Below are positions 1 through 41,437 of a DNA stretch of 41,437 nucleotides, one piece after another. Both the position numbers and the translations under genes were made by a program. Origin of the DNA: Actinomycetes bacterium. Its GTDB lineage: Bacteria > Actinomycetota > Thermoleophilia > BMS3ABIN01. The notes below the pieces were generated by a model. It worked only from the letters and a program-made list of their open reading frames with translations. It did not search any database and was not told the DNA's origin. Numbering within the stretch: the first letter of the stretch is position 1; each line of letters begins with the position of its first letter. The DNA is taken from the NCBI GenBank assembly GCA_024276735.1, contig JAJRWQ010000050.1, positions 1-41,437 of the forward strand, written 5' to 3'.

Positions 1-1
1 C

Positions 2-379
2 CACGCCGGCATCTCCGACGGCACGGCGCTGCTGCTCACCCGCCTGCGCTGGCCGGCGACGGTGATCTTCGCCTTCCTGGCCGTGGAGGGCACCTACCGC
101 TACGGCCCCGGCGGCGGGCCCCGCTGGCGCCTTTTCAGCCCCGGGGCGCTCTTCTCCACCATCGGCTGGGTGGCGGTGACCCTGGTCTTCGGCTTCTACG
201 TCAACAACTTCGCCTCCTACGACCGCATCTACGGCACCCTGGCGGCGGTGGTGGAGTTGCTGGTCTGGTTGTGGATGAGCGCCATGACCTTCCTGCTGGG
301 CGGCGAGCTGAACATGGCCTGGCACCGCTTGCGGCACCACCCGCCGGCGACGCCACCGCCGACCGACGGCGGTGTTTGA
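2..379 (+). CDS. YihY/BrkB-family (UPF0761) inner membrane protein, C-terminal part; 5' end outside window
   Basis: Open frame from the window edge to TGA at 377-379. Motifs FSPGALFSTIGWVAVTLVFGFYVNNFASYDRIYGTLAAVVELLVWLWMSAMTFLLGGELN are typical of the YihY/BrkB C-terminus. Confidence 0.85.
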   Translation, partial: HAGISDGTALLLTRLRWPATVIFAFLAVEGTYRYGPGGGPRWRLFSPGALFSTIGWVAVTLVFGFYVNNFASYDRIYGTLAAVVELLVWLWMSAMTFLLGGELNMAWHRLRHHPPATPPPTDGGV

Positions 380-403
380 AAGACCCGCCGCCGCTGGTAG
401 AAT
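376..403 (+). promoter_or_regulatory. Sigma70-type promoter for RNase P RNA (TTGAAA-N16-TAGAAT)
   Basis: TTGAAA at 376-381, TAGAAT at 398-403, placing the start near 410, just upstream of the rnpB 5' end. Confidence 0.6.
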
Positions 404-410
404 AATGGTG

Positions 411-806
<396 letters not shown>

Positions 807-810
807 GAAC

Positions 811-838
811 AAGGGCTCTCCCCACGGGGAGGGCTCTT
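811..838 (+). terminator. Probable rnpB terminator hairpin (weak U tract)
   Basis: AAGGGCTCTCCCC-AC-GGGGAGGGCTCTT forms a 13-bp stem including two G-U pairs, directly after the rnpB 3' end. No T-run follows. Confidence 0.55.
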
Positions 839-975
839 GCATAAGGGCGCGCCGTGGGCGGCGGAGCCGGGGCCGCGGGGGCCGGAAATCCAGCGAAGCA
901 GCAGGGCCGGGAGGCGACTTGGAAAACGGTTCGGGCAGCGGCAAACCACGCAAGGCGTACGTCGCCGGCAGGCGG

Positions 976-2262
976 ATGGACCGGTACCGGAAGAAGGGCC
1001 GGCTGCGGCGGCAGAAATCACCTTCCCCCGGGAGCTCCAGCGGCCAGGCACCAGTGCCGGCCCCTGGCGGCGGCCCCGGCGGCACCCCCTGGTACCGGCG
1101 CGGGCGGGTGTGGGCGGTAGTCGCCCTGCTGCTGGCGATCGCCCCGGCGGCAGCCCTGGTTTCCTTCCGTTTCGCGGTGGAGCCCGGCGAGGGGGCGCCC
1201 GCCGCGGTGGCTCCCCCGGCCGTGACCACCCCCGAGGACCAGCTGCTGGCGTCCATGTCGCTGGAGGCGAAGGTGGGCCAGATGGTGATGGTGGGGTTTG
1301 CCGGCGAGGACGTGGACGGGGAGATCACCACCCTGGTGCGCGACCGCAAGGTGGGGGGTGTCTTTCTTTCCCGGGAGGATATCGACGACGGGGAAGAGGT
1401 CGCCGGGCTTAACCAGTACCTGCAGGCGCTGGCGGTGCAGGGCGGGGCGCCGGCCGGGCTGCTGATCGCCGTCGACCAGGAGGGTGGCCGCACCCGCAGC
1501 ATCGACAGCATCGGCCCCTTCTACTCCCAGCCGATGATCGGCGAGATGGGCAAGGTGGCCGGGGAGGTCGCCGAGCAGCAGGCGTCGTTCGCCGCCGGCT
1601 ACCTGGAGAAACTGGGAATCAACACCAACCTGGCGCCGGTGGTGGACGTGAGCGACGGCTGGGGCTCGCTGATGTACGCCCGCAGCTACGGCGAGGACGC
1701 CTCGCTGGTGGCCTATGCCGGCTCCATGGCGGTGCGGGGCTACCGCAAGTCCAACTTCGTTTCCTGTCCCGGCCATTTCCCGGGCCAGGGGGCTGCCGAC
1801 GAGGATCCCGAGGACGCCATTCCCCGCGTGGACGCGGACCGAGGGCAGCTGGAACAGAGGGAGCTGCCGCCGTTCTGGGCGGTGATCGCCGAGCAGGCGC
1901 CGATGCTGATGGTGGGGCACGTGGTGGTGCCGGCCCTCGATCCCACGGAGCGGCCGGCGACCATGTCGCAGCCGGTGATCACCGGGCTCCTGCGCGGCGA
2001 GCTGGGTTACCAGGGTGTTGTCATCACCGACGACATGGAGCTCGCTGCCATCGCCGACAACTGGGACGTGGGCGAGGCGGCGGTGGTGGCCATCGAGGCC
2101 GGCGCCGACATGGTGCTGGTGGCCCAGACCTACGAGGCCCAGGTGGCGGTATGCGACGCCATCCTGGCGGCGGCGCGCTCGGGGCGCCTGGGCGCCGACC
2201 GCGTCGACCAGTCGGTGAAACGCATCCTGGCGATGAAGCGGCAGTACCACCTGGCGCCGTAG
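976..2262 (+). CDS. Glycoside hydrolase family 3 N-terminal domain protein (NagZ-like beta-N-acetylhexosaminidase), membrane anchored
   Basis: VGQMVMVGF, GLLIAVDQEGGRTRSI, GINTNLAPVVDV, PGHFPGQGAADEDP, GYQGVVITDDMEL motifs and an N-terminal TM segment. The ORF-track start at 802 lies within the rnpB end, so ATG 976 is preferred. Confidence 0.85.
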   Translation: MDRYRKKGRLRRQKSPSPGSSSGQAPVPAPGGGPGGTPWYRRGRVWAVVALLLAIAPAAALVSFRFAVEPGEGAPAAVAPPAVTTPEDQLLASMSLEAKVGQMVMVGFAGEDVDGEITTLVRDRKVGGVFLSREDIDDGEEVAGLNQYLQALAVQGGAPAGLLIAVDQEGGRTRSIDSIGPFYSQPMIGEMGKVAGEVAEQQASFAAGYLEKLGINTNLAPVVDVSDGWGSLMYARSYGEDASLVAYAGSMAVRGYRKSNFVSCPGHFPGQGAADEDPEDAIPRVDADRGQLEQRELPPFWAVIAEQAPMLMVGHVVVPALDPTERPATMSQPVITGLLRGELGYQGVVITDDMELAAIADNWDVGEAAVVAIEAGADMVLVAQTYEAQVAVCDAILAAARSGRLGADRVDQSVKRILAMKRQYHLAP

Positions 2263-2277
2263 CCCGCCGGCCGCCTG

Positions 2278-2688
2278 CTACCAGGAACCGTCCCCTGCCA
2301 CCAGCCGTTCCACGCGGCCGTCGTGCTTGCGCAGGATCAGCACCGTGTGCCCGGAGTCGGCCGCCGTGGCCCGCATCTCGTAGCCGGAGGTGTCGCCGCC
2401 GGTGATCTCCAGCATCGGGTTGATCCGGGGGTTTACCGTCTTCAGCTCGGCCACGCTGGCGGCGTAGCTGCCGTGCATGCGGTAGTACTCTTCCTGCAGC
2501 GCCTCCGCGTTCTCCAGCACCGTTTGCGCCGCCAGCAGCGCCGCCCGCTCGTCGGCGCCGGTAGTAGTGGCGCCCGTGGCCGGCGGCGCCGTGTCGCCGG
2601 CCGGCCCTTCCCCGCCGCAGCCGGCCGCCGGCAGCAGCCAGCAGCCCAGGAGCAGGGCGATCAGGGCGATCACGGGGCGGCGTTTCAA
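2278..2688 (-). CDS. Small lipoprotein with a type IV pilin-like soluble domain
   Basis: TTG start at 2688 with GAGGA upstream. LKRRPVIALIALLLGCWLLPAAGC lipobox, then QTVLENAEALQEEYYRMHGSYAASVAELKTVNP...GYEMRATAADSGHTV, which resembles pilin-fold domains. Confidence 0.6.
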   Translation of the reverse strand: MKRRPVIALIALLLGCWLLPAAGCGGEGPAGDTAPPATGATTTGADERAALLAAQTVLENAEALQEEYYRMHGSYAASVAELKTVNPRINPMLEITGGDTSGYEMRATAADSGHTVLILRKHDGRVERLVAGDGSW

Positions 2689-2833
2689 TGTCTTCGTCCT
2701 CGTTCCGGTCGCGGTTGCCTGCAGAGTTTTTCGCCGCCGGCACGGAAAAGCCTTGCCGGCGCGGGCGGCCGCGGCGCCGGCCGCTTCGCCCTGCTGCTTT
2801 CGCGGGCGGCCGCGGGCGTCTAGACTATCCTGC

Positions 2834-4072
2834 ATGAGGCTGGAACTTCCATTTGCAGGCAGAACGGTGGCGGTGGAGATCCCCGGCCACCGCTTCGCCG
2901 GCGTGCTGGAGCCGCCGTTGCCGCCGGCCGCCCCCGAGCCGGGGAAGCTGCTTTCGCGGGCGCGGGCGGCGGCGGGCGGCGAGCGCTTTCTCGCCGGCGG
3001 CCGGCCGCTGGTGCTGGTGAACGACGCCACCCGGCCCACGCCCACGGCGGCGATGCTCGCCCATCTCTGGCCCGCCCTCCGCCACCGCCGGCCCCGCTTC
3101 CTGGTGGCCGCCGGCACCCACCGGCCGCCCACCCGCGGCGAGTGCCACCGCATCTTCGGCGACCTGTGGGAGGAGGTGGCGGCGGACGTCGCCTTTCACG
3201 ACGCCGGCGACGCGTCGCGGCTGGTGGAGCTCGGCCGCACCCCCGCAGGCACCCGGGTGCTCCTCAACCGGCAGGTGGTAGAGGCGAAAAAGATCCTGGT
3301 GCTGGGCTCGGTGGAGCCGCATTACTTCGCCGGCTTCACCGGCGGCCGCAAGATCTTCCTGCCCGGCGTGGCCGCCGCCGGCAGCATCGAGCAGAACCAC
3401 CGCCTGGCGCTGGACGGCGCCGCCCGGGCGCTGGCGCTGGCGGGCAACCCGGTGCACGCGGACATGGACGCCGCCCTGGACCTGCTGGGTGACCGGGAGA
3501 TCTTTGCCCTGCTGGTGGTGCTGGACCGGGAGCGGCGGCCGCAGGCCGCCTTTGCCGGTGACATCCGTGCCGCCTTCCGCCGGGCGGCGACGGCCGCGGC
3601 GGAGCTCTGCGGCGCCCCCTGTCCCCGGCGCGAGGAGATCGTGCTGGCGGCGGCGGCGCCGCCCCTGGACCGCGATTTCTACCAGGCGCAGAAATCGGTG
3701 GAGCACGGCCTGCTGGCGCTGCGGGAGGGCGGCATCCTCGTGCTGGTCTCCGGCTGCCGGGAGGGCGTGGGCGACGCCGCCTTCCTGGAGATCATGGATG
3801 GGAGGCCGCCGCGGGCGGTGGTGGAGGAGGCCCACCGCGAGTACCGCCTGGGCCGCCACAAGGCCGCCCGCCTGGCGGCGGCGGCGATGAAGCACCGGCT
3901 GTGGGCGGTAACCGGCGTCGGCGACGAGGTGGTTTCCCGGGCCTTCATGCGCCCCTTTGCCGACGTGGGCACGGCGCTGGCGCAGGCGCTGGCGGCGCGC
4001 CCCCACGGCCGGGTGTGGTTCCTTCCCGACGCCGGCAACGTGGTGCCCCGCTGCGGGGAGGCGCCCGCCTGA
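2834..4072 (+). CDS. LarA-family (nickel-pincer lactate racemase-like, DUF2088) protein
   Basis: NDATRPTP, AAGTHRPPT, VEPHYFAGFTGGRKIFLPGVA and QNHRL motifs match LarA substrate and cofactor-binding positions. Confidence 0.85.
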   Translation: MRLELPFAGRTVAVEIPGHRFAGVLEPPLPPAAPEPGKLLSRARAAAGGERFLAGGRPLVLVNDATRPTPTAAMLAHLWPALRHRRPRFLVAAGTHRPPTRGECHRIFGDLWEEVAADVAFHDAGDASRLVELGRTPAGTRVLLNRQVVEAKKILVLGSVEPHYFAGFTGGRKIFLPGVAAAGSIEQNHRLALDGAARALALAGNPVHADMDAALDLLGDREIFALLVVLDRERRPQAAFAGDIRAAFRRAATAAAELCGAPCPRREEIVLAAAAPPLDRDFYQAQKSVEHGLLALREGGILVLVSGCREGVGDAAFLEIMDGRPPRAVVEEAHREYRLGRHKAARLAAAAMKHRLWAVTGVGDEVVSRAFMRPFADVGTALAQALAARPHGRVWFLPDAGNVVPRCGEAPA

Positions 4073-4100
4073 AACCTCCTGCCGCCTCCGGTGGCCTGCC

Positions 4101-4760
4101 TCAGCGCGCCTCGGCGTACAGCCGGAAGCTCAGCCGCGGCTTCATCCTTCCCCGCCGGATCCGCCGCAGCACCTTGCGGCGCAGCTCCGGCGTCAGGATC
4201 TGGGCGTAGAGGGCGTCGTCCATGAACTCCCGCTCGCTCACGGAGACGTCTTCGAAGTGCTCCGAGAGCAGCGCCGCCAGCGATTCCCGGTCGAAGCGGG
4301 AGCGGTGGTCCCGGTCCAGCTCGTGCTCGAAGACCAGGCCGGCGGCGGCCAGGGCGTCGCTGGCGCCGCAGTTGGGCGTGGTCAGGAGCAGGTTGCCCCG
4401 GCTGACGCGGCGCGCCTCCGCCACCAGCGCCTGCGGTTCGGCGGCATGCTCCAGCACCTCCACCATCATCACCGTGTCGAAGCTGTCGTCGGCGAACGGC
4501 AGCGGCCGGCCTTCCTCCAGGAGCACCGCCTTGATACCCAGGCGGCCGGCGGCCTCCACGTAGTCGGGGTTGATGTCGGCGCCGGTCACTTCGAAGCCGG
4601 CGTCCGCCAGCCGCCGGGCGTAGCCGCCGGTGGCGCAGCCCAGGTCGAGGATGCGCTTGCCGGCGCGCTCGGCGACGAAGGAGACGATGCGCTCGCTCAC
4701 CACCGAGAGGGGGTCGCGGTCCAGGTACCAATCCTTGGTGTCGCGTTTTTCCACGGGCAA
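4101..4760 (-). CDS. Class I SAM-dependent methyltransferase
   Basis: RILDLGCATGGYARRLADAGFEVTGADINPDYVE, then DDSFDTVMMVEVLEHAAEP: canonical motifs I to IV. Confidence 0.9.
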   Translation of the reverse strand: MPVEKRDTKDWYLDRDPLSVVSERIVSFVAERAGKRILDLGCATGGYARRLADAGFEVTGADINPDYVEAAGRLGIKAVLLEEGRPLPFADDSFDTVMMVEVLEHAAEPQALVAEARRVSRGNLLLTTPNCGASDALAAAGLVFEHELDRDHRSRFDRESLAALLSEHFEDVSVSEREFMDDALYAQILTPELRRKVLRRIRRGRMKPRLSFRLYAEAR

Positions 4761-5010
4761 CTCCGCGAGATCATACTTTTTCTCGATAAGAATACACCGA
4801 ATGGCCGATTTTTTTCGCGCCCGCTGCTGCTATGCTGGCCAGGCCGGCTGCGGTGGTGCCAGGACGGGAGAGCCGCACGTGCAGGCGTGAATCGGCGGCG
4901 CCGCAGCCGCAGCAGGCCTCGGGGCTGCTCCCGGGAGATCCCTTGTGGCCAGTTATCGTTTCGAAGTGGCAAGCAGCAGCAGTGGCAGCGCGAGCGGAAA
5001 GCGAGGAGAG

Positions 5011-6519
5011 ATGGCGAGGAGAAGGCGGAGCGCCGCACCGGCGACAGCGACGGTAACATGTCTGTCCGGTGAAATTCACAGGGGAAAGCTGGGCAACGGG
5101 AGCGCGGGCAAAGTTGTGGTGCCGGGGCCGGCGTGGCCTCGGCCGCGCCGCCTCGGCGTCACCCTGGCCTTGGCCCTGGTGGCCTTCCTGTGCCAGCTGC
5201 CGGCGGGGGAGGCGCGGGCCGCCAACGGGCCCTGGCAGGTCTCCGCGTTTCCCCTGGCTGCCGGCGCGGGAGACCAGGTCTCGCCCTCGGTGGACGGCAG
5301 CCGCGTGGCCTTCGTCGACGGCGGTGCCGCCGCGGGCGAGCGGCTGCTGGTGCGGGACGCGCTCGACCCCGCGTTTCAGCAGCTCGTCTACCTGGGAGAG
5401 GTGGCGGCGGGCCCGGAGATCGACGGCGGCGCCGTGGCCTGGCAGGACGCGGAGGGCGGCGTCTGCCACTGGCTGCCCGGCACCGGGTTGGATAAGTGCA
5501 TCACCACCGGCCCTGCCGCGCGACTGGCCTTCTCGGGCGTGGTGGCCCTCACCGGCGAGGAGGACGGTGGCAGCGTCATCCGCCGCGTCCACTTCGTCTC
5601 CGGCCTCACCCGCAAGCTGGACAGCCACGCGCTGACGGCGATGCGGTACGACCCCGACATCGAGGGCGATACCGCCGTCTGGGTGCGCATGCGCGGCTAC
5701 GGCTCCAGCTACTACGAGCCCCTGCTCGTCTCCTACGACATCGCCGACAACAGCTGGCGCTACCTCACCGCCGTGGGCGGTGGCAAGGCGGACGACGGCA
5801 GCAGCGTCTACCAGCGGCGGCGGCCGGTGATCGACGGCGACCGGGTCTTCTACCAGCAGCGCCGGAACCAGCCGGGGTCCGACTGGGACATCTACGAGGC
5901 GGTCCCGGACACGTACGGGGTGCCGCTGGTAGAGCGGCCCGGCGACCAGGTGGCCGCGACCGCGGACGGCCGCTTCCTGGTCTACCAGGACGACCGCGGC
6001 GGCGACTGGGACCTGTACCTGTACGACCTGGAGGCCGGCATCGAGCAGCCGCTGTGCACGGCTCCCGGCAACCAGGTGAGCCCCTCGGTGAGCAGCAGCG
6101 GCGTCGTCGCCTGGCAGGACGACCGGGGCGGCGACTGGGACGTCTACGCGGCGGTGCTGTCCCCGCCCGCGGACGCCGGCGCGCTACCGCGGCTGACGCT
6201 CTCCCTGGAATCGGTGTGCTGGGACGACTTTGCCTCCTACCTCGCCCGGACGCTGACCGTGGGCTACCGGGTCGATGATATCGGCGCCGGGCCGGCGGCC
6301 GCGGCGCAGGTGGAGAGCGTGGTCACCGGGCCGGCGGCGGTGCTCTTCCTCGACGACCTGCCGCTGCCCCTGGGCGACATTGGGCCGGGGGAAAGCGCGA
6401 GCTTCGACCTGCACTTCCAGGTCCCCGCGGGAGTGGCGCGCTTTCAAACCCGGCTGGCGGCAACGTGTGCCGCCCCGGGCGGTGGCAGGGCCTCCTTCCC
6501 GGAGCACCCGCCGGCGTGA
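5011..6519 (+). CDS. Exported TolB-like beta-propeller repeat protein
   Basis: Signal-peptide-like LGVTLALALVAFLCQLPAGEARAA; repeated GDQVxxxxDGxxLVYQDDRGGDWDLYLYD units. Start uncertain: ATG 5011 with GAGGAG upstream, or a later GTG near 5116-5119. Confidence 0.7.
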   Translation: MARRRRSAAPATATVTCLSGEIHRGKLGNGSAGKVVVPGPAWPRPRRLGVTLALALVAFLCQLPAGEARAANGPWQVSAFPLAAGAGDQVSPSVDGSRVAFVDGGAAAGERLLVRDALDPAFQQLVYLGEVAAGPEIDGGAVAWQDAEGGVCHWLPGTGLDKCITTGPAARLAFSGVVALTGEEDGGSVIRRVHFVSGLTRKLDSHALTAMRYDPDIEGDTAVWVRMRGYGSSYYEPLLVSYDIADNSWRYLTAVGGGKADDGSSVYQRRRPVIDGDRVFYQQRRNQPGSDWDIYEAVPDTYGVPLVERPGDQVAATADGRFLVYQDDRGGDWDLYLYDLEAGIEQPLCTAPGNQVSPSVSSSGVVAWQDDRGGDWDVYAAVLSPPADAGALPRLTLSLESVCWDDFASYLARTLTVGYRVDDIGAGPAAAAQVESVVTGPAAVLFLDDLPLPLGDIGPGESASFDLHFQVPAGVARFQTRLAATCAAPGGGRASFPEHPPA

Positions 6520-6675
6520 GAGCCGGGCGTTGCGGGTGGCGGGGCCGACAGCCGCCCCGCCGCCCGCCCGCGGGCGCTGCCGGCGGCCTCCCGCGGGCGG
6601 GGAGCAGCCTTGAAAATACCTTGATTTTCAGGAGGTTTTGCCTTAACCTGAAGCTGATGGTTTGCTGCCGCTTCC

Positions 6676-6705
6676 TTGCGGCTGCTTTTGCTGCTGTGAT
6701 ATACT
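6676..6705 (+). promoter_or_regulatory. Promoter of rimP-nusA operon with extended -10 (TTGCGG-N18-TATACT, TG at 6697)
   Basis: TTGCGG at 6676-6681, TGATATACT at 6697-6705. Confidence 0.6.
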
Positions 6706-6729
6706 TTTTTAAACTGTGGCAGTGATTCC

Positions 6730-6757
6730 AAGTGGGTTCGTTGGCCCACTTTTTTTT
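6730..6757 (+). terminator. Intrinsic terminator/attenuator in the rimP leader
   Basis: AAGTGGG-TTCGTTGG-CCCACTT followed by a T-run, about 20 nt after the predicted start and upstream of rimP. Confidence 0.75.
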
Positions 6758-6795
6758 GCCCGGCAGCGTGCAGCGTAACGGCAGGGGGCGGTATC

Positions 6796-7248
6796 GTGAA
6801 ACGCGACCAGATACTTGCCGAGGTGGAACAGGCCCTCGCCGAGAGCATGCCCGAGGTGGAGGTCGTGGACGTGGAGCTGGCGGGCGGTCGCGGCGGCAGG
6901 CTGATGAGAGTTTTCGTGGACCATCCCGCGGGGGTGGACCACCAGCTTTGTGCGCAGGTGACGAACGCACTGGATCGTTTCCTGCGCCGTTACACGGTCG
7001 AGGTGTCCTCGCCGGGTATAGAGCGCAGGCTGCGGACCCCGGAGCATTTCCGGGCCGCGGTCGGAAAAAAGATAAGACTCAAGACCTATGGCCCGGTGGA
7101 AGGACGTCGGAACTTCACCGGTTTTTTACGTTCGGTAACGCCCGAACGGCTGCAGTTGGAGACCGACGCCGGAGAGGTCTCCATCGGGTTCGAGGACATA
7201 GCCGGCGCCCGGACGGTTTTCGATTTCGACGGCCCGGGAACGGCTTGA
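6796..7248 (+). CDS. rimP: Ribosome maturation factor RimP
   Basis: LMRVFVDHPAGVDHQLCAQVTNALDRFL...YTVEVSSPGIERRLRTPEHFRAAVGKKIRLKTY; located immediately before nusA. Confidence 0.93.
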   Translation: MKRDQILAEVEQALAESMPEVEVVDVELAGGRGGRLMRVFVDHPAGVDHQLCAQVTNALDRFLRRYTVEVSSPGIERRLRTPEHFRAAVGKKIRLKTYGPVEGRRNFTGFLRSVTPERLQLETDAGEVSIGFEDIAGARTVFDFDGPGTA

Positions 7249-7300
7249 TGGTTACGACCCCGGTTGCTCCCTGGGCCGTACAGCGATAAAGGAGCGAGCA

Positions 7301-8821
7301 GTGAGCAAAGAGATCGTTGAGGCACTGAGGCTTCTCGAGCAGGAGAAGGGCATCGACTTCCAGGTGCTGCTGACGGCGCTGGAGGATGCCCTGCTATCCG
7401 CGTACAAGAAGACTCCCGAGGCCGTGGAGTTCGCCAAGGTGGAGATCAACCCCGACGACGGCGAGATCGCCATCTACGAGCTGATCCTGCCCGACCATCC
7501 GCCCACCCTGCCGCCGCCCGCCGAGGCGGAGGCGCCGGAGGCGGGCGGGGAGGCCGCCGAAGGGGAAGAGGCCGCGGAAGCCGGTGAGGAAGAGGAGCTG
7601 GTGCCGGACCCCTCGATGTACGACGAGAGCGAGATCGAGAAGGTGCGCATCGAGACCCCGGAGGACTTCGGCCGCATCGCCGCCCAAACCGCCAAGCAGG
7701 TGATCCTGCAGCGCATCCGCGAGGCGGAGCGGGGCATGATGTACGAGGAGTACAAGGACCGCATCGGCGAGATCGTCACCGGCCTGGTGCAGCAGAGCAA
7801 CCGCCAGTACACCCTGATCGACCTGGGCAGGGTTGAGGCGCTCCTGCCCAAGGAAGAGCAGGTCAGCAGCGAGCGCTACGACCACGGATCCCGCATCAAG
7901 GCGGTGATCAGCGAGGTGCGCGACCAGACCAAGGGCCCCCAGGTTATCGTCTCCCGTGCCAGCGAGGAGCTGGTGCGCAAGCTGTTCGAGCTGGAGGTGC
8001 CGGAGGTGGCCGACGGGCTGGTGGTGATCAGGAGCGTGGCCCGCGAGCCCGGCTACCGCTCCAAGATCGCCGTGGAGTCCCTCGACGACAGCATCGATCC
8101 CGTGGGCGCCTGCGTCGGCCCCCGCGGCTCGCGCGTGCGCATGGTGGTAAGCGAGCTGCGCGGCGAGAAGATCGACATCATTCCCTACAACGAGGACCCG
8201 GCTTACTTCGTGGCCAATGCCCTGAGCCCCGCCAAGGTGCTGCGCGTCTGGCTGCAGGAGGACGGCGCCGACGAAGAGGGCGAGGCAGCCGCCGAGGGCG
8301 AAGGCGAGGGCGAGGAGAAGAAGAAGGCGGCCACGGTGGTGGTCCCCGACGACCAGCTGTCCCTGGCCATCGGCAACAAGGGGCAGAACGTGCGCCTGGC
8401 CCACAAGCTCACCGGCTGGCACATCGACATCATCAGCGACAGCAAGATGGCGGAAGAGGAAGAGTCCGCCGAGGAGGAAGTGGAGGAGCTCGACGGCCGC
8501 TGTGCCGCCCTCACCCAGAGCGGCAAGCGCTGTCCCAACGCGGCGCTGCCGGGCTCCCGTTACTGCGGCATTCCCGCGCACCAGGCGCTGGCCGAGCAGG
8601 AGGAGGCCGGCGAAGAGGCGGAAGCAGCGGCGGAGACGGCGGAGCCCGAAGATGAAACCGGCGCCGCCGACGAAGCTCCCGCCACCGACACGGAAACGGC
8701 CGCGCCCGGTGACGCCGTCGACACCGGCGAAGACGGGGCCGGTGACGGCGAAGAAGCGCCCGCCGCGGGCGACGGGGCCGCGGTCACCGCACCCGAGGCG
8801 TCGGAAGACCAGGAGGAGTGA
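7301..8821 (+). CDS. nusA: Transcription termination/antitermination protein NusA with acidic insertions and a C-terminal Cys/His module
   Basis: N-terminal NusA domain, S1 region, KH domains ([60 protein letters not shown]). Confidence 0.95.
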
Positions 8822-9156
8822 CCTTGGTCCGCCGCGGGCACATCCCGCAGCGGATGTGCACCGGCTGCGGGCGCCGGTTTGCCAGGAGCGGCCTGGTCAG
8901 GTTTACTGTAGTCGAGGACGGGGACACGCGGATCGCGGTCCTCGACCCCGGGGGAAAGGCTCCCGGCAGGGGAGCATACGTATGCCCGTCGCGCCGGTGC
9001 CTGGAGCGCGCCCTTTCCCGCAGGACCCTTGAGCGGCGCCTGCGGGTGGAGCGGGTACACCCGTCGGTGGACGATCTCTTCGACGCAGTGGCCACCCGGG
9101 CAGCGGGCGGCGCTTCGCCGGGAAACACGCGTTGCGATACGGCAGGTGAAAGCTGA
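8818..9156 (+). CDS. ylxR: YlxR/DUF448 family RNA-binding protein (RnpM)
   Basis: [18 protein letters not shown]...[20 protein letters not shown]; lies between nusA and infB; start overlaps the nusA stop. Confidence 0.92.
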
Positions 9157-11429
9157 TGGCGAGGAAGAGAGTTTACGAGATAGCGAGAGAGGCCGGGCTC
9201 TCCAGCGCCGAGGTGCTGGAGAAGCTCAAGGCTGCCGGCATCGAGGTCAAGGGAGCGCTGTCGGGAGTCGATACCGAGGCAGCGGCGTCGGCGCTCGCCG
9301 GCGGCAAGGAGCCGGCCGCCCCGTCCGCGCCCGCGCCCGGCGCCAAGGCGAAGAAGAAGCAGGGCGGCGCCGGCAAGGCGGCGAAGAAGGCGGCTCCCGG
9401 GGCGGCTGCCAAGCCCCGGGGCGAGGCGAAGGCGGCGCCGGCCAAGAAGGCGGAGGAGAAGCCCGCGCCGGCCAAGAAGAAGCGCCGCCAGCGGCCGGCC
9501 GCCCAGCGTCAGGGCAAGGGCCACGGCAAGGGCCGCTTCGTGATCATCGATTCCGGCCCCGCCAAGCACCGCGGTTTTGCCCCCACCGGCCGTGCCCGGC
9601 CGCGGCGGGCCAAGCACAAGGCCCACAAGAAGGAAGCCGCCGCCGTGGAAGCCGAGGCGGCTCCCGCCGCCGCGGCAGCGGTAAGTGACAAGCCGGTGAA
9701 GATCGATGCCGGCGCCACCGTCAAGGACCTCTCGGCGGCGATCGGCGTCTCCACCTCCGAGATCATCAAGCGCCTTATGGGCTACGGTGAGATGGTCACC
9801 ATCACCCAGTCGCTCAGCGACGAGGCCATCACCACCGTCTGCGAGGACCTGGGACGCGAGGTGGAGATCGCCCACGTGGAACAGGAAGAGGAAGAGGCGA
9901 TCACCGACCGCCCCGAGGACCTGAAGCCGAAGCCGCCGGTGGTGACCATCATGGGCCACGTGGATCACGGCAAGACCTCGCTGCTGGACGCCATCCGCGA
10001 GACGGAGGTGACCGCCACCGAGGCCGGCGGCATCACCCAGCACATCGGCGCCTACCAGGTGGAGCACGAGGGCAAGCGGATCACCTTCATCGATACCCCT
10101 GGTCACGAGGCCTTCACCGCCATGCGGGCCCGCGGCGCCCGCGTCACCGACGTGGCGGTGCTGGTGGTGGCCGCCGACGACGGCGTGATGCCGCAGACGC
10201 TGGAGGCCCTCGACCACTGCAAGGCGGCCAACGTGCCGGTGGTGGTGGCGGTGAACAAGATCGACAAGCCGGAAGCCAACCCGGAGCGGGTGCGCCAGGA
10301 GCTCTCGGAGCGGGGCATGGTGCCCGAGGAATGGGGCGGCGACGTGATCTTCAACGACGTCAGCGCCAAGAAGAAGCAAGGGCTGGAGGACCTGCTGGAG
10401 ACCATCCTGCTGGTGGCGGAGATCCAGGAACTGAAGGCCAACCCCGACGCCCCGGCCAGCGGCGTGGTGATCGAGTCCAAGCTGGATCCCGGCCGCGGCG
10501 TAGTGGCCACCGTGCTCATCGGCAGGGGCACGCTGCACATCGGCGACGCCATCGTCGCCGGCGAGGCAGCGGGCAAGGTGAAGGCCATGAGCGATTTCAA
10601 GGGCAGGGCGCTCAAGGAGGCGGGGCCGGCGGTGCCGGTGGAGATCCTTGGCTTCGATACCGTGCCCCAGGCGGGCGAGTTCTGCAAGGTGGTTGAGGAC
10701 GAGCGCCGCGCCCGCGCCATCGCTTCCCGCCGCGCCGAGCGCATCAAGGCGGAGATGCTGGCCAAGCGCCGCGCCCTCACCCTGGACGACGTGATGGCCC
10801 GCATCAAGGAGGGCGAGGTCAAGGACCTCAACCTGATCATCAAGGCGGACGTCGCCGGTACCGTGGAAGCGCTGGAGGAATCGCTGAAGCGGATCCAGCA
10901 CGAGGAAGTGAAGGTGAACATCATTCACACCGGCGTCGGCGCCATCAAGGAGTCGGACGTGATGCTGGCGGCCGCCTCCCAGGCGATCATCCTCGGCTTC
11001 AACGTCCGGCCCAACTCGGCGGCCAAGACCATCGCCGACATGGAGGGCGTCGACGTGCGCACCTACAGCGTCATCTACAAGGTGACCGAGGACGTCGAGG
11101 CGGCGCTCAAGGGGATGCTGGCGCCCAAGTTCGTGGAGGAGGAGCTGGGAGAGGCGGAGATCCGCAAGACCTTCAAGGCCTCGAAGCTGGGCACCATCGC
11201 CGGCTGCTACGTCACCCGCGGCAAGGTGACCCGCAACGCCCAGGTACGGGTGGTGCGCGAGGGCACCATCGTCCACGAGGGCAAGCTGGCTTCGCTGAAG
11301 CGCTTCAAGGAGGATGCCCGCGAGGTGGAGGAAGGCTACGAGTGCGGCATCCTGCTCGAGGATTTCAACGACATCAAGGAAGGCGACGTCCTTGAGTTCT
11401 ACGAGACGAAAGAAGTTGCTCCGAGCTGA
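9156..11429 (+). CDS. infB: Translation initiation factor IF-2
   Basis: [24 protein letters not shown]; GTPase motifs [24 protein letters not shown]. Confidence 0.98.
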
Positions 11430-11724
11430 CGGCTATGTCGGTATCCTGGCGGCGGACATCCACTTTCCCGAGAACGGTTCCCTGAAGGACAAGCGCCGGC
11501 ACCTCCGCAGCCTCAAGACCACCCTTGCCCGCCGGTACGGGGCCTCCGTTTCCGAGGTGGGCTTCCAGGACCTCTGGCAGCGCACGCGCCTGCTGATTTC
11601 CATCACCGCCGCCAGCAGCAGCGACCTGGAACGCGCCCTCGACCTCGCCTTCGGCCAGCTGGAACAGGGGGAGGGGCTGCTTTCCGCGGTGCACCGGGAG
11701 ATCATCAAGGTGGAGGCGGATTGA
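11416..11724 (+). CDS. ylxP: DUF503/YlxP-family protein
   Basis: YVGILAADIHFPENGSLKDKRRHLRSLKTTLARRYGASVSEVGFQDLWQRTRLLISI, typical of DUF503; lies between infB and rbfA. TTG start inferred. Confidence 0.85.
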   Translation: MLRADGYVGILAADIHFPENGSLKDKRRHLRSLKTTLARRYGASVSEVGFQDLWQRTRLLISITAASSSDLERALDLAFGQLEQGEGLLSAVHREIIKVEAD

Positions 11725-11725
11725 G

Positions 11726-12073
11726 ATGCAGGGACCGAGAATGCGCCGCGTCAACGAGGCGATCCGCGAGGTACTGAGCGAGGCACTGGTCTCCGGCCTC
11801 AAGGATCCCCGCATCGGCTTCGTCACCGTGGTATCGGTGGAGACCGCGCCGGACCTGCGGTCGGCGAAGGTCTACGTGAGCATCCTGGGGGACGAGCGCC
11901 AGCAAGAGGACACACTCACCGGGCTCTCCCACTCGCACGGCTACCTGCAGTCGCTGATCGCCGGCCAGCTGGAGCTGAAGCGCACGCCCCGCCTCACCTT
12001 CGTGCTCGACGAGAGCATCGAGCGGGGCATGCGCATCGAGCGATTGCTGAAGGAGCTTGGGCGCGAAGAGTGA
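11726..12073 (+). CDS. rbfA: Ribosome-binding factor A
   Basis: MRRVNEAIREVLSEALVSGLKDPRIGFVTVVSVETAPDLRSAKVYVSILGD. Confidence 0.95.
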   Translation: MQGPRMRRVNEAIREVLSEALVSGLKDPRIGFVTVVSVETAPDLRSAKVYVSILGDERQQEDTLTGLSHSHGYLQSLIAGQLELKRTPRLTFVLDESIERGMRIERLLKELGREE

Positions 12074-12965
12074 CAACGCCGCCCCCTGCGGGGTGCTGCT
12101 GGTGGACAAGCCCGCGGGCTGGACCTCGCACGACGTGGTCGGCCGCCTGCGGCGCTGGTCGGGGGTGAAGAAGGTGGGTCACGCCGGCACCCTCGATCCC
12201 TTCGCCACCGGCCTGCTGCTGGTGCTGGTGGGCAGGGCCACGCGCCTCTTCGATTTCTTTTCCCCCCTGGAGAAGCGGTACCGGGTGACGCTGCAGCTGG
12301 GCGCGTTCTCGTCCACCGACGACGTGGAGGGGGAGCTCGAGCCGGTGGAGGACGGGCGGCTGCCGGGGCGCTCCCGGCTGGAGGCGGCACTGGCCCGCTT
12401 CCGCGGCCGCATCCGGCAGCGCCCTCCCGCCTACTCGGCGGTGAAGGTGGGCGGCGAGCCCCTCTACCGCAAGGCCCGCCGCGGGGAGGCGGTGGCGGCC
12501 CCGGAGCGGCAGGTGGAGATCTACCGCCTGGAGCTCGAGGGCTACGATCGCCACCAGGGCCGGGCCGTGCTCGACGTCACCTGCTCCGGGGGGACCTACG
12601 TCCGCAGCCTCTGCCGCGACGTCGGCGCCGCCCTGGGCTGCGGCGGCTACGCCCGCGAGCTCCGGCGCCTGGCGGTGGGTCGCTTCGACGTGGGCGACGC
12701 CCTGTCCCCGCGGCAGCTGGAGCAGGTGCCGCCGCCGGAGGTGACGGGCACCGCCAACACGGCTTTTATTTCCTGCCTGGGTGCGTTATATTTCCTTCCC
12801 GTGAGAGAACTGGATCCGGCGGAAGTGGATGCCGTCAGGCACGGCAGGCCCATCGCCGGCACCGCATCCGGGCCCGTTCGCCTCGCCGCCGCCGGCAGGC
12901 TCGTGGCCGTCTACGGTCCGGGCGATGCCGATGGACTCATCTACCCGAGGGTGGTACTCGCATGA
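12057..12965 (+). CDS. truB: tRNA pseudouridine(55) synthase TruB
   Basis: GVLLVDKPAGWTSHDVVGRLRR...KVGHAGTLDPFATGLLLVLVGRATRL. Start codon (TTG) uncertain. Confidence 0.95.
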   Translation: MGAKSDNAAPCGVLLVDKPAGWTSHDVVGRLRRWSGVKKVGHAGTLDPFATGLLLVLVGRATRLFDFFSPLEKRYRVTLQLGAFSSTDDVEGELEPVEDGRLPGRSRLEAALARFRGRIRQRPPAYSAVKVGGEPLYRKARRGEAVAAPERQVEIYRLELEGYDRHQGRAVLDVTCSGGTYVRSLCRDVGAALGCGGYARELRRLAVGRFDVGDALSPRQLEQVPPPEVTGTANTAFISCLGALYFLPVRELDPAEVDAVRHGRPIAGTASGPVRLAAAGRLVAVYGPGDADGLIYPRVVLA

Positions 12966-13915
12966 GGATCTACCACAGCAGGGAGGAGGTCCCTCCCGCC
13001 AGGCGCGCCGTCGCCATCGGCACCTTCGATGGCGTTCACATCGGTCATCGCCGGATCATCGGCGAAGCCGTGGAGACGGCCCGCGCCAGGGGACTGCGCA
13101 GCATGGTGATCACCTTCCACCCCCATCCCCTGGCGGTGATCGCCCCCGACAAGTGCCCGCCGATACTGACGCCGCTCAACGTCAAGGCCGACCTCATCCA
13201 GGACCTGGGCGTGGACGAGCTGCTGATCTTCCCCTTCGAGGAGGAGTTCTCCCGCATGTCGCCGCGTGAGTTCTGCGACCTGCTCTTCGGCAGCGGCGTC
13301 GGCGCCGTGCACGTGGTGGTGGGCGAGAACTTCCGCTTCGGGCACAAGGCCGCCGGCGACGTGGATTTCCTCGCCGAGTACGGCGGCGAGCGCGGCATCG
13401 AGGTCACCGCCGTGCCCCTGGTGAAGGCGGGCGGCAAGCCCATCTCCTCCACCCGCATCCGCAAGCTGCTGATGCAGGGGGAGCTGCAGGAGGTGCGCGA
13501 GATCCTGGGGCGCCCACCCTCGACCCACGGCAAGGTGGTGCACGGTGACAAGCGCGGGCGCACCCTAGGCGTGCGCACCGCCAACATCGATGCCTACGTG
13601 GGCTGCATCTTTCCCGGCCGCGGCGTCTACCTCGCCGATCTCTACGTGGGCAAGACCCCCTATGCCTGCCTGGTGAACGTGGGGCACAACCCCACCTTCT
13701 GCAGCACCGACGAGGAGAGCGGCGAGCGCATGCGCATCGAGGCCCACATCCTGGACTTCGACCGCAACATCTACGGCATGGACGTGCGCATCGACTTCCT
13801 GGAGTACCTGCGGGACGAGCAGAAGTTCGAGAGCCCGGAGCAGCTGGTGGAGCAGATCGAGAAGGACATCGCCGCCGCCCGCAGCTACCAGGGCTTCGCC
13901 GCCCGCAGGAACTGA
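12962..13915 (+). CDS. ribF: Bifunctional riboflavin kinase/FAD synthetase
   Basis: AVAIGTFDGVHIGHRRII, STRIRKLLMQGELQEVREILGRP, GRTLGVRTANI, VNVGHNPTF. Confidence 0.95.
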   Translation: MRIYHSREEVPPARRAVAIGTFDGVHIGHRRIIGEAVETARARGLRSMVITFHPHPLAVIAPDKCPPILTPLNVKADLIQDLGVDELLIFPFEEEFSRMSPREFCDLLFGSGVGAVHVVVGENFRFGHKAAGDVDFLAEYGGERGIEVTAVPLVKAGGKPISSTRIRKLLMQGELQEVREILGRPPSTHGKVVHGDKRGRTLGVRTANIDAYVGCIFPGRGVYLADLYVGKTPYACLVNVGHNPTFCSTDEESGERMRIEAHILDFDRNIYGMDVRIDFLEYLRDEQKFESPEQLVEQIEKDIAAARSYQGFAARRN

Positions 13916-13923
13916 GGCGCCTC

Positions 13924-15900
13924 TCAGGCGGCCTGTTCCCCGGCCTCGCCGCTGGCCGCCGGCAGCCGGAAGGTGAAGGCCGATCCCTTGCCCGGCTCCG
14001 ACTCCACCTCGATCTCGCCGCCGTGCTCGCTGATGATACGCTGGGCCACCGACAGCCCCAGGCTGGTGCCCTTGCCTTCCTGCTTGGTGGTGAAGAAGGG
14101 ATCGAAGATCTGGGCCTTCTTCTCGGCGTCCATGCCCACGCCGGTGTCGCGGATGGTCACCTTCACCCAGGTGGATCCCCCCTCGGAGCGGCTGGCGGCC
14201 GCGCTCAGCGTCAGGGTGCCGCCCTTGGGCATGGCGTGGATGGCGTTGGTGATGATGTTCAGGAAGACCTGCTTGACGTGGTTGGGATCCACCACCACCC
14301 GTGGCAGCCCCTCGTCGAAGCGGGTCTCCACCTTCACCGAGGAGAGGCGGGCCTGGTTTTCCGTCAGCGCCAGCGCGTGCTCGGCCAGCTCCTGGATGGA
14401 GACGGGCTCCGGCCGGAAGTTCCGCTCCTGGTGGGCGAAGTCCAGCAGGTTGCGGACGATGTCCCGCGTCCTCAGCGCCTCGCTCTCGATGACGCCGATC
14501 TTCTCCATCACCGCGTCCGGGTCGAGCTTGCCGGTCTTGACCAGCATGGCGTTGGCGAGGATGCCGGTCATGGGGTTGTTGATATCGTGCGCCACCTCCG
14601 CTGCCAGCTCGCCGATGGCGGCCAGCTTCGAGGAACGGAACAGCTGCTGCTGCAGCTTTTCCTGCTCGCGCACGCGCTGCTCCAGCGAGGCCATCATGTT
14701 GTTGAAGGTCTCGCCCAGGGTGGTGATGCGGTTGGAGCAGGCGCGCCGGTAGACCTCGCACTTCTCGCAGCGGCCCAGCTTCTGGGCGAAGACGCCCTGG
14801 ACCTCGCCGCCGCAGTGGGTGCCGGCCACCTGTCAGCAGCGCAGGTTCTCCGACTGGTAGGAGGGGCACTCGCGGCGGGTGCAGTTCTTCAGCTCCCAGC
14901 AGCGCACCAGTTCCTTGTTCTCGTACCGGATGCTGAAGCTCTCCTCCCGCTCGGCCCGGGTGATGAGGCCGGCGCTCTCGTTGGTGGCCTGGGTGAGCTC
15001 GGTGTTCTGTTTCTCCAGCTGCTTCAGCAGGCGGCGGTTCTCCACGGCGATGGCCACCTCGCTGCCCACCGCCACCAGCAGCTGCATGGTCTCCGGGGTG
15101 AAGTCGGCGTGCTCGCCGGCGACGCAGATGGCGCCCTCCAGGGTGTTCTCGTAGCGGACGGCCACGCAGGCGACGGTGCGGGTGTCGCCCTCCCGGCCCT
15201 TGCTGCTGATCAGCGCCGGCTCGCCGGAGCGGGTGGCCTCCCGGGCCGCCCGGTTGAAGACCTCCATGGAATAGACGTCCTTGCGGCCGCGGCAGACGGC
15301 GGGCGCCAGCCCGCCCTGCTCGTCGATGACGAAGATGCAGCCGCAGTCGGCGGCGCTGATCTCCATGGTCTTCTCCAGTGCCTGGTCCAGCAGCTCGTCC
15401 AGCCCCCCGGCCTCCGACATCTCGTGGGCGAACTCGTAGAGGATGGCCAGGTGGCGGCTGTGCCGCCTCAGCTCGCCCTCGCGCTCCTGCAGCGAATCGG
15501 CCATCTGGTTGATGGTGGTGGCGAGCTCTTCCAGCTCGTCCTCGGTGTCGGTCTCCACCCGCACGTCCAGCTCGCCGTCGCCGATGCGGCGGGCGCCCAC
15601 CTGCAGCGAGCGGATGGGGCGCACCAGGCTGGCGGCGAAGAAGTACCCCAAGAGCAGGGCGATCACCGCGCCGTAGCCGCTGTAGGCCAGCGCCTGTGCC
15701 CGCACCTCGTGGAGCTGGCGGGTGCTCTCCGCGGGGCTGATGGCTCCCGCCTCGGCCATGCGCTCCAGGTGGCTGCTGAAGACGTCCATGGTCTTGAGGC
15801 TGATGATGGCCGCCGGGATCAGCGCCACCACCATGAAGATCAGTGCCGTCTTCTGGAAGATGCTCCGGCGCCAGCGGCGCGGGTGTCGCTGCCCTGTCAT
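13924..15900 (-). CDS. Membrane sensor histidine kinase (TM-HAMP-GAF-two-CW-HisKA-HATPase) interrupted by one in-frame TGA at 14833-14835
   Basis: Two ORFs (14833..15900 and 13924..14829) are in the same frame, separated only by TGA CAG. HAMP, GAF, CWELKNC...CPSY...LRC*QVAGTHCGGEVQG...CEKCEVY, HDINNPM H-box, NIITNAIHAM N-box, DTGVGMD G-box. Confidence 0.85.
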
Positions 15901-15904
15901 CGGC

Positions 15905-16963
15905 TCACCTCGTCACCAGTGACAGTATGGTCAGCACCAACCCCGCCACCAGCAGCCAGCCGGCGAAGGCCAGCAGCAGCGGCCGCGAGCCCAGGGAGCG
16001 GATGCTTTCGAAGTCCACTCCCAGGCCGATGCTGGCCAGCGCCATCGACAGGCAGAGGGTGGCATAGGGGTAGAAGGATTCGCGTGCCGCCGCGGCGGTC
16101 TCCTGGAAGGTGAAGACCAGCGCCACGGCGATGAAGACCGGGATGAACCAGGCGCGCCTGGCGGCGGCGGTGACGGTGCCGGTGAGGCGGCCGCGGTAGC
16201 CGCCGGCGGCGGGCAGATGCGTCAGCGTCCCCAGTGCCACCGCTGCCGGCGCCAGGGCGGCGATGCGCAGCATCTTCACTGGCATGGCGTAGGCCAGGGC
16301 GGCGTCGCCCATGTGCGAGGCCGCCAGCTTGACGATCCCCGTCTGCTGCAGGGTGGAGCCGCAGAGGACGCCGTAGGCGGCGGATCCCAGCTCCAGGAGG
16401 TCGGCCAGCAGCGGGTAGACCAGTACCCCGGTGAGCCCCACGGTGGTGATGACGATGAGCGCCATCGAGGTATCGCGGTGGCGGGCATCCACCACCGGCG
16501 CCAGCACGGCGATGGCCGAGGCGCCGCAGATGGCCGAACCGGAGGCCACCAGGATGGCGGTGCCCGGCCCTACTCCCAGCGGTCGCGACAGGGCCAGCAT
16601 GGTGATGAAGAAGATCGCCACCACCGACAGCACCAGCGCCACGGTGGGAACGGGCATGCGGGCGAATACCAGGAAGTCCAGCCGCGTGCCGTAGAGGATG
16701 ATCCCCGCGGGGATGAAGACGGCGCCCACCAGCCGCACTCCCGGCTGCCTGCCGGCGGCGGTGCCCAGGACGTTGCCCAGGACGATGCCGAGTATCAGGG
16801 AGAGCGCCAGCGCGTCCAGGGAGGGGCTGTGGCGGGAGAGCTCGAACGAGGGCAGCGCCACGGCGGCGCAGAGGAGAATGCCCGGGATGTACCCGGTGAC
16901 GCTGCTCTTGGGGAGCGGCCGACCTGCCGCCCTGCTCCCTTCGCCTGAATACCCCATGGACAC
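15905..16963 (-). CDS. YeiH/UPF0324 family putative sulfate exporter
   Basis: Multiple TM helices and the hallmark GSAICGASAIAVLAPVV; 4-nt gap to the downstream sensor kinase. Confidence 0.88.
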   Translation of the reverse strand: MSMGYSGEGSRAAGRPLPKSSVTGYIPGILLCAAVALPSFELSRHSPSLDALALSLILGIVLGNVLGTAAGRQPGVRLVGAVFIPAGIILYGTRLDFLVFARMPVPTVALVLSVVAIFFITMLALSRPLGVGPGTAILVASGSAICGASAIAVLAPVVDARHRDTSMALIVITTVGLTGVLVYPLLADLLELGSAAYGVLCGSTLQQTGIVKLAASHMGDAALAYAMPVKMLRIAALAPAAVALGTLTHLPAAGGYRGRLTGTVTAAARRAWFIPVFIAVALVFTFQETAAAARESFYPYATLCLSMALASIGLGVDFESIRSLGSRPLLLAFAGWLLVAGLVLTILSLVTR

Positions 16964-17121
16964 CCCCTGGCGCGGGAGCCCTCACGCCGGCTCCTGGTAA
17001 AAGATTATCGGCAGCCGGCCCCCTTTTGTTGAACCGCGACTGTTAGCCTTTTATTTGCCGCTGTGCTAAGCTCTTCATTATTGATTCCCCACGGAGACTC
17101 CGGTTGGAAAGGAGGTGGACA

Positions 17122-17391
17122 GTGGCGCTCACCAAGGAAAACAAGGAGCTGGTAATCGAGAAGTTCAGCAGCCACGAGGGCGATACCGGCTCACCCGAGG
17201 TACAGATAGCGCTCCTCACCGAGCGTATCAACGGCCTCACCGAGCACCTGAAGACGCACAAGAAGGACCATCATTCCCGCCGCGGGCTGCTGAAGATGGT
17301 GGGGAAGAGAAGGCGGTTGCTCAATTACCTGCAAAACAAGAATGTCAACCGCTATCGTGCATTGGTAAAGGAGCTGGGACTGAGGAAGTAG
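17122..17391 (+). CDS. rpsO: 30S ribosomal protein S15
   Basis: [70 protein letters not shown]; strong SD AAAGGAGGT at 17108-17116 and GTG start. Confidence 0.97.
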
Positions 17392-17559
17392 GATCGGGAA
17401 CGCGGCCCGGAAGCGGCCGTCGCTGGTCGGTCCCCAGTCTCACGGGCGGGCACCTGCTTTTCGGCGGCAGCCTTCTCTCCGTGGTCCGCGCGATTCCATC
17501 CACCTCCTCCCTCTCCGCTCGCTGCACCCGGGCAAGACTACCGCGCCTGGAAGCTTCAT

Positions 17560-17613
17560 GCTCTAGGCCTGAGGCTGAGGGCCCTGCGGGACCCTGAGCC
17601 TTGAGCCTAGAGC
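17560..17613 (+). repeat. Long imperfect inverted repeat/hairpin in the rpsO-pnp spacer
   Basis: GCTCTAGGC...GGCTGAGGGCCC-TGC-GGGACCCTGAGCC...GCCTAGAGC: 9-bp perfect base and a largely paired upper stem. Confidence 0.8.
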
Positions 17614-17616
17614 CGG

Positions 17617-17645
17617 GCCGCGGGAGTCGTGCTTCCGCGGCTTTT
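17617..17645 (+). terminator. Terminator-like hairpin in the pnp leader
   Basis: GCCGCGGGA-GTCGTGC-TTCCGCGGC followed by TTTT, about 40 nt upstream of the pnp start. Confidence 0.6.
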
Positions 17646-17685
17646 GCAGTCGCGGACGCGGGTGCCGGACTCGAGGAGAAGAGAA

Positions 17686-19872
17686 TTGCTTCAGCAAAAA
17701 AGCATAGTAGAGAAGAGCGTCAAGGTCGGCGGCAAGACCGTCTCGCTGGAGACGGGCAAGCTGGCCGCCCAGGCCAACGGCGCCGTGGTCGTCCGTTGCG
17801 GCGACACCATGGTACTGGTAACAGCAACGGCGCGCACCGAGCCCAAGGAGGGGATCGATTTCTTCCCCCTCACCGTGGACATCGAGGAGCGCATGTACGC
17901 CGCCGGCAAGATCCCCGGCGGTTTCATCAAGCGGGAGGCGCGGCCGAGTGAGAAGGCGATCCTCACCGCGCGCCTGATCGACCGGCCCATCCGGCCCCGC
18001 TTTCCCAAGGGTTTCTCCAACGAGACCCAGATCATCGCCACCATCCTTTCCACCGACCAGGAGAACGCCTACGACGTGCTGGCCCTGCTGGGGGCCTCGG
18101 CGGCGCTCACCATCTCCGAGATCCCCTTCCAGGGGCCGATCGCGGCGGTGAGGGTGGGCCGCCTGGGCGGCGAGCTGCTGATCAATCCCACCCTGCCCCA
18201 GCAGCAGGAGTGCGACCTGAACATGATCGTCGCCGGCACCGAGGATTCCATCCTGATGCTGGACGCCTCGGCGGACGAGGTGAGCGAGGAGACGGCGATG
18301 GACGCCGTGCGCCTGGCCCGGGAGCCGATCCGCCAGCTCTGCCGGCTCCAGCAGGAGCTGGGAGAGGCGGTCGGCAAGGAGAAGTGGACCGTCGAGGAGC
18401 CGGAGGTGGACGCCGATCTCTACGCCCGGATCGATTCCCTGGCGCGGGCCGACTTCGAAGCCGCCAACGAGGTGGCGGACAAGCAGGAGCGCGCCGAACG
18501 GGTGGAGGCGATCCGCGAGCGCGTGCGCGGCGAGCTGCTGGGCGACGACACCGGCGACGACTTCGCCGCCGAGGTGGAGTCCATCCTCAGGGACGTGGAG
18601 AAGGACGTGGTCCGGCGCAGCATCGCCGTGGACAAGCGGCGGCCCGACGGCCGCGGCCTGGAGGAGATCCGGGAGATTTCCTGCGAGGTGGGCGTCGCCC
18701 CCCGCACCCACGGCTCGGCGCTGTTCACCCGCGGCCAGACCCAGGCGATGACCCTGCTCACCCTGGGCGCCGTCGGCGACGAGCAGCGGATCGACGGCCT
18801 GGGCCTGGAGGAGAGCAAGCGCTACATCCACCACTACAACTTCCCGCCCTTCTGCGTGGGCGAGACCGGTTTCATGCGCGGCCCCAAGCGCCGCGACATC
18901 GGCCACGGGGCGCTGGCGGAGAAGGCGCTACTGCCGATGATCCCCGACGAGACCGAGTTCCCCTATACCATCCGCCTGGTGAGCGAGATCCTGGAGAGCA
19001 ACGGCTCGTCCTCGATGGCGGCCACCTGCGGCTCCAGCCTGGCGCTGATGGACGCCGGCGTGCAGATCAAGCGGCCGGTGGCGGGCATCGCCATCGGGCT
19101 GGTGGTGCGCAGCAGCTGCCGCGCCTGCGGCCACGAGGGCGTCTTCCTGCGCCGCTGTGACAAGTGCCAGTCGGAGGACGTGGACCGGCACTACGTGATC
19201 CTCACCGACATCGCCGGCATCGAGGATCACCTGGGCGACATGGACTTCAAGGTGGCCGGCTCCTCCGAGGGCCTCACCGCCATCCAGATGGACCTGAAGA
19301 TCAAGGAGGGAATCACCCCCGAGATCATGGAAGAGGCGCTGCAGCAGGCCAAGCGCGGCCGCGAGTTCGTGCTGGCGAAGATGCTGGAAGTGCTGCCGGA
19401 GCCGCGCGAGGAGCTCTCCGAGTACGCGCCGCGCATCTTCACCATCCAGATCGACCCCGACAAGATCGGCGTCATCATCGGCAAGGGCGGCGAGACCATC
19501 CGCGGCATGGTGGAGGAGTTCGACGTCTCCATCGACGTGGAGGAGGACGGCACCGTCTTCATCTGCAGCAACGACGGTTCCAGCGCCGAGGGCGTCATCA
19601 AGCGCATCACCGACCTCACCAAGGAAGTGGAGAAGGGCGACGTCATCGTCGGCAAGGTGGTGAAGATCACCGACTTCGGCGCCTTCGTGGAGCTGAAGCG
19701 CGGCGTCGACGGCCTGGCGCACATCTCCAACCTGGCCGATCACCGGGTGAAGCGGGTGGAAGACGTGGTCAAGCGCGGGCAGATGGTGAAGGTGGAAGTG
19801 ATCGACGTGCGCGAGGACCGCGGCAAGCAGCGCATCGGACTCAAGGTGGTTGACCCCAATCCAGAAGTATAA
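17686..19872 (+). CDS. pnp: Polyribonucleotide nucleotidyltransferase (PNPase) with a zinc-ribbon-like insertion
   Basis: RNase PH-like cores, [13 protein letters not shown], KH ([15 protein letters not shown]) and S1 ([20 protein letters not shown]) domains. TTG start with GAGGAG at 17673. Confidence 0.96.
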   Translation: [728 protein letters not shown]

Positions 19873-21157
19873 GCTGCAACAGCTCGACGGCGGCGGGCGG
19901 GTGATCTGCGAGCAGCTCCCCGCCGTGCGCTCGGTATCGCTGGGTTTCTGGATCGGCTCCGGTTCGCGCCACGAGCGCCCGGACGAAAACGGCATCAGTC
20001 ATTTCATCGAGCACCTGCTCTTCAAGGGCAGCGCCCGGTTCGGTGCCGTGGATATCGCCCGCATCTTCGATTCCTTCGGTGCCGACATCAACGCCGCCAC
20101 CGCCCGCGAGTACACCGTGGTTCACGCCCGCTTCCTGGACGCCCACCTGGAGGAGGCGTTCGAGGTGATGGCCGACATGGTAGTGCGCCCGGCGTTCGCG
20201 GAGATCGACCAGGAGCGCGAGGTGGTGGTGGAGGAGATCGCCATGTACGAGGATTCACCCGCGGACCTGGTCGCCGACTACCTGGTGCAGGCCGTTTTCG
20301 GCGATCACCCCCTGGGCAAGAGCGTGCTGGGAACGGTGCCGGTGATTGCCGGCATCGACGAGCCGCGGCTGCGGCGCTACCACGCCGAGCATTACACCCG
20401 CCCCAACCTGGTGGTGGCCGCCGCCGGCAACGTGGAGCTGGAGCAGCTCGCCGAGCTGGCCGCGCGGCACCTCGACGGCGCGGGCGCGGACGACGCCGCG
20501 CCCGGCGACCGGGAGCCGCCGCCGGCGGAGCCGGCGCCCCGCGCCTGCTTCTACGAGAAGGACACGCAGCAGTACCACGTGTGCATCGGCGGCCCCGGGC
20601 TGCCGCGCGGGGCGGCGGACAAGTTCGCCCTCTCCATCCTCGACGCCCTGCTGGGGTCCACCGTCAGCTCGCGGCTGTTCCAGGAGGTGCGGGAGAAGCG
20701 CGGCCTCGCCTACTCGATTTATTCCTATGCCTCCTTTTACGCCGACACGGGGCTGGTGGGCATCTACTTCGGCTGCCGCAGCGAGAGCGTGGAGCCGGTG
20801 ACCGCCATCGTCCGCGAGCAGCTGCAGTCGCTGATGGACGACGGCGTTCAGGCGCAGGAGCTCGAGCGCGCCAAGGAGAGCGCCAAGGGCAAGATCGTCC
20901 TGGGCATGGAGACCACCCACAGCCGCATGAGCCGCCTGGGCAAGCTCACGGTCACCGGCTCGGAGATCCTCTCCATCGACGAGATCATCGAGCGCATCGA
21001 CGCCGTCACCGCGGAGGACGTGGCGCGGGTGGCGCGCCGCTTCTACGACCCGGCCCGGCTCACCGCCGTGGCCATCGGCCCCGAGATGGGGGTGTTCGAC
21101 GCGGCGGCGGCGGAGCTCGGCGGCAACCGCAACCTCTCGGTAAGGGCGTGTGGATGA
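19850..21157 (+). CDS. M16 family zinc peptidase (processing-protease-like)
   Basis: HFIEHLLFKG (HxxEH) with downstream EREVVVEEI; Rxx..RGLAYSIYSY; adjacent to pnp. Confidence 0.92.
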   Translation: MTPIQKYKLQQLDGGGRVICEQLPAVRSVSLGFWIGSGSRHERPDENGISHFIEHLLFKGSARFGAVDIARIFDSFGADINAATAREYTVVHARFLDAHLEEAFEVMADMVVRPAFAEIDQEREVVVEEIAMYEDSPADLVADYLVQAVFGDHPLGKSVLGTVPVIAGIDEPRLRRYHAEHYTRPNLVVAAAGNVELEQLAELAARHLDGAGADDAAPGDREPPPAEPAPRACFYEKDTQQYHVCIGGPGLPRGAADKFALSILDALLGSTVSSRLFQEVREKRGLAYSIYSYASFYADTGLVGIYFGCRSESVEPVTAIVREQLQSLMDDGVQAQELERAKESAKGKIVLGMETTHSRMSRLGKLTVTGSEILSIDEIIERIDAVTAEDVARVARRFYDPARLTAVAIGPEMGVFDAAAAELGGNRNLSVRACG

Positions 21158-22260
21158 CCATGGAGGCGGCACCGGGAAAGACGCACCTGGACGCGGTGGA
21201 GGAGAAGGTGCGCGCCGGCGAGCGCCTCTCCTTCGAGGACGGCATGGCCCTGCTGGAGAGCCGTGACCTCCTGCGCGTGGGGGCGATGGCCGACCTCGCC
21301 CGCAGGCGCATCGCCGGCGACGAGGTCTACTTCGTCAACAACCGGCACATCAACCACACCAACGTCTGCGGCAACCGTTGCCGTTTCTGCGCCTTCAGCG
21401 TCGAGGAGGGCGGCGAGGGCGCCTATACCATGACCCTGGACGAGGTGCTGGAGCGGGCGCGCGAGTCGCTGGCCGACGGCATCACCGAGCTGCATATCGT
21501 CGGCGGCGAGCATCCCTCGCTGCCCTACGATTACTACGTGGAGATGATCGCCGCCCTGCACCGGCTGGACCCCCCGGTGCACATCCAGGCGTTCACCGCC
21601 AGCGAGATCGCCTTTTTTGCCCGCCGCGCCGGCAAGAGCGTGCGCGAGGTGCTGCTGGAGCTGAAACAGGCGGGACTGGGTAGCCTCCCCGGCGGCGGCG
21701 CCGAGATCTTTTCCGAGCGGGTGCGGGGCCAGGTTTGCAGCCGCAAGATCTCCGGCGACGGCTGGCTGGAGGTGATGCGCACCGCCCACCAGGTGGGGCT
21801 CAAGTCCAACGCCACCATGCTCTACGGCCACGTGGAGACGCCGGCGGAGCGAATCGAGCACCTGCTGAAACTGCGGGAGCTCCAGGACGAGACCGGCGGC
21901 TTCGGCAGCTTCATCCCCCTTTCCTTCCACCCGGCCAACACCGAGCTGGAGCACCTGCCCGGCCCCACCGGCTTCGACGACCTGCTGATGCTGGCGGTGA
22001 GCCGGCTGATGCTGGACAATTTCCGCAACATCAAGGCTTTCTGGATCATGACCGGCGTCAAGCTGGCCCAGGTATCGCTGCATTTCGGGGTCAACGACAT
22101 CGACGGTACCGTGGTGGAGGAGAAGATCACCCACTCCGCCGGCGCCACCACTGGCGAGGCGCTGGCCAAGGAGGAATTGGTGCGGCTGATCCGCGACGCT
22201 GGCCGCGTGCCGGTGGAGCGTGACACCCTCTACAACGTCGTGCGCCGTTACCAGGCCTAG
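21154..22260 (+). CDS. mqnE: Aminofutalosine synthase MqnE (radical SAM)
   Basis: CGNRCRFCAF radical SAM motif, AFTASEI, LPGGGAEIFSERVRGQVCSRKISGDGWLEVMRTAHQVGLKSNATMLYGHVET. Confidence 0.92.
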   Translation: MTMEAAPGKTHLDAVEEKVRAGERLSFEDGMALLESRDLLRVGAMADLARRRIAGDEVYFVNNRHINHTNVCGNRCRFCAFSVEEGGEGAYTMTLDEVLERARESLADGITELHIVGGEHPSLPYDYYVEMIAALHRLDPPVHIQAFTASEIAFFARRAGKSVREVLLELKQAGLGSLPGGGAEIFSERVRGQVCSRKISGDGWLEVMRTAHQVGLKSNATMLYGHVETPAERIEHLLKLRELQDETGGFGSFIPLSFHPANTELEHLPGPTGFDDLLMLAVSRLMLDNFRNIKAFWIMTGVKLAQVSLHFGVNDIDGTVVEEKITHSAGATTGEALAKEELVRLIRDAGRVPVERDTLYNVVRRYQA

Positions 22261-22335
22261 CGGCACGGCGCCGGGTGCGGCCCTGCCTGCGGCTGCCTCC
22301 CGGGACCGGGCCTTGGGGCCATTGCGAGGAAAGAG

Positions 22336-23208
22336 ATGGCGAGCACCAGGGAAAAAGAGGACCTCCAGCGGGCGACGATCCGCATCGGTCACTTCGAGTT
22401 TCTCAACGGCTACCCCCTGTACTACGGGCTGGAGCGGGGCGCCGGCTGGAACTGCTTCCAGCTGGTGAGCGGCGTGCCCACCCGCCTCAACCGGCTGCTG
22501 CTGGAGGGCGGCCTGGACATCGGCCCCATATCCTCCATCGAGTACGCCGCCCACGCCGGCGAGCTGCTGCTCTTGCCGCGCATCTCCATCACCGCCGACG
22601 GTGCCGTGGACAGCATCCGCCTCATTTCCCGGAAGCCCATCGAGACGGTGACCGCGGTGGGGCTCACCGCCCAGAGCGCCACCTCGGTGGTGCTGCTGGA
22701 GGTGATCCTGGAGCAGGCCTACGGGCTGTCGCCGCGCTACGACCGGCTGGACGACGCCGCCGGCGGTGGTGACCTGGCGGCGCAGCTCGCCGGGCGCGAC
22801 GCGGTGTTGCTGATCGGTGACCGGGCGCTGGAGGCGCATTACGGTGACACCCGGGGGCTCTACAGCTACGACCTGGGCAGCGAGTGGAAGCGGCTCACCG
22901 GCCTGCCGATGGTCTTCGCCCTCTGGGCGGTACGTCGCTCCTTCTACCGGGAGCGCCCGGAGGAGACCCTGGAGGTACAGGACCGCCTGCTTTATTCCCT
23001 GGAGTACTGCCGCGGCCACTGGGACGAGGTGGTGGCGGCGGCGGCCGGGGTCTACCCCTTCTCCGAGGAGCTGCTGCGCTCGTATTTCCGGCGCCTGCGC
23101 TACGATCTCACCGACGAGTACCGCCGGGGGCTTACGGAGTTCTACCGCCGGGCGGCGGCGGTGGGCGCGGCGGCGGCGGTGCCGGAGCTGGAATTCGTGG
23201 GAGGCTGA
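22336..23208 (+). CDS. mqnA: Chorismate dehydratase MqnA
   Basis: IRIGHFEFLNGYPLYYGLE, GVPTRLNRLLLEGGLDIGPISSIEYA, LLPRISITADGAVDSIRLISRKP; flanked by mqnE and mqnC. Confidence 0.9.
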   Translation: MASTREKEDLQRATIRIGHFEFLNGYPLYYGLERGAGWNCFQLVSGVPTRLNRLLLEGGLDIGPISSIEYAAHAGELLLLPRISITADGAVDSIRLISRKPIETVTAVGLTAQSATSVVLLEVILEQAYGLSPRYDRLDDAAGGGDLAAQLAGRDAVLLIGDRALEAHYGDTRGLYSYDLGSEWKRLTGLPMVFALWAVRRSFYRERPEETLEVQDRLLYSLEYCRGHWDEVVAAAAGVYPFSEELLRSYFRRLRYDLTDEYRRGLTEFYRRAAAVGAAAAVPELEFVGG

Positions 23209-23210
23209 AG

Positions 23211-24272
<1,062 letters not shown>

Positions 24273-24384
24273 TTTCCGCCGCCGCGCGCTGACCCGGACC
24301 CGCCGCGGGCGGGGGACGGGGTTGAAAAAACGCTGCCGCTGCCCTGCCGGCCTGCCGCCGCCGTGGCCACCAACGCCACCGCAA

Positions 24385-24414
24385 TTGACTTTACCCCGGG
24401 GCTGCTGCTAGAAT
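24385..24414 (+). promoter_or_regulatory. Sigma70-type promoter of the hdr-flx operon (TTGACT-N18-TAGAAT)
   Basis: TTGACT at 24385-24390, TAGAAT at 24409-24414. Confidence 0.7.
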
Positions 24415-24425
24415 CTGTTACAAGT

Positions 24426-24443
24426 TTGAGAAAACTTTCACAA
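24426..24443 (+). promoter_or_regulatory. Rex-like operator (TTGAGAA-AACT-TTCACAA)
   Basis: 18-mer with one mismatch from a TTGTGAA-N4-TTCACAA palindrome, located just downstream of the predicted -10. Confidence 0.65.
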
Positions 24444-24444
24444 G

Positions 24445-24518
24445 CTCGACGGTCTGCCACGGCTTTCTGGGGGGAGCTGGAAGCAGAGGTTGGCACCGCC
24501 GAGTTTTGTTGTTTTTTC
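24445..24518 (+). terminator. Large terminator-like hairpin with U tract in the hdr-flx leader
   Basis: CTCGACGGTCTGCCA pairs with TGGCACCGCCGAG (12 bp, one mismatch, 2-nt bulge), directly followed by TTTTGTTGTTTTTT. The loop contains a smaller GCTTTC/GGAAGC hairpin. Confidence 0.65.
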
Positions 24519-24592
24519 GGGGCTTGTAACGCGTGCGGGTGCGGCCGGCCGGGGAACCGGCGGCGCCACGTGGCCGGAAGGTGGCGAGGGCG

Positions 24593-25159
24593 ATGATCGA
24601 GGCAGCGAAGACGATCAGGGCCGGCGAGGAGATGCTGGCGGAGATCGAGCGCCGTTCGGGGCAGGATGTTTCCTCCTGCTACCAGTGCGGCACCTGCAGT
24701 TCCACCTGCACCGCCACCCTTGCCTTCGACTACCCGCCGCACCTGTTCATGCGCCTGCTGCAGCTGGGGCTGGTGGAGCGGGCACTGGCCTCGCGCACGG
24801 CCCAGATGTGCTACGACTGCATGACCTGTTCCTCGCGCTGTCCCGTGGGCATCGACGTCGCCGACGTGATCGAGACCACCAAGAACATCGCCGACGAGTC
24901 CGGCCGTTCCCGGCCGCCGAAGGAGGTGGCGCTCTTCCGCCGCCTCTTCCTGAGGAACGTCTGCCGCCACGGGCGCCTGCACGAGGCCGGCCTGCTGGCC
25001 TGGTACAACATCAAGAGCGGGCAGTTCTTCAACGATCTTTCCCTGGTGCCGTTGGTGCTGAGGAAGAAGAAAGTGCACCTGGTGCCGCCGCGGATCCGCC
25101 AGCGGCGCGAGCTCAGGCGCATTTTCCGGCAGGCAAAGACGAAACCGGGGGCCAAGTGA
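24593..25159 (+). CDS. hdrC: Heterodisulfide reductase-like subunit C (4Fe-4S)
   Basis: SSCYQCGTCSSTCTATLAFDYPPHLFMRLLQLG and MCYDCMTCSSRCPVGIDVADVIE. Confidence 0.9.
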   Translation: MIEAAKTIRAGEEMLAEIERRSGQDVSSCYQCGTCSSTCTATLAFDYPPHLFMRLLQLGLVERALASRTAQMCYDCMTCSSRCPVGIDVADVIETTKNIADESGRSRPPKEVALFRRLFLRNVCRHGRLHEAGLLAWYNIKSGQFFNDLSLVPLVLRKKKVHLVPPRIRQRRELRRIFRQAKTKPGAK

Positions 25160-26031
25160 GCAAGTACGCCTACTTTCCCGGCTGCTCGCTGGCCAGCAGC
25201 TCCATGGAGTACGACACCTCCTTCCGGCTGGTGGCGCGGGAGTTCGGCATCGAGCTTCAGGAGCTCGACGACTGGAACTGCTGCGGCGCCTCGCCGGCGC
25301 CCCACCACTGGGTGGAGGTGCTGGGGGTGCTGCTGGCGGCGCGCAACCTGCACATCGCCGGCGCCGGCGAGGCGCCGCTGGTGGCGCCCTGCGCCGGCTG
25401 CTACAACCGGTTGAAGCACGCCCAGTACAAGCTGGAGCGTAACCAGGAGCTGCGCCGCCAGACCAGCGAGGTGCTGGGGGAAGAGGTGCGTTACCAGACC
25501 GAAGTGTTGAACATCGTCAAGATGCTCAACCGGGAGATCAAGCCCGGGGCGCTGGCGGAACGCGCCCGCGAACGCTTGGCCGGCGTCAGGCTGGCCCCGT
25601 ACTACGGCTGCCTGCTGGTGCGCCCGGCGGAGGTGATCGGCTACGACGATCCCCGGGACCCGAAAAAGATGGAGCCGCTGCTTAGGGCCACCGGCGCCGA
25701 GGTGCCCCACTTCGCGCTCAAGAGCGAATGCTGCGGCTCCTACATGGGCCTGGCCCGCAAGGAGATCGTGCTCCGCGCCAGCCACCGCATCATCGAGGCG
25801 GCGGTGGCGGCGGGGATCGACGCCCTGGTCACCGCCTGTCCCCTATGCCAGCAGAACCTGGACCTGCGCCAGGGGCAGATCAACAGGGCCTTCGGCACCT
25901 CCTTCCGGCTGCCGGTGCTCTACTTCAGCCAGGCGATCGGGCTGGCCCTGGGTGCCTCGCCCGAAGAGCTGGGCATCGACTCGCTGGCGGTGGAGCCGGA
26001 CGTGGACCGCTGGCTGAAAGGAGCGGCCTGA
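25156..26031 (+). CDS. hdrB: Heterodisulfide reductase-like subunit B (two CCG domains)
   Basis: YAYFPGCSLASSSMEYDTS, LDDWNCCGAS, APCAGCYNR, ECCGSYMG, ACPLCQQNLD. Confidence 0.93.
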   Translation: MSKYAYFPGCSLASSSMEYDTSFRLVAREFGIELQELDDWNCCGASPAPHHWVEVLGVLLAARNLHIAGAGEAPLVAPCAGCYNRLKHAQYKLERNQELRRQTSEVLGEEVRYQTEVLNIVKMLNREIKPGALAERARERLAGVRLAPYYGCLLVRPAEVIGYDDPRDPKKMEPLLRATGAEVPHFALKSECCGSYMGLARKEIVLRASHRIIEAAVAAGIDALVTACPLCQQNLDLRQGQINRAFGTSFRLPVLYFSQAIGLALGASPEELGIDSLAVEPDVDRWLKGAA

Positions 26032-27989
26032 TGCGCATCGGCGTCTTCGTCTGCCAGTGCGGCACCAACATCGCCGCCACCGTCGATACCGAGGCGGTGG
26101 CGGAAGCGGCCATGTCGATGCGCGACGTCTACCACGCCGAGAGCATCCAGTACTCGTGTTCCGATCCCGGGCAGCGGCAGGTGATCGCCGCCGCCCACCA
26201 GCACCGGCTGGACCGGGTGGTGATCGCCGCCTGCTCGCCGCGCATGCACGAGACCACCTTCCAGCGGGCGGTGATCCAGGCGGGCATCAATCCCTTCATG
26301 CTGGAGATGGTGAACATCCGCGAGCAGTGCTCGTGGATCCACGAGGACCGGGAGGTGGCGACCACCAAGGCCATCGACCTGGTGGCGGCCGGCGTGGCGC
26401 GGGTGCGCGGCCAGGTGCCGCTGAAGCGGGGACGGGTGCCGGTGGTGGGTGAGGCGCTGGTGGTCGGCGGCGGCATCGCCGGTATCCAGGCGGCGCTGGA
26501 CATCGCCGATGCCGGCATGCCGGTGACGCTGGTGGAGCGGGAACCCACCATCGGCGGCAACATGGCGCGGCTGGACAAGACCTTTCCCACCCTCGACTGC
26601 TCGTCGTGCATCCTCACCCCGCGTATGGTGGAGCTCAAGCACCACGAGAACATCAGGCTGATGGTGAGCTCGGAAGTGACCGCCGTGCGCGGCTACATCG
26701 GCAACTTCGAGGTGGACATCCGCAAGAAGGCCACCTGCGTGGACGAGGAGAAATGCACCGGCTGTCGCATCTGCGAGGAGAAATGCCCCAGCAGGGCGCC
26801 GGACGAGTTCAACGCCGGCGTGGGCGAATCGAAGGCGATCTCCATCGCCTTCCCCCAGGCGGTGCCCCTGGTGGCGGCGCTGCGCAAGGAGCACTGCCGC
26901 CAGTTCATCAAGGGCAAGTGCGGCGTCTGCAAGAAGGTCTGCCCGGCGGACGCCGTGGACTACGAGCAGGAGGACGAGCTGCACACGGAGAAGTTCGGCG
27001 CCATCATCGTCGCCACCGGCTACCGGCTCTTCGACTGGGAGGGCGCCTACCCGGACTACGGCGGCGGCCTCTACCCGGACGTCATCACCTCCCTGCAGTA
27101 CGAGCGTATGCTCTCGGCCTCGGGCCCCACGGGCGGTCACATCGTCCGCCCCTCCGACGGCCGGGAGCCGCGGGACATCGTCTTCCTCTCCTGCGTGGGC
27201 TCGCGCGCCGAGTCGGTGGGACGCCCCTTCTGCTGCAACGTCGGCTGCATGTACATCGCCAAGCAGGCGATCCAGACCCGGGAGCACCTGCCCGACTCGC
27301 GCTGCTACGTCTTCTACATGGACGTACGCGCCTGCGGCAAGGGCTACGAGGAGGTCTACCGCCGCGCCCAGGTGGAGGCGGGGGCCGTCTACCTGCGGGG
27401 GCGGGTGGGCAAGATCTATCCCCGCGGCGACAAGCTGGTGGTGATGGGTACCGATACTCTCATCGGCGACCAGGTGGAGATCGAGACCGACCTGGTGGTG
27501 CTGGCGGTAGGCTTCGCCGCCGCCGAGGGCGCGGGGGAGCTGGCGCGGCGGCTGAACATCGCCTACGACGGCTACCAGTTCTTTACCGAAAGCCATCCCA
27601 AGCTGCGGCCGGTGGAGACCACCACCGGCGGCATCTTCCTTGCCGGCGCCTGCCAGGGGCCCAAGGACATCCCCGCCTCGGTGGCGCAGGCGAGCGCCGC
27701 TGCCGCCAAGGCCATCCGCCTGCTCTCGCGGGAGGACCTGGAGACCAGCCCCATGGTGGCCGAGGTGAACCACATGCGCTGCATCGGCTGCTTCAAGTGC
27801 GCCGAGGTTTGTCCCTACAATGCCATCGAGAAACAAAAGCTGCATGACGGCCGCACGGTGGCGGTGATCATCGAGTCCCTGTGCCAGGGGTGCGGGCTCT
27901 GCAACGTGGCCTGCCCGCCGCAGGTGATCTCGCTGCGCGGCTATACCGACAACCAGCTGATCTCGGAAGTGGTGGAGGTGCTCAGGTGA
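26031..27989 (+). CDS. hdrA: Heterodisulfide reductase-like subunit A (FAD, multiple 4Fe-4S)
   Basis: GVFVCQCGTNI, ALVVGGGIAGIQAALDIADAG, CTGCRICEEKCP, CGVCKKVCPADAV, CIGCFKCAEVCPYNAI, CQGCGLCNVACPPQVI. Confidence 0.95.
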   Translation: MRIGVFVCQCGTNIAATVDTEAVAEAAMSMRDVYHAESIQYSCSDPGQRQVIAAAHQHRLDRVVIAACSPRMHETTFQRAVIQAGINPFMLEMVNIREQCSWIHEDREVATTKAIDLVAAGVARVRGQVPLKRGRVPVVGEALVVGGGIAGIQAALDIADAGMPVTLVEREPTIGGNMARLDKTFPTLDCSSCILTPRMVELKHHENIRLMVSSEVTAVRGYIGNFEVDIRKKATCVDEEKCTGCRICEEKCPSRAPDEFNAGVGESKAISIAFPQAVPLVAALRKEHCRQFIKGKCGVCKKVCPADAVDYEQEDELHTEKFGAIIVATGYRLFDWEGAYPDYGGGLYPDVITSLQYERMLSASGPTGGHIVRPSDGREPRDIVFLSCVGSRAESVGRPFCCNVGCMYIAKQAIQTREHLPDSRCYVFYMDVRACGKGYEEVYRRAQVEAGAVYLRGRVGKIYPRGDKLVVMGTDTLIGDQVEIETDLVVLAVGFAAAEGAGELARRLNIAYDGYQFFTESHPKLRPVETTTGGIFLAGACQGPKDIPASVAQASAAAAKAIRLLSREDLETSPMVAEVNHMRCIGCFKCAEVCPYNAIEKQKLHDGRTVAVIIESLCQGCGLCNVACPPQVISLRGYTDNQLISEVVEVLR

Positions 27990-28486
27990 TGGCGGACGCC
28001 GGCAAGGGACACGCCTGCGGCGTGCGGCGCCGGGGCCGCGACGACGAGATCAAGCTGGTGGGCTTTCTCTGCAACTGGTGCTCCTACGCCGGCGCCGACA
28101 TGGCGGGCACCTCGCGGCTGGCCCAGCCGGCGGCGCTGCGGATCGTGCGCGTGCCCTGCTCCGGGCGCGTGGACCCGCTGCTGGTGATGAAGGCGTTCCA
28201 GGAAGGAGCGGACGGGGTGCTGGTGAGCGGCTGCCACCCCGGCGACTGCCACTACAACGAGGGCAACTACTACGCCCGCCGGCGGCTGGAGCTGCTGAAG
28301 CGCATGCTGCCCTACTACGGCGTGGAGCCGGAGCGCTTCCACTACACCTGGGTGAGCGCCTCGGAGGGCGGCCGCTGGGCGGAGGTGGTGGCGGAATTCA
28401 CCGCCGCGGTGGAGCCGCTGGGCAAGCTGCACTACGCCGGCGGCGCGCCGGCGGCCGCGGCCGGGGAGGAAGACGGCGATGGATGA
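27989..28486 (+). CDS. flxD: MvhD/FlxD-like [2Fe-2S] electron-transfer subunit
   Basis: KLVGFLCNWCSYAGADMAGTSRLAQP, RVPCSGRVDPLLVMKAFQEGADGVLVSGCHPGDCHYNEGNYYARRR. Confidence 0.9.
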   Translation: MADAGKGHACGVRRRGRDDEIKLVGFLCNWCSYAGADMAGTSRLAQPAALRIVRVPCSGRVDPLLVMKAFQEGADGVLVSGCHPGDCHYNEGNYYARRRLELLKRMLPYYGVEPERFHYTWVSASEGGRWAEVVAEFTAAVEPLGKLHYAGGAPAAAAGEEDGDG

Positions 28487-29405
28487 GCTGGTAAAGGCGA
28501 TAACCGCGGCGCTCGAGGATTGCGAGCTGGTGCTGGGCTGGGCGCGAGACCCCGCCACCGGCGCCGGCCGGCCGGAGCGCTTCACCAGCGCCGGGCAGGC
28601 GCAGGAAGCGATCTTCGATGCCACCTGCGTGCACAACCTGGCGGTGCACCTGCCGCGGCTGAAGCAGCGGCGGGTGGGCATCGTCGTCAAGGGATGCGAC
28701 GCCCGCAGCGTGGTGGAGCTGGTGGTGGAGCGCGAGGTCGAGCGCGAGCGGGTGCAGGTGATCGGCGTCGGCTGCGACGGCGTCCTGGACCTGAAGCGCA
28801 TCTGGCGCCGCCACGGCTACGGTGTCGCCATCGAGGACGACGGGGAGACCCTGCTGGTGGACGGCAGCGAGGTGGAGCGGCAGCCGCTCCTGCAGCACAA
28901 GTGCCGTCACTGCCTCGATGCCGATCCCTCCATCTACGACGTGGTCGTGGGCGGGCGCACGGCGGAGGGCCCCGAGCCCCGCGGCGAGCGGCAGGAGCTG
29001 GCGGAGCGCTTCCGGGAGATGACGCCCTCCCAGCGGCGGGATTTCTGGCGCCGCCAGTTCGCGCGCTGCATCCGCTGTTACGCCTGCCGCGAGGCCTGCC
29101 CCATGTGTTTCTGCCGCGACGTCTGCATCATGCAGACGCAGGTGCCCCACTGGGCGGGCGGGGAGGTCAATCCCAAGGAGGCGGAGATGATCCAGCTGAT
29201 CCGCGTGGGCCACCTCGCCGGCCGCTGCACCGGCTGCGGCGAGTGCGAGCGCGCCTGCCCGGTGGAGATCCCGCTGATGCTGCTGATGGAGGAACAGAAC
29301 CGGGCCCTGGAGGAGATGCTGGACTACCGCGCCGGCACCGACATCGAGGCGCGGCCGCCGTTGCTCACCTTCGATCCCGACCGTGACCTGTGGGGTGACG
29401 AGTAA
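28479..29405 (+). CDS. flxC: FlxC-like iron-sulfur protein with FrhB-type N-terminal region
   Basis: VGIVVKGCDARSVVELVVE; CIRCYACREACPMCFCRDVC; CTGCGECERACPVEIPLMLLM; position between flxD and flxB. Confidence 0.75.
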   Translation: MDELVKAITAALEDCELVLGWARDPATGAGRPERFTSAGQAQEAIFDATCVHNLAVHLPRLKQRRVGIVVKGCDARSVVELVVEREVERERVQVIGVGCDGVLDLKRIWRRHGYGVAIEDDGETLLVDGSEVERQPLLQHKCRHCLDADPSIYDVVVGGRTAEGPEPRGERQELAERFREMTPSQRRDFWRRQFARCIRCYACREACPMCFCRDVCIMQTQVPHWAGGEVNPKEAEMIQLIRVGHLAGRCTGCGECERACPVEIPLMLLMEEQNRALEEMLDYRAGTDIEARPPLLTFDPDRDLWGDE

Positions 29406-30424
29406 TGAAGTTCATTGCCCGGGAGGACATCCCCCGCTGGCTGGAGCGCCTGGCGCAGGCGGCGGCGGTCTGGACGCCCCGGCGGGCGCCTGACGGCGGC
29501 GAGACGGTGCTCTTCCTTCCCTGGGAACAGGGCAGCGAGCCGGAGCTGGACCGTTTCACCGATCTCTCGGCCAAGCACCTGCTGCTGCCGGCCAGCGAAA
29601 AGCTTTTCCCCTTCCAGTACCGCCTGGGCGGCGAGGGTGAGCAGATCGAGATCGGCGCCGCCCCGGCGACGCCGGAGTCGGTGGTGCTCTTTGGCGCGCG
29701 GGCCTGCGACGCCCGGGCGACGGTGGTGCTGGACGCCCTCTTCATGCAGTCGCCGGAAAAGGGCTACCTCGCCCCCTACTACCGCCGCCGTCGCCAGGCG
29801 CTGGCGGTGATCACCCTGGCCTGCACCCGCGCCGACGCCGCCTGCTTCTGCTCCTCCTGGGAGGAGGGAACCGCCTCGCGGGAGGGCTCCGACGTGATGC
29901 TCTTTCCCCACGAGGACGGTTACCTGGCGGAAGCAGTGACCGGCAGGGGCGAGGAGCTGATCGGCGGCGAGCCGTTCAGCGAGCGCGACGCCGGGCCGCC
30001 GGACACCGCGGTCACCGACCAGGTGCCGCTGGCAGGGCTCCAGGAGAAGTTCACCGCCGTCTTTTCCCGGCTGGATTTCTGGGAAGAGGTCACCGCCAGG
30101 TGCATCTCCTGCGGCTACTGCACCTATGCCTGCCCCACCTGCCACTGCTTCAACATCTTCGACGAGATGCGCGACGACCGCTGCGGCGAGCGCTGCCGCA
30201 GCTGGGACGCCTGCATGTTCTACCTCTACACCCTGGAGACCTCCGGCCACAACCCGCGGCCGACGATCGCCCATCGCTACCGCAACCGCATCGGCCACAA
30301 GTTCAGCTACTACCCGGAGAACCAGGGCACGTTCCTCTGCACCGGCTGCGGCCGCTGCATCCGCGGCTGCCCGGTGTCACTGGACATCCGCGACGTGCTG
30401 AGGAAGGTAGGTGATGCCCGATGA
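29405..30424 (+). CDS. flxB: FlxB-like 4Fe-4S protein (sulfhydrogenase beta-subunit family)
   Basis: VVLFGARACDARATVVLDALFM, CISCGYCTYACPTCHCFNIFDE, FLCTGCGRCIRGCPVSLDIRDVL. Confidence 0.85.
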   Translation: MKFIAREDIPRWLERLAQAAAVWTPRRAPDGGETVLFLPWEQGSEPELDRFTDLSAKHLLLPASEKLFPFQYRLGGEGEQIEIGAAPATPESVVLFGARACDARATVVLDALFMQSPEKGYLAPYYRRRRQALAVITLACTRADAACFCSSWEEGTASREGSDVMLFPHEDGYLAEAVTGRGEELIGGEPFSERDAGPPDTAVTDQVPLAGLQEKFTAVFSRLDFWEEVTARCISCGYCTYACPTCHCFNIFDEMRDDRCGERCRSWDACMFYLYTLETSGHNPRPTIAHRYRNRIGHKFSYYPENQGTFLCTGCGRCIRGCPVSLDIRDVLRKVGDAR

Positions 30425-31278
30425 CCACCACCGCGCGCGCGGGACGGGCGGCGGCGGAGCCGCTGCGCCCGGAGCCGGCCACCATCGTGGAGGTGATCGA
30501 GGAGACGCCCAACATCAAGTCGCTGCGGGTGGTGTTCGACGACGGGGAACTGATGAAGAGTTTCTCCTTCGCTCCCGGGCAGGTGGGCCAGCTGGGCATC
30601 CTGGGGGTGGGCGAGGCCACCTTCGCCATCTCCTCGGCACCCTCGGAGAAGGACTTCCTGCAGTTCTCGGTGATGAAGACCGGGGTGGTCACCACCGCCA
30701 TCCACGAGCTGGCCGCCGGCGACAAGGTGACGCTGCGGGCGCCGCTGGGCAACAGCTTCCCGGTGGAGGAATGGCGGGGGAAGAACGTGCTGGTGGTGGG
30801 CGGCGGCATCGGCATGGCGCCGCTGCGCTCGCTGTTCATGCACCTGATGGATCACCGCGAGGACTACGGTGACCTGCAGCTGATCTACGGCGCCCGCACG
30901 CCCGCGGACGTCTGCTTCTCCTCCGACTGCAGCCTCTGGAGCGAGAAGCGGGACGTGGACTTCATCACCACCATCGACGCCGAGCACCCCGAGTGGGGAG
31001 GGCGCGTGGGCCTGGTGCCCTCGGTGCTGGAGGAGGAGAACCCCTCGCCGGAGAACAACGTCGCCGTCACCTGCGGCCCGCCGGTGATGCTCAAGTTCGT
31101 GTTCGAGAGCCTGGAGAAGCTGGGCTTCAGGGAGGACCAGGTCTACACCACCCTCGAGCGCCGCATGAAGTGCGGCATCGGCCTCTGCGGCCGCTGCAAC
31201 GTCGGCCCCCGCTACGTCTGCGTCGACGGCCCCGTTTTCTCGCTGGCGGAGCTGCGGCGCCTGCCCGACGAGCTGTGA
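30421..31278 (+). CDS. flxA: FlxA-like FAD/NAD(P)-binding oxidoreductase (FNR/PyrK-type with [2Fe-2S])
   Basis: FAPGQVGQLGILGVGEATFAISSAPSEKDFL, GKNVLVVGGGIGMAPLRSLF, CGPPVMLKFVFESL, MKCGIGLCGRCNVGPRYVCVDGPVF. Confidence 0.9.
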   Translation: MTTTARAGRAAAEPLRPEPATIVEVIEETPNIKSLRVVFDDGELMKSFSFAPGQVGQLGILGVGEATFAISSAPSEKDFLQFSVMKTGVVTTAIHELAAGDKVTLRAPLGNSFPVEEWRGKNVLVVGGGIGMAPLRSLFMHLMDHREDYGDLQLIYGARTPADVCFSSDCSLWSEKRDVDFITTIDAEHPEWGGRVGLVPSVLEEENPSPENNVAVTCGPPVMLKFVFESLEKLGFREDQVYTTLERRMKCGIGLCGRCNVGPRYVCVDGPVFSLAELRRLPDEL

Positions 31279-31372
31279 CGGCGGCCACCCGCCCCCTGAC
31301 TGAGAACGCCGCGGGCTCCTGCTAGAATGGTGGCGCCGCAGGCAAGCAGAACCGGGAAAGGGGGAACCACGG

Positions 31373-32029
31373 ATGAAGATCGAATGGATCGGGCACAGCT
31401 GTTTTCTTGTCACCGCTGCCTCGGGCCGCCAGTTGGTCACCGACCCCTACGACATTTCCGCGTATCCCGACCAGCTGTTCTACCAGCCGGTGTCGGCGAC
31501 GGCCGACGTGGTGACGCTCAGCCACGCGCACGGCGACCACGGCAACGCCGCCGCGGTCTCCGGTGACCCGGTGGTGATCACCACCCCCGGGGTCCACGAG
31601 GTGGAGGGTTTCACCATCAGGGGGGTTCCCACCTTCCACGACGGGGAACAGGGGTCCTCGCGGGGCGAGAACGTCGTGTTCGTGATCGGCGTGGACGGGC
31701 TCAGCCTCTGCCACCTGGGCGACCTGGGGCACGAGCTCCAGCCGGAGCAGGTGAGGGAGATCGGCCCCGTGGACGTGCTGCTGCTGCCGGTGGGGGGCAC
31801 CTTCACCATCGATGCCGCCGCCGCCGGGAGGGTACAGCGGCAGCTGGAAGCGGCGGTGACCATCCCCATGCACTTCCGCAACCGGCAGTGCTCGTTTCCC
31901 ATCGATGGCGTCGATGTCTTCCTGGAGGGCAAGGACGGCGTGGAGCGCCCCGGCACCTCCTTCGTGGAGCTGACGCAGGAAAACTTCCCCGCCGGGCCGA
32001 AGATTATCGTGCTCGAGCCCGCCGCCTGA
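31373..32029 (+). CDS. MBL-fold (UlaG-like) metal-dependent hydrolase
   Basis: MKIEWIGHSCFLV...DVVTLSHAHGDHGN...LCHLGDLGHEL...VDVLLLPVGGTFTID...IPMHF. Confidence 0.92.
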   Translation: MKIEWIGHSCFLVTAASGRQLVTDPYDISAYPDQLFYQPVSATADVVTLSHAHGDHGNAAAVSGDPVVITTPGVHEVEGFTIRGVPTFHDGEQGSSRGENVVFVIGVDGLSLCHLGDLGHELQPEQVREIGPVDVLLLPVGGTFTIDAAAAGRVQRQLEAAVTIPMHFRNRQCSFPIDGVDVFLEGKDGVERPGTSFVELTQENFPAGPKIIVLEPAA

Positions 32030-32125
32030 GGCGGCCCCGGGCCGCCGGCGTTTTCCCGGTCCCCCCGTGGCGGCGACGCTGCCGTCATGGCCAGGGAACC
32101 GGGGCGGGAAAAAAAGGAGACAGCA

Positions 32126-32905
32126 TTGGCCTTATTGTTGATTTTCTTGTTCGTGATCGGCTCGGTATTCGGCAGTTTCCTCAACGTGGTCATCTACCGG
32201 GTACCCCGTGAAGAAGGCTGGCGCCGGCAGCTGCGGAGCCTGCTGGCTCCCGGCTCCCGCTGCCCCGCCTGCGGCGGCGATATCGCCTGGTACGACAACA
32301 TCCCCATCCTGGGGTACCTGCTGCTGGGCGGCAAGTGCCGCCGCTGCGGCGAGCCCATCTCCCGGCGTTACCCGCTGGTGGAGCTGGCCACGGCGGCGCT
32401 CTTCGCCCTGGCGGGCTGGAAGTTCGGGCTCGACTGGGCACTCTTGCCGGCGCTGATCTTCATCGCCGCCCTGGTGGCGATCTTCTTCATCGATCTCGAT
32501 TTCTACATCATCCCCAACGTCATCGTGCTGCCGGCGGCAGTGGCGGGGCTGGTCCTGGCCGTCGCCGTCGACCCGGGGCGCTGGCTGGAGCTGCTGATCG
32601 CCGGCGCCGCCGCCGGCGCCTTCTTCTTCGCCATTGCCTTCATCAAGCCCGGCGGCATGGGCATGGGCGACGTGAAGCTGGCGGCGATGCTCGGCTTCTA
32701 CCTGGGAAAGGCGGTGATCGTCGCCGTCTTCCTGGGCTTTCTCCTGGGCGCGGTGGCGGGGCTGGCGCTGATCGCCGCGGGGCGCAAGGGGCGCAAGAGC
32801 CGCATCCCCTTCGGGCCGTTCCTGGCGGCGGGCGGGCTGGTGGCGCTGTTCACCGGCACCTGGCTCCTGGACACGTACCTGGGGCTCTTCAACCAGAGCA
32901 TGTAA
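32126..32905 (+). CDS. pilD: Prepilin peptidase (A24 family)
   Basis: GSVFGSFLNVVIYRVP, CPACG...CRRCG, FFIDLDFYIIPN and GMGMGDVKLAAMLG catalytic Asp motifs. TTG start with AAAGGAGA upstream. Confidence 0.92.
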   Translation: MALLLIFLFVIGSVFGSFLNVVIYRVPREEGWRRQLRSLLAPGSRCPACGGDIAWYDNIPILGYLLLGGKCRRCGEPISRRYPLVELATAALFALAGWKFGLDWALLPALIFIAALVAIFFIDLDFYIIPNVIVLPAAVAGLVLAVAVDPGRWLELLIAGAAAGAFFFAIAFIKPGGMGMGDVKLAAMLGFYLGKAVIVAVFLGFLLGAVAGLALIAAGRKGRKSRIPFGPFLAAGGLVALFTGTWLLDTYLGLFNQSM

Positions 32906-32985
32906 ACGGGGGCGGCGCCACCCGGTGCTCCGGCCGGCCTTAACACTTCTTAACACGGGCGGGCGAGAACGGCGCTGCTTTCCGG

Positions 32986-32991
32986 TATAAT
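32986..32991 (+). promoter_or_regulatory. -10 element (TATAAT) upstream of the TPR gene
   Basis: TATAAT at 32986-32991; poor -35, with TTAACAC direct repeats just upstream. Confidence 0.5.
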
Positions 32992-33051
32992 TTCAATTGC
33001 GGCGCGGCCCTGGGCCGGCGGCTCGAGTTTCGATATCCGGAGGTAGGTTCT

Positions 33052-33645
33052 TTGCAGATCAAGTCGTACTACTGGGCGATCTTCGCTGCCATCGGGGCGA
33101 TAGTAGTGGTGCTGGTGATCCTGCCGCTGGTCTACCGCGGCGGCGACCAGGACTCGCCGCACTCGGCGGTGGACATGGCCGCCATCCACGACTCCGAGCC
33201 GGTGGACTTCACGCCGCAGATCGAGGCCTACCAGGAGCTGATCGCCGCCAATCCCAACGACGCCCTGGCGCTGGCGGGGCTGGGCGAGTTCTACATGGGC
33301 ACCGGCAACTACCAGCAGGCGGTGGACCAGCTCAACAAGGCGCTCGCCATCGAACCCCAGAACCCTTCGTACCACCGGCTCCTGGGCGAGGTGTATTACT
33401 CGATGCGCATGCCGGACGTGGCCATCCACGAGTTCGAGAAGGGCCTGGCCAGCGATCCCAACAACCAGCAGATCCTCCTGGACCTGGGCAACGTCTATGC
33501 CCAGACCGGCCAGCCGGACAAGGCGCGCGAGCTCTGGCAGCGGGCCTACGACATCAATTCCCGCAACCGCTGGGGCCACGTCGCCCAGCAGCTGATCGCC
33601 CAGCAGGAGAACCCCGAGAGCAGCGCCAACGCCCCCGACCTGTAG
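33052..33645 (+). CDS. Membrane-anchored TPR-repeat protein
   Basis: N-terminal TM AIFAAIGAIVVVLVILPLV; TPR units ALALAGLGEFYMGTGNYQQAVDQLNKALAIEPQN etc. TTG start with GGAGGT upstream. Confidence 0.85.
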   Translation: MQIKSYYWAIFAAIGAIVVVLVILPLVYRGGDQDSPHSAVDMAAIHDSEPVDFTPQIEAYQELIAANPNDALALAGLGEFYMGTGNYQQAVDQLNKALAIEPQNPSYHRLLGEVYYSMRMPDVAIHEFEKGLASDPNNQQILLDLGNVYAQTGQPDKARELWQRAYDINSRNRWGHVAQQLIAQQENPESSANAPDL

Positions 33646-33918
33646 GCGCCCGCCACCGCTCCCCACCTTCTACCCTGTCCCACGCCCCACCTCTCCCCCC
33701 GGTGGCTGCCGCGAGCCTGGAACAGCCGCGACGCGCCGGCCTTCCTGCCTGAAAACCCCGTCGTAGGGGCGAGATCACGGGCTTCCGGGGTCATGCAACG
33801 TGGATTGCAGGCGGCCCCTGGCCCGGCTCGATTGCAACGAAATCTGCGAATTTTTACGCAAATTGGGAGAAAACCCGGGGGGAAAGGACCATTTTTTTGC
33901 ATGAAGAAGCTTTACTTG

Positions 33919-33943
33919 TGGGGAATGGTGGTATAAAGTGGTG
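33919..33943 (+). promoter_or_regulatory. MraZ operator: three TGG-type direct repeats at 10-bp spacing
   Basis: TGGGG (33919) - N5 - TGGTA (33929) - N5 - TGGTG (33939), upstream of mraZ. Confidence 0.75.
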
Positions 33944-33970
33944 AAAATTTAACCGGCCCCCAAGGGAAAA

Positions 33971-34399
33971 ATGGCGAATTTCAAGTTTTTCGGGTCGTAC
34001 CAACACAATATGGATTCGAAGAACAGGGTGGCGATTCCTGCAAAGTTTCGCCAGAGCATCGGCGACGAGGAGTTGGTGGTGACGGAATCCTTCGAAGGCT
34101 GCCTGATGGTGATGACCCAGTCGGACTGGCAGCGGCTGGCGGCCCGGAAGCTGGAGAACCTCGATTATTTCGACAGCATGAACGACCGGGGCGTGGAGCG
34201 GATGATGGTGGGCGTGATGGAGATCTGCAGCCTGGACAAGCAGGGACGCATCAGCCTCACGCCCCAGCTGGTGCGGCTGGCGGGGCTTCGCAAGGAAGTG
34301 ATTCTCATGGGCGTGAGGGACAAGTTCGAAATCTGGGACCGCAAGCGCTGGGAGGCCTACCGGGCCGATTTCCGCAAGCGGATGGCGGAGGGACGGTGA
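33971..34399 (+). CDS. mraZ: Division/cell wall cluster transcriptional regulator MraZ
   Basis: FFGSYQHNMDSKNRVAIPAKFRQSI; SLDKQGRISLTPQLVRLAGLRKEVILMGVRDKFEIWD. Confidence 0.96.
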   Translation: MANFKFFGSYQHNMDSKNRVAIPAKFRQSIGDEELVVTESFEGCLMVMTQSDWQRLAARKLENLDYFDSMNDRGVERMMVGVMEICSLDKQGRISLTPQLVRLAGLRKEVILMGVRDKFEIWDRKRWEAYRADFRKRMAEGR

Positions 34400-34444
34400 G
34401 TGCCCGCCGCCTTCCATCAAACCCAGGTGGAGGGAGAAGGGATC

Positions 34445-35413
34445 ATGCACCTGAACGACGGAATGGAACAGGCGGTACCTGACAGCGGCCACCAGCCGGT
34501 GCTGGCCGACGAGCTGGTGGAGCTGCTCGATCCCCGGCCGGGGGACAGGGTGGTCGACTGCACCTTCGGTGCCGGCGGCCACGCTGCCCGGGTAGCGGCG
34601 CTCATCGGGGAAGAGGGTGACTTCTATGCCGTCGATCGCGACCCCCTGGCGAGGAGCTATTACGAGACCTTTTACCGGCAGCAGCAGTGCCGCTGCCACT
34701 TCATCCAGGGCAACTTCGCCGACGTGCTGGCGGACATGTACGAGAGGGGGCTGACGGTCAACCTGGTTTACCTCGACCTCGGCGTCTCCTCCATGCAGCT
34801 GGACCGTCCCGAGCGCGGCTTCTCCTACAGTTACAACGCGCCCCTGGACATGCGCATGGACCCCGAGGGCGGGGTGACCGCGCGCCAGCTGGTGAACGAG
34901 CTGCCCTACGACGAGCTGGTACGGATCTTCCGCGAGTTCGGCGAGGAACGTTATTCCCGCCAGATCGCCCGCCGCATCGTGCGCGAGCGGGAGCAGCGGC
35001 CCTTCGAGACCACCCTGCAGCTGGTGGACACGGTGAAGGCGGCCATTCCCACCCCGGCCCGTTTCGGGGCCGGCCATCCCGCCCGGCGCGTCTTCCAGGC
35101 CCTGAGGATCGCGGTCAACGACGAGCTCAGTTCCCTGCAGCGGGGGCTGGAGAACGCCCTCCGCATTCTCGCTCCCGGCGGTTGCCTGGTGGTGATCAGC
35201 TTCCATTCGCTCGAAGACCGCATCGTCAAGCGTTTCTTCAATTCCCGGGTGGGGCGCTGCGAGTGCCCGCCCGATCTTCCCCGCTGCGCCTGCGGCGCCG
35301 AGGCGGAGCTGAGGGTGCTCACGCGCCGGCCGGTGACGCCCACCGCGGCCGAGCGCGCTGCCAATCCCCGCTCGCAATCCGCCCGGCTGCGGGCGGCGGA
35401 AAAGCTCGACTGA
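34445..35413 (+). CDS. rsmH: 16S rRNA (cytosine(1402)-N(4))-methyltransferase RsmH
   Basis: HQPVLADELVELL, DCTFGAGGHA, LDLGVSSMQLDRPERGFSYSYNAPLDMRMD, VISFHSLEDRIVKRFF. Confidence 0.96.
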   Translation: MHLNDGMEQAVPDSGHQPVLADELVELLDPRPGDRVVDCTFGAGGHAARVAALIGEEGDFYAVDRDPLARSYYETFYRQQQCRCHFIQGNFADVLADMYERGLTVNLVYLDLGVSSMQLDRPERGFSYSYNAPLDMRMDPEGGVTARQLVNELPYDELVRIFREFGEERYSRQIARRIVREREQRPFETTLQLVDTVKAAIPTPARFGAGHPARRVFQALRIAVNDELSSLQRGLENALRILAPGGCLVVISFHSLEDRIVKRFFNSRVGRCECPPDLPRCACGAEAELRVLTRRPVTPTAAERAANPRSQSARLRAAEKLD

Positions 35414-35422
35414 GGAGAAGGC

Positions 35423-35878
35423 ATGGGAAGCACGGCCAGGAAGGACTGGGGTTTCGAGGACGCGGTCGCCGCCCTCGAGCAGGAGACGCAGCGGCGGACC
35501 CCGGTGCGGCCGGCACCCCGGCCGGCGGCCCCGGCGGCCGGCGGCATGATCCGCGCCGGCTTCCTGCTCACGGCGGCGGTGGCGGTGATGCTCATCGGCC
35601 TGGTGGCGCTGCACGTTTCCATCCTGCAGAAGCACCGCGAGTACAGCGAGCTGGTGGACGAGAAGAATTCCCTCGCGGCGGAGAACGCCCATCTCTCGGG
35701 CGAGGTGGCCGCCCTGCGTTCGCCGGCGCGCATCGAGGCGATCGCCACCGGGCAGCTGGGAATGGTGTCCCCCAAGAATATCGAGTACGTCTACATCGGT
35801 CCCGACGGCGCCAGGAGCGACTATGCCCGGGTGGATTACCCGCCGGGCGCCGCCGGAGGATCGCCGGCGACCCCCTAG
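35423..35878 (+). CDS. ftsL: FtsL-like cell division protein (short TM + coiled coil)
   Basis: Single TM FLLTAAVAVMLIGLVALHVSIL, coiled coil, ARIEAIATGQLGMVSPKNIEYV; positioned between rsmH and ftsI. Confidence 0.75.
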   Translation: MGSTARKDWGFEDAVAALEQETQRRTPVRPAPRPAAPAAGGMIRAGFLLTAAVAVMLIGLVALHVSILQKHREYSELVDEKNSLAAENAHLSGEVAALRSPARIEAIATGQLGMVSPKNIEYVYIGPDGARSDYARVDYPPGAAGGSPATP

Positions 35879-35884
35879 GCAGCG

Positions 35885-37540
35885 GTGCTGGCCAACCCGG
35901 ACAGGCGCATCCGCTGGCTACTTCTCGGTTTCGCATTGCTCTTCGCCGCCATCGTGGCGCGCGCCTCTTACCTGCAGGTGGTCCAGGCGCAGGAATACTC
36001 GCAGATGGCGGATTCTCTCCACGTCACCGAGATCGACCTTCCCGCCCGCCGCGGCACCATCTACGACCGTAACGGCAACGAGCTGGCGGTGGGCGAGGAG
36101 ATGAAGACCATCTACGTGGACCCGCGGCAGGTGGAGGACCCGGTGGACGCCGCCCGCCGCCTGGCGCCGATCCTGGGCATCCCCGAGAACGAGCTCTACG
36201 CCCGGCTCACGGCCGAGGGCGGTTTCTCCTACTTGGCGCGCAAGCTCGATCCCGCCAAGGCGGAGGCCGCCATGGACCTGGGCATCGACGGCCTGGGAAC
36301 CATGAGCGAGGAAAAGCGCGTCTATCCCCAGAAGCAGCTGGCCTCCCAGGTGCTGGGCTATGCCGGCATCGACAACGAGGGCCTGGCGGGGCTGGAGCTG
36401 GAGATGAACTACGTGCTCGCGGGCGACCCCGGCCGGGAGCGGGTGATGCACGACGTCAGTGGCAAGCACCTGGAGATGCTCAACCTGGACGAGGGCCGCC
36501 GCGGCACCGATATCCGCCTCACCATCGACCAGTCGATCCAGTACCAGGCCGAGAAGGTGCTGGACGAGACGGTGGACAAGTGGGAGGCGAAGGGGGCGGT
36601 GGCGATCGTGATGGACCCCGACACCGGTGACATCTACGCCATGGTGGACGCCCCCACCGCCGATGCCAACCGCTTCGGCGAGCTACCCGAGGAGCGGCGG
36701 CGCAACCGCGCCGTCACCGACACCTACGAGCCCGGCTCGGTGTTCAAGGCCTTCACCGCCACCGCCGGCCTGGAGGAGGGCGCCATCGCCCCCGGCGAGA
36801 GGCTGCACCTGCCGCCGGTGCTGGAAGTGGGCGGGCGCAGGATCAAGGATTCATACGAGCGCGGCCCGGTGGACTGGGACCTGCAGAAGATCCTCGAGAA
36901 CTCGAGCAACGTCGGCGCCGCCATCATCGGCATGCGCGTGGGGCCGGAAAAGCTCGACGCCTGGATCCGCCGGCTGGGCTTCGGCAAGCCCACCGGCATC
37001 GACTTCCCCGGCGAGGCCACCGGCATCGTCCTGCCCCTGGACCAGTGGTCCGGCTCCACCATCGGCAACGTGCCCATGGGGCAGGGCATCGGCGTTACCG
37101 CCATCCAGATGGCCACCGGTTACTGCGTGATCGCCAACGGCGGTTTCGCCGTCAAGCCGCGGCTGGTGGCGGCGGTGGGCGACGACGAGCTGCCCACGGC
37201 GCTGGGAGAGCGCCTGATCAGCGGGCGCACCACCAGCCTCCTGCGCCGGTACCTGACCACGGTGGTGGACGGGCCGGTGGCGCCGGGGGCGCGGGTGGAT
37301 GGGTACGAGGTCGCCGGCAAGACCGGCACGGCCCAGAAACCGCTGCCCGACGGCAGCGGCTACTCCAACAACGCTTACGTGTCGTCTTTCATCGGCATGG
37401 TGCCGGCGGACGATCCGCAGCTGGTGATCCTGGTGGTGGTGGACGAGCCCCATCCCTCCGCGGGAGGCGCCGAGGTGGCGGCGCCCGCCTTCGGCGAGAT
37501 CGCCGCCTTCTCCCTGCAGCGGCTGGGGATAGCCCCGTGA
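35885..37540 (+). CDS. ftsI: Peptidoglycan transpeptidase FtsI/PBP2-type
   Basis: RRGTIYDRNGNELAV; YEPGSVFKAFT (SxxK); ENSSNVGA (SxN); VAGKTGTAQK (KTG). Confidence 0.94.
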   Translation: MLANPDRRIRWLLLGFALLFAAIVARASYLQVVQAQEYSQMADSLHVTEIDLPARRGTIYDRNGNELAVGEEMKTIYVDPRQVEDPVDAARRLAPILGIPENELYARLTAEGGFSYLARKLDPAKAEAAMDLGIDGLGTMSEEKRVYPQKQLASQVLGYAGIDNEGLAGLELEMNYVLAGDPGRERVMHDVSGKHLEMLNLDEGRRGTDIRLTIDQSIQYQAEKVLDETVDKWEAKGAVAIVMDPDTGDIYAMVDAPTADANRFGELPEERRRNRAVTDTYEPGSVFKAFTATAGLEEGAIAPGERLHLPPVLEVGGRRIKDSYERGPVDWDLQKILENSSNVGAAIIGMRVGPEKLDAWIRRLGFGKPTGIDFPGEATGIVLPLDQWSGSTIGNVPMGQGIGVTAIQMATGYCVIANGGFAVKPRLVAAVGDDELPTALGERLISGRTTSLLRRYLTTVVDGPVAPGARVDGYEVAGKTGTAQKPLPDGSGYSNNAYVSSFIGMVPADDPQLVILVVVDEPHPSAGGAEVAAPAFGEIAAFSLQRLGIAP

Positions 37541-37601
37541 GCGGCCGGCGCCGGGACGAAAGGGTGATATGTGTCGTGTCATGCTGTAGAATTACCGGCC
37601 G

Positions 37602-37844
37602 ATGAGGGCGGAGTCCTACCTCACCCGCCTCGACGGACTGCTGGCGTCCGTGGTCTACCAGCCCAGGGTGACCGGCAAGCGCGCCGCCGTTTCCGTCGCC
37701 TGCTGGCGGGCGCCGGCGAAGCCGGTCCGGGGTACGTGCACCACCGTCACCCGCGTTCCCGGTCGCAGCGTCCGCAGCCGCGCCGCCGGGGTGACGGCAT
37801 CGGCCACGCCGGTGTGTGGTTTCCGCCTCTCCCTGCACGGATAA
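37602..37844 (+). CDS. Small ORF of unknown function in the usual murE slot
   Basis: 80-codon ORF with a TAGAAT -10-like element just upstream; its TAA overlaps a possible murF ATG (TAATG). No recognisable domain. Confidence 0.25.
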   Translation: MRAESYLTRLDGLLASVVYQPRVTGKRAAVSVACWRAPAKPVRGTCTTVTRVPGRSVRSRAAGVTASATPVCGFRLSLHG

Positions 37845-37894
37845 TGATATTCCAGGAGCTGGAATCGCCCGGGAAGGCGCCGGCCTTGATAGCC

Positions 37895-39313
37895 ATGACC
37901 ATTGGAGATATCTGCCGCGAATGCGGCGGGGAGCTGCTGGCGGGATCTCCGTCCCAGGCAGTGACCGCGGTGACCACCGATACGCGCCGGCGGCTGGAGG
38001 GCGCGCTCTTCATCGGCATCGCCGGCGAGCGCTTCGACGGCGCCGACTTCATCGGTGACGCCCTCGACGGCGGCGCGGCGGCGGTGATGGCGGCGGCGCC
38101 GGCGGCCCGGGAGCTGGTGCAGGCACGGGGAGAGGAAGGGCTCGGCGATGCCGCGGTGATCGCCGTCGCCGATGGCGGCGAGGCGCTGCAGCGACTGGCC
38201 GCGGCCACGGCGCGCCAGAGCGGCGCCCGCATCGTCGCCGTCACCGGTTCCAGCGGCAAGACCTCCACCAAGGATTTCATCGCCACCATGCTCGCCGCCC
38301 GCTTTTCCGTCGTCGCCAGCCGCGGCAGCTTCAACAACGAGGTGGGGGTGCCGCTGACCCTGCTCGACGCCGGCGAGGACACCCGGGTGATCGTGGTGGA
38401 GATGGGCATGCAGGCGCCGGGCGAGATCGCGGCGCTGTGCCGCATCGCCCCGCCGGAGGTGGCGGTGATCACCAACGTGGGGCCGGCCCACCTGGAGTAC
38501 GCCGGCAGCCTGGAGGGGGTGGCCGCCGGCAAGGCGGAGATCGCTGCCTCGCTGCCCGCGGGCGGCGGCCTGGTGACACCATACGGCGAGAAGCTGCTGG
38601 AACCCCACCTCGAGGGCCTGGAGCTGGAGCGGCTCACCTTCGGCTTCGATCCCCGCGCCGACGTGCACCCCTTGCGCGAGGAGCCCGGGGAGGACGGCAT
38701 CGAGGCCACCATCGACCTCTGCGGCGAGAAGCTGGAACTGGGCTTTGCTTTCACCGCCCGCTACCAGCTGGCGAATGCCATGGCGGCGATGGCCGCCTGC
38801 CGGCTGCTGGGGATGCCCGCGGGGGAGATCGCCGCCGCGGCCGGCGGCATCGGTGCCGGCGGCCGGCGGGGCGAGGTACTGTCCCTCCCGGGAGAGCGGC
38901 TGCTGATCGACGATTCGTACAACGCCAACCCCCTCTCCATGGAGGCGGCGCTGGAGCACCTGGTGCGCCTCGCCGGCGCCGGCCGCAGCATCGCCGTCCT
39001 CGGCGACATGGGCGAGCTGGGCGCCGACGCCCCCGCGCTTCACCGCCGCGTGGGCCGGCGGGCCGCGGAGCTGGGGGTGGACGTGATCGTGGGGATAGGC
39101 AGGCTGGCGGCGGAGTACCTCGAGGGCGCCGCCGGCGTGGAGGCCCGGCCCCACGACCGTTGCTTCGCCGACCACGATAGCGCCGCGGCGTACGCGGATT
39201 CGCTCTCGGCGCCGGGAGACGTGCTGCTGGTGAAGGCCTCGCGTTTCATGGAGCTGGAAAGGGTGGTCGAGCGGCTCCGCGGCGGGGACGCCGGGGACGG
39301 GGAGCGGGGATGA
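37895..39313 (+). CDS. murF: UDP-N-acetylmuramoyl-tripeptide--D-alanyl-D-alanine ligase
   Basis: MTIGDICRECGGELLAGSPSQAVTAVTTDTRRRLEGALFIGI; VTGSSGKTSTKDF; SRGSFNNEVGVPLTLL; IDDSYNANPLSMEAAL. Alternative start ATG 37844. Confidence 0.94.
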   Translation: MTIGDICRECGGELLAGSPSQAVTAVTTDTRRRLEGALFIGIAGERFDGADFIGDALDGGAAAVMAAAPAARELVQARGEEGLGDAAVIAVADGGEALQRLAAATARQSGARIVAVTGSSGKTSTKDFIATMLAARFSVVASRGSFNNEVGVPLTLLDAGEDTRVIVVEMGMQAPGEIAALCRIAPPEVAVITNVGPAHLEYAGSLEGVAAGKAEIAASLPAGGGLVTPYGEKLLEPHLEGLELERLTFGFDPRADVHPLREEPGEDGIEATIDLCGEKLELGFAFTARYQLANAMAAMAACRLLGMPAGEIAAAAGGIGAGGRRGEVLSLPGERLLIDDSYNANPLSMEAALEHLVRLAGAGRSIAVLGDMGELGADAPALHRRVGRRAAELGVDVIVGIGRLAAEYLEGAAGVEARPHDRCFADHDSAAAYADSLSAPGDVLLVKASRFMELERVVERLRGGDAGDGERG

Positions 39314-40287
39314 CCATGTTTCAACTGCTGGCAGCCGGCCTCGCCTCGATGCTGATCACCCTCTTCCTGGGGCCAAAGTTCATACAGTTTCTCAAGCGAA
39401 ACGAGTTCGGGCAGGAGGTGCGCGAGGAAGGGCCGCGGGCGCACCTGGAGACCAAGCAGGGGATCCCCACGCTGGGCGGCCTGCTGATACTCACCGGCAT
39501 CGCCATTCCCTTCCTGATCCTGGGCGACTGGGGCGTCGGCGGCTTCCTGGTGCTGTTCGCGGCAGTGGCCAGCGCCGCCATCGGCTTCGCCGACGACCTG
39601 GCCAAGATCAGGAAGAAGCGGTCCCTGGGGCTGAGGGCGCGCGACAAGCTGGGCCTGCAGCTGGGGATCGCCGTGGTGCTGGGGCTGCTGGCGGTGCGCT
39701 ACGGCGGCGTCGAGGAGACGCTGGTCTTCCCCATGAGCGACTTCGCCCTCCACCTGGGGGTCTTCTACTACCTGCTGATCTTCCTGGTGGTGGCCGGCAC
39801 CTCCAACGCCGTCAACCTCACCGACGGCCTCGACGGCCTCGCCGCCGGCGCGGTGGCGGTCACCATGCTCACCTATACCGGCATCGCCTTCATCACCAAC
39901 CAGACCGACCTGGGGGTGATATCCGCCTGCGTGGTGGGCGCCTGCGTGGGCTTCCTCTGGTTCAACTCCTTCCCGGCGGAAGTGTTCATGGGTGATACGG
40001 GGTCGCTGGCGCTGGGCGGCGCCATCGCCGCCATGGCGGTGCTCACCAAGACGGAGATCCTGCTGCTGGTGATCGGCGCCATCTTCGTCGCCGAGGCGGT
40101 ATCGGTCATCATCCAGGTGTTCAGTTACCGCTCGCTGGGCCGGCGGGTGTTCCTGATGACCCCGGTGCACCACCATTTCGAACTGATGGACTGGTCGGAG
40201 ACGAAGATCATCATGCGTTTCTGGATCGTGGGCGCGATCTTTGCCGCCACCGGGTTCACACTCTTCTACCTGTACGCGGGGAGGTGA
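39310..40287 (+). CDS. mraY: Phospho-N-acetylmuramoyl-pentapeptide-transferase
   Basis: KQGIPTLGGLLIL, FADDLAKI, NAVNLTDGLDGLAAG, FMGDTGSLALGG, TPVHHHFEL. Confidence 0.97.
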   Translation: MTMFQLLAAGLASMLITLFLGPKFIQFLKRNEFGQEVREEGPRAHLETKQGIPTLGGLLILTGIAIPFLILGDWGVGGFLVLFAAVASAAIGFADDLAKIRKKRSLGLRARDKLGLQLGIAVVLGLLAVRYGGVEETLVFPMSDFALHLGVFYYLLIFLVVAGTSNAVNLTDGLDGLAAGAVAVTMLTYTGIAFITNQTDLGVISACVVGACVGFLWFNSFPAEVFMGDTGSLALGGAIAAMAVLTKTEILLLVIGAIFVAEAVSVIIQVFSYRSLGRRVFLMTPVHHHFELMDWSETKIIMRFWIVGAIFAATGFTLFYLYAGR

Positions 40288-40325
40288 GCCATGGCTGCGG
40301 GCCGCCACGGCCCGCGGCCGGCGCA

Positions 40326-41437
40326 ATGAGACTGGCGGAGCTGGAAGGCGCGAAGCGCATCCTGGTGCTGGGCATGGCCCGCTCGGGCACGGCTGCCGCC
40401 CTGGCGGCGCGGCGGGTGCTGCCGGGGGTGGAGGTGGTGGTCGCCGACCGCGAGCCGCAGCCGGCCGGTGACGGCCTCGCCCTCCTGGAGCAGGCGGGGG
40501 TGGAGACGGCGGCGGGGCGCGAGGACACCGCCCTTCTCGACGGCTGCGGGCTGGTGGTGAAGAGCCCGGGGATCCCGGCCGGCACGGTGCTCCTGGAGGA
40601 GGCGCACCAGCGGGGGATACCCGTCTGGGGCGAGGTGGAGTTCGCCCGGCGCTTCCTGGACAACCTGATGGTGGGCGTCACCGGCACCAACGGCAAGACC
40701 ACCACCACCGAGCTCATCGGCCACCTGCTGGACAGCGCCGGCTGGCCCCACCGCGTCGCCGGCAACGTGGGCACGCCGCTCTCGGCGCTGGTGGGCAAGG
40801 TGGACCGCCGGGAGATCCTGGTAGTGGAGCTCTCCAGCTTCCAGCTGGAGGACGGCATCGAGCTGAGGCCGGAGGTGGCGGTGCTGCTCAACCTGGCCGA
40901 GGACCACCTAGACCGCCACGGCAGCCTCGAAGATTACCGCCGCGCCAAGCTTTTCATCTTTGCCAACCAGCTGCCGGAAGACCTGGCGATCCTCAACTGC
41001 GACGACGCCAACGTGGCCGGGGAGGCGATACCGGGGCGCGCCGCCCGCCTCTGGTTCGGGCACGCGGCCACCCCGGAAGGGGACGAGCCGCCGGTGAGCG
41101 GCACGCCGGAGGGCATCGTCTACCGGCTGCCGGCGATAATCAGCGCCGCCGCCGGCGTGCGCTCGCAGCTGGCGCGCGCGGGGGGCGGCGGCAGGAGTGG
41201 CACCGCCGGCGGCGAAGATTCAGACGGTACCGCGACGAGGGTGATCGGCTGGCCCGCGGACAGGCTCGCGGGTGAACACAACCGCGAGAACGCGCTGGCG
41301 GCGGCGGCGGTATGCCTTTCCCTGGGCCTGGGAGCCGGGGAGATCGCTGCCGGCCTGGAGACCTTCCCGGGCGTGCCCCACCGGCTGCAGAAGGTGGGAA
41401 CCGTGAACGGCGTCACCTTCATCAACGATTCCAAGGC
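40326..41437 (+). CDS. murD: UDP-N-acetylmuramoylalanine--D-glutamate ligase, truncated by window end
   Basis: Open frame from ATG 40326 to window end (absent from the ORF track because no stop is present): RILVLGMARSGTAAALAA, GVTGTNGKTTTTELIGHLL, ELSSFQLEDGIELRPEVAVLLNLAEDHLDRHGS, GVTFINDSK. Confidence 0.95.
   Translation, partial: MRLAELEGAKRILVLGMARSGTAAALAARRVLPGVEVVVADREPQPAGDGLALLEQAGVETAAGREDTALLDGCGLVVKSPGIPAGTVLLEEAHQRGIPVWGEVEFARRFLDNLMVGVTGTNGKTTTTELIGHLLDSAGWPHRVAGNVGTPLSALVGKVDRREILVVELSSFQLEDGIELRPEVAVLLNLAEDHLDRHGSLEDYRRAKLFIFANQLPEDLAILNCDDANVAGEAIPGRAARLWFGHAATPEGDEPPVSGTPEGIVYRLPAIISAAAGVRSQLARAGGGGRSGTAGGEDSDGTATRVIGWPADRLAGEHNRENALAAAAVCLSLGLGAGEIAAGLETFPGVPHRLQKVGTVNGVTFINDSK

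Follow-up and report, generated by a model that had tools for sequence, protein, structure and literature searches.

FlxABCD-HdrABC of Desulfovibrio vulgaris, reportedly described by Ramos et al. in 2015, is the described system closest to the operon considered here. The two have in common the gene set hdrABC and flxABCD with an NAD(H)-binding FlxA; however, the present locus belongs to another lineage and its gene order is hdrCBA-flxDCBA.

For the NADH/NAD+-responsive repressor Rex, the general operator consensus is TTGTGAAN4TTCACAA (PMC3441419), and a variant known from Clostridiaceae, TTGTTAANNNNTTAACAA, has the half-site TTGTTAA (PMC8457756). Rex in Desulfovibrio has been linked to Rnf and sulfate-reduction genes (PMC4215793) and to sat (PMC11451228). 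The Rex literature that we found did not cover the present lineage, and a literature search, incomplete for Desulfovibrio Rex targets, returned no statement on Rex control of hdr-flx. Our locus shares several features with the Rex regulons known from Desulfovibrio and Gram-positive bacteria (TTGTGAA-N4-TTCACAA/TTGTTAA-N4-TTAACAA): the operator sequence, a site that overlaps the region where an NADH-linked operon starts, a rex gene in the genome, and tandem sites in some species. By contrast, hdr-flx would be the main target here and fhs a weaker one, and no operator with ≤2 mismatches was found at rex itself or near the other rex genes of the family.

Promoter, Operator and Operon

The window, i.e., the whole stretch of 41,437 nucleotides that was analyzed, carries the hdrCBA-flxDCBA genes in one direction with short overlaps (Table 1), and their domain content agrees with the operon identity given in the original prediction. 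Among the subunits encoded is one that binds NAD(H); the gene upstream of the operon is mqnC, and the source bacterium is probably anaerobic. TTGACT-N18-TAGAAT is the top of three promoter-like sites within positions 22000-41437, where shuffles give 0.8, and transcription is predicted to start at about 24421. Relative to this inferred start, the operator covers about +6 to +23, and it differs from TTGTGAA-N4-TTCACAA at one position. Re-reading of the window sequence found the predicted promoter and operator exact in both letters and coordinates, and the statement that the window lacks a second comparable site also held, with no other match to TTGTGAA-N4-TTCACAA at ≤3 mismatches. CTGTTACAAGTTTGAGAA, which overlaps the operator, fits the family operator profile less well (16 bits, against 29 for the operator itself) and is possibly a degenerate second site. 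A perfect competing palindrome, AAGTTT-GAGA-AAACTT (24423-24438), was not conserved in most relatives and was dropped.

Table 1. Features of the hdr-flx locus, in window coordinates.
Feature	Positions	Strand	Basis or remark
Promoter TTGACT-N18-TAGAAT, sigma-70/SigA-type	24385..24414	+	TTGACT 24385-24390, TAGAAT 24409-24414; conserved in family
Weaker match to family operator profile, CTGTTACAAGTTTGAGAA	24415..24432	+	Overlaps main site; possible degenerate second site
Putative Rex-type operator TTGAGAA-AACT-TTCACAA, TTGAGAAAACTTTCACAA	24426..24443	+	Sequence match; kept in 19/19 family genomes
Leader hairpin	24445..24503	+	5′ arm CTCG-A-CGGT-CT-GCCA (24445-24459), variable loop, 3′ arm TTGGC-ACCG-C-CGAG (24490-24503)
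T-rich tract, TTTTGTTGTTTTTT	24504..24517	+	Directly after hairpin; intrinsic-terminator-like, putative attenuator
hdrC	24593..25159	+	TIGR03290-related; 4Fe-4S dicluster
hdrB	25162..26031	+	TIGR03288-related, two CCG domains; start codon approximate
hdrA (HdrA2-like)	26028..27989	+	Domain searches
flxD (MvhD/FlpD domain)	27989..28486	+	PF02662
flxC (Fe-S dicluster protein)	28479..29405	+	Domain searches
flxB (AsrA/HydB-like Fe-S protein)	29405..30424	+	Domain searches
flxA (FAD/NAD(P)-binding reductase subunit)	30421..31278	+	Domain searches

Rex and the Conservation of the Operator

The regulator presupposed by the prediction is encoded in the same genome by a single clear rex gene (L001 1474-2112; 212 amino acids), which lies directly 3′ of an apparent hemL. 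The protein carries DNA-binding and nucleotide-binding domains, scores above several NCBIfam Rex equivalog cut-offs, and aligns nearly full-length to Rex crystal structures (best 3ikt, E 2e-45), its stretch QIRKDLSYFG corresponding to QVRKDLSYFG of Thermus Rex. Within the family sample, consisting of this genome and 18 relatives (19 genomes, seven genera), rex was found in 18 genomes; the exception, G001, is 90% complete and retains the operator. Most relatives have two rex paralogues, whereas the window's genome has only one.

All 18 relatives encode hdrC (58-67% identity), and in the oriented hdrC upstream regions each of them has TTGTTAA-N4-TTCACAA with ≤2 mismatches. Aligning these orthologous regions, the predicted 18-mer is kept just past the -10 and upstream of hdrC in all 19 genomes, which do not count as 19 independent events since the genomes are related, yet represent seven genera with much diverged flanks. 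Promoters of hdrC in the family read TTGACT-N17/18-TARAAT, TAAACT and similar, and the operator lies 8-12 nt past the -10 in the 17 genomes for which our script chose the adjacent promoter; in G017 and G011 it picked another promoter, and the arrangement, judged by eye, matches that of the other genomes. All 19 genomes share an unchanged right arm, TTCACAA, along with T2, G3, and A6 of the left one, which otherwise drifts (TTGAGAA, CTGTTAA, TTGTTAA, TTGGGAA, CTGTTAT). Dyad symmetry peaks at the operator register, with 5.5 of 7 positions complementary versus at most 3.2 at other offsets. In sequence terms, the commonest family operator is one half-site of the general Rex consensus combined with one of the Clostridiaceae variant. 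Eight relatives have a second copy that starts 20-21 bp upstream, i.e., about two turns of the DNA, and overlaps the -10, and this spacing and overlap are as expected of a DNA-binding repressor rather than an RNA element. Near hdrC homologs in other families of the class, no site with ≤2 mismatches was found, except for one match near the end of L061.

With rex present, the 18-mer conserved, and the operon identified by its domains, the Rex reading is supported, and 24426-24443 is most probably an operator for Rex at the hdrCBA-flxDCBA promoter. Since none of the 18 sampled relatives has lost it, the site is very likely to represent a real, although conventional, redox switch, and its position fits a repressor. 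Several points count against Rex, namely the unequal half-sites, with an invariant right arm and a drifting left one, the operator in G001 where rex was not detected, the lack of a site near the rex genes of the family and near hdrC homologs in other families of the class, and the two rex paralogues of most relatives, either of which might act there.

A Conserved Hairpin in the Leader

Immediately downstream of the operator is an element absent from the earlier note: positions 24445-24517 read CTCGACGGTCTGCCA ... TTGGCACCGCCGAG, then TTTTGTTGTTTTTT. Most relatives have the same hairpin arms around a loop variable in length and sequence. In the nine outer pairs, 87% of cells are paired, and four pairs changed on both sides (compensatory); the same values for paired cells and covariation were attained by 3-6 of 500 shuffles, and by 34 of 500 for further pair types, with the arms cut by hand in a way that favors structure. 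Sliding the hairpin partner abolishes most of the pairing signal. The pattern of the element has one match in our genome and occurs mainly at hdr in the relatives, the few other matches looking unrelated. Our leader folds strongly (z -3.5), to which an outer pairing, GTTACAAG...CTTGTAAC, contributes; this long pairing (24417-24424 with 24523-24530) is absent from relatives and was dropped as a candidate.

The usual hairpin is replaced in G002, G014, and G010 (leaders L136, L135, and L137, respectively) by an unrelated hairpin that precedes a U-tract and has a perfectly conserved 23-base core, CTTATCCGGGTGGCTGAGGATAA, present once per genome; the one from G014, the sole one folded, is very stable (z -5.4). 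Searches of Rfam gave chance-level matches (E up to 5) for our own leader and nothing at gathering scores for the leaders of eight relatives, neither hairpin type being in Rfam, and neither a leader peptide nor a conserved alternative pairing was recognized by eye.

In G001, G004, and G008, hdrC starts within about 40 nt of the U-tract, a gap in which no separate promoter fits, and therefore hdr transcripts would have to read through the element. The locus resembles leader attenuators with an intrinsic terminator in the order of promoter, conserved hairpin with U-tract, and start codon; in addition, some relatives leave no space for a further promoter. However, it differs from them in its long variable loop and in having neither an Rfam family nor a recognized ligand domain or leader peptide. 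We infer that the hairpin attenuates transcription on top of Rex repression. A bolder proposal, which we regard as possible but doubtful, is that Hdr-Flx expression in this lineage has two controls, Rex acting where transcription starts and a novel leader attenuator, peculiar to this operon, that responds to another signal, in which case the replacement hairpin of the sub-group would hint at an RNA-binding factor or ligand. If confirmed, the leader hairpin would be the surprising part of this locus, as an extra layer of control.

Alternative Readings of the Site

A chance palindrome within an AT-rich patch might be suspected from the fact that the window holds one site only, yet this is hardly credible. 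Window shuffles yield a mean of 0.16 matches to TTGTGAA-N4-TTCACAA at ≤3 mismatches, and by pattern searches (rather than a PWM) 24426-24443 is the best match, and the sole site with ≤1 mismatch, in the 1.61-Mb assembly. A Markov model of the window composition (69% GC) produced zero sites with ≤1 mismatch in 30 Mb simulated, so that none is expected by chance in the genome. Chance is already contradicted by the conservation of the operator, given that genomes of all seven genera keep it at the same place. Alternatively, the conserved stretch, TTCACAAGCTCG..., could act as RNA, being the 5′ part of the leader hairpin or attenuator, with the Rex-like dyad incidental. The right half-site is indeed better conserved than the left and continues straight into the 5′ arm of the hairpin, and the AAG immediately before CTCG is able to pair with the U-tract. 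However, the upstream copy in eight relatives repeats both arms of the 18-mer mostly outside the transcript, extra sequence widens the gap between operator and hairpin in G006, G007, G016, and G012, the three genomes with the replacement hairpin still keep the operator, and a similar site occurs at the fhs promoter without this hairpin, making an RNA role very improbable.

The best rival to Rex is a regulator of the CRP/FNR family (CRP- or HcpR-type), since its consensus TGTGA-N6-TCACA overlaps that of Rex; for HcpR, wTGTGAnnnnnnTCACAw has been given (PMC1274295). Our genome encodes a CRP-type protein (L003 1611-2303, minus strand) with the CRP-like recognition helix SRETVTREL, and a perfect TTGTGA-N6-TCACAA lies just past the 3′ end of its gene (C29:33791-33808; L003 1501-1518), which we read as a probable site of that protein itself. 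At hdr, however, the left half-site has lost the TGTGA pattern and reads TGTTA or TGAGA in most relatives. The A and T flanking the N4 spacer, which belong to the Rex consensus, are mostly retained. The operator is also kept in G002 (98% complete), which has no match at all to the CRP-type HTH (PF13545), and in G004, G006, and G007, where no PF13545 match exceeds the cut-off, and it lies downstream of the -10, unlike the sites of CRP-type activators. Control by a CRP/FNR-type protein is, on this evidence, unlikely.

A Model for Rex Control and a Second Candidate Target

If Rex is the regulator, a Rex dimer would sit on the palindrome just past the start point when NADH is low and block initiation or promoter escape. 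Accumulating NADH would release Rex from the DNA, allowing the NADH-linked Flx-Hdr complex to be expressed from its operon; both the occupancy by Rex and the response to NADH are inferred steps. Transcripts would then reach the conserved terminator-like hairpin before hdrC, probably a second, attenuating layer.

Pattern matches in the relatives led to fhs, encoding formate-tetrahydrofolate ligase, where a second, weaker site absent from the earlier note is located. A TTCACAA half-site follows a strong fhs promoter in 12 of 17 genomes, 10 of which also have the left end TTGT, and the site usually begins about 12 bp past the -10, although its spacing and left arm vary more than at hdr and it is absent from the g3 genomes examined. 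In our genome, the site upstream of fhs, TTGTTCCGGATTTCACAA (L103; C117:2686-2703), is weaker than that at hdr and lies roughly 60 bp past the -10. These matches suggest that Rex may also control fhs and that its regulon may be small. In an uncultured lineage whose genomes also carry fhs, NADH sensing would then act directly on an NADH-linked electron-transfer complex, suggesting that one sensor might serve both Hdr-Flx and the methyl branch of one-carbon metabolism.

With regard to neighboring genes, the perfect TTGTGA-N6-TCACAA site at L003 1501-1518 precedes a gene for a small membrane protein. In G001, a gene for a small protein that appears DsrC/TusE-like by eye (L139 8477-8806) is located near fhs, folD-like, and CO-dehydrogenase-like genes.
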